Part shown: piece by piece, positions 1 through 64,000 of the stretch | Layout of the letters: every line of letters starts with the position of its first letter | How positions within the stretch are numbered: position 1 is the stretch's first letter | Assembly (NCBI RefSeq): GCF_007830265.1 | Contig: NZ_VLKE01000001.1 | Location: forward strand, 1,736,001-1,800,000 | Origin: Micromonospora olivasterospora | GTDB taxonomy: Bacteria > Actinomycetota > Actinomycetes > Mycobacteriales > Micromonosporaceae | Reading direction: 5' to 3' | DNA: 64,000 nucleotides | Program-made: the position numbers and the translations under genes | The notes under the pieces: model-generated | The model's database searches: none | Seen by the model: only the letters and a program-made list of their open reading frames with translations | Told to the model about the DNA's origin: nothing

Positions 1-273
1 CGCCGCGAGCAGCCCCGCGGCCCGCTCCCGCGCCGGGCCGACGGCCACCACGGCCAGCCGGCGCTGCACGTCCGGCTCGACGTCGAGCAGGATCCTGGTC
101 TGCCAGGCCAGCACCGGGAAGAGCACCACCGCCGACACGCCGTAGGCCTCCCCCGGCTCGGCCCGGCCGCCGCCGTAGAGGACGCCGAGGGCCAGCAGGC
201 CGGCCAGCAGCGGGGCGACGGCCCGCCCGGTGCGTAGGAAGCCGGCCAGTCGCATCCGGACCAGCCCGCTCAC
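1..273 (-). CDS. ABC transporter membrane protein, N-terminal part (runs off the window)
   Basis: The reverse strand from the GTG at 273 is open to the window edge and gives 91 residues. After a short basic start (VSGLVRMRLAGFLRTGR) there is a hydrophobic stretch rich in Leu, Ala and Gly, then a second one containing AVVLFPVLAWQ, as in a membrane subunit. The GTG start overlaps the stop of the ATPase gene by four bases (GTGA), so the two are translationally coupled and very probably form one exporter. The substrate cannot be told. The rest of the protein lies outside the window, so membrane topology and family are not known. Confidence 0.7.
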   Translation of the reverse strand, partial: MSGLVRMRLAGFLRTGRAVAPLLAGLLALGVLYGGGRAEPGEAYGVSAVVLFPVLAWQTRILLDVEPDVQRRLAVVAVGPARERAAGLLAA

Positions 274-1199
274 CGGCGCGCCCGCCCGGGCTCGGCGGCC
301 CGCACCGCCGCGCCCTGCTCGTCGGTCGGCGGCACCGACCCACCCCCAACCTCGACGGAGTCGACGATCGGGGCAGAGCCGGCGGCCGAAGCAGTGTCGA
401 CGGCCAGGGCAGAGCCGACGGCCGGATGCTCCCCGGGCGGGACCGGGGCGTCGGGCGGGGCGGCGTCGGAGCGTACCCGTAGGACGTGGTGGCCGTCGGC
501 GCGCAACCGGGCGACGGCGTGGGCGACCCGCGCGGCCGGGACCGCGATCTCCACGACCGCCAGCGGCCCGCCCGGCCCGGCGGACGGCCCCTCCGCGGTG
601 ACGGTGCCGTCGGAGACCGTCCAGCGGGCGGCACGGGGCAGCCGGACGGTCTCCCCCCGGTGGTCGCTGATCAGAACCGACCCGCCGGCTGCCAGCACCT
701 CGTCGATCAGGGCGGGGACCAGCTCGCGGGCGGCCGCATCCAGCCCCTCCCAGGGCTCGTCGAGGACGAGCAGGCCCGGCCGACGCAGCATCGCCTGGGC
801 CAGGCCGACCTTCTGGGCGGTGCCCTTGGACAGCTCGGGCAGCCGCACGTCGCGGAACCCGGTCAGGCCCAGCCGCTCGACCCAGCGGTCGGCCGCCGGG
901 CCGGCCTCGGCGGGGCCCAGGCCGGCGACCCGGGCCATCCCGGTGAGGTAACGGCGCACCGTGAACGGCTGGTCAGCCGGGAACCGCTCCGGCACCCAGC
1001 CGACGCGCCGCGGGCGGTCGACGACCCGGCCCCGGGTCGGCCGGAGCACCCCGGCCGCGAGCTGGAGCAGCGTCGACTTGCCGACGCCGTTGCGGCCGAG
1101 CACCACCGCCGCCTCGCCCGGGCCGATGCCCACGCTCGTCGCCCGCAGCACCCACGGGCCGCGCCGGTGGTAGCGCAGCCAGACATCCTCACACCGCAT
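270..1199 (-). CDS. ABC transporter ATP-binding protein
   Basis: This 309-residue protein is the ATP-hydrolysing subunit of an ABC transporter. The Walker A motif GRNGVGKST is at residues 35-43, the signature-like LSKGTAQKVGLAQAM lies near residue 120, and Walker B LLVLDEP follows about 20 residues later. The signature is a variant (SKGTAQ instead of SGGQ), which is common in ABC-2 type exporters. The ATPase domain is about 210 residues; the remaining C-terminal 90 are rich in Ala, Pro and Val and look poorly conserved. The gene is followed with a 4-base overlap by a membrane subunit. The opposite-strand open frames here are shadows of GC-rich coding sequence. Substrate unknown. Confidence 0.88.
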   Translation of the reverse strand: MRCEDVWLRYHRRGPWVLRATSVGIGPGEAAVVLGRNGVGKSTLLQLAAGVLRPTRGRVVDRPRRVGWVPERFPADQPFTVRRYLTGMARVAGLGPAEAGPAADRWVERLGLTGFRDVRLPELSKGTAQKVGLAQAMLRRPGLLVLDEPWEGLDAAARELVPALIDEVLAAGGSVLISDHRGETVRLPRAARWTVSDGTVTAEGPSAGPGGPLAVVEIAVPAARVAHAVARLRADGHHVLRVRSDAAPPDAPVPPGEHPAVGSALAVDTASAAGSAPIVDSVEVGGGSVPPTDEQGAAVRAAEPGRARR

Positions 1200-1231
1200 G
1201 CCGCGAGCCTGCCACAGCGGACGAACGAACG

Positions 1232-1260
1232 GGGCCCCGCCACGAGTCGTGGCGGGGCCC
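1232..1260 (-). terminator. Hairpin terminator after rplA
   Basis: A perfect inverted repeat with 14-base arms (GGGCCCCGCCACGA and its complement) lies 16 bases beyond the rplA stop codon. There is no U tract, which is usual for GC-rich actinobacterial terminators. It separates the ribosomal protein genes from the ABC transporter genes. Confidence 0.7.
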
Positions 1261-1276
1261 GTCGAGGCAGCCGTGC

Positions 1277-1993
1277 TCAGCCCTCGGCCGAGCCCTCCTG
1301 GAGGTTCTTCACCACGTTCGGGTCGACCGGCACGCCCGGGCCCATCGTGGTGGTGAGGGTGACCTTCTTCAGGTACTTGCCCTTCGCGGCCGACGGCTTG
1401 GCCCGCAGCACCTCGTCGAGGACCGCCGCGTAGTTGTCGACCAGCTGGGACTCGGAGAACGAGGCCTTGCCGATGATCAGGTGCAGGTTGGAGTGCTTGT
1501 CCACCCGGAAGGTGATCTTACCGCCCTTGATGTCCGAGACGGCCTTGGCGACGTCCATGGTCACCGTGCCGGTCTTCGGGTTCGGCATGAGACCGCGCGG
1601 GCCCAGGATCCGCGCGATCCGGCCGATCTTGGCCATCTGGTCCGGCGTGGCGATCGCCGCGTCGAAGTCGAGCCAGCCGCCCTGGATCCGGGCGACGAGC
1701 TCGTCGGTGCCCACCTCGTCCGCACCGGCGGCCGCGGCCTCCTCGGCCTTCGCGCCGGCGGCGAAGACGATCACGCGGGCGGTCTTACCGGTGCCGTGCG
1801 GCAGGTTGACCGTGCCGCGGACCATCTGGTCCGCCTTACGGGGGTCGACGCCGAGGCGCATCGCGACCTCGACCGTGGCGTCGAACTTGACGGAGGTGGT
1901 CTCCTTGGCCAGCTTGACGGCCTCGGCGGGGGTGTAGAGCTTCGACCGGTCGATGACCTCGGCGGCCTTGCGGTAGCTCTTGCTGCGCTGCAT
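1277..1993 (-). CDS. rplA: 50S ribosomal protein L1
   Basis: L1 binds 23S rRNA and forms the mobile L1 stalk that helps release E-site tRNA; in many bacteria it also represses its own operon. The protein is 238 residues, normal for actinobacterial L1. The family signature [14 protein letters not shown] is present, as are the N-terminal KSYRKAAE start and the KITFRVDK segment of the last third. It follows rplK by 83 bases on the same strand, the standard L11-L1 order, with the hairpin at 1232-1260 ending the unit. Confidence 0.98.
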
Positions 1994-2076
1994 TTCTCGA
2001 TTACTCCTGTGGTCTCTGGCGGGCCGCGGCGTCCGCGCGCCCTCCCACGAACGGGTCCGGTCTCGGGTGGGCGACG

Positions 2077-2508
2077 TCAGTCGGCGACGGTCAGGCCCAT
2101 CGACCGGGCGGTGCCGGCGATGATCTTCTCAGCCTGCTCGATGTCGTTGGCGTTGAGGTCGGCCATCTTCTTCTCGGCGATCTCCCGCAGCTGGGCGCGG
2201 GTGACACTGCCGACCTTCTCCTTGTGCGGGACGCCGGAGCCCTTCTGCACGCCGGCGGCCTTGATCAGCAGCCGGGCGGCGGGCGGGGTCTTCAGCACGA
2301 AGGTGAAGGTGCGGTCCTCGTACACGCTGATCTCGGCGGGGACGATGTCGCCCCGCTGGGACTCGGTCTGCGCGTTGTAGGACTTGCAGAACTCCATGAT
2401 GTTCACGCCGTGCTGACCGAGCGCGGGGCCGACCGGCGGCGCCGGGGTGGCCTGGCCCGCCGGCAGCTGAAGCGTGAACGTCTTGACGAGCTTCTTCTTC
2501 GGAGGCAT
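2077..2508 (-). CDS. rplK: 50S ribosomal protein L11
   Basis: L11 sits at the base of the GTPase-associated stalk and takes part in factor binding and the stringent response. The 143-residue protein starts [18 protein letters not shown] and contains [20 protein letters not shown], typical of the family. The frame is open for 55 more codons upstream, but ATG at 2508 gives the standard L11 N-terminus and is preceded by the Shine-Dalgarno-like AGGAAG, so the longer version is rejected. It lies downstream of nusG and upstream of rplA. Confidence 0.98.
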
Positions 2509-2648
2509 GTCTCTTCCTGGGGCTTGGAACTGGGAAATGTGCCGGCCGCGGACGCGCACGGTCAGCGCGATGCGACAGCGGCGACGTTCTAGGGTAGCGC
2601 AGCGTTCCGCCGCCTCCTTCCGCGAGGTCGGTGGAGGGCGGAACGAGT

Positions 2649-2682
2649 TCGCCGGCGGGGGCTCGCAGCCCACCGCCGGCGA
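2649..2682 (-). terminator. Hairpin between nusG and rplK
   Basis: A perfect 10-base inverted repeat (TCGCCGGCGG and its complement) encloses a smaller GGGCT/AGCCC stem just after the nusG stop. It could end the secE-nusG transcript or attenuate read-through into rplK-rplA. Confidence 0.6.
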
Positions 2683-2691
2683 GCCGGTACG

Positions 2692-3414
2692 TCAGATCTT
2701 GGCGACCTGGTTGAAGTTCAGCTCCACCGGAGTCTCCCGGCCGAAGATCGACACCAGCACCTTGAGCTTCTGCTGGTCGGCGTTGATCTCACTGATGGTC
2801 GCCGGCAGCGAGGCGAACGCGCCGTCGGTGACGGTGACCGAGTCGCCGACCTCGAAGTCGAGGACCTTGACCTCGGGCTTCGCCTTCTTCTGCTCGGTCT
2901 CGACCGCCGGGGCCAGCCACTTGAGCACCTCGTCGAGGCTCAGCGGCGCCGGGCGGTCGGCCCGGTCGGTCGCCCCCACGAAGCCGGTGACCCCCGGGGT
3001 GTTGCGCACGCAGGAGTACGACTCGGCCGTCAGCTCCATCCGGACCAGGATGTAGCCCGGGAAGACCTTGGCCTGGACCTGGGACCGCTTGCCGTTCTTG
3101 ACCTCGACCTCTTCCCGGGTCGGCACCTCGACCTGGTAGATGTAGTCCTCCATGTCGAGGGACGTGATCCGGGTCTCGAGGTTGGTCTTGACCTTGTTCT
3201 CGTAGCCGGCGTACGAGTGCACCACGTACCAGTCGCCAGGCGCGTAGCGCAGCTTCTGGCGCAGCTCCGCCACCGGGTCGTAGTCCTCGTCCGGGGCAGG
3301 CTCGGTGGTCGGAAAGTCCGGCTCGCTGGCGGCCTCGACCGACTCGTCACTGGCCGCCGTCGCCACCGTGGACTGCTCGTCCGTGGTCTCGGCGGTCTCG
3401 TCGTACTCAGGCAC
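2692..3414 (-). CDS. nusG: Transcription termination/antitermination protein NusG
   Basis: NusG binds the RNA polymerase clamp and modulates elongation, Rho action and coupling to ribosomes. The 240-residue protein has an acidic N-terminal extension of about 55 residues (rich in Glu, Asp, Thr), as in other actinobacteria. The NGN domain follows, with [15 protein letters not shown] and [10 protein letters not shown], and a C-terminal KOW domain with [19 protein letters not shown]. It follows secE on the same strand, the conserved secE-nusG pair. Confidence 0.98.
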
Positions 3415-3452
3415 GCTCGCTCACTTCCGTCACTATCGGCTAAGTCAGCCGG

Positions 3453-3842
3453 TCAGCTGGGGTTGCCGAAGACGAACAGCACGCCCTTTGCGAAGGCGTA
3501 GTCCAGGCCGGCCACGATCGTCAGCATCACGGCGACGAAGGTGACCACCACAGCCGTGTAGGTCAGCAACTCCTTGCGGGTCGGCCAGATGACCTTACGC
3601 AGCTCGGCGACGACCTCGCGGAAGAACCGCCCGATGCGGGCGAAGAGGCCCACCCGGTCGGTGTCCTTGCGGGTCTTCTTGTCGTCAGCCGACTCGGCCT
3701 TGGCCCGCGCCCGGGTGGCCGTACCGCCCCGGGAGACCGGCTCCTCCGCGTCGGTGGCGTCGTCGGCGGCCACGTCGTCGACGGTCTCGTCGTTCAGACG
3801 GTCGTCGCCGGCGTCCTCGCTGCGCCGCTTGCTCTCGGCCAC
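3453..3842 (-). CDS. secE: Preprotein translocase subunit SecE
   Basis: SecE clamps the SecY channel of the Sec translocon. The 129-residue protein has a long charged N-terminal region (acidic Asp/Glu run, then an Arg/Lys segment) followed by the conserved FFREVVAELRKVIWPTRKE amphipathic helix and one C-terminal membrane segment (LLTYTAVVVTFVAVMLTI). This single-span form with an extended N-terminus is normal for actinobacteria. It is preceded by tRNA-Trp and followed by nusG. Confidence 0.97.
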   Translation of the reverse strand: MAESKRRSEDAGDDRLNDETVDDVAADDATDAEEPVSRGGTATRARAKAESADDKKTRKDTDRVGLFARIGRFFREVVAELRKVIWPTRKELLTYTAVVVTFVAVMLTIVAGLDYAFAKGVLFVFGNPS

Positions 3843-4054
3843 TTCGCCCTCCGTCGCGGGAAATCGGGTCGCACACCGGTGCGGTGCGCGCGGCGCTGGT
3901 CACGCCGGCCGGACCAACCGTCCCGCGACGGGCCGCGGCCGGCGGATCGACGGACGGGCCCGATTGCCTCGGAACCACCCCGCCGATGCCACCACCACGG
4001 GCCGAACGCCGCCGGTTGGCGGCGCGACCCACGGGAACGGTCAGGCCTGAGGCG

Positions 4055-4127
<73 letters not shown>

Positions 4128-4253
4128 GTGCGGCACGCTCACCCGACCCGGCCAGCCAGCACCGGGCGGGGTCACTTGCCCCACGGCGGACCAGTGTACG
4201 GGTAGCGACGCCACTTTCCCAACCGGTCTGCCATCTCGCGTGGCGGAGCCCCG

Positions 4254-4646
4254 TCAGCGGGGCGTCCGGATCACCGCCCGGGCCTGCGAGAGCACCTTCT
4301 CCCCCCGGCACGTCGCGGTGATGTCGAGCCTGGTCAGGCCCTCCCCCGTGACCTCCTTGACCCTGGCGGTCACCTCGATCTCCGTGCCGGCGTCGTCGTC
4401 GGGGACGACCACCGGGCGGGTGAACCGGACCCCGTAGTCGACCACGGCGTCGGGCGCCCCGGCCCACTCGGCGACCGCCCGACCGACGAGGGCCATGGTG
4501 AACATCCCGTGCGCGATCACCCCGGGCAGGCCCACCTTCGTCGCGAACCGGTCGCTCCAGTGGATCGGGTTGAAGTCGCCCGAGGCGCCCGCGTAGCGGA
4601 CCAGGTCGGCCCGGGTGACCCGGAAGGTCTTGGTGGGCAGCTCCAT
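4254..4646 (-). CDS. MaoC-like (R)-3-hydroxyacyl dehydratase, HadB-like subunit
   Basis: This 130-residue hot-dog-fold protein carries the hydratase-2 motif: YAGASGDFNPIHWSD at about residues 18-32, with the catalytic Asp and His, followed by GVIAHGMF. It matches HadB-type subunits, which form a heterodimer with a HadA-type partner and dehydrate (R)-3-hydroxyacyl-ACP in fatty acid elongation. The upstream gene encodes that partner one base away, so the pair is one transcription unit. In mycobacteria the pair serves mycolic acid synthesis. The substrate in this organism is not clear. Confidence 0.9.
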   Translation of the reverse strand: MELPTKTFRVTRADLVRYAGASGDFNPIHWSDRFATKVGLPGVIAHGMFTMALVGRAVAEWAGAPDAVVDYGVRFTRPVVVPDDDAGTEIEVTARVKEVTGEGLTRLDITATCRGEKVLSQARAVIRTPR

Positions 4647-4647
4647 C

Positions 4648-5094
4648 TCAGGCCTCCCCGCGTACGACGAGCTTGGACCAGACGGTGACGACCGGCTCGC
4701 CGGCCGGCGTCCTGACGTCGGTGCGGGTCGTGAGGAAGTCGTGCCCGCCCCGGTGGTTGATGTCCTCGATGGTGTTCACGCAGACCAGTTCGTCCCCGGC
4801 CACCACCGGCCGGGCGTACGCGAAGCGCTGGTCCCCGTGGACCACCCGGCTGTAGTCCATGCCGAGGGCGGGATCCTCGATGATCTGCTGGCTGGCGGCC
4901 ATGGTGACCACCACCGGGAAGGTCGGCGGGGCGACCACGTCCGGGTGCCCCAGCGCCCGGGCGGCGTCGGGGTCGTGGTGCGCCGGATCGGTGGCGCCGA
5001 CGGCGGTGGCGAACTCGCGGATCTTTTCTCGGCCCACCTGGTAGGGGGCGGTCGGCGGATAGGTCCGGCCGACGAAGGACGGGTCCAAGGGCAT
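4648..5094 (-). CDS. MaoC N-terminal domain protein, HadA-like (UPF0336)
   Basis: A 148-residue protein of the UPF0336/HadA type, with MPLDPSFVGRTYPP at the start, the REKIREFATAVGATDP segment and the YSRVVHGDQRFAYARPVVAGD core. HadA subunits lack the catalytic Asp-His pair and hold the acyl chain, while the HadB partner supplies catalysis. Here the His-containing motif is indeed absent and the neighbour downstream has it. The gene lies between rpmG and the HadB-like gene, which is the usual actinobacterial arrangement. Confidence 0.88.
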   Translation of the reverse strand: MPLDPSFVGRTYPPTAPYQVGREKIREFATAVGATDPAHHDPDAARALGHPDVVAPPTFPVVVTMAASQQIIEDPALGMDYSRVVHGDQRFAYARPVVAGDELVCVNTIEDINHRGGHDFLTTRTDVRTPAGEPVVTVWSKLVVRGEA

Positions 5095-5214
5095 GCCCGA
5101 GAACCTACACGGAAAGCGCGAAAGCCGACCCGGCGCGGACGGGCGGCCAAGGCCGCGCCATCCGTTGCCGGATCGGCGATCGAGGGTCGTGCTGCCGGCT
5201 CGCGCCGGCGATGG

Positions 5215-5382
5215 TCAGCGGGTCTCGCGGTGGACCGTGTGCCGCCCGTCCCGGGGGCAGAACTTCTTCAGCTCGATGCGGTCCGGGTCGTTGCGGCGGT
5301 TCTTGCGCGTGATGTAGTTGCGCTCCTTGCACTCCACACACGCCAAAGTGATCTTCGGCCGGACATCGGTCGCCTTCGCCAC
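5215..5382 (-). CDS. rpmG: 50S ribosomal protein L33
   Basis: A 55-residue protein starting at GTG 5382 ([15 protein letters not shown]), preceded by GGAAGG about ten bases upstream. The open frame extends ten codons further but that part does not resemble L33. The first zinc-ligand pair CVEC is present. In the second knuckle the sequence reads FCPRDGRHT, so the usual fourth Cys is replaced by Asp and zinc binding is probably altered. It follows tRNA-Thr and tRNA-Met on the same strand. Confidence 0.95.
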
Positions 5383-5513
5383 GGCGGAGTGCCTTCCTCG
5401 CTCAGTCAACAACTACGGCGCCACAGCGTACGCGCTGCTGACGCGGACATGCAAAGTGGGCGCCTGGGGCGCCCCTTCCACCGCCCACCGGAAGCGAGCC
5501 CGGAGGACGAGAG

Positions 5514-5586
5514 TAGCGGTGGCCGGACTTGAACCGGCGACACAGCGATTATGAGCCGCTTGCTCTGCCATCTGAGCTACACCGCC
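5514..5586 (-). tRNA. tRNA-Met (anticodon CAT, elongator type)
   Basis: The 73-base reverse-strand cloverleaf starts GGCGGTGTAGCTCAG, has CAT in the anticodon loop CTCATAA and a T arm with GGTTCAAGTCC. The first acceptor pair is G-U. The anticodon stem lacks the three G-C pairs expected of an initiator tRNA, so it is taken as elongator. CCA is not encoded. Confidence 0.93.
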
Positions 5587-5611
5587 GTGGCGGGTCCAGC
5601 CGGACCCTTTG

Positions 5612-5684
5612 AGCCCCCTTACGGAATCGAACCGTAGACCTTCTCCTTACCATGGAGACGCTCTGCCGACTGAGCTAAGGGGGC
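5612..5684 (-). tRNA. tRNA-Thr (anticodon GGT)
   Basis: The 73-base cloverleaf has acceptor GCCCCCT paired with AGGGGGC, anticodon loop ATGGTAA giving GGT, and T arm GGTTCGATTCC. It is 25 bases upstream of tRNA-Met and probably co-transcribed with it and rpmG. Confidence 0.95.
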
Positions 5685-5788
5685 CTGCGCGATCAACACC
5701 GTGGCCGCGCAGAGGTAAGAGTACACGGCCCGGCCCCGGAGGTGAAATCGGATCCCCCCGCACCCGGGGGGACCGCCGTTACCGCAGG

Positions 5789-8341
5789 TCAGAGCAGAAT
5801 CGTGGAGCGATCCGGGACCACCCGCAGCCGAGGGTGCTCCACGCCGCCGGCCGCCTCGGGCTCCGCCTGGGCCCCGAACCAGGCCTCCAACCGCTCGTAC
5901 GGCAGCGGCCGGCTGAACAGGAAGCCCTGGCCGATCTCGCAGCCGATGTCCTGGAGCAACTCCAGGGTCAACTCGCTCTCCACGCCCTCGGCCACCACGG
6001 CCAGGCCGAACTGCTGCGAGAGAGTCACCACCGCGTTGACGATGGCCAGGTCCCCCGGGTCGGTCGCCATGCCCTGCACGAACGACCGGTCGACCTTGAC
6101 CTCGTGCACGGGCAGCCGCCGCAGGTACGCCAGTGACGAGGAGCCGGTGCCGAAGTCGTCCACGGAGAGCCGTACGCCGAGGTCGCGCAACCGGCGCAGG
6201 GCCGGGATGGGGCGGTCCGTGCCGTCCAGCACCCCGCCCTCACGGATCTCGAAGGTGAGCCGCTGCGGCGGCACCCCGTACGCGTCGAGCAGCTCGCGTA
6301 CCTGGTCGGGGAAGTGCGGGTCGGTGAGCGTACGCGCGGAGAGGTTGACCGCGACGGCGAGCGGCTGCTGGGCGTGGCTCCAGTCCCGGCTGCGCCGCAG
6401 CCCCTCCCGGAGCACCACCTCCGTGAGCCGACCGAGCAGACCGGTGTGCTCCGCCACCGCGACGAAGTCCTCGGGGGCGACCTGGCCGTGCGCGGGGTGC
6501 TCCCACCGGGCCAGGCACTCCACCCCGACGAGGCGGCGGTCGCGCAGGGTCACCTTGGGCTGGAAGTAGACCTCCAGCTCGCCCTCGTCCAAGGCGCGGC
6601 GCAGGTCGCCGGCGAGGCCGAGCCTGCGCAGCGACCGGGACTCCAGGGCCGGGCTGAACAGATGGACGCTGCCCGGCATGGTCTTCGCCGCCATCGCGGC
6701 GAGGTCGACCCGTTGCAGCAGGGTGGCGGCGTCGCTGCCGTGGTCCGGGTGCACGGCCACCCCGACGGCCGTGTCCACGTCCAGGGTGAGCGCGTCGAAG
6801 ACCATCTCGGCGCGGATCTCCTCCCGCAGCCGCGTGGCCAGCGCAAGCGCCGCATCGGCGTTCTCCAGCCGGAGGGTGACCAGGAACTCGTCGCCGCCGG
6901 CCCGGCCGACCAGGGCCGAGGACGGCGCGGACGAACGCAGTCGGTCGGCGACCTCGGCGAGGACCTGGTCCCCGGCGGCGTGGCCGAGTGACTCGTTGAC
7001 CTGACGCAGCCCGTCGACGTCGAACAGCAGGACCGCGACGACCTCGCCCGGTGCCCGGATCTTGACGGCCTCGTCGAGCGCGCCGGTGATCCGCCGCCGG
7101 TTGGGCAGCTTGGTCAGCGTGTCGTGGTACGCGTCGTGGCGCAGCCGGTCGACCAGCCGGGAATTCTCCAGGGCCACCGCCGCGTGCGCGGCCACCGTCT
7201 CGAACACCGGCACGTCGGACGGCGTGAAGTGACCCACATCACTGAGCCGGTTGACGACCTCCAGGGTGCCGATCACGGCCTCCCCGGAACGCAGCGGCAC
7301 GATGATCGCGTCCTTGGCGGTGGCCTGCCGCAGCACCGCCAACCCCTCCCGGTCGCCCCCGAGCCGGGCGCCGAGCGCCAGCGTCTGGCGCTGCCGCACG
7401 GCACGCTCCCGCAGGGCCGCCGGGATCAGGGAGAAGTCGAGCAGGCCGCGGCCGTCCACCCGGGCGGTCAGCAGCACCTCGGGGTGCCGACCCTGAACGG
7501 GCAGCCACAGGGTGGCGTACTCGGCCTGCATCAGCGAGCGGACCCGGCCGAGCAGCGCGTCCGGCAGCGTGCCGTCCTGGCCGCTGCTGGTCATCGCCTG
7601 GGTCAGCTCGTAGATGTCGGCGAGAGTGCGGTGCTGGCGCAGGAACTGGGCGTACGCCCGGTAGACCGCGGCGAGGGTCACCGCGAGCGCCCCGAGCAGC
7701 AGCATCGACCAGTAGGTGGTGGACAGCGCGAGCAGGGTGATCAGTCCCACCGCCACGTTCACCCCGGCCGCCAGCAGCGGCACGACGGAGGTGCGGATCA
7801 CCTCCATCCCTGCCTGCCAGCCCTGGAGCAGGGTGATCACGCCTACCACCGCGGCGAGCGTGACCAGGGTGATGGTGCTGACGGCGGCGAAAAGGATGCC
7901 CCAGGTGCCGGGCCCGACGCCCCGGATCGGCGGCAGGGCCAGCAGGACCAGCCCGGCGAGCGAGGTCGCGGCGGCCGAACGGGCGACGTTGAAGGCGAAC
8001 TTGGCCGGGCCGAGCCGGTGTCGGAACTGGGTGATCAGGGCGGCCAGGGTGGCCACCAGCACCAGGGTCAGCGGCGGCAGGTAATACAGTGCCAGGACCA
8101 GCGGGATCTCGGTGATCGTCGCCGACAGCGTCTGCCGCCGGATGATGAAGCTCAGCACCGGCAGCTGGGCCGCGACCAGGGCCACCAGGAACAGCACGGC
8201 CAAGCCCCAGTCGCCGTACGGCTCTCGCTCGACCAGTGCGATCAGCAGGCAGCAGATGACAGCCAGGAGCGCGAGTGGCCCGGTGATCAGCCAGGCGAGA
8301 TCGGTCCCCCGCCGTCGTAGGGCTGCCTCACGGCTCGTCAT
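5789..8341 (-). CDS. Membrane-bound GAF-GGDEF-EAL cyclic-di-GMP protein
   Basis: An 850-residue protein that probably makes and/or degrades cyclic-di-GMP. The first 230 residues hold about seven hydrophobic segments. A GAF-like domain follows (around residues 265-395), then a GGDEF domain with intact A-site GRAGGDEF near residue 490 and an EAL domain in the last 260 residues. In the EAL domain the signature reads ECLARW instead of EALxRW, but the catalytic acidic positions (E of ECL, the Asn of NLS, DDFGTG, the Lys of KVDRS, and VAEGVE) are kept, so phosphodiesterase activity is plausible. A 43-residue membrane peptide gene and a structured region lie upstream on the same strand. This architecture is common in actinobacteria; which activity dominates cannot be told. 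Confidence 0.93.
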   Translation of the reverse strand: MTSREAALRRRGTDLAWLITGPLALLAVICCLLIALVEREPYGDWGLAVLFLVALVAAQLPVLSFIIRRQTLSATITEIPLVLALYYLPPLTLVLVATLAALITQFRHRLGPAKFAFNVARSAAATSLAGLVLLALPPIRGVGPGTWGILFAAVSTITLVTLAAVVGVITLLQGWQAGMEVIRTSVVPLLAAGVNVAVGLITLLALSTTYWSMLLLGALAVTLAAVYRAYAQFLRQHRTLADIYELTQAMTSSGQDGTLPDALLGRVRSLMQAEYATLWLPVQGRHPEVLLTARVDGRGLLDFSLIPAALRERAVRQRQTLALGARLGGDREGLAVLRQATAKDAIIVPLRSGEAVIGTLEVVNRLSDVGHFTPSDVPVFETVAAHAAVALENSRLVDRLRHDAYHDTLTKLPNRRRITGALDEAVKIRAPGEVVAVLLFDVDGLRQVNESLGHAAGDQVLAEVADRLRSSAPSSALVGRAGGDEFLVTLRLENADAALALATRLREEIRAEMVFDALTLDVDTAVGVAVHPDHGSDAATLLQRVDLAAMAAKTMPGSVHLFSPALESRSLRRLGLAGDLRRALDEGELEVYFQPKVTLRDRRLVGVECLARWEHPAHGQVAPEDFVAVAEHTGLLGRLTEVVLREGLRRSRDWSHAQQPLAVAVNLSARTLTDPHFPDQVRELLDAYGVPPQRLTFEIREGGVLDGTDRPIPALRRLRDLGVRLSVDDFGTGSSSLAYLRRLPVHEVKVDRSFVQGMATDPGDLAIVNAVVTLSQQFGLAVVAEGVESELTLELLQDIGCEIGQGFLFSRPLPYERLEAWFGAQAEPEAAGGVEHPRLRVVPDRSTILL

Positions 8342-8391
8342 CCTGCTCCCTTGTCGTCACGAGCGGAACTTCACGCCGACGCCTGGCAGCC

Positions 8392-8417
8392 CCCGCCGTC
8401 GCCAAGGCGACGGCGGG
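8392..8417 (-). terminator. Hairpin between small peptide gene and GGDEF-EAL gene
   Basis: A perfect inverted repeat with 12-base arms (CCCGCCGTCGCC and complement) around AA sits 22 bases past the small peptide stop. It could end that transcript or limit read-through into the cyclic-di-GMP gene. Confidence 0.6.
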
Positions 8418-8439
8418 TGTCACATGAATTGCGAAGGAC

Positions 8440-8571
8440 CTAGTGCCACTCGAACTCGAGACTCTTCGAGTCGCCTGCGTCCGGGCCCCCGGCGGCGCCC
8501 AGGGCACCGATCGCAAGGGCGAAGAGCATCAAGGTCATGCCGAGTAGCCGACCCAGCTTTTGAGTTGGCAT
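8440..8571 (-). CDS. Small single-span membrane peptide (43 aa)
   Basis: The peptide starts MPTQKLGRLLGMTLMLF, has one hydrophobic segment of about 20 residues (MLFALAIGALGA) and ends with a charged tail SKSLEFEWH. The second of two in-frame ATGs is chosen because AGGAG stands eight bases before it; the first ATG (8589) overlaps that Shine-Dalgarno. Hairpins lie on both sides (8392-8417 and 8636-8665). The short N-terminus, single span and acidic exported tail resemble small membrane or secreted peptides of actinobacteria, but no family is recognised. It is encoded just upstream of the cyclic-di-GMP protein on the same strand. Confidence 0.6.
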   Translation of the reverse strand: MPTQKLGRLLGMTLMLFALAIGALGAAGGPDAGDSKSLEFEWH

Positions 8572-8635
8572 CTGGGGTGCTCCTGTCATGAAACGGGCAG
8601 CGCGGGGGGCGTGAAGATTCCATGATGGTGCCACA

Positions 8636-8665
8636 CGCGCCGAGGGCAACAAAGCCCTCGGCGCG
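8636..8665 (-). terminator. Strong 12-bp hairpin upstream of the small peptide gene
   Basis: CGCGCCGAGGGC and its perfect complement flank a 6-base loop. On the reverse strand it follows the predicted branched structure at 8688-8784 and precedes the small peptide gene by about 65 bases, so it may act as a terminator or attenuator. No U tract follows. Confidence 0.5.
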
Positions 8666-8687
8666 CCGGCTCAGTCTGGATGGCAGC

Positions 8688-8784
8688 AAGTCCGACCGAT
8701 CGGCAGAACGCCCTGCCTGGCGGGGTGATACCCGCGCAGTCCGCACCGGCCGCACCCCGGTGCAGTTGGCGAACACTCGGACTT
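8688..8784 (-). ncRNA. Possible structured RNA leader (four-way junction fold)
   Basis: An 8-base helix (AAGTCCGA with TCGGACTT, 8688-8695 and 8777-8784) encloses three hairpins: GCACCGG/CCGGTGC (8743-8763), GCGGG/CCCGC (8720-8735) and GGCAG/CTGCC (8702-8717). On the reverse strand this fold is followed by the 12-base hairpin at 8636-8665 and then the small peptide gene, an arrangement like a riboswitch or leader RNA with a terminator. A TTGACG hexamer at 8789-8794 (reverse strand) could be a -35 box. It fits no riboswitch family known to me. In GC-rich DNA five-base stems arise easily; the 8-, 7- and 12-base stems are the support. Confidence 0.35.
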
Positions 8785-9397
8785 TCGGCGTCAATGGTTG
8801 ATTTTTCCTGACTGCCCCCTGAATCAACGAACGGGCCCGGATCGGCCCGGAACGCTCTGCCTCGCTCTGACTACCAGAGCGGCCTTTCCCACCGCTAGCC
8901 ATCTATCGAAGAATTTAACTACGGTGCACCTCCGCCGTCGTCCGGGGAATTCGCGTATACCCCGTCGGGCACCGGAGGGGACGAGATGGCCAAAACGATC
9001 GGCCGGGAAGTGGAGGCGGCCGATCGTCGTACGCGTCACGCATCGACGCCCGGCGAGACTCGGCGCCGGCGGCAGGAGGCCCGCAACGTACCCGGGCGGA
9101 ATCCCGTCGCCTCCAGCCTCCATCCGTGGAGAACCGGCCCGAACTTCAGGCTCTCATCTCGGCTGCCGTTCCGGCCGGACGCGGGAGGCACCCGGACCTC
9201 GTTTGGCCGCCTCGTTACAACCGGGGGCGATCTGCGCCTGAATGCGATGGCGGTCTGCGTGGCCTGCGGCACGACGTGACCGGCTGCGCGACCGAGGGCC
9301 ATCCGACTGCACCGCCGACGGCCGACGTCCACCACCAGAGCCCACCGCCCCGGGACAACTCCGCGACATCGCCCCCGGGCCGTCAGATCATGTATCG
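8785..9397. other. Intergenic stretch without a convincing gene
   Basis: Open frames here (for example 8986-9276 on the plus strand) are rich in Arg and Pro and lack recognisable domains. The only clear structure is an 11-base perfect inverted repeat ACGATCGGCCG (8995-9005) with its complement at 9017-9027. A GGAGGGG run precedes the ATG at 8986, so a small gene cannot be fully excluded. Confidence 0.4.
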
Positions 9398-9919
9398 ATG
9401 ACCAGTGGAGACGCGCTAGCCAGCCTCCGGGAGGCCGCCACCCTGTGGAGCGTCGGTTCCGCCCCCGCGACTGATGTGATCGACGCTGCCTGCGCCTGCC
9501 TGGTCGCAGGCGTAGACAGCCCGACCCTCCGCATCCTGGCCGGCATCTCGCCCACCCCCGGTAGCGAGAGTGACGAGCTGCGCCGCTGGCTGCGAGACGC
9601 ACTGGAGGAACTCTCGTTGGCGTACTACCGGGAAGGAAGCCGGGAGGCCGACGAGGAAGGCCTCCGGATCATGGCCGGACGGCTGCTCGCCAAAAGCATC
9701 ACCGCTCGCGACCTCACGTCCTGGGCATACGGCTTCATCACCTACGACGGAACTCCCCTGGCCCGGGAACTCATCGACCTTGAGAACACGTACGACTACC
9801 TTGACGCCGTCCACGAAGGGCGGCAGTACAGCGATACCGCGGCCACTGATGTCGACACGTGCGTGATCGCCGAAGCACGGCGTCTGCTCGGCGACACCAA
9901 CACAGCCGAGAACGGCTGA
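9398..9919 (+). CDS. Conserved hypothetical protein (173 aa)
   Basis: The open frame begins earlier, but ATG 9398 (MTSGDALASLREAATLW) marks where normal protein composition starts; upstream codons give only Arg/Pro-rich sequence. The protein is acidic, predicted soluble and helical, with no signal peptide or membrane span. It contains the segment LTSWAYGFITYDGTPLAREL and ends in RRLLGDTNTAENG. No catalytic motif is visible. The acidic, small, single-domain character would fit an immunity-type or accessory protein, but this is only an impression. GC is lower than in core genes nearby, in line with the accessory region. Confidence 0.75.
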   Translation: MTSGDALASLREAATLWSVGSAPATDVIDAACACLVAGVDSPTLRILAGISPTPGSESDELRRWLRDALEELSLAYYREGSREADEEGLRIMAGRLLAKSITARDLTSWAYGFITYDGTPLARELIDLENTYDYLDAVHEGRQYSDTAATDVDTCVIAEARRLLGDTNTAENG

Positions 9920-10139
9920 CCGGCGGACTCTCATCCGAGCGCGGCGCCGACTCCTTCCTGCCGGCATCAGTTCCGGAGCACAATTTGCTGAGCTTCCCGC
10001 CGTTCTTCGTCAGCAGGCACGAGTTGGAAACGCACCTCGACGAGAAACCGTCGACAATCAGCCAACTATCGGGCGGCACCGGCCCAGCGGAGGCGACAAG
10101 CAAGCCCGGCTGACTCGCCATCGCCGCCCATTCTGCGGA

Positions 10140-10415
10140 TCAACCCGCCTCTGGGACCTCGACGTCAACCTCCATAATTCGCAAGCGGACGCCGGTGACG
10201 TTCTGCTCCACCATCTGCTTCAACGCCTGAGCGTTTTCCAGGGAGTCCAGCATCACGAGAACATGCATGACCTCCGGATCGGTGTCGTCCGCTCCCCACC
10301 AGCCCCGAACGAACCCCGGACTCTGCCGAGTGACCTCCGCCATGTGCTTGAGCCGGGCCGACCGCTCTCCGGCATCCGTCGAGAGGCCACGCTGCTCTCC
10401 GATCACCATCCACAT
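10140..10415 (-). CDS. Small ABM-like (dimeric alpha/beta barrel) protein
   Basis: A 91-residue protein starting MWMVIGEQRGL. The frame is open 11 codons upstream but this start gives the usual beginning of the fold. The pattern of a first strand, the helix SARLKHMAEVTRQSPGF, a strand around EVMHVLVMLDS, the helix NAQALKQMVEQN and a last strand VRLRIMEVDVEV matches antibiotic biosynthesis monooxygenase-like (ABM) domains, which act as dimers. No clear Shine-Dalgarno is seen, so translation may be leaderless. Enzymatic activity cannot be inferred; many ABM-like proteins have no known role. Confidence 0.65.
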   Translation of the reverse strand: MWMVIGEQRGLSTDAGERSARLKHMAEVTRQSPGFVRGWWGADDTDPEVMHVLVMLDSLENAQALKQMVEQNVTGVRLRIMEVDVEVPEAG

Positions 10416-10789
10416 GCGGCTGACGTTACAGGGGTGGCGCGTTCCCACCGGTCGGTCGTGTCGCCAGCCGGGTCACCGAGCGTCATCACGGTCAGCCGCA
10501 GAGGTCGAGCGGGGTTGATCCCAACGACAGGTGTACGACACAGCCAGCGGGCAGCGAGGCCCATGGGGTTAGCGTTCGTCTCTTCCTAGGCGCGCGAACT
10601 CATCGAGGGAAGCCTTCTTCTGCACCTCGCCGTTCTTCGCGCTGTCGGTGATCAGGACCGATCCGAGCTGCAGGCCGGCCGGATCAGCGAGCCGGAAGGT
10701 CACCGAATGGGAGGTGAAGCTGTTGCTGCTGGCGATGCCTCGCAGTCGAAAAGCCTCGCACCGCCCCGCAGAGCCATCGCTCAACCTCC

Positions 10790-10858
10790 AGCTTGTTAAC
10801 TTGTCTGCCAAATTCAGACTCCAAGGTAAACGGCACTTGGCAGACAAGTCAACAAGCT
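10790..10858. repeat. Large 22-base inverted repeat (operator-like)
   Basis: Arms at 10790-10811 and 10837-10858 match as complements at 21 of 22 positions, around a 25-base centre. Each arm contains ACTTGTCTGCCAA. On the reverse strand the right arm holds TTGACT, and TTACCT follows 17 bases later, so it may be a promoter with a regulator site. The half-site resembles ACTTG/CAAGT elements bound by GntR-type regulators; compare the operator at 16591-16614. Confidence 0.55.
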
Positions 10859-10979
10859 TGGTGGGTGTCTCTTCAGTGAGTCTTAGACGAAGGGGGATGT
10901 GGACCTGCCCGGAAGGTGTCTCCCGGCGTCTACCGCTCTCCGCCGGTACCAAGCCTCTGCACTGGGTAAGTCGGCCGTT

Positions 10980-11417
10980 ATGCCAGGTCATCAGAGATCA
11001 GTAGACGAGGAGCACTCACGTCCGGCGGGGGTCGACGACAGGACCATCGAGGCGCTGGGCGAACTGAGCAAGGCGCTGGAGACAATCCACCGGGTACGCG
11101 GTCACCTGTACTCGGCGCACCAGCTCGTCGGCGGCGCGGATCTGACCCTCGACCGGGTGGTAAAGCTGCTCCGTGAGGCAGGGCACGACGAGGTGGCCGG
11201 CCGGATCGAGCACGAACTGTTAGGGCGCAACGTGCTACCCGGCCGGTGGACGTTCCAGATCGTGGAGGAGTTCGACGACGGCTACTACGCCGCGTTCCAG
11301 GAGATCGAGCGGGACGCGCGGGAGAAGCTAGCCGGTGGTCGCCGGCACATCTACGAGGCCGAGATGAAGCAACGGCGGCGCACCCACGGCATGCCGGGGC
11401 ACGAACCTACGCCGTAG
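10980..11417 (+). CDS. Conserved actinobacterial hypothetical protein (145 aa)
   Basis: ATG 10980 gives MPGHQRSVDEEHSRPAG. The body is helical and charged: TIEALGELSKALETIHRVRG, HQLVGGADLTLDRVVKLLREAG, then GRWTFQIVEEFDDGYYAAF and a basic C-terminus KQRRRTHGMPGHEPTP. No signal peptide or membrane span is present. The sequence feels like a widespread actinobacterial family of unknown function, but I cannot name it. Its stop codon overlaps, on the other strand, the stop of a glycosyltransferase remnant (11407-11483). The inverted repeat at 10790-10858 lies 120 bases upstream and may control it. Confidence 0.75.
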   Translation: MPGHQRSVDEEHSRPAGVDDRTIEALGELSKALETIHRVRGHLYSAHQLVGGADLTLDRVVKLLREAGHDEVAGRIEHELLGRNVLPGRWTFQIVEEFDDGYYAAFQEIERDAREKLAGGRRHIYEAEMKQRRRTHGMPGHEPTP

Positions 11418-11483
11418 CAGTGATCGGCAGTCCGTTGGGAAGCATCGAGGCCAAGGCGTACGCTCTGGCCTCGATGATCTTCA
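11407..11483 (-). pseudogene. 3' remnant of a second family 2 glycosyltransferase gene
   Basis: The reverse strand reads KIIEARAYALASMLPNG and so on to a TAG, matching the last 25 codons of the intact glycosyltransferase at 13671-14447 (RIIEARATALASMIPNG) without gaps. By eye about 16 of 78 bases differ, so it is an old paralogue remnant and not a fresh duplication. Sequence upstream of 11483 no longer matches. The two copies flank the membrane protein and S1 protease genes. Confidence 0.75.
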
Positions 11484-11511
11484 GTGTTGTGCGCCGGGCA
11501 GCGTGGTCGTG

Positions 11512-12159
11512 TCACTCGTTCCAGCGCACACCCCAGTATGCGGTGACCTTCCGGAGGTCTCCGCCGTACCTGCTCGCGCCTTCCCGCATCCAGCCGCAGT
11601 CAATTAGGCGCACCGATACGGAGCGCTGCTGGGGATAGCCGAAGACGATCGCGTGTTCGATGTTCTGCCCGAGCAGACACATCTCGTTCTGTAGTGGAGC
11701 GGTCGGCAGGTTATTCAGGTACGCGGAAAGGTCATCGACATGCTGGGTGAGCTTCCTGCTGGCGTCTAACCGTAGCGGGACCGCACTGTCGTACCGGTAG
11801 GTGCAGAGAAAAGCCTCGGTAGCCCCCGTCGGCACCAGATCAGCTTTGCCGCCGGACGGCGACGAGTGCTCGTCCCAGGCGTCAGGGCAACGAGCAGGAC
11901 CAGCCTCGGTGTTGTCAATGGACGCCGCTTGGACCTGCGCTCGCACCGGATCCTCATTCTCGTACAGCAGAGCGAAGGCCGAGCCGAGGAAGACCACGGC
12001 CAAGACCATCGCGGCTATCGTGACGCGTCGCCGCGTGAGCGGGAGTCCTGCATTGCCGGCCATCTGCGCCACCGAGGACCACCCTTCATCGATTCTTACG
12101 CCATTGACATCATAGGGCACCTCATGGCCTCGACTCGGGGAAGCAGCCACCGGGACCAC
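11512..12159 (-). CDS. Single-span membrane protein with extracytoplasmic Cys domain
   Basis: The longest frame gives 215 residues from GTG 12159; ATG 12063 (MAGNAGLPLTRRRV) is also possible and keeps the membrane anchor. A basic RRR precedes one hydrophobic segment (IAAMVLAVVFLGSAFALL, about residues 48-65). The rest should be outside the cytoplasm and contains four Cys (in RCPDAW, FLCTYR, EMCLLG and IDCGW) that could form two disulfides. It lies 36 bases downstream of the S1 protease gene on the same strand and is probably co-transcribed, so it may be a partner, inhibitor or anchor of that protease. No family recognised. Confidence 0.7.
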   Translation of the reverse strand: MVPVAASPSRGHEVPYDVNGVRIDEGWSSVAQMAGNAGLPLTRRRVTIAAMVLAVVFLGSAFALLYENEDPVRAQVQAASIDNTEAGPARCPDAWDEHSSPSGGKADLVPTGATEAFLCTYRYDSAVPLRLDASRKLTQHVDDLSAYLNNLPTAPLQNEMCLLGQNIEHAIVFGYPQQRSVSVRLIDCGWMREGASRYGGDLRKVTAYWGVRWNE

Positions 12160-12195
12160 CGCTGCTTGATGGCCCCGGTGGGCTTTGAAGGGCCT

Positions 12196-13518
12196 TCAGG
12201 AAGTCGACGAGTTGGTGTTGGGGTAGGCCCCATAGACTCGGATGACGTCCGCCCAGTCCTGGAAGTACATAGTCGTACCCCCGCCGCCGGACACGATGCC
12301 CTTCGCTCGCACGCCGGTGCCGTCGAGCGTGAAGACGGGACCGCCGCTGTCTCCGCCCTGCGCTGGGGTGGAACCGTTCACCTGCGTGCTCTTGATCAGG
12401 CCGTAGATGGTGTAGTCGCAGTCACCGTCGGAGTCGGGCGCATTGCAGCTGACTCGAAGGTCGGTCGAACTCTGCTGCTTGATGCCGCAGACCGTGCCGC
12501 TTTTCATGCCGGACTGGCACACCAACTCGTTCGCCGCCCAGTACCCCCAGCTGCGGACCGCCTTGGTCGTTGATGTGGTGGCCGAGCCGTCAAAGATCAG
12601 ATACCAGCCGGGCGCATTGATCAACAGTAGGTCAGAGCGCCAATCGTCGTCATACACCGGACCCATCTCTTTGAAGGTCCCGCCGTACGTGCCCTGGTAC
12701 GCATCGTCCGGCGGAGTGGCACAGTGCCCAGCGCTCAGGACGTAGCTGCGTCCGCCGGCGTGTACGCCGAATCCTGTCGTGCAGCTCATTCGGTGATCAA
12801 GTCCTCGCCAGGACTCCCAACGACCGCCTCCGTTCCATGGTGAGGTGTCGTTGAGCCGGCTGGCGAGAAGGCTGAGCGGCTCGACTGCGTCCGTCACCTG
12901 TACCGGTACGTCCACCTGGGCCTCCGCGAGGATCTGCTCGACGGAGGCTTCCGAACTTTCGGACTGAATCAGGGCAGCTGGTTCACCATGAGTTACCTCC
13001 GGCCCGCGCGTGATCTGGAGACCGCTGCCATCGGGGGCGTAGCTGATCGACTGGATGTCACTACCGCCGTGCAGGTCAATGGCAGCGTGGATCTTTCTGC
13101 CAGCAGCATGCAACTCTGCCTCGGAATTGGTGGCAGCCTTGACCCTGACGAGACCGAACGCCCGCCCGGCGTCCAGCGCGGCGGACATGTCGGGGGTCAG
13201 TGCCCCCTTCCAGTACAGGGTGAGGCCGCCATCCTCGTACGCCAATCCAGCGAATCCGGAGTCCGGAGTCTGCACCTGGACGTCCCAGATCGCGGTTACC
13301 GCAGGTTGGAGCGCGTTCTGCCACCGCATCTCCGCCAAGAGCGCCGGGTCAAGATTATCGGTGGACTGTGGATCCTCGCTGCTGGCACTGGGGCTGGTCG
13401 GCGCGGCACTGGCCGCCATAGGTCCGGCCAGCAGCCCCGGCACTACAACAAGGGCCGCCATCGCTGCTGCTAGCGGTGCACGTGTCACGGACAGACGAGA
13501 GGGACTGACAGTGGGCAT
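12196..13518 (-). CDS. Secreted S1 family serine protease (streptogrisin/alpha-lytic type)
   Basis: A 440-residue exported trypsin-fold protease. A signal peptide (basic start, then AAAMAALVVVPGLLAGPMAASA) is followed by a long propeptide and a catalytic domain from about residue 235. The triad is visible: His in LSAGHC, Asp in WRSDLLLI, Ser in GGDSGGPV. Paired Cys occur around the His loop (MSCTTG/GHC) and later (LVCQSG, TVCGIK, VSCNAP, DCDY). The start is supported by GAGGAG just upstream. The gene is in the accessory region beside a membrane protein gene. The domain order signal, pro-region, protease is as in actinobacterial S1 enzymes; the substrate is unknown. Confidence 0.9.
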   Translation of the reverse strand: MPTVSPSRLSVTRAPLAAAMAALVVVPGLLAGPMAASAAPTSPSASSEDPQSTDNLDPALLAEMRWQNALQPAVTAIWDVQVQTPDSGFAGLAYEDGGLTLYWKGALTPDMSAALDAGRAFGLVRVKAATNSEAELHAAGRKIHAAIDLHGGSDIQSISYAPDGSGLQITRGPEVTHGEPAALIQSESSEASVEQILAEAQVDVPVQVTDAVEPLSLLASRLNDTSPWNGGGRWESWRGLDHRMSCTTGFGVHAGGRSYVLSAGHCATPPDDAYQGTYGGTFKEMGPVYDDDWRSDLLLINAPGWYLIFDGSATTSTTKAVRSWGYWAANELVCQSGMKSGTVCGIKQQSSTDLRVSCNAPDSDGDCDYTIYGLIKSTQVNGSTPAQGGDSGGPVFTLDGTGVRAKGIVSGGGGTTMYFQDWADVIRVYGAYPNTNSSTS

Positions 13519-13670
13519 TCTGCTCCTCTGAGCTTCGATAAAGTAGGCGCAGAGTATCGGTGCAGCTACTCCAATGATGCCCGTCGTCCCATATCAATCG
13601 ATCACGCTGTTTTCGGGCGAACTACTACAATCCAGTCGTTCATGCCGACGGAAACAGCCGGGGCACGTGG

Positions 13671-14447
13671 CTACGCCGTAGCTCCAAGCGGCAAGCCGTT
13701 CGGGATCATCGAGGCCAGGGCGGTGGCTCTGGCCTCGATGATCCTCATTCGCGCCTGGTACTCGGCCGGTTCACGGTGCGCGGCCTGGCTGGTGACCTGG
13801 CCGGGCCACTTGCGGTAGAGCAGGCCGTACTCCCGGGTGAAGTAGCCCTCGCTGACCGCGTTGGCGGCGAGCAGAAGGCCGGTGTCCTCCGAGGCGGGCA
13901 GGGCCATCCAGCCGCCCAGGGCGAAGACGAGATCCCGCCGCAGGCACAGGGTCGCCGGGTGCACGGATGCGCGGTACTCGTTGGCTTGCCAGAACGACAG
14001 GACCGCGCCGCGGGCGATCACCCCGCCGGCCGGGTCCTTGTCCCAGCCAGCGGTTGACCCGTCGGGCAGCAGGTCGAGTACCCGCGAGGTGGTCCAGCCG
14101 ATCTGCGGGTGTGCGGTGAACGCGGCGATGTCCCGGGCGAGCGCGCCGGGGGTCAGCTGGTCGTCGGCGTCCAGGACCTTTATGAGGTCCCCGGACACCC
14201 GGGACAAGGCCAAGGTGCGAGCCACACCAGGCCCACCGGGACGGCCGATGCCGAGACTGATCCGAGGATCATCGGGCAGCGCGTCGACCAGGGCGCCGGT
14301 CTGCCCGTCCTCCTGGACGAGCCACTGCCAGTCCCACCCGTCGGGCATCTCCTGCTTGAGCAACGACGCGTAAGCGCCAGCGAGGTGCCCGATGCTGGGC
14401 GCGTGGACTGGAGTGATGACCGAGACGATCTGCGTCAAGTTTTCCAC
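13671..14447 (-). CDS. Family 2 glycosyltransferase
   Basis: A 258-residue GT-A fold enzyme beginning VSVITPVHAPSIGHLAGAY. The metal-binding motif region VLDADDQLTPGAL (DxD-like) is at about residues 93-105, and a later EDTGLLLAAN segment matches the acceptor-side ED motif. No membrane span is seen, so it is cytoplasmic or peripheral. GTG 14447 overlaps the stop of the GntR gene by 13 bases, so the two are coupled. The tail matches the remnant at 11407-11483. Donor and acceptor sugars cannot be inferred; being coupled to a GntR gene is unusual for wall or capsule enzymes. Confidence 0.88.
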   Translation of the reverse strand: MENLTQIVSVITPVHAPSIGHLAGAYASLLKQEMPDGWDWQWLVQEDGQTGALVDALPDDPRISLGIGRPGGPGVARTLALSRVSGDLIKVLDADDQLTPGALARDIAAFTAHPQIGWTTSRVLDLLPDGSTAGWDKDPAGGVIARGAVLSFWQANEYRASVHPATLCLRRDLVFALGGWMALPASEDTGLLLAANAVSEGYFTREYGLLYRKWPGQVTSQAAHREPAEYQARMRIIEARATALASMIPNGLPLGATA

Positions 14448-15256
14448 CGTTGGAGTTTGTGGGAGTACACAAGCTCTGTGCGGTCACCCGGCATCACCGC
14501 ATCGGCGACCTCGACGACGCGGCCCGTGGTGTCGACCGAGGTCTTCCGCACGGTGAGCACCGAGACGCCCGGGTCGATGTCCAGCAGCTCGGCCTCATCA
14601 GGTGACGGCGGCCGGGCCCGAACCACGTCGTCGATCCGGTCCAGCTCGATGCCCAGCGTGTGGAGCTGGTGCTGCGTACCGCCGGGCCATGGTTCTTTGC
14701 TCTCGTCGAGCAGGTCCGGGTTCGCAGCCACCAGGTCGTACGGCAGGTAGGAGTACGACAGCGTCAGCGGCGGGTTCTCGTGGCGGGAGGACGTCCAGTA
14801 GACCCGGCGCAGCAGCGGCGTACCCGGCTCGACCTGCAAGGCCGCCGCCATCTCCTCGTCCGCGTCGACGCGGGTGTACTCGGCGTGGAACTTGAGGTCG
14901 TCGACGGTCAGGCCGGTGTCGTGCTCGATGGCGCCGGTCTTCAACCGCTCAGCCTCGTCGAGCAGGACCCGATCTTTCTCCCACTGGTACCGCTCGGTGT
15001 TGCGACGGCGTACCCGCTGGCGGGGTGCCCGCACGTAGGTGCCGCGCCCCTGCTCGGCCCGGACGAGGCCCCATTCCCGAAGCTGCCGGATCGCGTTGCG
15101 CACGCTGGTCCGGGACAGGCCGGACGTGTCGGCCAGCTCGGTTTCGCTCGGCATCAGCGTGCCGGGCGCCAGCTCACCGCTCATGATTTTCGCCCGCAAC
15201 TCCTCCGCGAGTTGCAGGTAGCGTGGGCGCCAGTCCCGGCCATGCACACCGGTCAC
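14435..15256 (-). CDS. GntR family regulator, HutC/UTRA type
   Basis: Starting at GTG 15256 (or GTG 15247, VHGRDWRPRYLQLAEELR) this is a 273-residue regulator. An N-terminal winged helix-turn-helix (PRYLQLAEELRAKIMSG, SETELADTSGLSRTSVRNAI, EQGRGTYV) is followed by a UTRA effector-binding domain that ends with VADAVMPGDRTELVYSHKLQ. The frame is open far upstream but that part is low in conserved sequence. AGGGGG precedes the GTG. A perfect palindrome (15267-15282) lies directly upstream and overlaps the likely promoter/leader, so autoregulation is likely. It is coupled to the glycosyltransferase gene. Confidence 0.88.
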   Translation of the reverse strand: MTGVHGRDWRPRYLQLAEELRAKIMSGELAPGTLMPSETELADTSGLSRTSVRNAIRQLREWGLVRAEQGRGTYVRAPRQRVRRRNTERYQWEKDRVLLDEAERLKTGAIEHDTGLTVDDLKFHAEYTRVDADEEMAAALQVEPGTPLLRRVYWTSSRHENPPLTLSYSYLPYDLVAANPDLLDESKEPWPGGTQHQLHTLGIELDRIDDVVRARPPSPDEAELLDIDPGVSVLTVRKTSVDTTGRVVEVADAVMPGDRTELVYSHKLQRWKT

Positions 15257-15266
15257 CGTACCCCCT

Positions 15267-15282
15267 AGACGTTCCAACGTCT
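15267..15282. promoter_or_regulatory. Palindromic operator of the GntR gene
   Basis: AGACGTTCCAACGTCT is a perfect 7+7 palindrome 11 bases upstream of the GTG start of the adjacent GntR gene. The position and symmetry suit an autoregulatory GntR/HutC operator. Confidence 0.6.
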
Positions 15283-15405
15283 GCCAGGTGGTCCCGCCGG
15301 CGGGCCGCTCGGGCACCGCGGGGACCGTTATCCCTGATCGCGGCGACCGGGTACGACGTGGGCCGGCGGTACGAGGTGCGGCCATGCCCTGACGGCTGTT
15401 GGTGT

Positions 15406-15750
15406 TCACCGGTTCTCTCCCTTCCGTCCGCGCCAACTCGCCGGTGCTCGCATCGCCTGCCGCGCCTCGGTCAGTTCCTCGATGAGCCGGGTCAACTGCG
15501 CTTCCGACAGGAGCACGGCCTGTGTCGCGCCGTACCGGGTGGTGTCGAGCTTGACGGCCAGGTCCCGGCGTGCGAATCGGTCGATGAGCAGTTGGACGCT
15601 GATCCAGCCGGTCCGCTCCCGGCCGATGGTGGCCATGAAGCCGCGGTGCATCGGGTCGTTCGGTCCGCAGCCCCGGCACCACGCCGGGCAACCGGCCGGC
15701 GCAGTCGACGCCGCCTGCCGACTCTCGGCCATGACCTCGCCCTCAGTCAT
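15406..15750 (-). CDS. DUF6907-like small protein
   Basis: A 114-residue protein with CPAWCRGCG near residue 21, a conserved His (MHRGF) and a C-terminal helix (LLSEAQLTRLIEELTEAR). This Cys-Trp-Cys plus His pattern with a closing LSxxQAxxL helix is typical of DUF6907 proteins of actinobacterial accessory regions, whose function is unknown. ATG 15750 overlaps the previous gene by 8 bases; ATG 15732 (MAESRQAAS) is an alternative start with GAGG nearby. It has the same layout as its upstream neighbour, so the two are probably paralogues. Confidence 0.7.
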   Translation of the reverse strand: MTEGEVMAESRQAASTAPAGCPAWCRGCGPNDPMHRGFMATIGRERTGWISVQLLIDRFARRDLAVKLDTTRYGATQAVLLSEAQLTRLIEELTEARQAMRAPASWRGRKGENR

Positions 15751-16075
15751 CGCCGGCCTCGTGGTCGCCGCGCGCTTGCACCAGCAAAGCGCCCAGCCGC
15801 TCGACCAGTTGAGCAGCCTGCGACATGGAAAGCTCGGCCCAGGCGTTCCCGCCGCGGCACGTCGCGTGAACCGCGATCAGGGGCGCCTGGGCGTCGGCAC
15901 CGATGAGGTAGGTGACGACCGTGCCGCTCGTCCGGGTGTCACCGAATCGGTAGATCGGGCCGCGATGGCGGCGGGCCATGTGCGTCATGAGCGGGGGCAC
16001 GAGGTGGCCGCAGCGGTCCGGGGTGCACCAGTCCGGGTGGCTCGTGACCGCGGCCGGTTTGCTCGTCCGCCTCAT
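15743..16075 (-). CDS. DUF6907-like small protein, paralogue
   Basis: A 110-residue protein starting at ATG 16075, which overlaps the upstream stop as ATGA; the longer open frame is rejected for that reason. It carries HPDWCTPDRCGH near the N-terminus and closes with LSMSQAAQLVERLGALL. The Cys/His cluster could bind a metal. The pattern equals that of the next gene, so a tandem duplication is likely. The group lies between two GntR genes, suggesting a regulated accessory operon transcribed 16305 to 13671. Confidence 0.7.
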   Translation of the reverse strand: MRRTSKPAAVTSHPDWCTPDRCGHLVPPLMTHMARRHRGPIYRFGDTRTSGTVVTYLIGADAQAPLIAVHATCRGGNAWAELSMSQAAQLVERLGALLVQARGDHEAGDD

Positions 16076-16305
16076 CGCTGCCACCGCCCACCGTTGCCCC
16101 GGTAGGACTGCGCCAGCGTCATGAGCGGCGCGTACCGCATCGCGGGCAGTTCGCGCGTCGGCGCGGCAGACCACCAGTACGCCGGCGCGACAGAGTTCGT
16201 CGGACGCCGAACCGGCGAAACGCTGCTGCTGGCAGCCCGGGCCGGCTGACGCCTCCGGGACCACCAGGACGAGAACCAGCCGCGCCGACGATGAGAGCCA
16301 GACAT
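16072..16305 (-). CDS. Small basic hypothetical protein (77 aa)
   Basis: ATG 16305 is preceded by GGAGGT and begins MSGSHRRRGWFSSWWSRRR. The protein is rich in Arg, Ser and Trp with no clear hydrophobic span. It is the first gene of the overlapping run 16305-15406. No family recognised. The good ribosome-binding site and the 4-base overlap with the next gene are the main support. Confidence 0.55.
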   Translation of the reverse strand: MSGSHRRRGWFSSWWSRRRQPARAASSSVSPVRRPTNSVAPAYWWSAAPTRELPAMRYAPLMTLAQSYRGNGGRWQR

Positions 16306-16590
16306 CGCACCTCCACAGGTAGGCGGGGACCGGTGGCCAGCCACGGGGGAAGGTGGCCGGCCACCGGCCGGATGAAGGCACGGCGCACCGTCCGACGCAG
16401 ACGGGTCGGGTATCGCCGAGCCAACTTTGTCCGCGCGGCTACCGCAACCGGTCCGACAGGACGCCGCGCGTCAGATGCGGCCAGGGCCGGCATGGCACCA
16501 CCCCTGATACAAGCCGTCACTCTGGCCGCACACCCGGAAACGTACCTACAAGTGGACGTGTTGTCCATACGCCGAAACGGGTCATCTGGT

Positions 16591-16614
16591 TGGCACTTGG
16601 TAACACAAGTGCCA
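16591..16614. promoter_or_regulatory. Palindromic operator upstream of the second GntR gene
   Basis: TGGCACTTG, a 6-base centre, then CAAGTGCCA gives perfect 9-base arms, 14 bases before the GTG of the GntR gene at 16629. The inner ACTTG/CAAGT halves resemble operators of GntR repressors found on actinobacterial plasmids and integrative elements. It may also control the divergent small-gene run. Confidence 0.6.
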
Positions 16615-16628
16615 GGTACGGTGAGCGG

Positions 16629-17066
16629 GTGCCCACCCCGCACTACGGACAGCCCCGCTATCGCGTCATCGCGGACGAACTGAGGAAACGCATCGAGAGC
16701 GGCGCCATCCCGCCCGGAGCCCTCTTGCCAGCCGAAAGCGTGCTCACCGCCGAGTTCCGAGCCAGTCGCGGCACAATCCGGCAGGCCATCGCTGTTCTTC
16801 GAGAAAACGGGTTAGCAACCACCGAACACGGTAGAGGCACTTTCGCAAACGTTTACCCCAGCGACGACACTTCGGGCGGCCGACCCAACGGATTAGAAAC
16901 CAGGCAACGCGAGGTTATTGCCGGTGCGGAGCTTGCAGCTCTGTTCGGCATCGAGGTTGGAACGGCACTAATCGAGCATGAGAGTGTCATGCGGAAGGGA
17001 AAACAAGTAGATACGGTTACCCGAGCCTATCGGCTCCGTCCACCTAGTCAAAATGCTGAGCCTTAG
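16629..17066 (+). CDS. GntR family regulator, short form
   Basis: A 145-residue regulator from GTG 16629 (VPTPHYGQPRYRVIADELR). The winged helix-turn-helix is complete: ADELRKRIESGAIPPG, ESVLTAEFRASRGTIRQAI, ATTEHGRGTF. The C-terminal part is only about 70 residues and holds just the start of a UTRA-like domain (LFGIEVGTALIEHESVM), so the effector domain is shortened by roughly half. The palindrome 16591-16614 immediately upstream suggests autoregulation. Base composition is lower in GC than core genes. It is divergent from the DUF6907-like run and convergent with the nuclease/reverse transcriptase pair. Confidence 0.85.
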   Translation: MPTPHYGQPRYRVIADELRKRIESGAIPPGALLPAESVLTAEFRASRGTIRQAIAVLRENGLATTEHGRGTFANVYPSDDTSGGRPNGLETRQREVIAGAELAALFGIEVGTALIEHESVMRKGKQVDTVTRAYRLRPPSQNAEP

Positions 17067-17157
17067 GGCGCATGCTCAGACTTCATCGTGTCGCCCACCC
17101 GCATCTGCAAATCCTCACGGCAGCCGTGCAAGCAGGGGCCATCCGCCCGTTAGGCGC

Positions 17158-17829
17158 TTACGCGGATACCTGGAAGCCAACCATGGCGTCTACCAGATCG
17201 TTCACGAGCTCTACGCCTGCTCGCCCAGAAACCGCGAACGCGATCTCGTCCAGACTGCTCCTGAAGAGCCTGGCCCGGCGGGGATTGTAAAGACTAATCT
17301 CATCCACCGTCTGGTTGGACGCATACTTCATAGCACAATAAATCAGCACCTGGCGCAAATCAGTTCCTCGGAATGGGCGCGCAACCGTCTTGACCTCAAT
17401 GAGGTGATCCCCATCCGCCATGTCACCAAAAGCCGAACTCACTACCCCGCAGCCAGGAACGGGGTAAAAGTAGACTGGCCCATGCAGCGTTCCCGCAAGC
17501 CTCAACAGATTCTGCTGAATCAGCACAACCTCAAGTCTCTCCGACTCGGCTAGCGGGACATCGCCGAACTGACCACGCGGCAGCAGCGATATCAAATCGC
17601 TAGCAGCCCGTTCCGCGGCTTCGTCGTGTTCAAAGAGGGGCGCGTCGACTGCAGCGCGACGAAAAGCAGTTTCTGCAATCACGGCGCTCCTGCGGCCGTC
17701 GTGATTTAAGCGCACGGGCCTACCAAAAGGTGACTCGTTCTCATTGATCCAGCGAACGACCTGCTCCATCATAGGCGCATGCTGTCGCCAGATAGAGCCT
17801 TGAAGCGAGAATCGGCGAACGGAAATCAT
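17158..17829 (-). CDS. PD-(D/E)XK nuclease-like protein coupled to a reverse transcriptase
   Basis: This 223-residue protein starts at ATG 17829, which overlaps the reverse transcriptase stop as ATGA; ATG 17844 is a longer alternative. No family is recognised as a whole, but the second half reads FGDMADGDHLIEVKT, followed 10-15 residues later by LRQVLIY. That gives Asp136, Glu145, Lys147 and Gln160 in the order of a PD-(D/E)XK nuclease with the usual QxxxY motif. The N-terminal half is helical without clear motifs. The strict coupling to the reverse transcriptase argues that the two act together, most likely in phage defence. The nuclease call rests on motif reading only. GC is visibly low, as in its partner. 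Confidence 0.75.
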   Translation of the reverse strand: MISVRRFSLQGSIWRQHAPMMEQVVRWINENESPFGRPVRLNHDGRRSAVIAETAFRRAAVDAPLFEHDEAAERAASDLISLLPRGQFGDVPLAESERLEVVLIQQNLLRLAGTLHGPVYFYPVPGCGVVSSAFGDMADGDHLIEVKTVARPFRGTDLRQVLIYCAMKYASNQTVDEISLYNPRRARLFRSSLDEIAFAVSGRAGVELVNDLVDAMVGFQVSA

Positions 17830-19445
17830 ACGGGGATCATCCATCCAGGGCTGTTAAAACGATCAGCCGCCCATTTTTGGACAATATCATCGAAAGACCC
17901 AACCTCGGGCTTATTCGAGCGCCGCCAATGGCTTCCTTCATCGCCTAACGCATAGCTCGCAACTCTAAACGCCCGCTTAACCCAGGCGTGATCCGTGCCG
18001 AAGGAATGCTTCCTCTCACTGAGCCAATACCTTACGTTCCACCTCGCCAGTGCAAGCACAATATCACGCTGAATGTTGGGTGCGGACTTCATCCCATATC
18101 CATGGAACGAACTATAGGTTCGGATTAACATCCTTTCATTAAGGCTGTTCCGTCCAGCAGCGAGCACCCTGACGATATAGGCAAGGTTGAGGTCGTTCTT
18201 CGCGATGTAATGCTCCGCCTCTACCAGCCCTCTCACCGTCGCCTGAATCTCATCCACCGCGTCTCGATCGTCGATGTCATCGATACACTGACGAACGGCA
18301 AGCATAACCTGAGGGATGATAGGGGCAAGCGTCTCTACATTCTCCAAAAGCGATATGATCGCTTGGATCCGGCTTTCCTCATCCATATACCTCAAGGCGC
18401 CAACCAGCTTCCTCGTCAGGCTAACATGGATGCGGCCCTTCGTTATCTCGTCTCGCAGCAAGCTCAATACATCGAACTCGGATATCTGGGCCATCATGCG
18501 TTCGTAGTCGTCGACGGCAGTCGTAGAGTACGGGTCGAAGTGCAGCCGGAGTCCGAGGAATTTGCCAGCGCTGGCAGAATCCCCCTGCTGCTGCGACTCC
18601 ATGATGAGTTGATACTCCGCCGACGTCATAATCCGCGTTTTGGCCTTCTGAAGGGAAAACCCCTCGTTTCTCATCAACTTCTCGGAAAGCATTCCGATGC
18701 ATCGGTGGGCTGACTGCAAATCGTTGACGAAGAAGCGATAGTCGTCTGCATATCGGCAGAACTGTCCCGCATGAGCCTCAGCCAGCAGCAGCCTATCTAC
18801 CTGATTAAGGACCAATTCCGACAGCAATCTCGCCGCATTCCCCCCGACCGGAAGCCCATAGGAGGTTCCGCCACTTAGCTTGGTGAGTATCGAGATGATC
18901 TGCTTAGAGCGTTCCTTGCTCGGATCGTCGATATCCCGTAAGGCGTTCTCAAGTCGGTGGTGGTAGATCCGGGAGTAGAAGTCGGCAATATCTACGCTGA
19001 CGACATATGCGTGCCTAAGGGCTAGCTCATTGCATCTATCTTGGAACGACTTCCACCCGTCCAGCTTGAACATGCCTAGGCTGGGATCAGGCTCGTAGCG
19101 GTAGGAGAAAACTGTCTGCTCCTCAGGGCTGATCCGCGAGTCCTCGATGGCAGGAGCGAGTGACTCTACCACTCCGAGGAGGTAGGCGTTCCAGAGGGGA
19201 TCTATTTGGGTGGTCCACCTGTAGCCGGCGTAGCCTACTGGAGCCAAAGATGAATGGCTGGTAATGGGCGAACGCGCCAAACTTCCCTGGAAATCCGCGG
19301 CTATACCCTCCAAAAGATCAACGATTGATTCTCGACAGTCATGGAAGACGTGGTTTTCGAAAGGAAACGGGAAGACATCCGTATCGCCTTTAGTGGCAAC
19401 GTTCGCAACAGCTCGCGCAAGGGCCACGCGCTCAATCAGGGGCAT
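17826..19445 (-). CDS. Reverse transcriptase of the defence-associated (Abi/UG-like) type
   Basis: A 539-residue protein from ATG 19445 (MPLIERVALARAV), chosen over TTG 19481 because GAGG precedes it. The reverse transcriptase core is clear: motif A VSVDIADFYSRIYHHRL (Asp152), motif B GLPVGGNAARLLSELVL, catalytic YADD at 232-235 in FCRYADDYRFF, the KAKTRI lysine and KFLGL. After about residue 310 there is no maturase (X) or endonuclease domain but a long run of helices (DVLSLLRDE, TRKLVGALRYM, IIPQVMLAVRQC) like the alpha-helical repeats of AbiA/AbiK and unknown-group (UG) enzymes. That group mostly defends against phage (DRT systems). One line of the gene (18001-18060) counts 32 G+C of 60, far below neighbours, indicating transfer. 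Subtype not assignable. Confidence 0.9.
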   Translation of the reverse strand: MPLIERVALARAVANVATKGDTDVFPFPFENHVFHDCRESIVDLLEGIAADFQGSLARSPITSHSSLAPVGYAGYRWTTQIDPLWNAYLLGVVESLAPAIEDSRISPEEQTVFSYRYEPDPSLGMFKLDGWKSFQDRCNELALRHAYVVSVDIADFYSRIYHHRLENALRDIDDPSKERSKQIISILTKLSGGTSYGLPVGGNAARLLSELVLNQVDRLLLAEAHAGQFCRYADDYRFFVNDLQSAHRCIGMLSEKLMRNEGFSLQKAKTRIMTSAEYQLIMESQQQGDSASAGKFLGLRLHFDPYSTTAVDDYERMMAQISEFDVLSLLRDEITKGRIHVSLTRKLVGALRYMDEESRIQAIISLLENVETLAPIIPQVMLAVRQCIDDIDDRDAVDEIQATVRGLVEAEHYIAKNDLNLAYIVRVLAAGRNSLNERMLIRTYSSFHGYGMKSAPNIQRDIVLALARWNVRYWLSERKHSFGTDHAWVKRAFRVASYALGDEGSHWRRSNKPEVGSFDDIVQKWAADRFNSPGWMIPV

Positions 19446-19640
19446 TAGAACCTCGAATATCTTTCCCGTCGGACCGACCAAGATAACCCGAGCCCCACGG
19501 GAATATCAAGTGGATATCCGGCAAGCGCAAGGCTTCCCGGGTTCCTTTTGGGAGCTTCGCCTGATAGATCTGTTACGTCCAATAGTCGAGTGACGCCACC
19601 TATAATCTTTTGTGGATCCAGCAGCAGCGAGATTCAGTTA
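19446..19640 (-). promoter_or_regulatory. AT-rich leader of the reverse transcriptase gene
   Basis: On the reverse strand GATTATAGG near 19600 could hold a -10 box, leaving a leader of about 150 bases before the ATG. Several defence reverse transcriptases have a non-coding template RNA beside the gene, so this leader is a place to look for one. No strong fold was found by eye. Confidence 0.25.
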
Positions 19641-19660
19641 CCAAAGGCGCCACACCAGGC

Positions 19661-20145
19661 AGATGACCATGCCCGAACCCCATCCTCTGGACTGCCGAAT
19701 TGCTCTAGTCATGATCAAGGCACCGCGCTTCGCGCGGTGCAGGGGCGGTGAGCCCGGCCGGCGGCAAGCCGCCCCGGCCGCCTCCGGCGCCGGGGCGGTC
19801 AGCCACCGACAGCCGCCGGGTACCCGCCCCGCCCTGACCGAGAGAAGGCCGCGATCACGCCAGGCGGTACGGAAGCCGAACGGGTCGGCCTGGTCGCGGC
19901 TCGGGGCTTCCGGCTGCCGCGCCAGTCCAACCCCGGGACTGGCTTGCCCCCGGCCTGTCTCCCGCAGCCACCGCGGGCCGCCAGGCAAGCCTCTCAGCCG
20001 GCCCGTACGCCCGCGCCAGGCAGCCACCCACCCCGATCCTGGGCAGCGAGCACCAGGCCGTCAGAAGCATGATCGACCCGCCCACGATCTGCCCACAGCG
20101 AGTCGTAGAGGACTGGACCCAGCCGGACTCGGCGAGATCAACGAC
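19661..20145. other. GC-rich non-coding stretch with hairpins
   Basis: No convincing gene is seen. A perfect 9-base hairpin GCACCGCGC/GCGCGGTGC with a TTC loop is at 19720-19740, followed by a dense GGCCGGCGGC/GCCGCC palindromic stretch to about 19800 that repeats GGGGCGGT twice. The Arg-rich open frames on both strands lack ribosome-binding sites. Confidence 0.45.
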
Positions 20146-20185
20146 AACGGCCCCCGATCAGCATTCCTGCTGGTCAGGGGCCGTT
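20146..20185 (-). terminator. Terminator after tRNA-Tyr
   Basis: AACGGCCCC and GGGGCCGTT form the outer arms of an imperfect 40-base hairpin nine bases past the CCA end of tRNA-Tyr, followed on the reverse strand by GTCGTTG. Confidence 0.65.
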
Positions 20186-20193
20186 CTCGCACC

Positions 20194-20277
20194 TGGTGGC
20201 GGGTAGAGGATTCGAACCTCTGTAGCTTTCGCGACGGATTTACAGTCCGCTCCCATTGGCCGCTCGGGCAACCCGCC
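20194..20277 (-). tRNA. tRNA-Tyr (anticodon GTA) with encoded CCA
   Basis: A class II tRNA with a long variable arm. The acceptor GGCGGGT pairs with ACCCGCC, the anticodon loop is CTGTAAA, the T arm has GGTTCGAATCC, and CCA is encoded at 20194-20196. The accessory region 8.8-20.1 kb lies directly beyond its 3' end, the usual side for island insertion. Confidence 0.95.
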
Positions 20278-20426
20278 AGGGCGTCGCCGCCTCGGCGTAC
20301 CGCGGCAGCGGAGCCAAGGATAGCGGCTGCTCCCCGGCCCCGCGCAACCGGGTACCGTCAGAGGGTCGTACCGCTGGTCAGTGGACGACGCGTACGTGCA
20401 GACCGCCGGACAGCAGGAGCATGAGT

Positions 20427-20921
20427 ATGGCAGCGAACCCGTCGTTCGACATCGTGAGCAAGGTCGACCGCCAGGAGGTCGACAACGCCCTCCGCCAGGC
20501 GGAGAAGGAGCTCGCGACGCGGTTCGACTTCCGGGGGACCGGCGCGGAGATCTCCTGGTCGGGCGAGGAGGCGATCAGCCTCCAGGCGGAGACCGAGGAG
20601 CGGGTCCGGGCCGCCCTGGACGTCTTCAAGGAGAAGCTGGTCAAGCGGAACATCTCGCTCAAGTCGCTGGACGCCGGTGACGCCCGTCCCTCGGGCAAGG
20701 TGTTCAAGATCGATGCCAAGGTGATCCAGGGCATCGACTCGGACAAGGCCAAGGCGATCAGCAAGAAGATCCGTGAGGAGGGGCCGAAGGGCGTCCAGGC
20801 CCAGATCCAGGGCGACCAGCTCCGGGTCACGGGCAAGAAGAAGGACGACCTCCAGGCCGTCATCGCCCTGCTGAAGGGCGAGGACTTCGGCGTCGCCCTT
20901 CAGTTCACCAACTACAGGTAG
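20427..20921 (+). CDS. yajQ: YajQ family nucleotide-binding protein
   Basis: A 164-residue YajQ/UPF0234 protein. Members bind nucleotides, in some species cyclic-di-GMP, and form two ferredoxin-like domains. Conserved segments include [26 protein letters not shown] and the end [11 protein letters not shown]. The second ATG (20427) is chosen because AGGAG stands seven bases before it and one base before the first ATG. The last codons coincide with a 15-base direct repeat (20901-20915), so the stop codon may have been supplied by an inserted element. A link with the cyclic-di-GMP enzyme at 5789-8341 is possible but not shown. Confidence 0.95.
20901..20915 (+). repeat. Candidate attL, 15-base direct repeat, copy 1
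   Basis: CAGTTCACCAACTAC within the last codons of yajQ, identical to 23599-23613. Confidence 0.55.
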
Positions 20922-21182
20922 GGCGGCCTGGGCCGGCCCGCTCAGCGGGCTGGCCACGCCTTGTTACCTGGGCATACGTCGTCACCAGTGGTCGTCGTTG
21001 GTTGCTCGCGATCGGCCTCCGACGGCCTGGTGACGGCCTGGGCGTGGCCCTCGTCGACCCCTTGCCCCCCAGCCAACGATCCGAGCAAGCCGACCTGCGA
21101 TAACAAGCGGCCACGCTGGCGCTTCCGTCCACCGTGGTCCATCGGCGTCCTGCCTTGTTCGTCACGGTCGTCACTCAGTTAG

Positions 21183-21497
21183 TCACTCGGGCACCTGGGC
21201 GACGGGATGTGCTGCAAGGCAGACCTCGCACCGGACGATCGCAGGCGGTATCGGTTTGGCCCATGAATCGCGTGCCGTGAACGCTTGGCTCTCGGCCGGG
21301 ATGCAGCCCGGCCGCCGGGCCAACTGTCCCGCATGGGCACGCATCCGCCCGCTGCCCTCGAAGTAGAGGTTGCTGTAGTCATCGCGAATCGGCCCATGAT
21401 CGTGGGTGCGTGCTACCAAGGGATCGACGACCTCAAACCAGGTGACCAGACAACCAGAGTCAACGAGCGGACGCGCCCCTTCATCGTCGGGCTCCAT
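21183..21497 (-). CDS. Hypothetical protein (104 aa) in the element
   Basis: The open frame is longer, but ATG 21497 (MEPDDEGARPLVDSG) has AGGGAGG eight bases upstream and is chosen. The protein contains WFEVVDPLVARTHDHG, DDYSNLYFEGSGRMRAHAGQ and, near the end, the pair CEVC, which with upstream His residues might bind a metal. No family recognised. It lies alone between the yajQ end and the three-gene run. Confidence 0.6.
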   Translation of the reverse strand: MEPDDEGARPLVDSGCLVTWFEVVDPLVARTHDHGPIRDDYSNLYFEGSGRMRAHAGQLARRPGCIPAESQAFTARDSWAKPIPPAIVRCEVCLAAHPVAQVPE

Positions 21498-21566
21498 GCG
21501 GCGGTGACCTCCCTGGCGTGAAAGACCCACCACTGACCATACGCAGTCGGCAGCGACAATCATGCT

Positions 21567-21584
21567 GACCGCTTCGGTGTGAAC
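21567..21584. repeat. 18-base direct repeat, copy 1
   Basis: GACCGCTTCGGTGTGAAC, identical to 23030-23047. Each copy has a CACCGTTGCTGT segment near it (about 21664 and 23003). Both copies lie inside the putative element. Confidence 0.6.
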
Positions 21585-21705
21585 TCTCGGCGGAGCGGTC
21601 TGATCAGGTGTCGTCCGAGGCGAACCGGCCTGCTGCGGGCCGTCTCGGTCCGGTGCGGTTGCCACCGTTGCTGTACTCCGCTGCTGTACTGCTGGCGTCA
21701 GCTCC

Positions 21706-21924
21706 TCACCGCAGCCAGCCCAGGAAGCGGCGATGCAGGGCGCCGGCGGGCGCCCACGTCAGATCCTCTGCGGCGCGGGCGAACTGCGCGCCCATGTACA
21801 ACGCGAGGGACATCGGCGCATCCGCGTACTCCGCTTGCAGTTCCTGCCGGCGGGTCCGGCAGGGCCAGGGCGCGCCGCAGCCGCCGCAGCTCCAGATCGG
21901 CAGCACCGGGCCATGGGTGGTCAC
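21706..21924 (-). CDS. Small Cys-rich protein of an actinobacterial accessory family (72 aa)
   Basis: Starts at GTG 21924, overlapping the previous stop by four bases. It has CGGCGAPWPC near residue 13, then EYADAPMSLALYMGAQFARAAEDL and the end HRRFLGWLR. Proteins with this CGxPWPC start and FLGWLR end are frequent in Streptomyces and relatives beside GntR genes and are sometimes mislabelled flavin reductase; I recall the pattern but not a function. The Cys pair could bind zinc. Last gene of a run of three. Confidence 0.7.
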   Translation of the reverse strand: MTTHGPVLPIWSCGGCGAPWPCRTRRQELQAEYADAPMSLALYMGAQFARAAEDLTWAPAGALHRRFLGWLR

Positions 21925-22100
21925 GCCCGCACCCCAAGGTAGCGCGCCATGATCGTCCGGGCCTGCCGGCTGGTCGCCCACTCCACCTGCCAACACGGGT
22001 ACGGCACCAGCCGCGACCACCACGCTCGGCAGCCGACGCACATCCCGTCGAGCCCTCGGAACTGTACGGCGAGGATCGCCCGCTCTTGGTCGTCGTTCAC
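21921..22100 (-). CDS. Small hypothetical protein (59 aa), middle gene of the run
   Basis: GTG 22100 overlaps the upstream stop as GTGA, and the stop overlaps the next GTG the same way, which is the main support. The protein includes GMCVGCRAWWSRLVPYPCW, a CxxC followed by aromatic residues, and a C-terminal helix ATSRQARTIMARYLG. A zinc-knuckle fold is possible. No family recognised. Confidence 0.65.
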   Translation of the reverse strand: MNDDQERAILAVQFRGLDGMCVGCRAWWSRLVPYPCWQVEWATSRQARTIMARYLGVRA

Positions 22101-22369
22101 CTGGCCTCCCCGTCCGGCCAGTGGCCACGGTTGATCGGGATCCGGTGCCGGGCACGGCAGGGCAGGTCGGCACCGCAGCGGCAGACCCGGCGCCACCTTC
22201 GCCAGCACCACACCGGCCGGTGCCGCCGGGCGAGGGTCAGAGCGACCGCCAAGACGTACTCGTCGTACGAGACACGCCGCACCGGGCTCCCTACCGTGTC
22301 ATCGGAGCTGGCCATCTCGGCGTTCTCGGAAACTGGTGCCGCGACGCCGGAGCCAAATGGGCTGGTCAT
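22097..22369 (-). CDS. Small Arg/Cys-rich hypothetical protein (90 aa), first gene of the run
   Basis: ATG 22369 has GGGAGG a few bases upstream; the 27 codons before it are rejected. The protein begins MTSPFGSGVAAPVSEN, has an acidic N-terminal third and a basic end RRWRRVCRCGADLPCRARH with three Cys in CRCGADLPC. It heads a three-gene run with 4-base overlaps, divergent from the GntR gene at 22590. Function unknown. Confidence 0.65.
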   Translation of the reverse strand: MTSPFGSGVAAPVSENAEMASSDDTVGSPVRRVSYDEYVLAVALTLARRHRPVWCWRRWRRVCRCGADLPCRARHRIPINRGHWPDGEAR

Positions 22370-22396
22370 GCTGCCTCCCGCCGGTTCCCGAACGGT

Positions 22397-22443
22397 GCCG
22401 TGGGTGCCCGGTCGATCGTGATTCGGAGCTGGGCACCCACGGC
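22397..22443. promoter_or_regulatory. 13-base inverted repeat in the divergent promoter region
   Basis: GCCGTGGGTGCCC (22397-22409) and its perfect complement (22431-22443) lie between the three-gene run and the GntR gene. It may be the GntR operator or a leader hairpin of the run. Confidence 0.5.
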
Positions 22444-22589
22444 AGGGCACCCGGCCGCCAAGCTGGGTAGCCCCACGAGCAACTTAGGACGCAATGTGCG
22501 CAGAGTCAACAGCTCATGACACATGGCGTTGTAGGTGGGGCCTGACCTGTGATCTGCTTGGACCAGCCGCCAAGCTGGGAGCACCACCA

Positions 22590-22814
22590 ATGTCTGAAGC
22601 TGCCTACCTGCAAGTTGCTCGGGACATCCGCGAGCAGATCAGCTCCGGCCACCTGAAGCCGGGCGACAAACTGCCGTCCTTCGCCGCCCTGTGCGAGCAC
22701 TACAAGGTCAGCAACACCGTCATCCGAGCCGCAATGCTTCTACTCAAAGCCGAGAGGCTCATCGACGGCCGGCAGGGTAAGGGCGTGTACGTCTCGGACC
22801 CGCTCCCCGAGTAG
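22590..22814 (+). CDS. GntR family winged-helix regulator, DNA-binding domain only (74 aa)
   Basis: Starts at ATG 22590 (MSEAAYLQVARDIREQ) with GGGAG upstream. It consists of just a winged helix-turn-helix: SGHLKPGDKLPSFAALCEHYKVS, NTVIRAAMLLLKAERL and GRQGKGVYVSDP. No effector domain is present. Such minimal GntR proteins occur on actinobacterial integrative elements. It is divergent from the small Cys-rich genes and probably controls them. Confidence 0.85.
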   Translation: MSEAAYLQVARDIREQISSGHLKPGDKLPSFAALCEHYKVSNTVIRAAMLLLKAERLIDGRQGKGVYVSDPLPE

Positions 22815-22988
22815 GAGCAGCAGAGCAGCCCGACCACAGCAGGCCCGGCCTTCCAGCACGAGCGACACCGGGCCTGATGCCTCGATCTCGCGCTTGTAAG
22901 TCCTGGGCGCTCTGTCCGGTATCGTCCGCGCACGTCTCTGACGTCGGGCGTTGATCCGCCGCCGGCTGGCTTCGGCTCACGCTGTTCT

Positions 22989-23028
22989 GCCCTGTTGCTG
23001 TCACCGTTGCTGTCGACAGCAACAGGGC
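22989..23028. repeat. 14-base inverted repeat
   Basis: GCCCTGTTGCTGTC and its perfect complement GACAGCAACAGGGC enclose 12 bases. It stands directly before copy 2 of the 18-base repeat. It could be a terminator of the GntR gene or a recombination/replication site of the element. Confidence 0.55.
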
Positions 23029-23029
23029 C

Positions 23030-23047
23030 GACCGCTTCGGTGTGAAC
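23030..23047. repeat. 18-base direct repeat, copy 2
   Basis: GACCGCTTCGGTGTGAAC, identical to 21567-21584. Confidence 0.6.
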
Positions 23048-23166
23048 GCGGTCGCGGGCCACCGTTGGATGTCCTCGGATGCCGTTCTGCCTTGTACGGG
23101 CTGCTCTCCTGCCCTGTGTCGTCTGCTATCGGTCGATGCTGTTGCTCTCGCTGTCTCCTGGCTGCC

Positions 23167-23376
23167 TCAATCCGCCGTCTGCCGGTTGGCGTTGCGCAGG
23201 CGCCGGACACCACCGCGCAACAGCCAACCGCCGCCGTAGCACAGTGGGAATGCCAACCAGGACGGCCGCCATGACCAGCTCTTCGTCCACGAGTACAGTC
23301 CAATGCCGAATCCAGCGGCAGCCGCCAACGCGCCCGCCACTGCCAGTAGGAGATGAGCGAGACGCCGCCGACGCAT
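23167..23376 (-). CDS. Small two-span membrane protein (69 aa)
   Basis: MRRRRLAHLLLAVAGALAAA gives a basic start and a first span. A second hydrophobic stretch lies around WLAFPLCYGGGWLL, and the tail RRLRNANRQTAD is basic, so both ends would be cytoplasmic. No ribosome-binding site is visible, so leaderless translation or a wrong start is possible. Such small membrane proteins are frequent on integrative elements (for example spread or entry-exclusion functions), but nothing specific is recognised. Confidence 0.45.
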   Translation of the reverse strand: MRRRRLAHLLLAVAGALAAAAGFGIGLYSWTKSWSWRPSWLAFPLCYGGGWLLRGGVRRLRNANRQTAD

Positions 23377-23598
23377 GCCGGCAGTAGACCACGATCCCGC
23401 AAGGCCGGCCCAGAGACAGCCCAGGCACCGTCAGTTTGGAAGGTGCCTTGACTTCCAGACAAATCGTTGCAGCGACGCTGGTAGTGAAGTCTGTCGCAGG
23501 CTTAGGCCGTGATGGGCCGGGCTGGTAGAGGCCGTTGCTGACCCTTGTTGACCGTCTCGGCGGGCACGCAACGGGCACGGTGTCGACTTGTCACGCCC

Positions 23599-23613
23599 CA
23601 GTTCACCAACTAC
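23599..23613 (+). repeat. Candidate attR, 15-base direct repeat, copy 2
   Basis: CAGTTCACCAACTAC, identical to the copy in the yajQ 3' end. Confidence 0.55.
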
Positions 23614-23626
23614 CGCTGGGACGCGC

Positions 23627-23722
23627 TCAGCGCGAGAAGATCAGGTACAGGACCAGGGTCACCAGCGCGCTGATCAGGATCGAGCCGAGGCAGCCGACAC
23701 GGTTCGAGAAGAAGACGAACAT
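23627..23722 (-). CDS. Very small conserved membrane peptide (31 aa)
   Basis: MFVFFSNRVGCLGSILISAL followed by VTLVLYLIFSR. The start FFSNRxGCLGS and a single hydrophobic segment match a very small actinobacterial membrane peptide that I recall near yajQ. Before insertion of the element it would have been convergent with yajQ and very close to it. Function unknown. Confidence 0.6.
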   Translation of the reverse strand: MFVFFSNRVGCLGSILISALVTLVLYLIFSR

Positions 23723-23807
23723 GCCCGCCCGCGTACCCGTCGCAAGCGGCCCGCAATCAGGCCACGACGGCCGGCGAACACCGGTTCCGCCAGCCCGGTC
23801 GCCGCCG

Positions 23808-25067
23808 TCAGGCGGCGACGGTCTGCTCGACGCGTACCGCCGCGGTCTCCGCCCGGGCGATCGGCCCAGCGGGGAGCGCGGCGACCACGGCCCCGACGGC
23901 GACCGCCGCGCCGGCGAACAGGAACGCCCACGGCACCCCGCCCGCGTGGTCCACGATCAGCCCGGCGACCGCGCCGCCCGCGGCGCTGGCGGCCACGGAC
24001 ATCGTCACCACCCAGGTGTACGCCTCGTTCAGCATCCCGGCCGGGGCGATCCGCCCGACCAGGGTGTTCTCCAGGGTCAGCGCGGGCGCGATGGTGGCCC
24101 CGCCGACGACCAGCGCGACGCCGAGCGCCGCCGGGGCGGGCATCACCGCGAAGACGGCGAAGCTGGCGGCCACCGCGGCGAGCAGCCAGGCGAACTGCCG
24201 GGTCATGTTCGCGGCCGGCTTGCGGACGCCGAACCAGAGGCCGCCGACGGCACTGCCGATCCCCCAGACCGCCAGGAGCACGCCGGCGAGACTCTCCGGA
24301 TCCCCGGTGGGTTGGTTTCCGGCGAACGCGGGCACGGTGACCCCGGCGGCGCCGAACGCGATTCCGATGCACGCGACGCAGAGCAGCAGGGCCGGGAAGC
24401 CGCCCGCACGAAGCGGGCCGAGGCCCCTGGCGTCGTGTTCGCGCGGGTGTGGCCGCCAGCCGCGCATGGCCCGGCCGAGCGCGACGGCGGTGGTGCCGAC
24501 CAGGGTGACCACGGCAGAGCCGACCAGGGCCGCCGTCGCGTCGGCGAACAGGACGAAACCGGCCACCAGCAGCGGGCCGAGCACGAAGACGACCTCGAAC
24601 AGGGAGGTTTCCGCCGCGAGGGCGGTGTTGCGCAGGTGGTACCGGTCGGAGGCGGGGCCGGTGAGGTCGTTCCAGGCGCCCCGGATCGCGGCGGTGAGCG
24701 GCGGGTACGTGGCGCCGGCGACCGCGGCGGCGAGGTAGGTCAGGGCGAGGCCGCCGGCGCCGGAGCGGCTCGCCCAGAGCAGCCCGAACAGGGCCAGCGG
24801 GTGGGCGACGGCGGTGGCCAGCAGCACCGGGGAGGGGCCGACCCGGTCGGCGATCCGACCGGCGACGGGGCTGAGGGCGGCACCGGCGAGGGCGTAGAGG
24901 CCGCCCGCGACCGCCGCGAGGGAGTACCGCCCCGTCACCTCCTCCACCAGGAGCAGCAGCGCCAGCGACGTCATGCCGATCCCGAGCCGGCCGACGATGC
25001 CGAGGACCAACAGCATCGGGGCGCCGGGAATCCGCCACACGCCCAGATACTGGCGCAGTGCGGCCAC
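23808..25067 (-). CDS. Major facilitator superfamily transporter
   Basis: A 419-residue protein with about twelve hydrophobic segments. GTG 25067 (VAALRQYLGVWRIPG) is chosen because GGAGG stands six bases before it; the open frame is longer by 39 codons. The MFS loop 2-3 motif reads GRIADRVGPSPVLL. The closing helices are followed by a short tail ending VEQTVAA. Its relatives are mostly drug or small-molecule efflux proteins, but the substrate cannot be read from sequence. The gene stands alone between the 31-residue peptide gene and htpX. Confidence 0.88.
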   Translation of the reverse strand: MAALRQYLGVWRIPGAPMLLVLGIVGRLGIGMTSLALLLLVEEVTGRYSLAAVAGGLYALAGAALSPVAGRIADRVGPSPVLLATAVAHPLALFGLLWASRSGAGGLALTYLAAAVAGATYPPLTAAIRGAWNDLTGPASDRYHLRNTALAAETSLFEVVFVLGPLLVAGFVLFADATAALVGSAVVTLVGTTAVALGRAMRGWRPHPREHDARGLGPLRAGGFPALLLCVACIGIAFGAAGVTVPAFAGNQPTGDPESLAGVLLAVWGIGSAVGGLWFGVRKPAANMTRQFAWLLAAVAASFAVFAVMPAPAALGVALVVGGATIAPALTLENTLVGRIAPAGMLNEAYTWVVTMSVAASAAGGAVAGLIVDHAGGVPWAFLFAGAAVAVGAVVAALPAGPIARAETAAVRVEQTVAA

Positions 25068-25184
25068 GGTGAACCTCCACGGGATGTAATGAGCGCGGGA
25101 CGTTTCGACCCTAACGCCACCCCTCGTGCCCCGTGAACCGGTTATGGCGGGTGTCCCGTGGCGTACACGACGATCCGCGTACAC

Positions 25185-25228
25185 GCCGATCCGCCCTTGT
25201 CCGGCGGACCGGGCACGGGCGGATCGGC
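25185..25228 (-). terminator. Terminator after htpX
   Basis: GCCGATCCGCCC and its perfect complement form 12-base arms around a 20-base loop, 12 bases beyond the htpX stop. Confidence 0.7.
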
Positions 25229-25239
25229 GATCGGGTGGG

Positions 25240-26118
25240 TCAGCGCTGGAACTGCACGGGGCCGGCGCTGGCGGCCATCCGCTCCAGCCGGGCGACCCGC
25301 TCCTCCATCCGCGGGTGGGTGGAGAACATGGCGGCGATGCCGCCGCCCCGCCGGAACGGGTTGTCGATCATCAGGTGGGCGGTGCTGGTGAGCTGTCCCT
25401 GCGGGGCCAGCGGGCGTGCCTGCGTGCCGAGGTGGATCTTCCGCAGGGCGCTGGCCAGGGCCAGCGGGTCGCGGGTGAGCCGGGCGCCCGACTCGTCGGC
25501 CTGGAACTCCCGGCTGCGGCTGATCGCCAGCTGGATGATCGTGGCTGCGATCGGGCCGAGGATCAGCGTGAGCAGCAGCACCGCCGGGTTCGGCCCGTCC
25601 TCGTCGTCGGAGCTGCTCAGCGGGATGAACCAGGCGATGTTCGCCAGCATGGTGATGATGCCGGCGAGACCGGCCGCCACGCTGGAGATGAGGATGTCGC
25701 GGTTGTAGACGTGCGACAGTTCGTGCCCGATCACCCCGCGCAGCTCGCGGTAGTCGAGGATCTGGGTGATGCCCTGGGTCACGCAGACCGCCGCGTTGCG
25801 CGGGTTCCGGCCCGTGGCGAACGCGTTGGGCTGCGAGGTGGGGCTGACGTACAGGCGGGGCATGGGCTGCCGCGCCTCGGTGGCCAGCTCGCGGACCATC
25901 CGGTACAGCTCGGGGAACTGCGCCTCGCTGACCGGTTGCGCCCCCATGGAGCGCAGCGCGAGCTTGTCGGAGTAGAAGTAGGTGACGCCGTTCATCAGCA
26001 ACGAGGCGACGACGGCGATGACGAGTCCGCCGCTCCCGCCGAACCAGTAGCCGACCGCGAGGATCAGCGAGGTCAACAGGCCGAGCAGCGCTGCGGTCTT
26101 GAGACGGTTGTGATGCAC
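25240..26118 (-). CDS. htpX: Membrane zinc metalloprotease HtpX
   Basis: HtpX is an M48 protease that removes damaged membrane proteins. The 292-residue protein has N-terminal spans ([20 protein letters not shown] and the next [14 protein letters not shown]), the zinc motif HELSH near residue 132, a further hydrophobic pair ([13 protein letters not shown] and [14 protein letters not shown]) and the third zinc ligand in [11 protein letters not shown]. The conserved NAFATGRNP segment is present. It is monocistronic, with a terminator hairpin downstream. Confidence 0.95.
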
Positions 26119-26327
26119 GATCGCTCCTTCGGTGCGCGGACCGCGCCGGGTCCGCCGACCGGTTCAACACACCGGTACCCGTCAACCATCCGGCTCATGG
26201 CTGGGAAATGCCTGGCAGCGGCTGTGAGTTGGCTGAACGCCCGGGCGGGCCCGACGCTGCCTCGCAGACCCAGGCGCCCCGGCCCGCCGGGCGTCAGCGC
26301 CGCCCAGGTCGAGCACCGGGCCGGGCG

Positions 26328-27818
26328 TCAGCGGCCGGCCAGGTCGAGTACCAGTTGCGGGGCGAGGCCCACCGCGACGGCGACCACCGTGGCGACGGCG
26401 AGCGTGACGGCGACCGCGCGGGCGGGCGGCCGCTGGCCGGCCCGGTCGCCGCCGGGCGCGGGCGCGTCGGCGGCTGGGGCGTACAGGAGGGCGGCCAGCC
26501 GCAGGTAGTAGGCCAGGCCGAGCACGGCGTTGACCGCCACCACCAGGGCGAGCCAGCCCGCTCCCCCGTCGAGCAGGGCCCGCACCACGGTCACCTTGGC
26601 GAACAGCCCGGCCAGCCCCGGCGGGAGGCCGGCGAGGCCGGTCAGGGCCAGCGCGAACGCCGCGCCCACCCAGGGCCGCCGCCGGGCCGCGCCGCGGAGG
26701 TCGTCGAGGGTGCCGCCGTCGGCGTCCGCCGGCCGCAACGCCACCACCGCGGCGAAGGCTGCCAGCTCCAGCAGTACGAAGAAGGCGGCGTACGCGACGG
26801 CGGCGGCGTACGCGGCCGCGCGGGCGTCCCCGGCCCGCCCGGCGGCCATCGCCAGCGCGCCGAGCGGGGCCAGGATGTAGCCGGCCTGGGCCACCGACGA
26901 CCAGGCGAGCAGCCGGACCGTCCGGCGCTGGCGCAGCGCGACCAGGTTGCCGACGGTCATCGTCAGCACGGCGACCAGGGCCAGCACCGGGCCGGTCGTG
27001 GCCGGCGGAAGGGCGTGCTCGACCACAGCGAGCAGGGCGACCACCCCGCCGAGCTTCGAGGCGGTGGACAGGTACGCGGCCACGGGCAGCGGCGCGCCGT
27101 CGTACGTGGCGGGGGCCCAGGCGTGGAAGGGCACGGCGGCCACCTTGAACGCCAGCCCGAGCAGCACCAGCGCGACGGCGGCGGTGGTCAGCGGCACGTC
27201 CAGCAGCGCCGGCCGCTCGGTCAGCGCCGCGCCGACCCGGCCCAGGTGCAGGCCGCCCGTGACCGCGTAGAGCAGCGCCGCGCCGAGCAGGGTGAGGGCG
27301 GTGGCGACCACGCTCACCACGAAGAAGGTGACGGCGGCCTCGGCGCTGGCCAGGCTGCCCCGGCGCAGGCCGACCAGCACGTACAGCGGCAGGGTCAGCG
27401 TCTCCAGCGCCACGATCAGGGTGATCAGGTCCCCGGCCGCGCCGAGCACCACCCCGCCGGTCATGGAGCAGGCGAGCAGGAAGCAGTACTCCCCCACCGG
27501 CGTCCGGCCGGCCCGCAGCAGCGGCCCGGACAGCGCGAGCACGCCGAGCGTGAGTAGCGCGAACAGCGCCCCGACAAGGGCCGCCCGGCCGCCGAAGACG
27601 TACGAGCAGTCGCCGCCGACGCAGAACGTGCTGCGCCCGTCGCCCGCGCCCACCCAGGCGGCGCCGGCCGCCGTGGCGACCGCGCCGGCGGCCGCCACCG
27701 CCACCGTCGCGGCGGCCCGGGCCACCAGCAGGTCGGCCAGCAGCACCAGGACCGCCGTGCCGGCGGCCAGGTACGCCGGAAGCAGCGCCACGTTGTCGAC
27801 GCTCTGCACGAGGCTCAT
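26328..27818 (-). CDS. nuoN: NADH-quinone oxidoreductase subunit N
   Basis: A 496-residue antiporter-like membrane subunit of complex I with about 14 spans. Family segments such as ALETLTLPLYVLVGL, FKVAAVPFHAWAPATYDGAPLPV and VRLLAWSSVAQAGYILAPL are present. It is the last gene of the nuoI-N run on the reverse strand. It is separated from nuoM by 85 bases that include a GC-rich repeat-like sequence, while the other genes overlap. This nuo set lacks nuoA, nuoD and the NADH dehydrogenase module in this window. Confidence 0.95.
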   Translation of the reverse strand: MSLVQSVDNVALLPAYLAAGTAVLVLLADLLVARAAATVAVAAAGAVATAAGAAWVGAGDGRSTFCVGGDCSYVFGGRAALVGALFALLTLGVLALSGPLLRAGRTPVGEYCFLLACSMTGGVVLGAAGDLITLIVALETLTLPLYVLVGLRRGSLASAEAAVTFFVVSVVATALTLLGAALLYAVTGGLHLGRVGAALTERPALLDVPLTTAAVALVLLGLAFKVAAVPFHAWAPATYDGAPLPVAAYLSTASKLGGVVALLAVVEHALPPATTGPVLALVAVLTMTVGNLVALRQRRTVRLLAWSSVAQAGYILAPLGALAMAAGRAGDARAAAYAAAVAYAAFFVLLELAAFAAVVALRPADADGGTLDDLRGAARRRPWVGAAFALALTGLAGLPPGLAGLFAKVTVVRALLDGGAGWLALVVAVNAVLGLAYYLRLAALLYAPAADAPAPGGDRAGQRPPARAVAVTLAVATVVAVAVGLAPQLVLDLAGR

Positions 27819-27846
27819 CGGTTCCCCATGGTTTCAGTTGACCCGC

Positions 27847-27905
27847 TCACCGGGCCACCTGCGCTCGCGACTGCGGGGCTCCGCTCCGCTGCACTCCTCG
27901 CGCTC
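27847..27905 (-). repeat. Repeat-like GAGCG/AGCGGAG sequence at the nuoM-nuoN junction
   Basis: The reverse strand right after the nuoM stop reads GTGAGCGCGAGGAGTGCAGC then GGAGCGGAGCCCCGCAGTCG. A related GTGAGCGCAGCGAGG / GAGTGAGCGGAGTG sequence forms the first codons of nuoI (32800-32838). It looks like a dispersed boundary repeat, a pattern I associate with Micromonospora genomes. Confidence 0.4.
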
Positions 27906-29406
27906 ACCGGACCACCTCTACCAAGGCGGCCACCGGGCCGGACGCCACGCCGAGCACCAGGGTCGGGGCGAGCCCGACGGCGAGGGCGAGCAGCACCAGC
28001 GGGGCCCACGCGGTCAGTTCCGCGCCGGCGAGGCCGGGCGCGAGCCGGCCGACCGCCGGGCTGGGCCGGCCGTGGGTGATCCGGCGCAGCAGCCGCAGGA
28101 AGTACGCGGCGGTCAGCGCGCCGCCGACCGCGGCCAGCACGCCGAGGACGGTCCAGAACGCGCCGCCCCGCTCGACCGCGGCGACCACCGCGAACGCCTC
28201 GCCCCAGAACCCGGCGAGCCCGGGCAGGCCGAGCGAGGCGACGGCGGCGAAGCCGAGCAGCCCGGCGAGCCGGGGCGCGGTCTCCCGCAGCCCGGACAGC
28301 TCGGCCAGCGACCCGGTGCCCGTCCTGTCCTTCACGGCCCCGGCCAGGAAGAACAGCAGCCCGGTGATCACCCCGTGGGCGATGTTGCCGATCAACGCGG
28401 CCTCGACGCCGGTGGCGGTGAGCGTGGCCACCCCGAGCAGCACGAATCCCATGTGCCCGACGCTGGAGTATGCGATGAGCCGCTTCAGCTCGTCCTGGGC
28501 CAGGCAGACCAGGGCGCCGACGAGGACGGCGGCGACGGCGAGCACCCCGAGCACGGGGGCGGCCCAGCGGGCGCCCTCCGGGGCCACCCCGACCGCCACC
28601 CGGATCAGGCCGTACGTGCCCATCTTGAGCAGCACGCCGGCGAGCACCACGCTGCCGACGGTGGGCGCCTGGGTGTGCGCGTCGGGCAGCCAGGAGTGCA
28701 GTGGCCACAGCGGGCTCTTCACCGCGAACGCCAGCCCGAGCAGGGTGAACGCGGCGAGCTGCGTGCCCCGGGACAGGCCGGCCCCGCCGGTCAGGGCGAC
28801 GATGTCGGCGGTGCCGGCGGCGGCCACCACCACGTACACGCCGACCAGCAGCAACACCGAGCCGAACAGCGTGTAGAGGACGAACTTCCGGGCCGCCCGC
28901 CGCCGGTCGGCGCCGCCCCAGCCGGCGATGATCGCGTACATCGGCAGCAGGACGACCTCGAAGAAGAGGAAGAACAGCACCAGGTCGAGGGCGAGGAACG
29001 TGCCGAGGATGCCGACCTCGACCACCAGCAGCAGCGCCACCAGCGCCCGGCCGCTGCCGCCGTCGGGCACCTTCCACAGCGTGTACGCGCAGCAGAGCAG
29101 CGTGAGCAGGGCCGTCAGCACCACCAGCGGGTACGAGATGCCGTCGACCCCGACGTGGAAGCGCAGGTCGAGGCCGGGTACCCAGGGCAGGTCGAGCTGG
29201 TGCCAGGGCCGCACCGCCGGCGGGGGCCCGTACGTCGTCCAGCCCCGGTCGCCGGCGGCCAGGGCCAGGGCGGCCAGCAGGGTGAGGGCGGCGACCACGG
29301 TGCCGACCAGGCGGGCCGCCCGGTCCCGGGGCACCGCCGCGACCACGGCCGCGCCGGCCGCCGGCAGCGCCGGCACGGCGACGAGCAGTACCTGTCCGAA
29401 CGTCAT
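27904..29406 (-). CDS. nuoM: NADH-quinone oxidoreductase subunit M
   Basis: A 500-residue proton-pumping antiporter-like subunit. Recognisable segments are HVGVDGISYPLVVLTALLT, the Glu of VEVGILGTFLALDLVLFF, the Lys of KSPLWPLHSWLPDAHTQAPT and ELKRLIAYSSVGHMGFV. It starts one base after the nuoL stop. Its length and motifs are normal, so the pump unit itself looks functional, in contrast to the neighbouring nuoL. Confidence 0.96.
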   Translation of the reverse strand: MTFGQVLLVAVPALPAAGAAVVAAVPRDRAARLVGTVVAALTLLAALALAAGDRGWTTYGPPPAVRPWHQLDLPWVPGLDLRFHVGVDGISYPLVVLTALLTLLCCAYTLWKVPDGGSGRALVALLLVVEVGILGTFLALDLVLFFLFFEVVLLPMYAIIAGWGGADRRRAARKFVLYTLFGSVLLLVGVYVVVAAAGTADIVALTGGAGLSRGTQLAAFTLLGLAFAVKSPLWPLHSWLPDAHTQAPTVGSVVLAGVLLKMGTYGLIRVAVGVAPEGARWAAPVLGVLAVAAVLVGALVCLAQDELKRLIAYSSVGHMGFVLLGVATLTATGVEAALIGNIAHGVITGLLFFLAGAVKDRTGTGSLAELSGLRETAPRLAGLLGFAAVASLGLPGLAGFWGEAFAVVAAVERGGAFWTVLGVLAAVGGALTAAYFLRLLRRITHGRPSPAVGRLAPGLAGAELTAWAPLVLLALAVGLAPTLVLGVASGPVAALVEVVR

Positions 29407-29407
29407 G

Positions 29408-31338
29408 TCACCAGCCTCCGAGCAGCACGGCGGCGAGCCCGATCAGCAGCGCGCCGGCCAGCACCCCGGCCGCCGCCCGGGGCAGCGCGGCCCGGTGCAG
29501 CCCGGCCAGGGCCCCGCCGAGGCCCCGGGCGGCGCGCCCGCTGCCCTCCACGGCCCCGTCGACGACCCGCTCGTCCCCGGCGCGCACGACGCGGGCCAGG
29601 GCGGTCACCGGGCGTACCACCAGGGCGCGCTGGACGTCGTCGAACCGGAACCCGGCGGCGAACACCGGCCCCAGCGCGCCCAGCGCGGCCGCCGGGTCGG
29701 CGGCCTGGTCCCGGCGCCAACCCGCCCAGGCCAGGGCGGCGCCGGCGGCCAGCAGGGCCAGCGGCAGCAGCACCCCCGGGCCGAGGTGGGCGAGGTCGTG
29801 CCCGAACCCGGTCAGCTCCCCCTCGGTGGCGGGGGCGAGGAGCCGGTCGGTGAACGGGGGCAGGAACGCGGCCAGGCCGAGCAGCGCCGCGGGGACGGCC
29901 AGCAGCAGCACCGGCCAGCGCATCGGTGCGGGCGGGTCGTGCGGACGGACCAGCGGCATCCGGGGCTCGCCGAGGAAGGCGCGCAGCAGGAGCCGGGCGG
30001 CGTACCAGGCGGTGACGGCGACGCCGAGCAGCCCGGCCAGCCAGACCAGCCAGGCCACCCACGCGGCGGCCGGGCCGGCCCCGTCCAGGGCGGCGGCCCC
30101 GGCGGCGGCGAGCACGCCGTCCTTGCTCCAGAAGCCGGACAGCGGGGGCACGCCGGCCAGCGCGCCGAGGCCGACCACGGTGGCCCAGAAGGTCACCGGC
30201 ATGGCCGTACGCAGCCCGCCCATCCGGGACATCAGCGTGGTGCCGACGGCGTGGATCACCGCCCCGGCGGCGAGGAACAGCAGCGCCTTGAACGCGGCGT
30301 GGCTGAGCAGGTGGAACAGGGCGGCGGTCGGCGCGCCGACGGCGAGCGCACCGGTCATGTACCCGATCTGGGAGACCGTCGACCAGGCGAGCACCCGCTT
30401 GATGTCGTCCTGGGCGGTGGCGGCGAACGCGCCGAGCAGCAGGGTGACCGCGGCCATCACCCCGAGCACGGCGAGTGCCGCCGGGGCCCGCTCGAAGAGC
30501 GGGAAGAGCCGGGCGACCGCGTACACGCCGGCGGCGACCATGGTGGCGGCGTGGATCAGCGCCGAGACGGGGGTCGGGCCGGCCATCGCGTCCGGGAGCC
30601 AGGTGTGCAGCGGGAACTGGGCGCTCTTGCCGGCCACCCCGGCGAGCAGCAGCAGGCACGCGGCGGTGAGCGTGCCGGTGGCGTGGTCGTGGGCGAGCAC
30701 GTCGGCGATCCGGAAGCTGCCCGCCGAGACGCCGAGCAGGGCGATGCCGAGCAGGAAGCCGACGTCGCCGACGCGGGTGACCAGGAACGCCTTCAGCGCG
30801 GCGGCCGGCGCCTCGGGCAGCCGGCGGTCGTGGGCGATGAGCAGGTACGAGCAGAGGCCCATCACCTCCCAGCCGACCAGCAGCATGATCAGGTCCCCGG
30901 CGACCACGACCAGCAGCATCGCGGCGGTGAACAGGCTGATCTGCGCCGCGTAGGGGGGATAGCGGTGGTCGACCTCGACGTCGTCGTGCGGGCCGCGCCG
31001 CAGGTAGGCGACCGAGTAGACCTGCACCGCGAGGGCGACCGCGGCCACCGCCACGGCGACCAGCGCGGCGGCGCCGTCGAGGCGGACGCCGAGGGTCACC
31101 CGCAGCCCGCCCAGCTCCACCCAGGTGGTCGAGGTCTCCACCGGGTGGTCGACGAGGGCGAGCAGGGCTACCGCGACCAGCAGCGCGCCGGCCGCGCCGG
31201 CCACGCCGAGCGCGACCGCGGCCCGCCGGGCGCGGTCCCGCCGACGGCGGCGCCGCGCGGGGACGGCGGCAGCAACAGCCCGGTCAGGCCCACCACCAGG
31301 GGTACGACGGGCAGCAGCGGCCCGAGCACGCCGGTCAC
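29408..31338 (-). CDS. nuoL: NADH-quinone oxidoreductase subunit L, apparent frameshift near the 5' end
   Basis: The main open frame (29408-31204, 598 residues) has NuoL motifs: LVGWEVMGLCSYLLI, AQFPLHTWLPDAMAGPTPVSA and DDIKRVLAWSTVSQIGYM. The natural start should be the GTG at 31338, which overlaps the nuoK stop (GTGA) and reads VTGVLGPLLPVVPLVVGLTG, a normal first span. That frame is two bases out of register with the rest. The main frame continues upstream as RRRDRARRAAVALGVAG, so a one-base loss near 31250-31270 (CCCC and GGCGGCG runs) would explain it. Either the gene is broken, the sequence has an error, or translation starts at GTG 31204 without the first span. Confidence 0.85.
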
Positions 31339-31703
31339 CGGGCCACCTCCCCGCCGGCCGCGCCCGCCCGGGTCTCCTCGGGGCGCTCGTCGACCGCCGG
31401 CTCGGTCAGCGGCACCTCGTCGACGGCGACGCTGGCCCGCAGCCGGTAGAGCTGGAGCACGATCGCCAGCCCGACGCCGATCTCGGCGGCGGCGAGGACG
31501 ATCACGAAGAGGGCGAAGACCTGGCCGGCGTGGGGCAGCTGCGCCCGGACGGTCGTGTCGGCGGTGACCAGGACCAGGTTGACCGCGTTGAGCATCAGCT
31601 CGACGGCCATCAGGACGAGCACCGCGTTGCGGCGGCGCAGCACGCCGTAGACGCCGAGGCCGAACAGCAGGGCGGCGGTGACGTACGGGATGACGGGTCT
31701 CAC
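31335..31703 (-). CDS. nuoK: NADH-quinone oxidoreductase subunit K
   Basis: A 122-residue three-span subunit with the two conserved membrane Glu residues in MAVELMLNAVNL and AAAEIGVGLAIVLQL. The last 25 residues are a hydrophilic extension (RPEETRAGAAGGEVAR) not usual for NuoK. GTG 31703 overlaps the nuoJ stop by four bases, and its own stop overlaps GTG 31338 of nuoL. Confidence 0.95.
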   Translation of the reverse strand: MRPVIPYVTAALLFGLGVYGVLRRRNAVLVLMAVELMLNAVNLVLVTADTTVRAQLPHAGQVFALFVIVLAAAEIGVGLAIVLQLYRLRASVAVDEVPLTEPAVDERPEETRAGAAGGEVAR

Positions 31704-32224
31704 CGCGACCGCCCGTCCTGCCCGGCGTGGCGGCCGATGTCGGGCCGGGAGAGCACGATCGCCCCGACGAGGGCGGCCAGCAGCAGCACCGACAGCACCT
31801 CGAACGGCAGCACCCAGGACCCGAAGACCTGCTCGCCGAGGCGCTCGGCGGTGCCCGGCTCGGGCAGCGCGACCCGGTACCAGCCGAACGCGTCGACCAT
31901 CAGCCCGGTCAGCCCCAGCCCGACCCCGCCGCCGATCAGGGCGGCCGGCCAGCCCGGACGGTCCAGGTCGTCGGACGCGCCGATCGGGGCCCGGGTCAGC
32001 ATCACCGCGAACAGCAGCAGCACCACCACGGCGCCCACGTAGATCAGCACCTGGACCCAGGCCACCAGCTCGGCGGTGAGCACCAGGTAGATCCCGGCCA
32101 GCGCGCCGAGGCAGACCACCAGGTACAGGCCGGCGCGGACCAGGTGCCGCGTGGTGACCACCAGCGTCCCCGCGCCGACGGCCACCGCGCCGAGGGCGAG
32201 CAGGAGCACGTCCGCCCCGGTCAT
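31700..32224 (-). CDS. nuoJ: NADH-quinone oxidoreductase subunit J
   Basis: A 174-residue five-span subunit. ATG 32224 overlaps the nuoI stop as ATGA and gives [19 protein letters not shown]; the longer frame is rejected. It contains [21 protein letters not shown], the typical third-span region with the pi-bulge segment YVGAVVVL. It belongs to the overlapping nuoI-J-K-L run. Confidence 0.95.
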
Positions 32225-32844
32225 GACGCCGGGCCCCGGTCCGGGGCGGCGCCGGGCTCCGGGCGTACCCGGGAAGGGGCCGGACGCGCGGCGGGGCCCG
32301 CGGCCTTGCGGGCGGCGGTGGTCTCCTCCTTCGAGGGTTCGCCGTGCGGGTCGTGGGCCGGCGGCGGCGGGACGGTGCCCATCCACTCCCCGAGGTGGTC
32401 CTTGTCGTGCAGCAGGTCCCGGATGTCGTACTCGGCGTACTCGAACTCCGGCGACCAGTACAGCGCGTCGAAGGGGCACACCTCGACGCAGATGCCGCAG
32501 TACATGCAGAGCGAGAAGTCGATGTCGAACCGGTCGAGCACGTTGCGCTGGCGGGGGCGGGCGGCGCCGGGCACCGCCACCTCCTCCTTGTGCGAGTCGA
32601 TGTAGATGCACCAGTCCGGGCACTCGCGGGCGCAGAGCATGCAGACCGTGCAGTTCTCCTCCAGCAGCGCGATGACGCCGCGGGAGCGGGGTGGCAGCGC
32701 GGGGGCGACGTCCGGGTACTGCTGGGTGGTGGCGCGGCGGGTCATCGTCCGCAGCGTGACCGCCAGCCCCTTCACCAGCCCCTGGCCCGGGACACTCCGC
32801 TCACTCGCGGGTGTCGCCTCGCTGCGCTCACTCATGCCGCCCAT
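32221..32844 (-). CDS. nuoI: NADH-quinone oxidoreductase subunit I (two 4Fe-4S clusters)
   Basis: A 207-residue ferredoxin-like subunit carrying clusters N6a and N6b: [12 protein letters not shown] and [12 protein letters not shown]. The C-terminal 60 residues are a Pro/Ala/Arg-rich extension. The N-terminus [19 protein letters not shown] does not resemble NuoI and seems to come from a repeat-like GAGCG sequence; translation could begin at ATG 32844, at ATG 32835 or further in. It heads the nuoI-N run; nuoH and nuoC lie upstream, beyond two plus-strand genes. Confidence 0.95.
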
Positions 32845-32919
32845 CCTGCCCTGTGGCCCCGGCGCGCGCGACCACCACCCGGCGGCGGGCGCGTGGGGCC
32901 TCCGGGCTCAGGCCGGCGG

Positions 32920-32943
32920 CAGCAGCTCGACGCCGAGCTGCTG
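32920..32943. repeat. 10-base inverted repeat upstream of nuoI
   Basis: CAGCAGCTCG and its complement flank ACGC in the 209-base gap between the divergent nuoI and the hydroquinone reductase-like gene; a second GAGCTG/CAGCTC palindrome follows. It may be a regulatory site. Confidence 0.35.
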
Positions 32944-33053
32944 GAGGAGCTGGAACAGCTCGTTACAGCTCCACGAGGGGCGGCGGGCCGGCCGCGCGGC
33001 GGAGGATCGGCCAAGATGGAGCGGGAGACCTCGGGCGGACGCAGGGAGGCGAC

Positions 33054-34091
33054 GTGGGCGACGAGGCAGGCGCGACGACCGGTGGCAAGTACGTCGAGCC
33101 GGGCGGGGAGTTCACGCGCGACCAGCGGTACATCGCCACGCGGATCACCGCGGACGGGCGGGACGGCTGGCCGGTCGAGCCCGGCCGGTATCGGCTGGCA
33201 GTCAGCCGCGCCTGCCCCTGGGCCAGCCGCCTGATCATCGTGCGCCGGCTGCTCGGCCTGGAGGACGCCCTCTCGATGGCCGTCGCCGGCCCCACCCACG
33301 ACGCCCGGAGCTGGACGTTCGACCTGGACCCGGGCGGGCGGGACCCGGTGCTCGGCATCGAGCGGCTGGGTGCGGCGTACCACGCGCGCTTCCCCGGGTA
33401 CGACCGGGGCATCACGGTGCCGGCGATCGTGGACGTGCCGAGCGGGCAGGTGGTCACCAACGACTACGGTCCGATGAGCCTGGACCTGTCGAGCGAGTGG
33501 ACGGCGTACCACCGGCCGGGGGCGCCCGAGCTGTACCCGGAGCGGCTGCGTGACGAGATCGACGAGGTCAACGCCCTGGTTTTCAGGGACGTCAACAACG
33601 GCGTCTACCGGTGCGGGTTCGCCGGCAGCCAGGAGGCGTACGAGCAGGCGTACCACCGGCTGTTCGACCGGCTGGACTGGCTCAGTGAGCGGCTGTCCGG
33701 CCGGCGGTACCTGGTCGGCGACACGATCACCGAGGCGGACGTGCGGCTGTTCACCACGCTGGTCCGCTTCGACCCGGTCTACCACGGGCACTTCAAGTGC
33801 AACCGGAACAAGCTGACCGAGTTGCCGGTGCTCTGGGCGTACGCCCGGGACCTGTTCCAGACCCCCGGCTTCGGCGACACGGTCGACTTCGACCACATCA
33901 AGCGGCACTACTACGAGGTGCACCGGGACATCAATCCGACCGGGGTGGTGCCGCTCGGCCCGGACCTGTCGGGCTGGCTCACCCCGCACGGCCGTGAGGC
34001 GCTCGGCGGCCGCCCGTTCGGCGACGGCACGCCGCCCCCGCCGCCCCCGCCCGCCGAACGGCTGGACCCCGCACACACCCCGCTGGGCTGA
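33054..34091 (+). CDS. Glutathionyl-hydroquinone reductase-like protein (Xi-class GST fold)
   Basis: A 345-residue protein from GTG 33054, with GGGAGG just upstream. The N-terminal thioredoxin-like domain has the catalytic motif SRACPWASR, the CPWA signature of Xi-class transferases (YqjG/ECM4), which reduce glutathionyl-hydroquinones through the Cys. The helical domain contains NDYGPMSLDLSSEW, DEVNALVFRDVNNGVYRCGFA and LVGDTITEADVRLFTTLVRFD, all typical. Actinobacteria use mycothiol, so the natural thiol is probably not glutathione. It is divergent from nuoI. A role in quinone redox repair beside complex I genes is attractive but unproven. Confidence 0.88.
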   Translation: MGDEAGATTGGKYVEPGGEFTRDQRYIATRITADGRDGWPVEPGRYRLAVSRACPWASRLIIVRRLLGLEDALSMAVAGPTHDARSWTFDLDPGGRDPVLGIERLGAAYHARFPGYDRGITVPAIVDVPSGQVVTNDYGPMSLDLSSEWTAYHRPGAPELYPERLRDEIDEVNALVFRDVNNGVYRCGFAGSQEAYEQAYHRLFDRLDWLSERLSGRRYLVGDTITEADVRLFTTLVRFDPVYHGHFKCNRNKLTELPVLWAYARDLFQTPGFGDTVDFDHIKRHYYEVHRDINPTGVVPLGPDLSGWLTPHGREALGGRPFGDGTPPPPPPPAERLDPAHTPLG

Positions 34092-34232
34092 GGGTCCCGC
34101 CCACATCAATCGACACACTCCGCTGGTTATTGCTTTATTCAATCGAAGCTGATCGAATTATGGGGATCCGTGCCGCCGGTCCCCGGGGGGCCGCCGCCGG
34201 ACACCACAGTCCACAGTGGAGGAGGTGCTACC

Positions 34233-35477
34233 TTGCGGAAGTCAGGTGGCAGGACCGTACGCCTCGGCGTACTGGCCGGCGTGATCGCCGGTGCGCTCGT
34301 CACCACCGTCGGGGCCCCGTCAGCGGCCTCGACCGCGGCGGGGCCGGGCCGGCCCGCGCCCGCGCCGTTGCGGGCGGGTGGGCCGGAGACCGCGCCGGAC
34401 CGGTACCTCGTGGTGCTCTCCGACACCCCGGCCGGCGCCGACCGCGCCGCACGGACCGCGCGGGCGGCCAGCATCGCCGAACAGGCCGGCGGCACCGTGC
34501 TGACCCGCTACGCGCGGGTCCTCGACGGGTACGCCGCCCACCTGCCCCCGGCCGCCCTCGCCGCGGTCCGCGCCGATCCCGCCGTGGCGTACGTCGAGCG
34601 GGACAGCCGCGTCCGGGGCGGCGGCGACGTGTCGACGCAGGCCACGCAGGTCAACCCGCCGTCGTGGGGGTTGGACCGCATCGACCAGCGCAACCTGCCG
34701 CTGAACAGCACCTTCGGATACACCACGACCGGTGCCGGCGTCACCGTCTACGTGGTCGACTCCGGCATCCGGGCCAGCCACGTCGACTTCGGCGGGCGCG
34801 CCAGCGGGGTCTACGACGCGGTCGGCGACGGCAACGGCACCAACGACTGCCACGGTCACGGTACGCACGTCGCCGGCACCGTCGGCGGCGCGACGTACGG
34901 CGTCGCCAAGGCCGTGACCATCAGGGCGGTGCGGGTGCTCATGTGCGACAACACCGGCTGGACGTCCGACCTGATCGAGGGCATGGACTGGATCGCCGTC
35001 AACCACGCCCCCGTCTCGGTGGCAAAATTCAGCCTCCAGGGCTACGGCACCGCCCCCAACACCGCCGCGCAGAACCTGATCAACTCGGGCGTGCAGGCGG
35101 TCTTCATCGCCGGCAACTTCAACACCGACGCCTGCACGAACGGCCCACGCTCCGCCCAGGGCATCACCGTCGCCGCGACCGACAGCGCGGACAACCGGGC
35201 GTCGTTCTCCAGCTACGGTACGTGCGTCGACGTCTTCGCCCCCGGCGTGAACATCACCTCCGCCGGCATCGCCTCGAACACCGCGGTCGCCTCCGGCTGG
35301 TCGGGCACCTCCATGGCCGCCCCGCACGTCACCGGCTGGCTGGCGCGCTACCGGCAGCAGTTCCCGAACAACACGATGGCGCAGGCCAAGAGCGCGTTGA
35401 TCACCGCCGCCACCACCGGCGTGGTGAAGAACCCGGGCCCCGGCTCGCCGAACCGCCTGCTCTACGCCGCCCCGTGA
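34233..35477 (+). CDS. Secreted subtilisin-like serine protease (S8)
   Basis: A 414-residue subtilase. TTG 34233 (LRKSGGRTVRLGVLAG) is preceded by GGAGGAGG seven bases upstream and begins a good signal peptide, whereas the earlier ATG gives a Pro-rich stretch; TTG is chosen. An inhibitor I9 propeptide follows (DRYLVVLSDTPAGADRAAR to VAYVERDSRV). The triad is Asp in VYVVDSGI, His in HGHGTHVAG and Ser in GTSMAAPH; the oxyanion Asn is in IAGNFN. It ends shortly after the catalytic domain, so there is no anchor. It sits between two parts of the nuo set on the opposite strand. Confidence 0.93.
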   Translation: MRKSGGRTVRLGVLAGVIAGALVTTVGAPSAASTAAGPGRPAPAPLRAGGPETAPDRYLVVLSDTPAGADRAARTARAASIAEQAGGTVLTRYARVLDGYAAHLPPAALAAVRADPAVAYVERDSRVRGGGDVSTQATQVNPPSWGLDRIDQRNLPLNSTFGYTTTGAGVTVYVVDSGIRASHVDFGGRASGVYDAVGDGNGTNDCHGHGTHVAGTVGGATYGVAKAVTIRAVRVLMCDNTGWTSDLIEGMDWIAVNHAPVSVAKFSLQGYGTAPNTAAQNLINSGVQAVFIAGNFNTDACTNGPRSAQGITVAATDSADNRASFSSYGTCVDVFAPGVNITSAGIASNTAVASGWSGTSMAAPHVTGWLARYRQQFPNNTMAQAKSALITAATTGVVKNPGPGSPNRLLYAAP

Positions 35478-35506
35478 CCGAGCCGCCCGGCCGACCGAGC
35501 CGGGCC

Positions 35507-35536
35507 AGGAGGGGCCCCCGACCGGGGGCCCCTCCT
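35507..35536. terminator. Bidirectional terminator between the subtilase gene and nuoH
   Basis: AGGAGGGGCCCCC and its perfect complement form 13-base arms around a 4-base loop between two convergent genes; the last base is part of the nuoH stop codon. Confidence 0.75.
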
Positions 35537-36498
35537 CACATCGCCACGCGGACGGCGGCCGTGAGGACGAGCTGGCCGAGGGAGAGCGGGACGAGGACCA
35601 GCCAGCAGAGGCGCTGGAGCTGGTCCTCGCGCAGCCGGGGATACGCCACCCGGAGCCAGATGATCACGAACGCGACGGCGAAGACCTTGAGCAGGGTCCA
35701 CAGCCAGCCGAGCTGCGCGTCCGCGAACGGGCCCTGCCAGCCGCCGAGGAAGAGCACGGTGGTCAGCGCCGCGATGACCACGATGCCGACGTACTCGGCG
35801 AGCAGGAAGAACGCGAAGCGCAGGCCCGTGTACTCGGTCATGTACCCGAACACCAGCTCGGAGTCGGCGACCGGCATGTCGAACGGGGGCCGCCGGATCT
35901 CGGCCAGCCCGGCGACGAAGAACACGACCATCGCGGGCGCCTGCCAGAGCAGCCACCAGGGCTCCCACGCCTCGACGATGCCGGGGAGACTCAGCGTGCC
36001 GGCCGCCATCGCCACCGACGCGGCGGCCAGCACCAGCGGCAGCTCGTAGCCGAGCAGCTGGGCCGCCCCGCGCAGCCCGCCGAGCAGGCTGTACTTGTTG
36101 GCCGACGCCCAGGCGGACATGAGCACCGCCACCACGCCCACCCCGACGACCGCGAGGACGAAGAACAGCCCGATGTCCAGCGGCTGCCCGACCAGGTCGC
36201 CGGGCCCGAGCGGGATCACCAGCAGGGCGAGCAGGTACGGGACCAGGGCCACCACGGGGGCGAGCCGGAAGACGGCGCGGTCCGCCTCGCGCGGGGTGAC
36301 GTCCTCCTTCTGCACGAACTTGAGCCCGTCGGCGACGAGCTGCGCCCAGCCGTGGAAGCCGCCCGCGTACATCGGGCCGAGCCGGCCCTGCATGTGCGCC
36401 ATCACCTTGTGCTCGGTCTGCCCCACGATCAGCGGCAGGGTGAGGAAGGCGACCAGCACCCCGGCCACCCGGAGGACCAGTTCCAACCAGGCGGGCAT
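35536..36498 (-). CDS. nuoH: NADH-quinone oxidoreductase subunit H
   Basis: A 320-residue eight-span subunit forming part of the quinone chamber. ATG 36498 overlaps the nuoC stop by one base and gives MPAWLELVLRVAGVLV. Family motifs are QGRLGPMYAGGFHGWAQL, DGLKFVQKED and EIRRPPFDMPVADSELVFGY, the last being the conserved acidic quinone-side loop. It is normal in length. nuoI should follow directly but is 2.7 kb further on, beyond the subtilase and hydroquinone reductase-like genes. Confidence 0.95.
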   Translation of the reverse strand: MPAWLELVLRVAGVLVAFLTLPLIVGQTEHKVMAHMQGRLGPMYAGGFHGWAQLVADGLKFVQKEDVTPREADRAVFRLAPVVALVPYLLALLVIPLGPGDLVGQPLDIGLFFVLAVVGVGVVAVLMSAWASANKYSLLGGLRGAAQLLGYELPLVLAAASVAMAAGTLSLPGIVEAWEPWWLLWQAPAMVVFFVAGLAEIRRPPFDMPVADSELVFGYMTEYTGLRFAFFLLAEYVGIVVIAALTTVLFLGGWQGPFADAQLGWLWTLLKVFAVAFVIIWLRVAYPRLREDQLQRLCWLVLVPLSLGQLVLTAAVRVAM

Positions 36499-37235
36499 CA
36501 GGGCGTACCTCCGGTGTCGTCGTCCGACGGGGTCGCCAGCCCGGGCGCGCCGGGCGGCCGCCGGACGGGGCGGTCCCGGGCCGGGCGGGCCGGGGTGCCA
36601 CCGCGCGGACCCTCGCCGACCCCGGCCGCGCCGGCCGGCGTGGGCGTCGCGCCCCACTCGCCGGGCGCGGGCACGCCGGGCGGGCGGATCGGGCGGCGGC
36701 CGCCGCCGGCCTCGGACTCGCCCGGCTCCTTGGCGCCCGGCCACGGCTTGGCCACCCGGGAGGCGAGCACGAACTCCTTGCGCAGCGGATGCCCCTCGAA
36801 CTCCGGCGGCAGCAGCAGCGGCGCCAGGTTCGGGTGGCCGTCGAAGCGGACGCCGAACATCTCGTACGTCTCCCGCTCGTGCCAGGCGGCACCGGGGAAG
36901 ACGTCCACCACCGAGGGCACGCTCGGCGCCTCCCGGGGCACCCGGGTGCGCAGCAGCACCCCGTGCCGGTGGCCCGTCGACCACAGGTGGGCGACCACGT
37001 CGAACCCGTCGGCCAGCTCGTCCACCGCCGACAGCCAGTCGAAGAAGTCACAGGCCAGCTCGGCGTCGTCGCGCGCAGCGCGCAGCGCGTCCCGCCAGGC
37101 GCCCGGGGGTACGTCGACCGTCGCGCGGGCGTACGCCTGGCCGCCCGAGCACCCCACGGTCACCGCGTCCTCGGCCAACCCGGCCGTTCGCGTCAGCACC
37201 GTCCGCGCCCGCTCGGCGACCTCTTCCGGCGTCAT
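36498..37235 (-). CDS. nuoC: NADH-quinone oxidoreductase subunit C
   Basis: A 245-residue protein with the NuoC signature region WHERETYEMFGVRFDGHP followed by NLAPLLLPPEFEGHPLRKEF. The core ends near residue 165, and the remaining 80 residues are a Gly/Pro/Arg-rich tail. The protein ends without a NuoD domain, and no nuoD follows: the next gene is nuoH. NuoD carries half of the quinone site, so a complex built only from this set would need NuoD from elsewhere. Confidence 0.93.
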   Translation of the reverse strand: MTPEEVAERARTVLTRTAGLAEDAVTVGCSGGQAYARATVDVPPGAWRDALRAARDDAELACDFFDWLSAVDELADGFDVVAHLWSTGHRHGVLLRTRVPREAPSVPSVVDVFPGAAWHERETYEMFGVRFDGHPNLAPLLLPPEFEGHPLRKEFVLASRVAKPWPGAKEPGESEAGGGRRPIRPPGVPAPGEWGATPTPAGAAGVGEGPRGGTPARPARDRPVRRPPGAPGLATPSDDDTGGTP

Positions 37236-37274
37236 GCCCGCGATCCTACGGGTCGACCCGTCCGACGGCCGGTG

Positions 37275-37876
37275 TCAGGACGACGGACAGCTGACGCGCT
37301 GGAACAGGACGCCGGTGTTGGCCTGGCCCCGCCACACCGGATTCAGCTTCAACGGGAGGGCGGGGGGCTGCCACGCCACGAAGAAGTCCAGCCTCCCCCG
37401 GTAGCGCCGGCTCTCCGGGTTGGTCGTCAGTTCGCCGTTGAGGAAGTCGCCGACGACACGCTGCACGGACGGGCGGTGGATCAACTGCCCGTGGAGGCCG
37501 TACACCTCGATCAGCCGACCAGGCGAAGCGCCGGTAGGCCGCGCCACCAGTCGGCCACGACGCCGCCGCGCGCCAGCATCGGTGCCAGGATCAGCACGGG
37601 CACGAGTTCCAGGAACAGGAACCAGGCCAGCGCGAACCGGGAGGCGGCCACCGCGACCGCCGCCCAGGGCAGAAGGACCACGGCGACGAAAACGGCGAAC
37701 AGCAGGCTGCGCCCGACGAGCCGGCGCAGCGGCGGCCGGGGAACATCCCCGGGCCAGGCGAGCGCGACGCACCCGGTGCAGAGCAGCCCGCGTACGACGA
37801 CCGCGGCGACCAGTTCCGCCGCGAAGCTGAACCAACTGTCGTGGTAGACCAGCACCCAACGCAGGTCGTGGAACAT
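37275..37876 (-). pseudogene. Broken membrane protein gene (two overlapping frames)
   Basis: From ATG 37876 a membrane protein reads MFHDLRWVLVYHDSWFSF with about four spans (AAELVAAVVVRGLLC, LLFAVFVAVVLLPWAAVAV, LAWFLFLELVPVLIL) and stops at 37511 after GLPALRLVG. The next frame, two bases out, reads LIEVYGLHGQLIHRPSVQR without interruption from there and ends QRVSCPSS at 37275. The direct abutment of two protein-like frames suggests one gene with a one-base loss near 37511-37530, or a deletion join. Two separate genes (the second from GTG 37504) cannot be excluded. No family recognised. Confidence 0.5.
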
Positions 37877-38038
37877 GCCGAACGGCCAGGCGGCGCTGGA
37901 CTGGGGCGCGATGGACCGGGTCCGTAGGAAGTGGCCGGGTACCCGCCTCTTCGCCGAGCATGCAGCCGCCGATCGACCGGCCGCACGGGCGTGGCGGTTT
38001 CGGCCCGGCGACGGCACCGGCCGGGGAAGAATTGGCCG

Positions 38039-39085
38039 GTGCGCGCTGTCACCGTCACACCCGGTAACCCGAAGTCGCTGCGCTGCGCCGCGGACTGGCC
38101 GGAGCCGGCCACGGACGAGGGCGCGGTCCTGGTCGAGGCGCTCGCGGTGGGCATCTGCGGCACCGACCACGAGATCATCGCCGGGCACTACGGCGAGGCC
38201 CCGCCGGGGGTGAAGGACCTGGTGCTGGGCCACGAGTCGCTGGGCCGGGTGCTGGAGGATCCCAGCGGCACCCTGCAACCGGGCGACCTGGTGGCGGGCA
38301 TCGTCCGGCACCCCGATCCCGTGCCCTGCCCGAACTGCGCCGTCGGCGAGTGGGACATGTGCCGCAACGGGCGGTACACCGAGCACGGCATCAAGGCGCT
38401 GCCCGGCTTCGCCCGGGACCGCTGGCGGGTGCAGCCCCAGTTCGCTGTCGGCCTCGACCCGGCGCTGGCCCGGGTCGGCATGCTGCTCGAACCGACCAGC
38501 GTGGTGGCCAAGGCGTGGGACCACATCGAGCGGATCGGGAACCGGGCGGAGTGGCAGCCGCAGACGGTGCTGGTGACCGGGGCGGGCCCGATCGGCCTGC
38601 TGGCCGCGCTGCTGGCCGTCCAGCGGGGGCTGGCCGTGCACGTCCTCGACCGGGCCACCTCGGGGCCGAAGCCGGACCTGGTCCGGGCGCTCGGCGCGAC
38701 GTACCACGCGGTACCGGTCAACGAGCTGGACTTCGAGCCGGACGTGGTGGTGGAGTGCACGGGCGCGCCGGTGGTGGTGCTGGACGTGATGTGCAAGGCG
38801 GGCATCAACGGCATCGTCTGCCTGACCGGGGTCTCCAGCGGCGGCCGGAAGATCGACTTCGACGCCGGCTCGCTCAACCGGGCCCTGGTGCTGGAGAACA
38901 ACGTGGTCTTCGGCTCGGTGAACGCCAACCGCCGGCACTGGGACATGGCCGCCGAGGCCCTGGCCCGGGCCGACCGGTCGTGGCTGGAGTCGCTGATCAC
39001 CCGACGCGTGCCGGTGGGGGCGTACGCCGAGGCGTACACCCCCCAGCCGGACGACATCAAGGTGGTGCTCGACTTCGCCGCGTGA
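38039..39085 (+). CDS. Glucose 1-dehydrogenase-like zinc alcohol dehydrogenase
   Basis: A 348-residue medium-chain dehydrogenase from GTG 38039. The zinc and substrate region shows VGICGTDHEIIAG, LGHESLGRV and PCPNCAVGEWDMC. The nucleotide site is VLVTGAGPIGLLAAL, and a C-terminal GDH-type segment follows (NGIVCLTGVSSGG, NNVVFGSVNANRRHW). This is the pattern of archaeal-type glucose 1-dehydrogenases with NAD(P), oxidising glucose to gluconolactone. The exact sugar specificity cannot be told. It stands on the plus strand between nuoC and nuoB. Confidence 0.88.
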   Translation: MRAVTVTPGNPKSLRCAADWPEPATDEGAVLVEALAVGICGTDHEIIAGHYGEAPPGVKDLVLGHESLGRVLEDPSGTLQPGDLVAGIVRHPDPVPCPNCAVGEWDMCRNGRYTEHGIKALPGFARDRWRVQPQFAVGLDPALARVGMLLEPTSVVAKAWDHIERIGNRAEWQPQTVLVTGAGPIGLLAALLAVQRGLAVHVLDRATSGPKPDLVRALGATYHAVPVNELDFEPDVVVECTGAPVVVLDVMCKAGINGIVCLTGVSSGGRKIDFDAGSLNRALVLENNVVFGSVNANRRHWDMAAEALARADRSWLESLITRRVPVGAYAEAYTPQPDDIKVVLDFAA

Positions 39086-39143
39086 GCCGACGGGCGGTGG
39101 CCCGCGGCAGCGCGGCGGGCGGCGGAGCGGCCCGGGCGGGGGG

Positions 39144-40460
39144 TCAGATTCCGGGCAGCCGGCCGTTGCGGAACAGGTCGACGAAGAGCTGGTGGTCCTC
39201 GCGGGCCCGCAGGCCGTACGCGTGGGCGAACTCGACCAGGTGCGCGACGAACCCGTCGGGGTCGGCGTCCACCGCGGCGACGATCGCCTCCTCCGTGGAG
39301 TAGTCGACCAGGTCGTGGCTGGACTCGTCGTCGGCCACCGAGTGCATCCGGGCCACGGCCCGGCCCAGGTCGGCCAGCACCCCGGCCAGCTCCTCCGGCT
39401 CGTTGACGTCCGACCAGTCCAGGTCGGCCGCGTACGGGGAGACCTCGGCGACGAGCTGGCCGGCCCCGTCCAGCTCGGTGAAGCCCAGCCACGGGTCGGC
39501 GTGCGCCTGCAGCGCCCGCTGCGACTCGGCCGTCCGGTGCCCCTGGTGCCGGAAGTACGCGCGGACCCGCTCGTCGTCGACGTACCGGGCCACGGCCGGG
39601 ACCTGGGCCTGCTTCATGTAGATGACGACGTCGTTCTCCAGCGCCTGGGTGTGCCCCTCCAGCAGCAGGTTGTACGACGGCAGCCCGGCCGAGCCGATGC
39701 CCACGCCCTTGCGCAGCACGACGTCCTTGATGTGCGCCTCCACCGGACGCAGCCGGGCGGAGGACTCGGGCAGGGTGCCGAGGTAGTCCTGGAAGGCGGC
39801 GCACACCCGGTCGCGGGTGTCGGCGTCGATCTCGTACACGCCGTCGCCGAGGGAGAACCGGCGCTCGTAGTTGTCGATCGTGGTCTGCGCGGCCAGCAGG
39901 TCGACCCGGGTGTTGAGCCGGGCCTGCTGGAGCACCCGGCGCAGCACCCCGTCGGCGTTGTCGAGGGTGATCGAGCCGATGGCGTCGTCCCCGCCGGCGG
40001 CGATGGCCCGCAGCTCGGTCAGGTACGACCCGGCGAACCCGGTGACCAGGTCGCTGATCGCCCGGTCGGAGAGCGCCTTGGCGTACCCGAGCAGGGCCAC
40101 GCTGGCGGCGAAGCGCTTCAGGTCCCACGTGAACGGCCCGACGTACGCCTCGTCGAAGTCGTTGACGTTGAACACGAGCTGCCCGGAGGCGTTCATGTAC
40201 GTGCCGAAGTTCTCCGCGTGCAGGTCGCCGTGGATCCACACCCGGCTGGTGTGCTCGTCCAGGAACGCCTCGTCGGCGAAGTCGCCGCGCTGGTCGGCGT
40301 AGAAAAGCGAGGCGCTGCCCCGGTAGAAGGCGAACGGCGACGCGGCCATCTTGCGAAACTTGCGGCGGAACGCCGCCGGGTCGAGCGCCATCGACGCACC
40401 GAACTCCTCGGTGAACACGTCGACGATGAAGGCGGAACGCGTGTCCGCGAACTGGGTCAT
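39144..40460 (-). CDS. DUF2252 family protein
   Basis: A 438-residue protein of the DUF2252 family. This is a kinase-like fold, judged from WIHGDLHAENFGTY (like the HGDxHxxN catalytic loop of aminoglycoside phosphotransferases) followed by VFNVNDFDEAYVGPF (DFD, metal site). Further family segments are FAFYRGSASLFYAD and VGIGSAGLPSYNLLLEG. The substrate is unknown; phosphotransferase activity is an inference from motifs. The plus-strand frame opposite is a shadow. It lies downstream of nuoB, separated by a long hairpin. Confidence 0.9.
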   Translation of the reverse strand: MTQFADTRSAFIVDVFTEEFGASMALDPAAFRRKFRKMAASPFAFYRGSASLFYADQRGDFADEAFLDEHTSRVWIHGDLHAENFGTYMNASGQLVFNVNDFDEAYVGPFTWDLKRFAASVALLGYAKALSDRAISDLVTGFAGSYLTELRAIAAGGDDAIGSITLDNADGVLRRVLQQARLNTRVDLLAAQTTIDNYERRFSLGDGVYEIDADTRDRVCAAFQDYLGTLPESSARLRPVEAHIKDVVLRKGVGIGSAGLPSYNLLLEGHTQALENDVVIYMKQAQVPAVARYVDDERVRAYFRHQGHRTAESQRALQAHADPWLGFTELDGAGQLVAEVSPYAADLDWSDVNEPEELAGVLADLGRAVARMHSVADDESSHDLVDYSTEEAIVAAVDADPDGFVAHLVEFAHAYGLRAREDHQLFVDLFRNGRLPGI

Positions 40461-40560
40461 GGCCGCAGGCTAGTCTCGGCGCGCCACGGGCTCGGCCCTG
40501 GCCGCCCCGCCGGTGAAGCCAATTAGATTGGCGGACGAGCCGGCGCAGCCCAGACGCATG

Positions 40561-40630
40561 GGAGCTGCGGGCCATTCTTGGACAGTTGCCGTTCGGCTGG
40601 AACGGGAACTGTCCAAGAATCGGAGCTGCG
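40561..40630. repeat. Long perfect inverted repeat flanked by a 9-base direct repeat
   Basis: ATTCTTGGACAGTT (40574-40587) and its perfect complement (40607-40620) enclose a second perfect stem CCGTTC/GAACGG. The whole is flanked by GGAGCTGCG at 40561-40569 and 40622-40630. It could be the nuoB terminator, but the direct repeats suggest a very small transposon-derived element (MITE-like). It is richer in AT than its surroundings. Confidence 0.6.
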
Positions 40631-40674
40631 ACGAAAGCCGTCGACCAGCACAGACGGCAGAACGTCGGCCCTGA

Positions 40675-41292
40675 CTAGGGGTGGGCGCTGGTCGGCGGAC
40701 GTACCGGTGGGGCGGTGAGCGATTCCACCGGGCGGGGCGGCTGCCCACCGGCGACGTCGGCCGGCGAGACGAGCGGGTCCGGTCGGGCCACCCCGCCGAC
40801 GCCGGACCGCTCGGCGGCGATCTTCTCCTGCAGGCGCAGGATGCCGTGCAGCAGCGCCTCCGGCCGGGGCGGGCAGCCGGGCACGTACACGTCGACGGGG
40901 ATGAGCTGGTCGACGCCCTTGGTCACCGAGTACGAGTCCCAGTACGGGCCGCCGCAGTTGGAGCAGGCGCCGAACGAGATGACGTACTTCGGCTCGGGCA
41001 TCTGGTCGTACAGCCGCTTGATCGCCGGGGCCATCTTGTCGGTGACCGTGCCGGAGACCACCATCAGGTCGGCCTGGCGGGGGCCGTGGGCGAACGGGAT
41101 CACGCCGAGCCGCATGAAGTCGTGCCGGCCCATGCTGGTGGCGATGAACTCGATCGCGCAGCAGGCCAGGCCGAAGTTGAACACCCAGAGCGAGTAGCGG
41201 CGGCCCCAGTTCAGCACGAACCGGATCGGCTCCCCCAGCACTGCCGGCAGCTGCACGACCGTCCCCTTTCCGCGCCCCGCCCAGTCAACCAC
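40675..41292 (-). CDS. nuoB: NADH-quinone oxidoreductase subunit B
   Basis: A 205-residue subunit that holds cluster N2, the last iron-sulfur centre before quinone. The ligands are visible: the adjacent pair in [10 protein letters not shown], the Cys in [15 protein letters not shown], and [16 protein letters not shown]. The last 40 residues are a Pro-rich extension. No nuoA lies upstream and no nuoC directly downstream, so the gene is isolated from the rest of the nuo set by DUF2252, glucose dehydrogenase and a broken gene. Confidence 0.95.
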
Positions 41293-41466
41293 AAGCCCGC
41301 GTCCGCCGGCACCGGCCGCCGGAGGGGGCGGCGGGCAGGGCGACGGGACTGTCGGCTAGGCGCCAGACTCGCGCCGCAACCGTCCCGGGGGGCATCGAGT
41401 GTCATTCCCGTAACCCCGCCGGCGGCACGGGGTCACCGGCGGGCACGGGGATTCGGAGGAACAGAC

Positions 41467-42393
41467 ATGACCAGGACCATCACCCGTCGGCTCGTGGCCG
41501 GCTTCTTGGGCGCGGGGCTCGGCCTGCTCGGCGCGGCGCCCGCCGCGCAGGCCACCGCGCCGGGCGACACGTCCGTGTCGGTCGGCCGGCTGGTGCTCGA
41601 CCCCACCGACCGGGGGTACGCCGGCCGCCTGCCGGTGACGGTCACCTACCGGGGGTCGGCGGCGGCCGACCTGGAACTGACGGTCACCGAGCCGGTGCCC
41701 GGGGCGTTCGCCGGGTTGACGCCGACCGGCATGTGTTTCACCGGCAGCCCGACCCCGGTGCGCAAGATCTACTGCACGGTGCCCGGAGGCGCCCTCCAGC
41801 CGGGCGAGCGGCGCCGGTTCACCGTCGACTTCCGGGTGCTGACCAGCCCGCGGGCCCACGCGATGTCCGCGACCGGCGGTCGGGTGACGGTCGGCGCCGC
41901 GAACGGGACCCCGGCCGACGACGCCAGCGACTTCCCGACGCTGTTCCGCTCGACCACCGGTTCGCTGGACGATCCCCGGCCGTACGTCTGGGACACGCTG
42001 ACCGACGCGTCACTGGCGGTCGGATCCGCCGTCCTGGCCCGGCAGGGGGACGGAACCTGGCTGGGCCGGCTGCCGGTGACCGTACGGGCGGCCGGCGACG
42101 CGGCGCACGACGCGTGGCTGGAGCCGACGCTGCCCGCCGGGGTCAGCCTGGCCGGCATCGAGCCGACGGCGGTCTGCGGCAGCAGCTGCGAGGTGGCCGG
42201 CGGGCGGTTCATGGAGGGCGAGGAGCGCACGGTCGCGCTGCTGCTCCGGGCACCCGCCGAGGTCACGCCGGGTGACCTCGGCACGGGCTCGGTGCGGCTG
42301 GTCGCCACGTTCGGCTGGGGTGACGAGCTGGTCGACGTCGACCCGGCCGACAACACGGCCGCCTTCGGCGTCACCGCGGTCCCGGCCGGCTGA
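41467..42393 (+). CDS. Secreted protein with repeated beta-sandwich-like domains
   Basis: ATG 41467, preceded by GGAGG, starts a 308-residue exported protein (signal TRTITRRLVAGFLGAGLGLLGAAPAAQA). Two similar domains follow, each with GYAGRLPVTVTY / WLGRLPVTVRA, an ELTV or WLEPTLP strand and two nearby Cys (MCFTG and IYCTV; AVCGSSCEV), ending with DVDPADNTAAFGV. The related end PGDNTARTDLEL occurs in the membrane-anchored protein two genes downstream. The gene lies five bases before the sigma factor gene, so it belongs to the same unit and may be its target or ligand. Function unknown. Confidence 0.8.
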   Translation: MTRTITRRLVAGFLGAGLGLLGAAPAAQATAPGDTSVSVGRLVLDPTDRGYAGRLPVTVTYRGSAAADLELTVTEPVPGAFAGLTPTGMCFTGSPTPVRKIYCTVPGGALQPGERRRFTVDFRVLTSPRAHAMSATGGRVTVGAANGTPADDASDFPTLFRSTTGSLDDPRPYVWDTLTDASLAVGSAVLARQGDGTWLGRLPVTVRAAGDAAHDAWLEPTLPAGVSLAGIEPTAVCGSSCEVAGGRFMEGEERTVALLLRAPAEVTPGDLGTGSVRLVATFGWGDELVDVDPADNTAAFGVTAVPAG

Positions 42394-42398
42394 CGACG

Positions 42399-43049
42399 AT
42401 GACGCAGACGGATGCGCGGCCGTGGGTTGCCCCACGGCCGCGCACCCCCGCCCCGGCCGATGCGGGCATCCCGCGACGAGCACTGACGATCGAGGTGAGC
42501 AGCACGGTGCGGGAAGACGCCGGTCCGGGCTTCGACGAGGTGTACCGCCGGCACTTCCAGCCGCTGGTGGTGCAGCTCTACACGTTCGTCGGGGACCTGG
42601 GGGAAGCCCAGGACCTGGTGCAGGAGGCGTTCAGCCGGGCCTGGCCACGCTGGCACCGGATCAGCCGCTACGACGACCCGGTGGGGTGGGTCCGCCGGGT
42701 GGCCTGGAACGCCGCGGCCAGCCGGTGGCGCCGACTGCGTACGGCACGGCTGTTCCAGCAACGGCAGCGGCTGGAGTCGGTGGACGGCCCCGGCCCGGAC
42801 CGGGTGGCGCTGGCCGCCGCCCTCCGGGCGCTCCCCGCCGACCAGCGACGCGCGGTGGTGCTGTTCTACATCGCCGAGCTCAGCGTCAACGAGATCGCCG
42901 AGGACTGCGGCGTGGCGCCCGGCACGGTCAAGTCCTGGCTGCACCGCGCCCGGACCACGCTGGCGGCGCGGCTCGACGAGCACGATCCTCAGCGACGGGA
43001 CGGCGGCCGGCCCGGGACGTCCCACGCGGCCCGAAGGACGGTGGACTGA
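42399..43049 (+). CDS. ECF sigma factor (SigE-like family)
   Basis: A 216-residue extracytoplasmic-function sigma factor. Region 2 reads FDEVYRRHFQPLVVQLYTFV and DLVQEAFSRAWPRWHRI. Region 4 reads ALRALPADQRRAVVLFY and LSVNEIAEDCGVAPGTVKSWLHR. The N-terminal 35 residues (Pro/Ala/Arg-rich) lie before the conserved start. It is followed one base later by a membrane-anchored protein in the position of an anti-sigma factor. It belongs to the small actinobacterial SigE-like group and not to SigA or SigB types. Confidence 0.92.
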   Translation: MTQTDARPWVAPRPRTPAPADAGIPRRALTIEVSSTVREDAGPGFDEVYRRHFQPLVVQLYTFVGDLGEAQDLVQEAFSRAWPRWHRISRYDDPVGWVRRVAWNAAASRWRRLRTARLFQQRQRLESVDGPGPDRVALAAALRALPADQRRAVVLFYIAELSVNEIAEDCGVAPGTVKSWLHRARTTLAARLDEHDPQRRDGGRPGTSHAARRTVD

Positions 43050-43050
43050 G

Positions 43051-43935
43051 ATGGACCGTCGACACCAGGAAGCGGACCGGCTGGCGAGTGCCTTCGCCGA
43101 CCTGCGCGCCGCGAGCCTTTCGCGGGTCGGCGAGCCCGACCCGGACGAGCCGCGCCGCCGGGCGTACCGCCGGCGGCGTAGCCGGGCCGTCGTCCCGGGC
43201 GTCGCGGCGGCGGTCGTCGCCGTGGCCGGAGCCGTCGGGCTCGTCGGCACCGGCACTCCGCCGCCCCGGACCTCCGGCACCGACGACTCTCCCGCCACCG
43301 AGCTCCCTTCGGCCTGGCCGAGCACCGGATCGACCACCCCCGCGCCGGGCCCGTCGGCCACCCAGAGCCAGGTTCCCTCGGCGACGCCCGGGAGCCCGTT
43401 CTCCCCGTCGCCGGCACCGACGCCGACGACCGCCGCCCCGACGCCGTCCGCTTCCCGCCCGAGCGGTACGCCGTCGGCGACCTCGACCCGCTACCTCGAC
43501 CTGTCGATCACGGCACCGCGGTCGGTGACCCTGCAACCGTCCGGCGACGCGTACGCCGGTTGGCTCGACGTCACCATGGCCAACGCCGGCACCCGGACGT
43601 ACGACAGCGGCGACCTGATCGTGGTGCTGCCGGTGGAGGCGACGATCGATTTGAACGGCACCGGGATCGGCGGCTGCTTCCACCAGGGGCAGGACGACGA
43701 CACGAAGACGATGTTCTGCACGGGAGACGGGCGGATACCCGCGGGCGGCTCGCGGTCGTACCGGATCGGGGTGCGGGTGGACATCGCACCGGGCGGCCCG
43801 GCCCGCACGCTGTCCGGCCTCGCGCTGACGGTCCGCGCGAACGTCGACGGCGGGTTCCCCGCCGACCGCACCCCGGGCGACAACACCGCCCGGACGGACC
43901 TGGAACTGCCGGGCCGGGTGACCCGTTCCGGGTGA
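43051..43935 (+). CDS. Membrane-anchored partner of the ECF sigma factor (candidate anti-sigma)
   Basis: A 294-residue protein with a cytoplasmic part of about 45 residues (RLASAFADLRAASLSRV, then RRRAYRRRRSR), one span (VVPGVAAAVVAVAGAVGLVG), a Ser/Thr/Pro-rich linker of about 80 residues and an extracellular domain. That domain (GYAGWLDVTMANAGT to PGDNTARTDLEL) resembles those of the secreted protein 41467-42393 and has a Cys pair (GGCFHQ, MFCTG). Topology and position fit an anti-sigma factor, but the short cytoplasmic part lacks a visible zinc-type anti-sigma motif. The shared outer domain is unusual. Confidence 0.75.
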   Translation: MDRRHQEADRLASAFADLRAASLSRVGEPDPDEPRRRAYRRRRSRAVVPGVAAAVVAVAGAVGLVGTGTPPPRTSGTDDSPATELPSAWPSTGSTTPAPGPSATQSQVPSATPGSPFSPSPAPTPTTAAPTPSASRPSGTPSATSTRYLDLSITAPRSVTLQPSGDAYAGWLDVTMANAGTRTYDSGDLIVVLPVEATIDLNGTGIGGCFHQGQDDDTKTMFCTGDGRIPAGGSRSYRIGVRVDIAPGGPARTLSGLALTVRANVDGGFPADRTPGDNTARTDLELPGRVTRSG

Positions 43936-43951
43936 CGCGGGACGCCGGTAC

Positions 43952-44824
43952 TCACCAGACCGGGCGTTGCAGCAGGCCGACGAACTCGGCCAGCAGCCGC
44001 TCCCGCAGGGCCGGCGGGGCGGCGTTCAGCAGCGCGTTCACGGGGGCCATCCGGTCCGGCGCGCCGCCCGCGCCGGGCCCGCCCGGCCCCGGCCGGGCCA
44101 GGCCGAGGCCGGCGGCGAGGCCGGCGACCAGCTCCGGGGTGAGGGCGTCCGGGGTGAGCGAGGCCGCGCGGGCGGCCAGCTCCCCGGGCAGCTCCACCGG
44201 GCCGGCCGCCCGGGCCGCCGCCACCGCCTCGGCCAGGTCCGCGCGGAACTCCGCCACCCCGGGGGCCACCGCGGCGGTCACGGTGAGATGCACGCTGGCC
44301 GGCAGGCCGGCGTACGCGAGCTGCGGCTGGGTGTGCCAACCGCGCGCGGTCAGCTCGTCCACCAGCACGAACAGGTCGAGCCCCGGGTCGGCGGAGGTGA
44401 GGCAGACCACGGTCGACTCGGGCTCGACGAGCAGCCGCAGCCCGTCCGTACCCCGCACGGCGTCGGCGAGCCCCGCCACCGCGTCCCGGGTCGACGCGGC
44501 CAGCCGCAGGTAGCCGTCCTCGCCGAGGTGGCGCAGGGTGGCGTACGCGGCGGCGATCGGACCGCCGGACCGGGTGGCGGCGATCACCGGGTTGACCATG
44601 GTGTACCCGGGCCAGTCGGCGTACGCGAAGTACTGGGGGGCGCGCAGCGCCGGGTCGCGGTGCAGCAGCACCGAGACGCCCTTCGGGGCGTACGCGTACT
44701 TGTGCAGGTCCACGGAGATCGAGGTGACCCCGGCGACGGCGAAGTCGAACGGCGGCACGGGCGCGCCGAGCCGGCGCAGCCAGGGCAGCGTCCAGCCGCC
44801 CAGACCCGTCCATGGCGCCGAATG
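43952..44824 (-). pseudogene. 5'-truncated PLP-dependent decarboxylase (sphingosine-phosphate lyase-like)
   Basis: The frame carries the PLP-lysine motif SISVDLHKYAYAPKG only about 30 residues after it becomes protein-like (GGWTLPWLRRLG). In complete group II decarboxylases and lyases about 200-250 residues, including the cofactor-binding half, come before this. A TAG at 44825-44827 closes the frame and the methyltransferase-like gene begins 20 bases beyond. The remaining two thirds, to LLQRPVW, is intact. A start at GTG 44758 would give a 268-residue protein without the cofactor-binding half, so it is treated as a decayed gene. Confidence 0.75.
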
Positions 44825-44845
44825 CTACTCACGCTGTGGGTGAGG

Positions 44846-45160
44846 TCACACCCCCTCGTTCGGGGACCAACCGGCTGCCGACATGTCCACCCCGGACGGG
44901 CGCAGCGGGCAGCCCTCCGCGCGCAGCCGGGCCCGCGCCTCGACCTCGTGCCCGGGTGGCAGCCGGCCGCCCGCGGTCACCACCCGGTGCCACGGCACCC
45001 CGCCGCCGTGCCGGGCCATGATCGACCCGACCAGCCGCGCCGACGCCCGGCCCGAGCGCTCGGCGAGCGCGTCGGCGACCGCCCCGTACGACATCACCCG
45101 GCCCGGCGGGATGCGCTCGACGAGCCGCAGCACAGCCTCGACGTACTCCTCAGGTGTCAT
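44846..45160 (-). CDS. Alkyltransferase-like (ATL) DNA-binding protein
   Basis: A 104-residue protein of the MGMT DNA-binding domain family: YGAVADALAERSGRASARLVG, with the recognition-helix Arg in SGRASAR, and GVPWHRVVTAGGRL. In true O6-alkylguanine methyltransferases this motif is PCHR with the acceptor Cys; here it is PWHR. That is the mark of ATL proteins, which bind alkylated guanine without repairing it and hand it to nucleotide excision repair. The frame is open upstream but ATG 45160 (MTPEEYVEAVLRL) gives the usual start. It is divergent from proB. Confidence 0.88.
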   Translation of the reverse strand: MTPEEYVEAVLRLVERIPPGRVMSYGAVADALAERSGRASARLVGSIMARHGGGVPWHRVVTAGGRLPPGHEVEARARLRAEGCPLRPSGVDMSAAGWSPNEGV

Positions 45161-45221
45161 GATCTGCCACGATATGGGATCACCGACGGGCCCGGCAGAC
45201 CCGAGCGAGCAGAATGGGCGG

Positions 45222-46331
45222 GTGCGCGAAGCAGTCACCTCAGCCCGGAGGATCGTCGTCAAGGTCGGCTCGTCCTCGCTGACCACCGCGGCCGGGAGAC
45301 TGGACGACGCGCGGGTCGACACGCTGGTCGACACGCTCGCCGCGCTCGCCGCCGACGGCCGCGAGGTGGTGCTGGTCTCGTCCGGGGCCATCGCCGCCGG
45401 GCTCGCACCGCTCGGGCTCCGGCGGCGCCCGCGCGACCTGGCCACCCAGCAGGCCGCCGCCAGCGTCGGCCAGGGCCTGCTGATCGGCCGGTACGCGGCC
45501 GGCTTCGCCCGGCACCAGCTGACGGTGGGGCAGGTGCTGCTCACCGTCGACGACGTGACCCGACGGGCGCACTACCGCAACGCGTACCGGACCCTGCGCA
45601 AGCTGCTCGACCTGCGGGCCGTGCCGATCGTCAACGAGAACGACACGGTGGCCACCGAGGAGATCCGCTTCGGCGACAACGACCGGCTCGCCGCCCTGGT
45701 GGCCGCGCTGGTGCACGCCGACCTGCTGGTGCTCCTGTCCGACGTCGACGCGCTGTGGACCGGCGACCCGGCCCGGCCGGGCTCCACCCGGATCGCCGAG
45801 GTCCACGACGAGCGGGACCTGGCCGGGGTCGAGGTGGGCGGCGCGGGCCGCGCCGGGGTGGGCACCGGCGGCATGGTCACCAAGGTCGAGGCGGCCCGGA
45901 TCGCGACCGGGTTCGGCATCCCGGTGGTGCTGACCGCCGCGTCCCTGGCCGCCGGGGCGCTGGCCGGCGAGGCCGTCGGCACCCTGTTCCACCCCGAGCG
46001 GCGGCGGCCGGCCGCCCGGCTCTTCTGGCTGGCGCACGCCACCACGCCCCGCGGCCGGCTGCACCTCGACGACGGCGCGGTCGCGGCGGTGGTACGCCGG
46101 CGCAAGTCCCTGCTGCCGGCCGGCATCACCGCCGTGGACGGGGCGTTCACCGCGGGCGACCCGGTCGACCTGGTCGACGCCGGGGGCGCGCCGGTCGCCC
46201 GGGGACTGGTCAACTACGACGCGGTGGAGCTGCCCGGGCTGCTCGGCCGCTCGACGGGCGAGCTGGCGGTGGCCCTCGGCCCCGCGTACGAACGTGAGGT
46301 CGTCCACCGCGACGACCTGGTACTGCTATAG
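45222..46331 (+). CDS. proB: Glutamate 5-kinase
   Basis: The first enzyme of proline synthesis, phosphorylating glutamate with ATP. The 369-residue protein starts at GTG 45222 (VREAVTSARRIVVKVGSSSL). It has the kinase motifs VLVSSGAIAAG, VNENDTVATEE and FGDNDRLAALVAA, a metal/feedback region GTGGMVTKVEAA, and a C-terminal PUA domain from about residue 270 (RGRLHLDDGAV to ARGLVNYDAVEL). proA follows 12 bases later, forming the proBA operon. Confidence 0.97.
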   Translation: MREAVTSARRIVVKVGSSSLTTAAGRLDDARVDTLVDTLAALAADGREVVLVSSGAIAAGLAPLGLRRRPRDLATQQAAASVGQGLLIGRYAAGFARHQLTVGQVLLTVDDVTRRAHYRNAYRTLRKLLDLRAVPIVNENDTVATEEIRFGDNDRLAALVAALVHADLLVLLSDVDALWTGDPARPGSTRIAEVHDERDLAGVEVGGAGRAGVGTGGMVTKVEAARIATGFGIPVVLTAASLAAGALAGEAVGTLFHPERRRPAARLFWLAHATTPRGRLHLDDGAVAAVVRRRKSLLPAGITAVDGAFTAGDPVDLVDAGGAPVARGLVNYDAVELPGLLGRSTGELAVALGPAYEREVVHRDDLVLL

Positions 46332-46343
46332 GAGGAGTGCAGG

Positions 46344-47585
46344 ATGAGCGTGGTGGAGCAGGCGCGCCGGGCGCGGGACGCGGCGGAGGCGCTGGCCGTG
46401 GCCACCCGTACGGTCAAGGACGCCGCGCTGGTGGCGATGGCCGACGCGCTCGTGGCGCGTACCCCGGAGATCCTCGCCGCGAACGCGACGGACCTGGCCG
46501 CCGGGCGCGAGGCCGGGCTGAGCGCGGCCGTGCTGGACCGGCTCGCCCTCGACGCGGGCCGGGTGGCCGGCATCGCCGACGCGCTGCGCCAGATGGCCGC
46601 GCTGCCCGACCCGGTGGGCGAGGTGGTCCGCGGCTCGACCCTGCCCAACGGGCTGGAGCTGCGGCAGGTCCGGGTGCCGTTCGGGGTGGTCGGCATCATC
46701 TACGAGGCCCGCCCGAACGTGACCGTGGACGCCGCCGGGATCTGCCTGAAGTCCGGCAACGCGGCGCTGCTGCGCGGCTCCTCCTCGGCGGCGAACTCCA
46801 ACGCCGCGCTGGTGGCGGTGCTGCGGGACGCGGTCGCCTCGGCCGGCCTGCCGGCGGACGCGGTGCAGCTGCTCGACGCCACCTCCCGCGACTCGGTCAA
46901 GGAGCTGATGCGCGCCCGGGGGCTGGTGGACGTGCTGATCCCGCGCGGCGGGGCGTCGCTGATCCGCACGGTGGTCGAGGAGTCGACCGTGCCGGTGATC
47001 GAGACGGGGGTGGGCAACTGCCACGTGTACGTCGACGCCGCCGCCGACGTGGCCAAGGCCGTCGCGATCACCCTGAACGCCAAGACGCAGCGCCTGTCGA
47101 CCTGCAACACGGCCGAGTCGCTGCTGGTGCACGCGGGCGTCGCGGACGCCTTCCTGCCGCCGGTGCTGGCGGCGTTCGCCGGGGCCGGGGTGACGGTGCA
47201 CGGCGACGCCCGGGTGGCGGCGTACTCGGACGCGGTGGTGCCGGCCACCGAAGAGGACTTCGCCACGGAGTACCTGTCGGCCGACATCTCGGTCGCCGTG
47301 GTCGACTCGCTCGACGCGGCGATCACCCACATCCGCCGGTACGGCACCGGCCACACCGAGGCCATCGTCACCGACTCGGCCGGCGCGGCCCGGGAGTTCG
47401 TGGCCCGGGTCGACGCGGCGGCGGTCATGGTCAACGCCTCGACCCGTTTCACGGACGGCGGCGAGTTCGGGTTCGGCGCGGAAATCGGCATCTCCACCCA
47501 GAAGCTGCACGCCCGGGGCCCGATGGGCCTGCCCGAGCTGACCTCCACGAAGTACGTGGTGACCGGCGACGGCCACCTGCGCTGA
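46344..47585 (+). CDS. proA: Glutamate-5-semialdehyde dehydrogenase (gamma-glutamyl phosphate reductase)
   Basis: The second enzyme of proline synthesis; it reduces gamma-glutamyl phosphate with NADPH. The 413-residue protein contains [20 protein letters not shown], the catalytic Cys in [15 protein letters not shown], and the family end [20 protein letters not shown]. Length and motifs are normal. It is the second gene of proBA and is followed by the terminator at 47606-47638. Confidence 0.97.
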
Positions 47586-47605
47586 CCGGGGCGGGGCCGG
47601 TACGA

Positions 47606-47638
47606 CGAGGACCCGCACCCCGTGGGTACGGGTCCTCG
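47606..47638 (+). terminator. Terminator after proA
   Basis: CGAGGACCCG and its perfect complement, with a 13-base loop, lie 20 bases past the proA stop. Confidence 0.7.
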
Positions 47639-47663
47639 CTGCGCCGGCCGGGCCGGCGGTGGA

Positions 47664-47975
47664 TCAGTAGACGGTCACGCCGTACGCGCTGGCCGCCTCG
47701 GTGACGGGCTGGAAGAAGGTGGTGCCGCCGGTCCTGCAGTTACCGCTGCCGCCGGAGGTGATGCCGATCGCCTTCGTCCCGTCGTACAGCGCGTTCGCGG
47801 CGGTGAAGCCGCCGGGGTGGCTCAGCGCCGCGTTGTCGTAGCGGACCAGGGCGTAGTCGTTGCCCGGGAAGCTGGACCCGGCGGTCGGGCCGATGAGCGT
47901 GGTCTGGCTGGAGTTGGCGTACCAGGTGCTGACCACGTCGCCGCAGTGCCCGGCGGTGAGGAAAGGCCGCCGGTT
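47664..47975 (-). pseudogene. Degenerate S1 (streptogrisin-like) protease gene
   Basis: The frame includes FLTAGHC (catalytic His) near 47943-47951, the Asp strand [11 protein letters not shown] and the typical C-terminus [18 protein letters not shown] up to SAYGVTVY. The part between, which should hold GDSGG with the catalytic Ser, is missing: [22 protein letters not shown] joins strand to C-terminus directly. Signal peptide and propeptide are also absent. It is a remnant with an internal and a 5' deletion, unrelated in position to the intact S1 gene at 12196-13518. Confidence 0.8.
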
Positions 47976-48110
47976 GCGTCGGCGTCCCTGCCGCGCCGTC
48001 GAGGTCGAGACTCGGGGGGGCGCACCTCGGCGGACACTGTAGCGGAGGATCTACCGTGTTCGACTCGTGCGCAAGGCTTGGTCGTCCATGGACCTGCGTT
48101 GACCCGGGAG

Positions 48111-48932
48111 TCAGCGGCAGGCGCGGATCGCGGCGAGGGTCGTGTGCACGTCGAACTGGGGCCCGTCGTCGCTCTCCCAGCCGCCGTCGCTGCGCTGGGT
48201 CTCGGCCAGCCGGCGACGCGCGGCGACCAGCGTCCAGTGCTGCCCGCCCATGCCGACGCGGCACAGGGTTGCCGCCAGCCAGGCGGCGTTGGCCGGGGAC
48301 AGCTGCGGCATCCGGTCGGCGAGCACCACCTGGATCCGGGCCGACTCGTAGAACATCTCCTGCCGGTGCAGCACCGCCGCGCTCAGCCAGCCCGTGGCCA
48401 GGTACGACGGCCAGGTCCCGTCCGGGTGCAGCCGGCCGGCGAGCGCCTGGGCGGCGACGTGCACGACGCCCGCGTACGCGCCGCCGACCCGGTGGTCCAG
48501 CGGCCCGGCGGCCCGCGCGTCCAGGCCCGCGACGGTCAGCCAGAAACCGGCGTTGGCGGTCAGGTAGAGACGGGCCTCCTCGTCGCCCGGCCGGGCCCAC
48601 TCCGGCGCGGCGGGAGCGAGGGCCGGATCCTCCTCCCAGCCGCCGTCGGCGTGCTGGCGGGCGGCCAGCCAGTCCAGCGCCCGGCGAGCGGCCGGTCGGC
48701 CAAGGGCGCCGAGGTCGTCCAGCTCCGCGAGCCGGAAGCAGGTGGCGTCTACCGAGGCGACGTCGTCGCCCCAGACCGCCGGCCAGCCGCCGCCGGGCAG
48801 CTCGCCGGCCTCGACGCTGTCGAGCAGTTCCGGCGTCGGTGCGGCGCCCGCGCGCAGCCAGGAGAGCCGGGCGCGGTCCACCGCGTCGCCGTGCGCCATT
48901 ACGAAGCCGATCGCGGCGTCCAAGTCGACCAC
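48111..48932 (-). CDS. Prenyltransferase/squalene-cyclase repeat protein (alpha-toroid)
   Basis: A 273-residue protein with repeated helix pairs and QW-like motifs: RQHADGGWEED, RLHPDGTWPSYL and TQRSDGGWESDDGPQFDVH. These are the repeats of the alpha/alpha-toroid fold shared by terpene cyclases and prenyltransferase beta subunits. It is half the size of a squalene-hopene cyclase and lacks the DXDD acid motif, so cyclase activity is unlikely. It is soluble with no signal. Proteins of this kind occur in actinobacteria without known role. Confidence 0.75.
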   Translation of the reverse strand: MVDLDAAIGFVMAHGDAVDRARLSWLRAGAAPTPELLDSVEAGELPGGGWPAVWGDDVASVDATCFRLAELDDLGALGRPAARRALDWLAARQHADGGWEEDPALAPAAPEWARPGDEEARLYLTANAGFWLTVAGLDARAAGPLDHRVGGAYAGVVHVAAQALAGRLHPDGTWPSYLATGWLSAAVLHRQEMFYESARIQVVLADRMPQLSPANAAWLAATLCRVGMGGQHWTLVAARRRLAETQRSDGGWESDDGPQFDVHTTLAAIRACR

Positions 48933-48998
48933 GCGGTCACGCTACCGGCGCAAACGCGTTCCCACCTCGGATGGTCGGACGACCGACAACCGCGAAAA

Positions 48999-49025
48999 GG
49001 GGCCCCTCCGCGCCGGAAGGGCCCC
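48999..49025 (-). terminator. Possible terminator after moeZ
   Basis: GGGGCCC and GGGCCCC with an inner GC-rich loop lie about 10 bases beyond the moeZ stop, preceded by AAAA on the plus strand. Confidence 0.45.
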
Positions 49026-49034
49026 ATCCTTCGC

Positions 49035-50216
49035 TCAGTAGGCGGGCAGCGACGGATCGACCTGCTTGATCCAGGACAGGACGCCGCCCTGGACGTGCAC
49101 CGCGTCCCGGAAGCCGGCCGCCTTGACGGCGGCGAGCGCCTCGGCCGAGCGGACGCCGGACTTGCAGTGCAGCACGATCTGCCGGTCCTGCGGCAGCCGG
49201 GACAGCGCCTCGCCGGAGATGATCTCGCCCTTGGGGATCAGCGTGGCGCCGGGGATGCGGACGATCTCGTACTCGGCGGGCTCGCGGACGTCGACCAGGA
49301 AGATGTCCTTGCCCGCGTCCTGCCACTCCCTGAGCTCCAGTGCGGTGATGGTCGCGTCGACCACCGCCTCCTGGGCCTCCTCGGAGACGGCGCCGCAGAA
49401 GTCCTCGTAGTCCTCCAGCAGGTCGGTGACCGTCGGGTTCTCGCCGCAGAGGGCGCAGTTCGGGTCCTTGCGTACCTTGATCTTGCGGTACGTCATCTCC
49501 AGGGCGTCGTAGACCATGAGCCGGCCGACCAGCGGCTCGCCGATGCCGGCGAGCAGCTTGATCGCCTCGTTCACCTGGATCGAGCCGATCGACGCGCAGA
49601 GCACGCCGAGCACGCCGCCCTCCGCGCAGGAGGGGACCATGCCGGGCGGCGGGGGCTCCGGGTAGAGGCAGCGGTAGCAGGGGCCGTGCTCGGCCCAGAA
49701 CACCGACGCCTGGCCGTCGAACCGGTAGATCGACCCCCAGACGTACGGCTTGCCGAGCAGCACCGCCGCGTCGTTGACCATGTACCGCGTGGCGAAGTTG
49801 TCGGTGCCGTCGACGATCAGGTCGTACTGGGAGAAGATCTCCCGGACGTTGTCCCGGTCCAGCGCGGTGTTGTGGATCTCGACGTTGACCAGCGGGTTGA
49901 TCTCGCGGATCGACGCGGCGGCGGACTCGGCCTTGGACCGGCCCACGTCGGAGACGCCGTGGATGATCTGGCGCTGGAGGTTCGACTCGTCGACGGTGTC
50001 GAAGTCGATGATGCCGAGCGTCCCCACGCCGGCGGCGGCCAGGTACAACAGGGCCGGCGAGCCGAGGCCGCCGGCACCGACACACAGCACCCGGGCGTTC
50101 TTCAGCCGCTTCTGCCCCTCGACCCCCACGTCGGGGATGATCAGGTGGCGCGAGTAGCGGCGGATCTCGTCTACGGTCAGCTCGGCGGCGGGCTCGACGA
50201 GCGGGGGCAACGACAC
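49035..50216 (-). CDS. moeZ: Adenylyltransferase/sulfurtransferase MoeZ
   Basis: MoeZ activates ubiquitin-like sulfur carriers (MoaD, ThiS, CysO types): the MoeB/ThiF domain adenylates the carrier C-terminus and the rhodanese domain passes sulfur. The 393-residue protein has the nucleotide motif CVGAGGLGSPALLYLAAAGV, zinc Cys pairs CYRCLYPE and CALCGEN, and a C-terminal rhodanese domain with active-site Cys in VLHCKSGVRS. Length and order are normal. It is transcribed alone, upstream of the alpha-toroid gene. Confidence 0.96.
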   Translation of the reverse strand: MSLPPLVEPAAELTVDEIRRYSRHLIIPDVGVEGQKRLKNARVLCVGAGGLGSPALLYLAAAGVGTLGIIDFDTVDESNLQRQIIHGVSDVGRSKAESAAASIREINPLVNVEIHNTALDRDNVREIFSQYDLIVDGTDNFATRYMVNDAAVLLGKPYVWGSIYRFDGQASVFWAEHGPCYRCLYPEPPPPGMVPSCAEGGVLGVLCASIGSIQVNEAIKLLAGIGEPLVGRLMVYDALEMTYRKIKVRKDPNCALCGENPTVTDLLEDYEDFCGAVSEEAQEAVVDATITALELREWQDAGKDIFLVDVREPAEYEIVRIPGATLIPKGEIISGEALSRLPQDRQIVLHCKSGVRSAEALAAVKAAGFRDAVHVQGGVLSWIKQVDPSLPAY

Positions 50217-50323
50217 GGTGGACTCCCCGGGACGACGGACGGTGACGCGCCATTGTCACCCGCCGCGGGGCCTGTCGGCCATGAGCAGTGACACGTCGCC
50301 CGACATGCGGGAGCGGGAATAAC

Positions 50324-51148
50324 TCAGACCCCGTCGACCGGCTCGCCCTCGTACCGCGATCCGTCCAGGTAGGGCCAGGGGTTGGCGACGCAGCCGTCCA
50401 GCCCGTACGTCTGCTGCTGCATCACCGGCGCGGGCGCCCCCGGCCGGGGGCAGGCCTGGTGCACCTCGCCGAGCTCGTGGCCCACCTCGTGGTTGACCAC
50501 GTACCTCCGGTAGACGTCCAGCGGGGCGCCGTAGTCGGGGACGGCCTCCATCCAGCGAGCCAGGTTGATGATCACCTGGCCGGGCAGCCGGCAGGAGGTG
50601 TACCCGTCCGTGGCCAGCCCGCCCAGCGCGCACATCCGCTCCGAGGTGGCCGGGGTGGCCAGGTAGACCGTGAAGTCGGCCGCCGGGTCGGCCACCCGCT
50701 GCACCCGCAGCTCGCCCGAGGCGATCCAGCTGCGCGGGTCGCTGAGCACCTCGTCGACCGTGGCCGCGAACGCGTCCGCGTCCTGCCCGGTGCCGTCCTC
50801 GACGGCCACCCGGTAGCGGCGCAGCGGCCCGCCGCCGCCCCGGACCGGCGACTCTCCCTCCGCCGTGGCGAACCGGCCGGCCCCGCTGCTCGGCCAGCCG
50901 CGCGGCGTCGCCCGGCCGGCCGCTCCGCCCGGGTCGTCCGGGCCGGTCCGACGCGCGACGTGGGTCGCGTCGGGGCCGGCCGGGCCGGGTGCCGCCCCGC
51001 CGCCGAGGAGCAGGGCCGCGGCGGCGACCACCGCCGCCAGCGCGGCGAGGCCGCCGAGCAGGGTACGCGCACCCGGGCGCCGCGACCGGGCACCGTCCGG
51101 AGTCGGACGGGCCGAGCCGGACGGCCCGGGTGGGGAGGAGACGCTCAT
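50324..51148 (-). CDS. DUF3152 membrane-anchored putative zinc metalloprotease (copy 1)
   Basis: A 274-residue protein with an N-terminal span (LGGLAALAAVVAAAALLLGGG), a linker and a DUF3152 domain. That domain has YRVAVEDGTGQDADAFA, DPRSWIASGELRVQRV, the metalloprotease-like motif VNHEVGHELG, and the C-terminal QQTYGLDGCVANPWPY. Two Cys pairs are likely disulfides (MCAL/SCRL; QACP/DGCV). The HExGHxLGxxH pattern suggests a gluzincin/metzincin-like zinc site, facing outward. A paralogue follows upstream (51233-52135). Confidence 0.85.
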   Translation of the reverse strand: MSVSSPPGPSGSARPTPDGARSRRPGARTLLGGLAALAAVVAAAALLLGGGAAPGPAGPDATHVARRTGPDDPGGAAGRATPRGWPSSGAGRFATAEGESPVRGGGGPLRRYRVAVEDGTGQDADAFAATVDEVLSDPRSWIASGELRVQRVADPAADFTVYLATPATSERMCALGGLATDGYTSCRLPGQVIINLARWMEAVPDYGAPLDVYRRYVVNHEVGHELGEVHQACPRPGAPAPVMQQQTYGLDGCVANPWPYLDGSRYEGEPVDGV

Positions 51149-51232
51149 GCCCTCAGGGTGCCAGGCGAACCGGGCGCATTCGGGCCGTTCCGGCGCGTAC
51201 CGTGAAAATCACTCGGATTGGCGGCGTACCGG

Positions 51233-52135
51233 TCAGAGCGGCGGACCGGCGTACCGACGGCCGTCCAGGTACGGCCACGGGTTGGCCACGCAGCCGTTGA
51301 GGAACAGCGTCTGCTGCATCATCACCGGCGCCGGCCGGCCCCGCTTCGGGCAGCGCTCGTGCCGGTGCCCCAACTGGTGCCCCACCTCGTGGTTCACCAC
51401 GTACATCCGGTAGACCGCCAGCGGCACCTTCGCCGACACGTAGTGCGGCACCGAGGCCCGCCACCGGTCCAGGTTGATGATCACCTTCCCCGGGGCGCGG
51501 CACGAGGTGTACGGCCGACCGCCGACGCGGATGTCCACGCCGCCCGCTGCGCACATCCGGCCCGCCGTGCGGGCGGTGGCGAGGTAGACCGTGAAGTCGT
51601 AGCGGGCGTCCCCGGGCACCCGCTGCAACCGCAGCCGGCCGCTGTCCACCCAGCTCCCCGGCCCGGCCAGCGCCTCCTCCACCGCCGTGCCGAAGGCGTG
51701 CACGTCCTCCTCCGAGCCCTCCTCGACGGCCACCCGGTAGTGCTGCAGCGTCCCCGCCCGGCCCAGCACCTCCCCGGCCCGGTCGTCGTACCGGAAGCTA
51801 CCCTGCCCGGCCGAGGGCACCGGGCCGGGCAGCCGGAGCACCGGCGCCGCCTCGACCGGGTCGGGGCTCGCCGATGGCGACGCGGCGGCCACGGTCGGCT
51901 CCGGTGCCGGGTCGCCGAACTGGTCCGCCGCGGCCACCACCTCGCGGTCGGCCGGCGGCCCCTCCGACGCCCCGACGTCCAGCGCTGGCCGGGCCAGCAG
52001 CAGCGCACCGCCGGCCAGGAGGCTCGCGGCCAGCGCGACCAACGGGCACACGGACCGGCGCCGCCGCCGGGCGGCCCGGGTGGTCGGGTGGTAGGTGGCC
52101 GTCGGGAAGCGGTGACGGGGGCGGGGCGCGGACAT
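51233..52135 (-). CDS. DUF3152 membrane-anchored putative zinc metalloprotease (copy 2)
   Basis: A 300-residue paralogue of the downstream gene. ATG 52135 (MSAPRPRHRFPTATYH) is chosen within a longer open frame because a normal basic start and span (LVALAASLLAGGALLLA) follow. The domain repeats the pattern YRVAVEEGSEEDVHAFG, DSGRLRLQRVPG, MYVVNHEVGHQLGHRH and MMQQTLFLNGCVANPWPY. It lies five bases beyond the stop of the alpha/beta hydrolase gene, so it is co-transcribed with it. Confidence 0.85.
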   Translation of the reverse strand: MSAPRPRHRFPTATYHPTTRAARRRRRSVCPLVALAASLLAGGALLLARPALDVGASEGPPADREVVAAADQFGDPAPEPTVAAASPSASPDPVEAAPVLRLPGPVPSAGQGSFRYDDRAGEVLGRAGTLQHYRVAVEEGSEEDVHAFGTAVEEALAGPGSWVDSGRLRLQRVPGDARYDFTVYLATARTAGRMCAAGGVDIRVGGRPYTSCRAPGKVIINLDRWRASVPHYVSAKVPLAVYRMYVVNHEVGHQLGHRHERCPKRGRPAPVMMQQTLFLNGCVANPWPYLDGRRYAGPPL

Positions 52136-52140
52136 CCCGG

Positions 52141-53145
52141 TCAGCCTGCCACGTCGGGCCGCACGGCGCTGTCCTCCGTTACGGCGAGCCGCGCGACGCC
52201 GTCCCGCGGCTCGGCCAGCAGCGCCAGCACCGCCCGGGCCACCGTGCGGGGCACCTCGAGTTGGGCCACGTGCCCGACCCCGCCGAGCATCAGCAGCCGG
52301 CTGTCCGGGATGACCCGGGCGGCCTGCGGGGCCACCCGCACGTCGACCAGCCGGTCGTGCGTACCGCCGATCACCAGCGTCGGCGCGCGCACCGCCGCGG
52401 CGAGCCGCCACAGCGACCCGGCCCCGGGCAGGTACGCGCGCAGGAAGCTGGAGACCAGGCCCCGGAACGTACGGACGTACGCGGCGGCGTGGTGGGCCGT
52501 CTCGTAACGCACCCGGATCTCCTCCAGCGCCTCCAGCCGGCGCTGCTCGCTGATCCGGGACAGGTCGGCCACGCAGGACTCCATCACCTGCTGCGCCATC
52601 ACCTCCGGGTCGAGCCGGGCCAGTCGCCAGGCGGCCAGGCGCTCGCCCCGGGGCACCGCCAGCAGCGGCAGCATCCGGCCCTGCAACGAGCGGCGGAAGT
52701 CGAGGAACGGCAACGCCGGGGAGATCAGCGTCAGGGTGCGGACGAGGTCGGGGCGCAGCGCCGCCACCCGTACGGAGACCGCCCCGCCCAGCGAGTTGCC
52801 GAACAGGTGCACCGGCCCCCGGCCGGAGTGCTCGATCCAGCGCACCACCCGGTCGGCGAAGGCCGGGACCGTGTACCGCTGCCCCGGCTCGCTGCGCCCG
52901 AACCCCGGCAGGTCGATGGCCTGGCCGTCGAGCCGGCCGGCGAGCAGCCCGGCCAGGTCGGTCCAGTTCTGCGACGACCCGCCGAGCCCGTGCACGTAGA
53001 GCGCCGGCTCCGCCTCCGGGGCGGTGGCCGGGGTGTCCCGGACGTAGGTGACCGTGCCGTCGAGGCGCACCTCCCGGCCCGGCCACGGCGGCGGACAACC
53101 GTGCTCCGGGAGGAGGTGCTCCGGCCCGAGGGTGGCGCGCTTCAT
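52141..53145 (-). CDS. Alpha/beta hydrolase
   Basis: A 334-residue alpha/beta hydrolase from ATG 53145 (MKRATLGPEHLLPEHG). The oxyanion region is ALYVHGLGGSSQNW, the nucleophile Ser is in LFGNSLGGAVS (about residue 130), the acid is in IGGTHDRLVD and the His in GGVGHVAQLE. No signal peptide is present. The open frame extends far upstream only because of GC-rich composition. It is followed by the DUF3152 pair, a neighbourhood conserved in actinobacteria. The substrate is unknown; esterase or lipase-like activity is likely. Confidence 0.9.
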   Translation of the reverse strand: MKRATLGPEHLLPEHGCPPPWPGREVRLDGTVTYVRDTPATAPEAEPALYVHGLGGSSQNWTDLAGLLAGRLDGQAIDLPGFGRSEPGQRYTVPAFADRVVRWIEHSGRGPVHLFGNSLGGAVSVRVAALRPDLVRTLTLISPALPFLDFRRSLQGRMLPLLAVPRGERLAAWRLARLDPEVMAQQVMESCVADLSRISEQRRLEALEEIRVRYETAHHAAAYVRTFRGLVSSFLRAYLPGAGSLWRLAAAVRAPTLVIGGTHDRLVDVRVAPQAARVIPDSRLLMLGGVGHVAQLEVPRTVARAVLALLAEPRDGVARLAVTEDSAVRPDVAG

Positions 53146-53171
53146 GCTCTCAGTCTGCCCGCCGCCGTACG

Positions 53172-55867
53172 TCAGGCGAGCAGCGCTTCCAGCCGCCGGT
53201 TGACCGCCGCCAGGGTGGCCCGGACGACCGCCTGCCGCGGGTCCCCGGCGACCAGCGCCGACCCGGCGAGCTGCTCGACCCAGCCGTCGCAGACCAGCAG
53301 CACCACGACGGTCGCCACCTCGCAGTTTCCGAACGGCACCACCGCCGCGTGGTCCACGAAGCACCGCCCCCGGTCGGCCTCCCGCTCCCCGCCGCGCAGC
53401 AGCTGGTCCACCGCCGCCGCGGCGGCGACCGCGCAGAGCCGCAGCACGTAGCCGTCGACCGCCGGCCCGGTGGCGTACCCGGCGGCGTTCTCCGTCCCGG
53501 CGAGGAGGCGCACCTCCACGTTGGCGTCCAGGCCGTACGTGCTCACCTGGACGTGGTCGATCACCACACGGGGCCCCGGCACCCCGCCGGTGTCCAGCGG
53601 TCGCGACGGCGCGGCCTCCGTCATGGTCAGCTGCGCGCCGGAGTACGAGGCGGCGAGCGTCGCGGGGCTGCCGGTGGCGGCTCCGGCCGGGGCGGACGCG
53701 GCGGCCGGCGGAACCTGGCCGGCCTCGTCCACGGCCGACCGGCCCCGCTGCATGGTCGTCTGGCGACGCCGGCGCGGCGGGTCCCCCGCCGGGTCGGCCC
53801 GGCGCTCGGCCCGGGTCGGCGCGTCGGCGCCCGCACGCCCCTCCCGGCTCCCCGTCCGGGCCTCCGGCCCCCGGTTGTCGGCGCGCGCCTCGGCGGCACG
53901 GCGACGCACGGGCGGGGGCGGGCCGCTGGGCAGCCCGGGGACGTTCTGCGGGGCGGCGGCCAGCCCCATCCGCTCCTGGAGCATGCGGGCGACGATCCGG
54001 CTCACCTCGGCCGGGTCCGCACCGTCGGCGAGGTCGAGCCGGAGGCTGTGCGCGCCGGCCGGCGTGCGCCGCAGCGAGGCGTCCCGCACCCCGGCCACGC
54101 CCCGGACGGCGTCGAGGATCGCGTTGACGTCGAAGCCCTCGGGCCGCTCCTGCGGCGGGGCGGGCTCGTCGTCGCGTCGTAGATGGGTGGCGATGCGGGC
54201 GAGTTGGGGGGTCTCGGCGTGGGGCTCCACGGCTGACGGCTCCGGCACGACGGGCACGTCCGGCTCGGCGGGGACGCGCTGCGGCAACACCGCCTGGTCC
54301 GGGCCCCGCCGCTGGTCCTCCCGCACGGGGGTGGCCGGGGGTGCCGGGTCGGGCGCGGAGCGGCGGGCCGCGTAGGGGGGCGCGCTCGTCGGGGCGGGCG
54401 TGGGGAAGCTGCGGTCGGGCCGCCCGATCCCGCTGGTGGCGGGTCCGGCGGCCGGCCCGGCACCCGCCACGGTCGGTGGGCTGCCGGGAAGGTCGGCGGG
54501 CGGCGGGTCCCCGGGAAACCGGGGCAGGCGGAACGGCCGCGCGGACCGTACCTCGGCCGGGTCCACGGCCGCGGTGGGCGGGTCGTCGGCCGGGGCGGAC
54601 GCGGGGTGTCCCCCGGCCCAGGCCGACCGGTCGACCGGCTCCGGGGCGGGCTGGGCGGCCGGGTCGTACGCGGGGCGCGGCTCGGGCTCGGAGCGGTTGA
54701 CGTCGGGACGGTTGACGTCGTACGGCCGGGGGGCCTCGGCGCGCAGCGGCTGGTAGGGCCGCGGCGACTCGTCCCGCGCCGGCTCGTACCCCCGGGTCGG
54801 CTCGGGCTCGTACCCCCGGGTCGGCTCGGGCTCGTACCCCCGGGTCGGCTCCGGGCCCAGCCGGCGGTCCGGTCCTCGCGGGACCGGCGGCCCGCCGGCT
54901 CGTCGTCCTCCCGGGACCGGCGACCGACCGGTGCGCTGTCCTCGCGGGACCGGCGACCGGTTGGTGCACTCTCCTCGCGCGACCACGGCGGCGCCCAGCC
55001 CCCGCCCCAGCTCGGTCGGTTCCAGTCGGGGCCGGCCCAACCCGGCTCGGGCGGCGTCCCGCGCTCGTCGGCGCGGTCCGCGGCGGCGGGCGGGTACCCG
55101 GCGCGGTCCTCCCCCGGCGGGCGGGACGGGCGGTCGTCGAGCGAGGGGTACGCGGACTCGGCGGGCGGGCGAACGTGGGGATCCGGCTCGTCGGGCGGAA
55201 GGCGATCCGCCCAGCCGGACGTGGGGACGGCGGACGCCGCGGGGCCCGGGCCGGACCGATCGGCGACGGAAGCGTGCAGGCCGGGCGGCACCTCGAAGCC
55301 GGACGCGGCGGTGCCGACCGGCGGCACCTGCATCGCCGGGGGCGCGGACGACGGGACGCCCGGATCCGACCAGCGGCCGGCGCGGGGCGCCGGCGGTTCC
55401 TCCGAGGCGTGTCGGGCGGAACCGCCGTCCGGCTCGGCGGCGCCGTGCTGGCCGGCCGAACGCTCCATGGCCGGGGCGGGCCGCTGCGCCGGGACCGCCA
55501 ACCGGTCGCTGTCGGTCTCGCGCACCGGCGGCGCGCTCACCGGGGCCTGGCGGACCACCGGCGGCTCCTCCCCGGCGCGACGCACGTCGGGACCGTGCGA
55601 GTGGCCGTTGACCCGGCTCGGCGGCTCCGCGTCGGGAGCCGGCAGCGGGGCGGGCAGGTCGCCGTGGCGCGGCGACGAGGCGGCCCAGCCGGAGGCCCCC
55701 TCGGCCCGGCGCCACGGCAGGCCCTCCCGCGACCCGGCGCCGTCACCGGACCAACCGGCCGCCGCGGGCGCCCACCCGTTGCCGGAACGGGCCAGGTCAT
55801 CCTGCTGACCCGTCCCGTCGCCGTGCTCTCCCGGGGTGGCGGCACCGGGTTGCCCTGTTTCACTCAC
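53172..55867 (-). CDS. Long proline-rich protein with conserved C-terminal domain, apparent frameshift
   Basis: Starting at GTG 55867 (VSETGQPGAATPGEHG, with AGGAG six bases upstream), a Pro/Ala/Arg/Asp-rich low-complexity region runs with SREDSAPxGRR repeats. Near 54860-54900 it must change frame (equivalent to loss of one base) to continue as PEPTRGYE repeats and on to the conserved end: GFDVNAILDAVRGVAG, VVIDHVQVSTYGLDANVEV and VCDGWVEQLAGSALVAGD. The whole would be about 898 residues. The C-terminal 150 residues look like a folded domain of unknown family; the N-terminal two thirds are disordered. No span or signal. Whether the frameshift is real or a sequencing error in repeats cannot be decided here. 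Confidence 0.6.
54783..54854. repeat. 24-base tandem repeats in the proline-rich gene
   Basis: The unit CTCGTACCCCCGGGTCGGCT plus CGGG is present three times (54783-54806, 54807-54830, and a third copy with one extra C), coding for EPEPTRGY on the reverse strand. Such repeats vary in number by slippage and lie beside the frame change. Confidence 0.7.
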
Positions 55868-56016
55868 CACGCGCTCCTTGGTCGCCCCCGCTGAGGCTAC
55901 CGTGTGGTGACAGTGGCGATAAGTTACAGCGGCGGGCCAATTCCGGCCGGGGTCCACGGGCGCCGACCGGTTCGGGGGAAAAGTGCCGGCTCGTACGAAC
56001 AAACTCGGAGGTTCCC

Positions 56017-56655
56017 ATGACGGCTGTGGGGAACGGCGCTCACACCGCCGGCCGGCCCACGCGCCTGCCCCGCTCGGCGCGGCGCAAGCAGCTGCTCGCG
56101 GCGGCGCAGGAGGTGTTCGTCGCGCAGGGCTACCACGCTGCGGCGATGGACGACATCGCCGAGCGGGCGGGGGTCTCCAAGCCGGTGCTCTACCAGCACT
56201 TCCCGGGCAAGATGGAGCTCTACCTGGCGCTGCTCGACACGCACTGCGACGCGATCGTGGCCAAGGTCCACGACGCGATGCGCGGCACCAACGACAACAA
56301 GGAGCGGGTGAGCGCGTCGGTCCGCGCATACTTCGACTTCGTCGACCACGAGAGCGAGGCGTTCCGCCTGGTCTTCGAGTCCGACCTGCGCAACGATCCG
56401 GCCGTCCGGCAGCGGGTGGAGCGGGTCGAGCAGGGCTGCATCGCGGCGATCACCGACACGATCATCTCCGACACCGGGGTCAGCCGGGCGCACGCCGAGC
56501 TGCTCGCCTCCGGCCTGGTCGGGGCGGCGGAGACGGCGGCGCAGTTCTGGCTGGCCGAGGGTCGGCAGGTGCCCAAGGCCGACGCCGAGGCGCTGGTCGC
56601 CGCCCTGTCCTGGCGCGGCATCGCGAGCTTCCCGCTGCAGGGTGAGTCAGCCTGA
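56017..56655 (+). CDS. TetR/AcrR family transcriptional regulator
   Basis: A 212-residue regulator from ATG 56017 with GGAGG upstream. The N-terminal helix-turn-helix is standard: SARRKQLLAAAQEVFVAQGYHAAAMDDIAERAGVSKPVLYQHF at residues 19-61 (split here only for description). The ligand-binding part contains YFDFVDHESEAFRLVFESDL. No efflux or enzyme gene is directly linked; DUF3107 follows 65 bases later, as in other actinobacteria. Ligand unknown. Confidence 0.93.
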   Translation: MTAVGNGAHTAGRPTRLPRSARRKQLLAAAQEVFVAQGYHAAAMDDIAERAGVSKPVLYQHFPGKMELYLALLDTHCDAIVAKVHDAMRGTNDNKERVSASVRAYFDFVDHESEAFRLVFESDLRNDPAVRQRVERVEQGCIAAITDTIISDTGVSRAHAELLASGLVGAAETAAQFWLAEGRQVPKADAEALVAALSWRGIASFPLQGESA

Positions 56656-56720
56656 ACATCCGGCCCCGAGATCGGATAGCCTTCCCACGGCGGCTTTTTC
56701 GCCCCAGTTGAGGAGGCACC

Positions 56721-56948
56721 GTGGAGGTCAAGATCGGCGTGCAGTACGCGCCGCGCGAGCTGGTTCTGGAGAGCGCGCAGTCGCCGGCCGAGATCGAGCA
56801 GATCGTGACCGACGCCCTCGCCAAGGGGGAGGGGACGCTCTCCCTCACGGACGAGAAGGGCCGTCGGGTCCTCGTGCCGGTCGGCAAGGTCGCGTACGTC
56901 GAGATCGCCGAGGCGTCGCCGCGGGCGGTCGGGTTCACCGTCCGCTGA
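56721..56948 (+). CDS. DUF3107 family protein
   Basis: A 75-residue protein from GTG 56721 (VEVKIGVQYAPRELVLES) with GAGG upstream. It matches the small actinobacterial DUF3107 family: QSPAEIEQIVTDAL and the end VAYVEIAEASPRAVGFTVR. It is soluble, with mixed alpha/beta fold and unknown function. An insertion sequence begins just after its stop codon, five bases before the end of the transposase frame. Confidence 0.9.
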   Translation: MEVKIGVQYAPRELVLESAQSPAEIEQIVTDALAKGEGTLSLTDEKGRRVLVPVGKVAYVEIAEASPRAVGFTVR

Positions 56949-56952
56949 TTCC

Positions 56953-58410
56953 CTATCGAGGATCGGTTGTCAAGAGGGCGGGTTGCTTGACGGTCCGTGA
57001 CGGTGTCGCGGAGGATTCGGGTGGGGAAGGTCGCCTCGTTCGTACGCTTCGAGCGTCTTTTTGATCATGTCCCGTGAGGGCTTGGTGAGGGGCCTTCCCC
57101 GCCCTGCGCTTGGTGCTGCGCCGCCTGCGGCGGATCTCCTCGGTCACGGTCCACTGCTGCGCGATGATCTGTTTCGCCTGCTGTGGGGTGACCGGCGTGC
57201 CGTCGACGTCGCAGATCACGTACGGCATGCGGCGGCGCATCACGGTCCAGAGCCGTTCGGCGAGCCGGGCCGCGACCACACAGCTGGCTTTGAGGTGTTC
57301 GGCACCGCGTTCGACCATCTGCTGGTGGTAGATGCGCGCGAGCTGCGGGTCCTGCTTGCGAGCCCAGTCCGCGGCCCGGATCAGAGTGGCCCGGGCCAGC
57401 CGGGAGCCGGCCTTGGACATCGGCTGGCCCTTGCGGTCGGTGTCACCGGTCTCTGACGCGCGCGGCGCCAGCCCGAGGTATGACTTGAAGTGCGCCGCGG
57501 TGGGGAACCGGGTGGCGTCACCGATGACCGCGGTCATCGCCGGTCCGCCGACCTCGGCCAGGCCGGGCAGGCTACGGGCCAGCTGCATCGGGTCGACCCA
57601 CCGGTAACAGGTCTCCCGTTCGGCCGCGTGCGCGGCCAGCTCGGTGGTGATGGCGCGTAGTAGCCGCACCTCGGTGGCGATCTCGGCGGCCAGGTCGGTG
57701 AACGCGACCGCCGGGTGATCACCGTAGAGGTCGACCGCCGCTTGGGCGGCGACCAGCCACTGCTCGGCGCGCGCCGCGCCCTGGTGGTTGTGGGACGCCT
57801 TGACGATCAGCGCGGTCAGCCGGGCCCGGCCCAGCCGCAGCAGGGCACGCGGGTCGGCGTAGCGTTCCAGCACCGCCAGGTCGGCCTTGCCCAGATCACC
57901 GGTCAGCGGGGTGCACGGCATCACCTGCCGGACCAGGTCCTTGATCCGCACCTTGTGCTCGGACGCGGCCATGGTCAGCCGGTCACACGCGCGCACCCGC
58001 CGGTCCAACGCCGCCGCTGCCGCATCCGGCAGTTCGAGGGGCCGTAGCCCGTCCGGGTCGATCAACGGCAAGCGGGCCAGGGTGTCCGCGTCAATGCCGT
58101 TGGACTTCGCATGCCGCGACAGGAACCGGCGCAGATCCGCCGCCTTCGCACTCGACACCCGGAACACCAGGTGCCCCCGAGCGGTGAAGAACACCGCGAT
58201 CGGCAGCCACGCCGGCCCGGTCGGCTCGATCACCACCTCCAACCGCGTGCCCGGCGCCGCCCCGGCCAACGCCGCGGACTCGATCATCGACAAGCTGTCC
58301 ACCGTCGGCTCGCACCGCCGCCGGCACACCTCCCGTCCGGCCTCGTCACGCACCCGTACCGTGTGCGCCGACGCGATCCCCAAATCGATACCGACCAACC
58401 TGCGCTGCAT
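56953..58410 (-). CDS. IS110-family transposase (DEDD)
   Basis: A 485-residue transposase. The N-terminal RuvC-like DEDD domain begins VGIDLGIASAHTVRV (first Asp) and has VVIEPTGPAWLPIA (Glu) and FRVSSAKAADLRRFLSRHAKSNGIDA. The C-terminal transposase-20 domain has SLPGLAEVGGPAMTAVIGDA and YLGLAPRASETGDTDRKGQPMSKAGSR with the catalytic Ser region. The last 60 residues are a basic, Pro/Ser-rich tail that may read past the natural end into the element terminus. The protein looks intact, so the element could be active. Confidence 0.93.
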   Translation of the reverse strand: MQRRLVGIDLGIASAHTVRVRDEAGREVCRRRCEPTVDSLSMIESAALAGAAPGTRLEVVIEPTGPAWLPIAVFFTARGHLVFRVSSAKAADLRRFLSRHAKSNGIDADTLARLPLIDPDGLRPLELPDAAAAALDRRVRACDRLTMAASEHKVRIKDLVRQVMPCTPLTGDLGKADLAVLERYADPRALLRLGRARLTALIVKASHNHQGAARAEQWLVAAQAAVDLYGDHPAVAFTDLAAEIATEVRLLRAITTELAAHAAERETCYRWVDPMQLARSLPGLAEVGGPAMTAVIGDATRFPTAAHFKSYLGLAPRASETGDTDRKGQPMSKAGSRLARATLIRAADWARKQDPQLARIYHQQMVERGAEHLKASCVVAARLAERLWTVMRRRMPYVICDVDGTPVTPQQAKQIIAQQWTVTEEIRRRRRSTKRRAGKAPHQALTGHDQKDARSVRTRRPSPPESSATPSRTVKQPALLTTDPR

Positions 58411-58720
58411 CTACCGCCTCCCCGGACACGTACACCAGCTACCACTCCGGCGATCCGCGCAGGTCAACACCGCACGACAGCCACGGTCCCAAGGAGGCAG
58501 AGCAGTCCGACGACGGCTCCCACTCATGTGCTGCAACCGGACCCGGCCTCGCAGGGCCGGCCCACTTCCCTCATCCGGGACATCCGTGGCCAGACCAGCG
58601 GTAGCAATCAGCGGTACGAGGCTCTCCCTCAGACCCCAACTCGTCGCCACCCACCGGACCAACCGGGATGCTCATCCAATCCCAGGACCACCGGGCTGAT
58701 CAAGCACCGGAGTTCCTTAC
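58411..58720 (-). ncRNA. Non-coding end of the IS110 element, possible bridge RNA
   Basis: About 300 bases upstream of the transposase carry no gene. In IS110-family elements the non-coding end is transcribed into a bridge RNA whose two loops pair with donor and target DNA. Small hairpins are visible (for example GGCCTCGCAGGGCC around 58548) but the loops were not assigned. Confidence 0.4.
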
Positions 58721-58880
58721 ATGACCCGTCCGGTTCCGGGGGCGGGTGGGCCGAGACGCACCCGCCCCGGCACCGCGCCGGCCCGGTCGGTCGCCTGGCA
58801 CGGCGACGACCACCAACCTGCCCGCTGCCGGCCGGGCACCGGCGACCTGGGCACCGGCGTCGACCCACTGGGGCCGACGG

Positions 58881-59534
58881 TCAGTTGTTCAGGCCGACCG
58901 CGGTCATCCGCTCGGTGTGCACGGCGGTCAACCGCCCGAACAGCTCCTGCGCATCCACCCGGCCGCCCTGCGCGACGAGCGCCGTGAGCGCGCCCCGGTC
59001 GGCCGCGGCGACCCGCCCGGCCTGGGACAGCGCCTCCCCGACCAGCCGTCGGGCCCACATCGACAGCCGGTTCGCCGCCCGCGGGTCCGCCTGGAGCGCG
59101 GCCCTGAACTCCGCCGCGGCGAACTCGGCGTACCGGGACTCGTGCAGCACGTCCAGGACCAGCCGCCGGTCCGGCTCGTCGAGCCCGCCGGCGATCTCCC
59201 GCAGGAAGTCGTCGCTGATCCCGTCACCGACGTACGCCTTGGTGACCGCCTCCAGCCAGTCCTTCGGCTCGGTCGAGTCGTGGTACGCCTGCAACGGCTC
59301 GACGTACGGCGCCATCGCCTCCTCTGGAGGCACGCCCAGCGCGGCGAGCCGGCCGGCGAGGCGCCGGAAGGTGCCGATCTCGGCGGCGGCCATCTCGCTG
59401 AGAACGGCCCGGCGGCGCAGGTCGGGCGCGAGCCGGGCGTCGGCGGCCAGCCGGTCGAAGGCGAGCAGCTGGCCAAAGGCCACCAGACCGAGCAGGTCGA
59501 CCACGGCGGGGCGGTGCGCGTGGGGGTCGGACAC
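58881..59534 (-). CDS. Ferritin-like fold protein
   Basis: A 217-residue all-helical protein of an actinobacterial ferritin-like family. Segments VDLLGLVAFGQLLAFDRLAAD, EMAAAEIGTFRRLAGRL and DVLHESRYAEFAAAEF hold the Glu and His residues expected for a di-iron four-helix bundle (as in MiaE-like hydroxylases). No signal is present. Substrate and metal binding are unproven. It stands divergent from the DEAD-box helicase gene and next to DUF3107 apart from the inserted IS element, a conserved neighbourhood. Confidence 0.8.
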   Translation of the reverse strand: MSDPHAHRPAVVDLLGLVAFGQLLAFDRLAADARLAPDLRRRAVLSEMAAAEIGTFRRLAGRLAALGVPPEEAMAPYVEPLQAYHDSTEPKDWLEAVTKAYVGDGISDDFLREIAGGLDEPDRRLVLDVLHESRYAEFAAAEFRAALQADPRAANRLSMWARRLVGEALSQAGRVAAADRGALTALVAQGGRVDAQELFGRLTAVHTERMTAVGLNN

Positions 59535-59861
59535 GAGCGCAGGCTACCGCCCGGGCGCGCGGCGCAGGGGCCCCGGAGGGCCGACGCCGGCGAGTGACGC
59601 AAGTCACAGGGGCTGACCCCGGTCGACGGCACCCATCCCTGGAACAGGAACGACACCCGGACGGTTCAGGTAGTATGTAGCAGTTGCCGTGGGCCACCGA
59701 CCTGGTCGAAGTACCCGATCCGATCGAGGTCCCGCCCATGGCGCGCGTGCGGCCCGGCCCGGCCCGGCGATCCCCGCCCCCCGACCGTGTGGCCCGCGCC
59801 ATTACCGACCGCGCCCTGAGGACAGAAGGGGCGCACCACGAGAGGGCACCCCTAAATCCAT
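59535..59861 (+). promoter_or_regulatory. Promoter and long leader of the DEAD-box helicase gene
   Basis: No gene is seen in this 327-base divergent gap. TAGTAT near 59673 could be a -10 box for the helicase, leaving a leader of roughly 180 bases. Just before the ATG the sequence AGGGGCGC and GCACCCCT could pair and hide the ribosome-binding region; no good Shine-Dalgarno is seen close to the start. Confidence 0.3.
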
Positions 59862-61499
59862 ATGAGCGAGCAGATTTTCGATCCCACAGAGGGCCAGGCG
59901 CTGGCCCCGACCGCTCCGGTCCGTCCGGAGGCTCCCACCTTCGCCGCGCTCGGCGCCCGGCCCGAGACCGTCGAGGCGCTGGCCGCGGCCGGCATCACCC
60001 GCGCCTTCGCCATCCAGGAGTACGCGCTCCCGATCGCGCTGCGCGGCAGCGACCTGATCGGCCAGGCGCCGACCGGCACCGGCAAGACCCTCGGCTTCGG
60101 CGTACCGCTGCTGGAGCGGGTCTTCGCCCCGTCCGAGGGCGGCGACGGCCTGCCCCAGGCACTGGTCGTCGTCCCCACCCGAGAGCTGGGCCTCCAGGTG
60201 GCCAAGGACCTGGACACCGCCGGCCGGACCCGGGGCGTCCGGGTGCTGCCGATCTACGGCGGCGTCGCGTACGAGCCGCAGATCGAGGCCCTGCGCCGAG
60301 GCGTCGAGATCCTGGTCGGCACGCCGGGCCGGCTGCTCGACCTGGCCAAGCAGAAGCACCTGCGGCTCGACCGGGTGCACGCGCTGGTCCTGGACGAGGC
60401 CGACCGCATGCTCGACCTGGGCTTCCTCGACGACGTCGAGAAGATCCTGGCGATGCTGCCGGAGGACCGGCAGACCATGCTGTTCTCGGCGACCATGCCG
60501 GACCCGATCGTCGCGCTGTCCCGGCGCTTCCTGCGCCGGCCGGTGACGATCCACGCCGGGCACACCGCCGAGACCGGCCCGTCGCCGCAGACCACGCAGC
60601 TGGTCTACCGGACCCACTCGATGAACAAGGCGGAGATCGTCGCCCGCATCCTGCAGGCGCAGGGCCGCGGCCTCACGATGATCTTCACCCGGACGAAGCG
60701 GGCCGCCGACCGGCTGGCCGAGGACCTCGACTTCCGGGGCTTCGCGGTGGCCGCGGTGCACGGCGACCTGGGCCAGGGCGCCCGGGAGCGGGCGCTGCGC
60801 GCGTTCCGGGCCGGCAAGATCGACACCCTGGTCGCCACCGACGTGGCCGCCCGCGGCATCGACGTCGGCGGCGTCACCCACGTCATCAACTACGACTGCC
60901 CGGAGGACCAGGACACCTACACGCACCGGATCGGTCGCACCGGCCGGGCCGGCGCCACGGGCGTCGCGGTGACCTTCGTCGACTGGGACGACATGCCCCG
61001 CTGGCGGATCATCGACAAGACGCTGGGCCTGGACATGCCCGAGCCGCCGGAGACGTACCACACGTCGGCGCACCTCTACACCGACCTGGACATCTCCCGC
61101 GACATCACCGGCACGCTGCCGACGGCGGAGCGTACCCGGGCGGGGCTGGCGGCCGAGGTCGAGGAGGACCTCGGCGGCCGTTCCCGGCACGGCGAGGGCG
61201 GCGGCCGGGGCTCCCGGCGCGGCACGCGCCGCCGGGGCCGGTCCGGCGACGTCGCCGGGCCGGACGCCGAGACGCCGGCCGAGGCGACCGAGGGCACCCG
61301 CACGCCGCGCCGCCGGCGCCGCCGCCTGGCCGGCGAGGTCGTGGCCGGCTCGCCGGCCACGGTGATCCCCACCGAGCCCGCCGCGAGCAAGCCGGTCGCG
61401 GTCACCGCCGAGGGCGAGCCGGCGAAGCCGCGCCGCCGCCGGCGCCGCCGCGGTGGCGGGTCCGGCGCCGGTACGCCCGTCGAGGCGACCGCCGACTGA
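59862..61499 (+). CDS. DEAD-box RNA helicase
   Basis: A 545-residue ATP-dependent RNA helicase. All motifs are visible: Q motif FAIQEYALP, Walker A APTGTGKT, PTRELGLQ, GTPGRLLDL, VLDEADRML, SATMP, TRTKRAADRL, ATDVAARGIDVGGV and HRIGRTGRAG. After about residue 440 comes a basic tail rich in Arg, Gly and Ala ([26 protein letters not shown]) suited to RNA binding. Such enzymes act in cold adaptation, ribosome assembly and RNA decay. A long leader precedes it. Confidence 0.95.
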   Translation: MSEQIFDPTEGQALAPTAPVRPEAPTFAALGARPETVEALAAAGITRAFAIQEYALPIALRGSDLIGQAPTGTGKTLGFGVPLLERVFAPSEGGDGLPQALVVVPTRELGLQVAKDLDTAGRTRGVRVLPIYGGVAYEPQIEALRRGVEILVGTPGRLLDLAKQKHLRLDRVHALVLDEADRMLDLGFLDDVEKILAMLPEDRQTMLFSATMPDPIVALSRRFLRRPVTIHAGHTAETGPSPQTTQLVYRTHSMNKAEIVARILQAQGRGLTMIFTRTKRAADRLAEDLDFRGFAVAAVHGDLGQGARERALRAFRAGKIDTLVATDVAARGIDVGGVTHVINYDCPEDQDTYTHRIGRTGRAGATGVAVTFVDWDDMPRWRIIDKTLGLDMPEPPETYHTSAHLYTDLDISRDITGTLPTAERTRAGLAAEVEEDLGGRSRHGEGGGRGSRRGTRRRGRSGDVAGPDAETPAEATEGTRTPRRRRRRLAGEVVAGSPATVIPTEPAASKPVAVTAEGEPAKPRRRRRRRGGGSGAGTPVEATAD

Positions 61500-61580
61500 C
61501 CCCGCACCACACGTCGACATCCCCCGTCCCGGGCAGCCCCGGCGCGGGGGATGTCCCGTCTCCGGGGCCCGACGGGACGC

Positions 61581-61829
61581 TCAGCGGCGGTCGCCGTTGC
61601 CGCCCCGGGTGGTGAACCGCTCGGCGTCGGGGGACACCGTCGGGAAGGGCACGACCTTGCCCGGGGTCTCCGCGCCGAGGGCCCCGCCCGTGTTGCCGGC
61701 CGCGGCGAAGGCGTTCCAGGAGATGTCGACCAGCAGCCGCCTCAGCTCGGCGTGCCGGATCGCCCGCTCACCGGCGGGGCGGCCGGCACGGGCGGGACGG
61801 CTGGTCGCTTGCGCCCGCCGCCCGTGGTA
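61581..61829 (-). pseudogene. Small conserved-looking ORF without a normal start codon
   Basis: The reverse strand reads GERAIRHAELRRLLVDISWN, then AFAAAGNTGGALGAETPGK and VVPFPTVSPDAERFTTRGGN to a TGA at 61581. It is clearly protein-like, unlike the other frames, but between the upstream TAG (61827-61829) and this segment there is no ATG, GTG or TTG in frame. A GTG at about 61790 is in another frame, so a one-base loss could have separated start and body. It is divergent from the XRE gene. Family unknown. Confidence 0.4.
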
Positions 61830-61872
61830 CTACGCTCGAAGGCACCCGACCGGGAAGGAAAGCCCCGCAGGG

Positions 61873-62289
61873 ATGAGTCCGTCAGAGGTTTCGCCACAGA
61901 TGGCCTTCGCGCGATTCGTGCGGCGCGCCATCGACGACGCCCGCGAGGAGCGCGGCTGGACCGTCAGCGACCTGGCGGCGCACACGGGGGTGGGCCGGTC
62001 CACGGTCTTCCGGTGGCTGGCCGGCGACTGGCAGGACTACCCCGAGCTGGCCAAGGTGCGCGGCTTCTGCACCGCCCTCGACCTGCCGGTGGCGGCGGCT
62101 TTCCGGGCGCTCGGCCTGCCCGACGCCGGCCCGGCCCCGCGTCGGCCCGCCGACGAGACGCCCGTCGAGGCCGACGTCCGGGTCATCCTTCAGCGACTGG
62201 CCGATCCGAGGGTGCCGGCCGAGGAGAAGCACCACATCCGCGACCTGCTGCGATACCTGGCCCGCCGGCCGATTCGCCGCGCCGGCTGA
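61873..62289 (+). CDS. XRE-family helix-turn-helix protein
   Basis: A 138-residue DNA-binding protein from ATG 61873 (MSPSEVSPQMAFARF). The helix-turn-helix lies at residues 15-70: RFVRRAIDDAREERGWTVSD, LAAHTGVGRSTVFRWLAGDW, and KVRGFCTALDLPVAAAFRAL. The C-terminal part is helical (VILQRLADPRVPAEEKHHIR). No metabolic neighbour suggests its target. It is short and single-domain, as in many actinobacterial XRE regulators. Confidence 0.88.
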   Translation: MSPSEVSPQMAFARFVRRAIDDAREERGWTVSDLAAHTGVGRSTVFRWLAGDWQDYPELAKVRGFCTALDLPVAAAFRALGLPDAGPAPRRPADETPVEADVRVILQRLADPRVPAEEKHHIRDLLRYLARRPIRRAG

Positions 62290-62305
62290 CCCGCGCCGGG
62301 GCCGG

Positions 62306-63295
62306 TCAGGGCACGGCGAGCGTGAACTCGGCCGTCCGTACCACCCCGCCGACCTGGAAGTCCAGGTAGAGCCGGTAGCGGCCCGGCCCCGGCACGGTCA
62401 GCTGGAACGTGACCCCCTCCCCGGGCGGCCCCGCCTCCGGGTGGACGTGCAGGTAGCCCAGGTCCCCCTCGCGCAGCGCCACCAGGTGCCCGTACGCGCC
62501 CAGGTAGCGCTCCAGCGTCGGCACGGAGTCGCCGGCGCGGATCTGGAAGCGCAGCGGCCGGGTGACGCCGATCCGGGGCTCGCCGGACCAGCTCACCGTG
62601 AACCCGTCCGCGGTCGCCGTCGCGGCGGGCGCGGGCAGGGGCCGGGGCGCGTACCCGCCGGGGACGGCCAGGTCGACGCCGAGGGTGAGCGCGGTCTGGC
62701 CGCCGTCGTCGCCGACCACGGTGAAGTCCGCGTACGCCCGCCAGGCGCCCGGCTGCGGCAGGGTCAGCGGCACGGACCAGGTGCCGTCGGCCGCCATCGT
62801 GGGGTGCAGGTGCTGGTAGCCGGTGAGGTCCCGGCGCACCACGATCAGGTGCATCGGCTTGTCGTGCACGACCGCGAACCGGGTCACCGGCCGGCCCTGG
62901 ACGTCGCGGACCTGCAACCGGAACTCGCCCGGCCGCCCGGCGGCGAAGCCCTCGGACAGCGGGGTCAGCGTCCAGCCCCCGGTGCTGACGGCGAGACCGC
63001 CGACGTCGGTCGCGCCGCCCCCGCCCACGGAGACGCCGTGCTCGTGCGCCCCGGTGCCCGGCGCGTGCGTGTGGTCGTCGGCCGCCACGGCCAGCCGCGC
63101 GGGGTCGGCCGGCGACGGGCTGAGCCGCCCGAGCCCGAACCCGAGCAGGACGGCGAGCACCAGCCCGCCCACCACCAGCGCGAGCCGCAGCGTGCCGCGG
63201 TCCACCAGCAACCCGCCCGCGCCCGGCGCGGGAGCCCCGTCCGGCTCGCGGACCACGCCCTGGGCGGGGGCCTCCGGCGCCGACGGGTCAGGCAC
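62306..63295 (-). CDS. Membrane-anchored His-rich protein with two similar domains
   Basis: A 329-residue protein from GTG 63295. After 35 residues comes one span (LALVVGGLVLAVLLGFGLG), then a His-rich segment DHTHAPGTGAHEHG. Two similar beta domains follow: the first with MHLIVVRRDLTGYQHLHP, the second with GHLVALREGDLGYLHVHP, both ending in strands with YADFTV or YLDFQVGG. The His-Leu-His-Pro motifs suggest binding of a metal such as copper on the outer face. It resembles YtkA-like extracytoplasmic proteins. Function unproven. Confidence 0.75.
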   Translation of the reverse strand: MPDPSAPEAPAQGVVREPDGAPAPGAGGLLVDRGTLRLALVVGGLVLAVLLGFGLGRLSPSPADPARLAVAADDHTHAPGTGAHEHGVSVGGGGATDVGGLAVSTGGWTLTPLSEGFAAGRPGEFRLQVRDVQGRPVTRFAVVHDKPMHLIVVRRDLTGYQHLHPTMAADGTWSVPLTLPQPGAWRAYADFTVVGDDGGQTALTLGVDLAVPGGYAPRPLPAPAATATADGFTVSWSGEPRIGVTRPLRFQIRAGDSVPTLERYLGAYGHLVALREGDLGYLHVHPEAGPPGEGVTFQLTVPGPGRYRLYLDFQVGGVVRTAEFTLAVP

Positions 63296-63449
63296 GGCCG
63301 CCGCCCTGCTGATCGGTCATGGGCACACGGTACCGCCGGACCGCCCGCTGGCCGGGCCACGACGGCGGACCGTGGCGGCGGTCGCAATCCGCCCGCCCCG
63401 GGAACTTTCCCGGCCTCCCGTGCCGGACCTGGACGAGCGGCCGGGCGGG

Positions 63450-64000
63450 TCAGCCGGCCACGGCCAGGGCGAGCGGAAGCACGTCGGGCGCGCCGGCCCG
63501 GCGCAGCAGCCGGGCCACCATGGTCAGCGTCCAGCCGGTGTCGACCAGGTCGTCGACGAGCAGCACCGGGCCGTCGAGCCCGGCGAGGGCGTCGGCCAGC
63601 TCGTCCGGCAGGGCGAAGGCGTCGTGCAGCGCGCGTACCCGCTGGGCGCTGTTGCCGCGCGGCCCACCGGGCCCCGCCCCGCCTGTCGGAACGACCCGCC
63701 CGAGCAGCGGCAACCGGCCGACGGCGGCGATCCGCGCGGCGAGCGAGCCGACCAGCTCGGGCCGCCGCCGGGAGCCGACCGCGACCACGCCGACGGGACG
63801 GCGCGGCCAGGGGTCGTCGCTGTGCGCCCACGCCTTGAGCACCTCGACCACCGCCGCCGCCACGTCGTCGGGAAGTGCCGCGTCGGTCGCGTCCGGACCG
63901 ACCAGCTCGCGCAGCCGGCCACCCCAGCCCAGGTCGGACAGCCGTCCCACGGCCCGTCCGGCCAGCGCCTGCTCCGCCGGAGGGATGCGCCCCTTCAGCG
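63450..64000 (-). CDS. RecQ-type DNA helicase, C-terminal phosphoribosyltransferase part (partial)
   Basis: The frame is open to the window edge and begins there as LKGRIPPAEQALAGRAVGRL. It continues SDLGWGGRLRELVG and then a phosphoribosyltransferase-like domain with VGVVAVGSRRRPELVGSLA and the PRPP-binding loop GPVLLVDDLVDTGWTLTM. This pairing of a helicase C-terminus with a PRTase-like domain is what I recall of actinobacterial RecQ proteins, but the helicase part lies outside the window, so the RecQ assignment is inferred. Confidence 0.7.
   Translation of the reverse strand, partial: LKGRIPPAEQALAGRAVGRLSDLGWGGRLRELVGPDATDAALPDDVAAAVVEVLKAWAHSDDPWPRRPVGVVAVGSRRRPELVGSLAARIAAVGRLPLLGRVVPTGGAGPGGPRGNSAQRVRALHDAFALPDELADALAGLDGPVLLVDDLVDTGWTLTMVARLLRRAGAPDVLPLALAVAG

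Follow-up and report, generated by a model that had tools for sequence, protein, structure and literature searches.

The window (the whole 64,000-nucleotide stretch of DNA analysed) carried a two-gene unit, a reverse transcriptase (RT) followed by a PD-(D/E)XK nuclease, which on its sequence is almost certainly a DRT type 8 system for defence against phage. The DRT8 of this window is a known type and not an undescribed system. The first-pass annotation had proposed an undescribed or rarely seen variant; 'undescribed' is not supported, because the pairing of RT and PD-(D/E)XK protein defines DRT type 8, for which PADLOC has models and which is in print (the available part of PMC12596737 states that DRT8 is an RT with a PD-(D/E)XK domain). 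New in this analysis are the counts of nuclease co-occurrence and overlap, a solo group of RTs, the nuclease fold, the class 1 architecture of the RT, and a negative result of limited sensitivity for a flanking RNA.

The locus and its identity

The Drt8 RT gene (17826..19445, reverse strand) encoded 539 residues from an ATG start and was identified from the ORF list, PADLOC, RVT_1 and the predicted model. An alternative TTG start at 19481 would give 551 residues; the ATG start was used by most of 20 aligned homologues. Within 17826..19445, the model showed an RT domain at residues ~1–290 followed by a C-terminal helical repeat. The YADD catalytic motif occupied residues 232–235 (18741..18752, reverse strand), and its D234 and D235 were present in 90 of 90 RTs. 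The repeat, all-helical and alphaRep-like (residues ~310–530; 17856..18518, reverse strand), was assigned from the secondary structure of the model and from alignment with class 1 RTs. The RT stop and the nuclease start overlapped as ATGA (17826..17829, reverse strand). The second gene (17158..17829, reverse strand) encoded the 223-residue DRT8 PD-(D/E)XK nuclease of RecB/Cas4-exonuclease type, as indicated by an RTasPDDEXK match, the predicted model and fold matches; a second possible start at 17844 would give 228 residues. Its active-site stretch, D136 ... E145-x-K147 ... Q160xxxY164, lay at 17338..17424 (reverse strand). ORFs, coordinates and residues confirmed the first-pass description of a 539-residue YADD RT overlapping by ATGA a 223-residue D...ExK...QxxxY protein, and both genes were low in GC as claimed (RT 0.541, partner 0.570, window 0.722).

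In PADLOC the RT matched Drt8 at 8.4e-155, the next family being RT_UG21 at 5.1e-29, and the partner matched RTasPDDEXK, the model for RT-associated PD-(D/E)XK proteins, at 1.1e-53, both over nearly their full length. Pfam detected RVT_1 in the RT (E 4.9e-15). For the partner, Pfam gave no significant match, NCBIfam gave no match, and a PDB search by sequence gave nothing meaningful. Gene order and overlap were as in relatives. The window represents its actinobacterial branch, with no difference in kind, and its RT showed 35–45% protein identity to non-actinobacterial nuclease-bearing RTs in the per-species genome scan. DRT8 was reportedly described by Mestre et al. 2022, and we take UG7 to be the same type.

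The earlier assignment to the defence-type (UG/Abi) RTs held: beside the Drt8 match, group II intron and retron models scored far below their NCBIfam cut-offs, and by these scores the enzyme was not placed in either clade. The group II intron RT/maturase model TIGR04416 gave 59.9 bits against a cut-off of 300. Among retron RTs, retron_St85 gave 45.8 against 235 bits, retron_Ec67 24.6 against 450 and Retron_TIR 35.4 against 600. A group II intron or retron origin was rejected because of these low scores and because the RT aligned with class 1 RTs over its whole length.

A tRNA-Tyr (GTA; 20194..20277, reverse strand), beginning ~750 bases upstream of the RT start, marked one edge of the variable region (8300..20120), which reached from there to a gene at 5789–8341 (GGDEF/EAL-like, read by eye). 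A search with the tRNA region covered 61 genomes, including that of the window, and twelve same-genus stretches from it were compared. Positions ~20170–20915 of the window were kept in 12/12 stretches, with conservation from ~20140 upwards, and window DNA up to 8149–8795 was kept in 11/12; for L105 that side lay outside the stretch. Between the flanks the length varied and the content was mostly different, with partial matches in L115 (window 10964–11404 and 15441–16332) and L104 (from 19852). The conserved flanks and differing interior place the unit in a tRNA-flanked variable region, in agreement with the accessory region adjoining a tRNA-Tyr noted at first pass. Inside the variable region, three stretches (L108, L109, L110) contained additional copies of the 3' part of the tRNA-Tyr; a second such copy was not found in the window. 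The region at 8300–20120 is perhaps the remains of an integrative element. Beside the unit, the version in the window encodes two GntR-type regulators, a family 2 glycosyltransferase and also a trypsin-like protease.

The source genome had one such RT. RTs of the Drt8 kind were rare nearby (3/354 family genomes, 3/44 genera), and in the order sample (397) and the phylum sample (396) they occurred only in the window's own genome, all at E 1e-60 or better. One family locus (L083) had an RT identical to that of Catellatospora methionotrophica, Micromonosporaceae (L001), which assigns the window to this family. DRT8 was present in 105 of 5426 complete E. coli genomes, and in five opened loci (L130–L134) it lay in a P4-like satellite, next to an integrase and the P4 end. 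Both settings, the variable region at a tRNA and the satellite beside integrase and P4 end, would suit an accessory module of a mobile element, active in element replication or repair and not in defence. P4-like satellites are, however, known to carry defence genes. Two reviews, in the passages available, also give DRT8 as conferring phage resistance at the family level (PMC13314766; PMC13213688), and we regard the mobile-element role as very improbable.

Coupling, co-inheritance and flanks of the gene pair

One genome per species was scanned and the best 80 of 89 RT loci were kept; a partner homologue lay directly after the RT on the same strand in 71 of these 80. With the window, 2 family, 1 E. 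coli and 6 viral-contig loci added (90 loci, 85 distinct RT sequences), the nuclease was immediately downstream of the RT in 81/90, across many phyla. A four-nucleotide NTGA overlap was observed in 77 of the 81 nuclease-bearing loci. Among genome loci, 67/71 had the exact overlap with an ATG, GTG or TTG start, and the further family, E. coli and viral-contig loci all had ATGA (9/9, three being near-copies of one another). The starts are putative, since the script chose whichever start codon lay closest to the RT stop, but the overlap itself is in the sequence. The other four genome loci comprised two with a one-base overlap, L053 with the nuclease start 9 bases further on, and L070 with the nuclease directly after the stop. 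At L070:7575-7579 the RT stop TAG was followed by the nuclease ATG in frame, one stop codon short of a fusion.

After exclusion of five identical copies and of L032 with its split RT, 75 loci gave a correlation of r 0.874 between RT distances and nuclease distances, and 0/999 permutations were as high; this indicates mainly that the pair is inherited together. Strict co-occurrence of the two genes was borne out by the 81 loci, and the translational coupling proposed from the window by their overlaps. Codon-level conservation in the last 15 RT codons was raised in 3 of 5 groups (1.26, 1.17 and 1.48; 0.87 and 1.03 in the others), which is expected because the overlapping nuclease start adjoins. 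Elsewhere in both genes no position stood out in common in the five groups. The DNA of L026 (Euryarchaeota MAG) and L071 (Bacteroidales MAG) was 86% identical over 1828 bases, reflecting either a recent inter-domain transfer or a wrongly binned contig.

Nine of the 90 loci (L072–L080; 27–32% identity; Cyanobacteriota, Bacteroidota, Pseudomonadota) had no nuclease. In the RT tree one branch parted the 81 from the 9 with an SH-aLRT of 99; L072 formed a very long branch and its placement is unsure. Five of the nine were scanned with PADLOC, and all five were Drt8 (4e-133 to 2e-164). The scanned solo RTs are thus Drt8 by PADLOC like the window RT; the nine lack the nuclease and mostly carry [YF]NDD, which replaced [YF][AV]DD in 8/9. 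On the five scanned sequences, this indicates that the Drt8 model of PADLOC-DB 2.0.0 spans two groups, only one of them nuclease-bearing, so RT-only 'Drt8' calls may mix two kinds of system. No other partner was common to the nine, except for neighbours in a Nostoc pair and one distant match elsewhere; L080 ends just past the RT and L077 ~740 bases past it, so a downstream partner is hardly judgeable in these two. In the Nostoc solo loci (L074 and L075) a ~456-residue protein (97% identical) was encoded directly upstream of the RT.

Natural breakages were observed on both sides. At least four loci had a broken RT and an open nuclease gene (L032; E. coli L131, L132, L133). In the latter, three of the five opened E. 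coli loci, the RT was broken by an IS3 insertion or by a frameshift/split, and the open nuclease had the same protein accession. At least one locus (L063) had a broken nuclease and an intact RT. In this Brenneria locus (L063:7578-8177) the nuclease showed an in-frame stop after ~196 codons, with the active-site motifs kept. The E. coli screen covered the best 60 of 105 RT matches and the best 60 of 106 nuclease matches, so further breakages may exist. With so few cases and an RT gene more than twice as long, four against one does not establish a bias and does not discriminate between the eraser and effector roles considered below. Because the nuclease gene stays open in four loci with a broken RT, a toxic nuclease restrained solely by its RT is unlikely, although these loci would also lose the translational coupling and so perhaps nuclease expression. 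The nuclease may instead need to be switched on, with which open nuclease genes beside broken RTs are compatible.

Class 2 UG RTs such as DRT2 and DRT9 have a conserved ncRNA next to their gene. For an RNA component here, Rfam at 8300–21000 of the window detected only the tRNA and no known retron RNA. In blastn comparison of up to 700 bases per side (shorter where the contig ends) of 72 loci, 71 plus the window, no flanking RNA element was shared by a group. Upstream, four pairs gave five matches, including one of 81 bases beside the RT start (L038/L039) and two of 69 and 87 bases (L066/L068); downstream, five pairs matched, the longest over 333 bases (L066/L068). In simulations a 150-base element was found in 30/30 trials at 70% identity and 24/30 at 65%, and an 80-base element in 23/30 at 70%. 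A DRT2 control of seven loci (31–56% protein identity to L136) showed no shared upstream element, not even its own RNA. Such divergence is therefore beyond the reach of the test, and the negative result holds only for closer pairs, of ~72–86% nucleotide identity. Two E. coli loci, 84% alike, shared a block consisting of the two genes, 13 bases before and 40 after; the RT start overlapped the integrase gene in one, and ~310 further bases lay between them in the other. Their downstream match fell in the P4 satellite end, and part of it matched the terminal 162 bases of the phage P4 record at 98.8%. Of 5426 E. coli genomes, 1072 contained DNA related to this match and 105 contained DRT8.

Predicted folds and a proposed mechanism

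The nuclease model (pLDDT 91.4, pTM 0.88) showed a fold resembling RecB/Cas4/MGME1-type DNA exonucleases, and the PD-(D/E)XK fold proposed at first pass was supported by this model and its fold matches. The D...ExK...QxxxY motifs and the predicted fold together are those of a RecB/Cas4-type exonuclease, and D136, E145, K147, Q160 and Y164 were invariant in 81/81 nucleases. The closest Foldseek match was ACE1, an Argonaute-associated protein. Cas4 proper was rejected: the four-cysteine iron-sulfur set was absent, and the window protein had two cysteines only, C127 (Cys in 56/81 nucleases) and one outside the nearly invariant columns.

The RT model (pLDDT 86.5) aligned end to end with DRT6, DRT4, AbiA, Abi-P2 and AbiK, whereas its alignments with DRT2, DRT9 and retron RTs lay mainly in the RT domain. 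Untemplated DNA is the product of DRT4 and the Abi enzymes. The predicted model of the window RT contained the C-terminal helical-repeat (alphaRep) domain whose fusion to the RT defines class 1 UG/Abi enzymes in the available text of PMC13174585. Two 2026 reviews, in their available passages, give the DRT8 mechanism as not established or unresolved (PMC13213688; PMC13314766), and among the matches listed no published mechanism was evident in titles, abstract starts or passages.

A class 1 polymerase architecture with a dedicated exonuclease-like protein offers a concrete, testable mechanism. An eraser role for the nuclease is the simplest reading of a DRT4/DRT6-like polymerase that is coupled with an exonuclease-like protein of its own. 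We lean towards it at a little under an even chance: the DRT8 RT would make untemplated DNA, and the co-encoded exonuclease would keep the product in check until infection. The RT, a class 1 UG enzyme like AbiK, DRT4 and DRT6, would need no nucleic-acid template to polymerise DNA, and its product would probably be single strands bound to protein; the coupled RecB/Cas4-type exonuclease would take this DNA as its substrate and erase it in uninfected cells. Capping of DNA ends or blocking of exonucleases by a phage protein would let the product accumulate, and the accumulated DNA would stop the cell or phage replication (abortive infection). Some observations weigh against an eraser. The conserved active site is expected equally of an effector; L063 has an RT tolerated without a full nuclease, which argues against an essential eraser if the shortened protein is inactive and the draft sequence correct; and the solo group has Drt8-like RTs without the nuclease, though host nucleases may serve there.

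The other live reading is the mechanism of the first-pass annotation, a nuclease licensed by cDNA, which we consider possible and slightly less likely than erasure. Here the nuclease would be an effector: the RT or its DNA product would sense infection and license cutting of phage or host DNA, as with the DRT1 nitrilase and retrons. RT defence systems usually come with effector partners, the active site is invariant in all 81 nucleases, and ACE1, the closest structural match, is Argonaute-associated. The best fold neighbours, however, are mostly end-dependent DNA exonucleases and not restriction-like endonucleases, and the four loci with an open nuclease argue against a toxic nuclease held by the RT. 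In DRT1, DNA synthesis activates the nitrilase domain and defence needs both active sites, according to the available part of PMC13275509, which favours an effector.

The nuclease could also mature the product, trimming the RT-made DNA or freeing it from a protein primer, with the trimmed DNA as the active species. Strict coupling and co-inheritance suggest a shared substrate, and RecB/Cas4-type nucleases process DNA ends. AbiK, however, is a class 1 relative not known to have such a partner. DRT4 and DRT6 are likewise described without one in the available passages of PMC13213688, and maturation appears unlikely.

Returning to the eraser reading, its full form is more tentative than its core: DRT8 would be a self-contained DNA-toxin/eraser pair in which the untemplated product is continuously destroyed and an exonuclease-blocking or end-capping phage product triggers abortive infection, and the solo group would rely on host nucleases. 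If true, an own eraser would free the RT from the host nuclease repertoire, which could explain the spread over Actinomycetota, Bacteroidota, Bacillota, Pseudomonadota and others. The proposal sits beside recent findings that exonucleases decide the toxicity of DRT3, DRT4 and DRT9 products. In the available parts of these reports, DRT3 DNA is removed by RecBCD and phage Gam relieves the removal (PMC13174585), DRT9 DNA is removed by ExoI, which gp58 outcompetes, and DRT4 DNA ends are protected by phage ORF55. The DRT8 operon would encode its own eraser, whereas DRT3 and DRT9 borrow that of the host (RecBCD and ExoI).

Compared with Cas4/RecB/MGME1-type exonucleases and ACE1, the DRT8 nuclease has the same PD-(D/E)XK motifs (D, ExK, QxxxY) and resembles them in its predicted fold; it differs from these exonucleases in lacking the Cas4 four-cysteine iron-sulfur set and a helicase domain. 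AbiK, Abi-P2 and AbiA share the overall architecture of the DRT8 RT (403–469 residues aligned in the model), with sequence similarity detectable only in the RT core, and to our knowledge have no obligatory nuclease gene. DRT4 and DRT6 are single-gene systems in the available passages of PMC13213688, whereas DRT8 co-encodes a dedicated nuclease. DRT1 (RT-nitrilase) resembles DRT8 in joining an RT with an associated enzymatic activity, but its nitrilase is fused to the RT, whereas DRT8 has a separate exonuclease-like protein.
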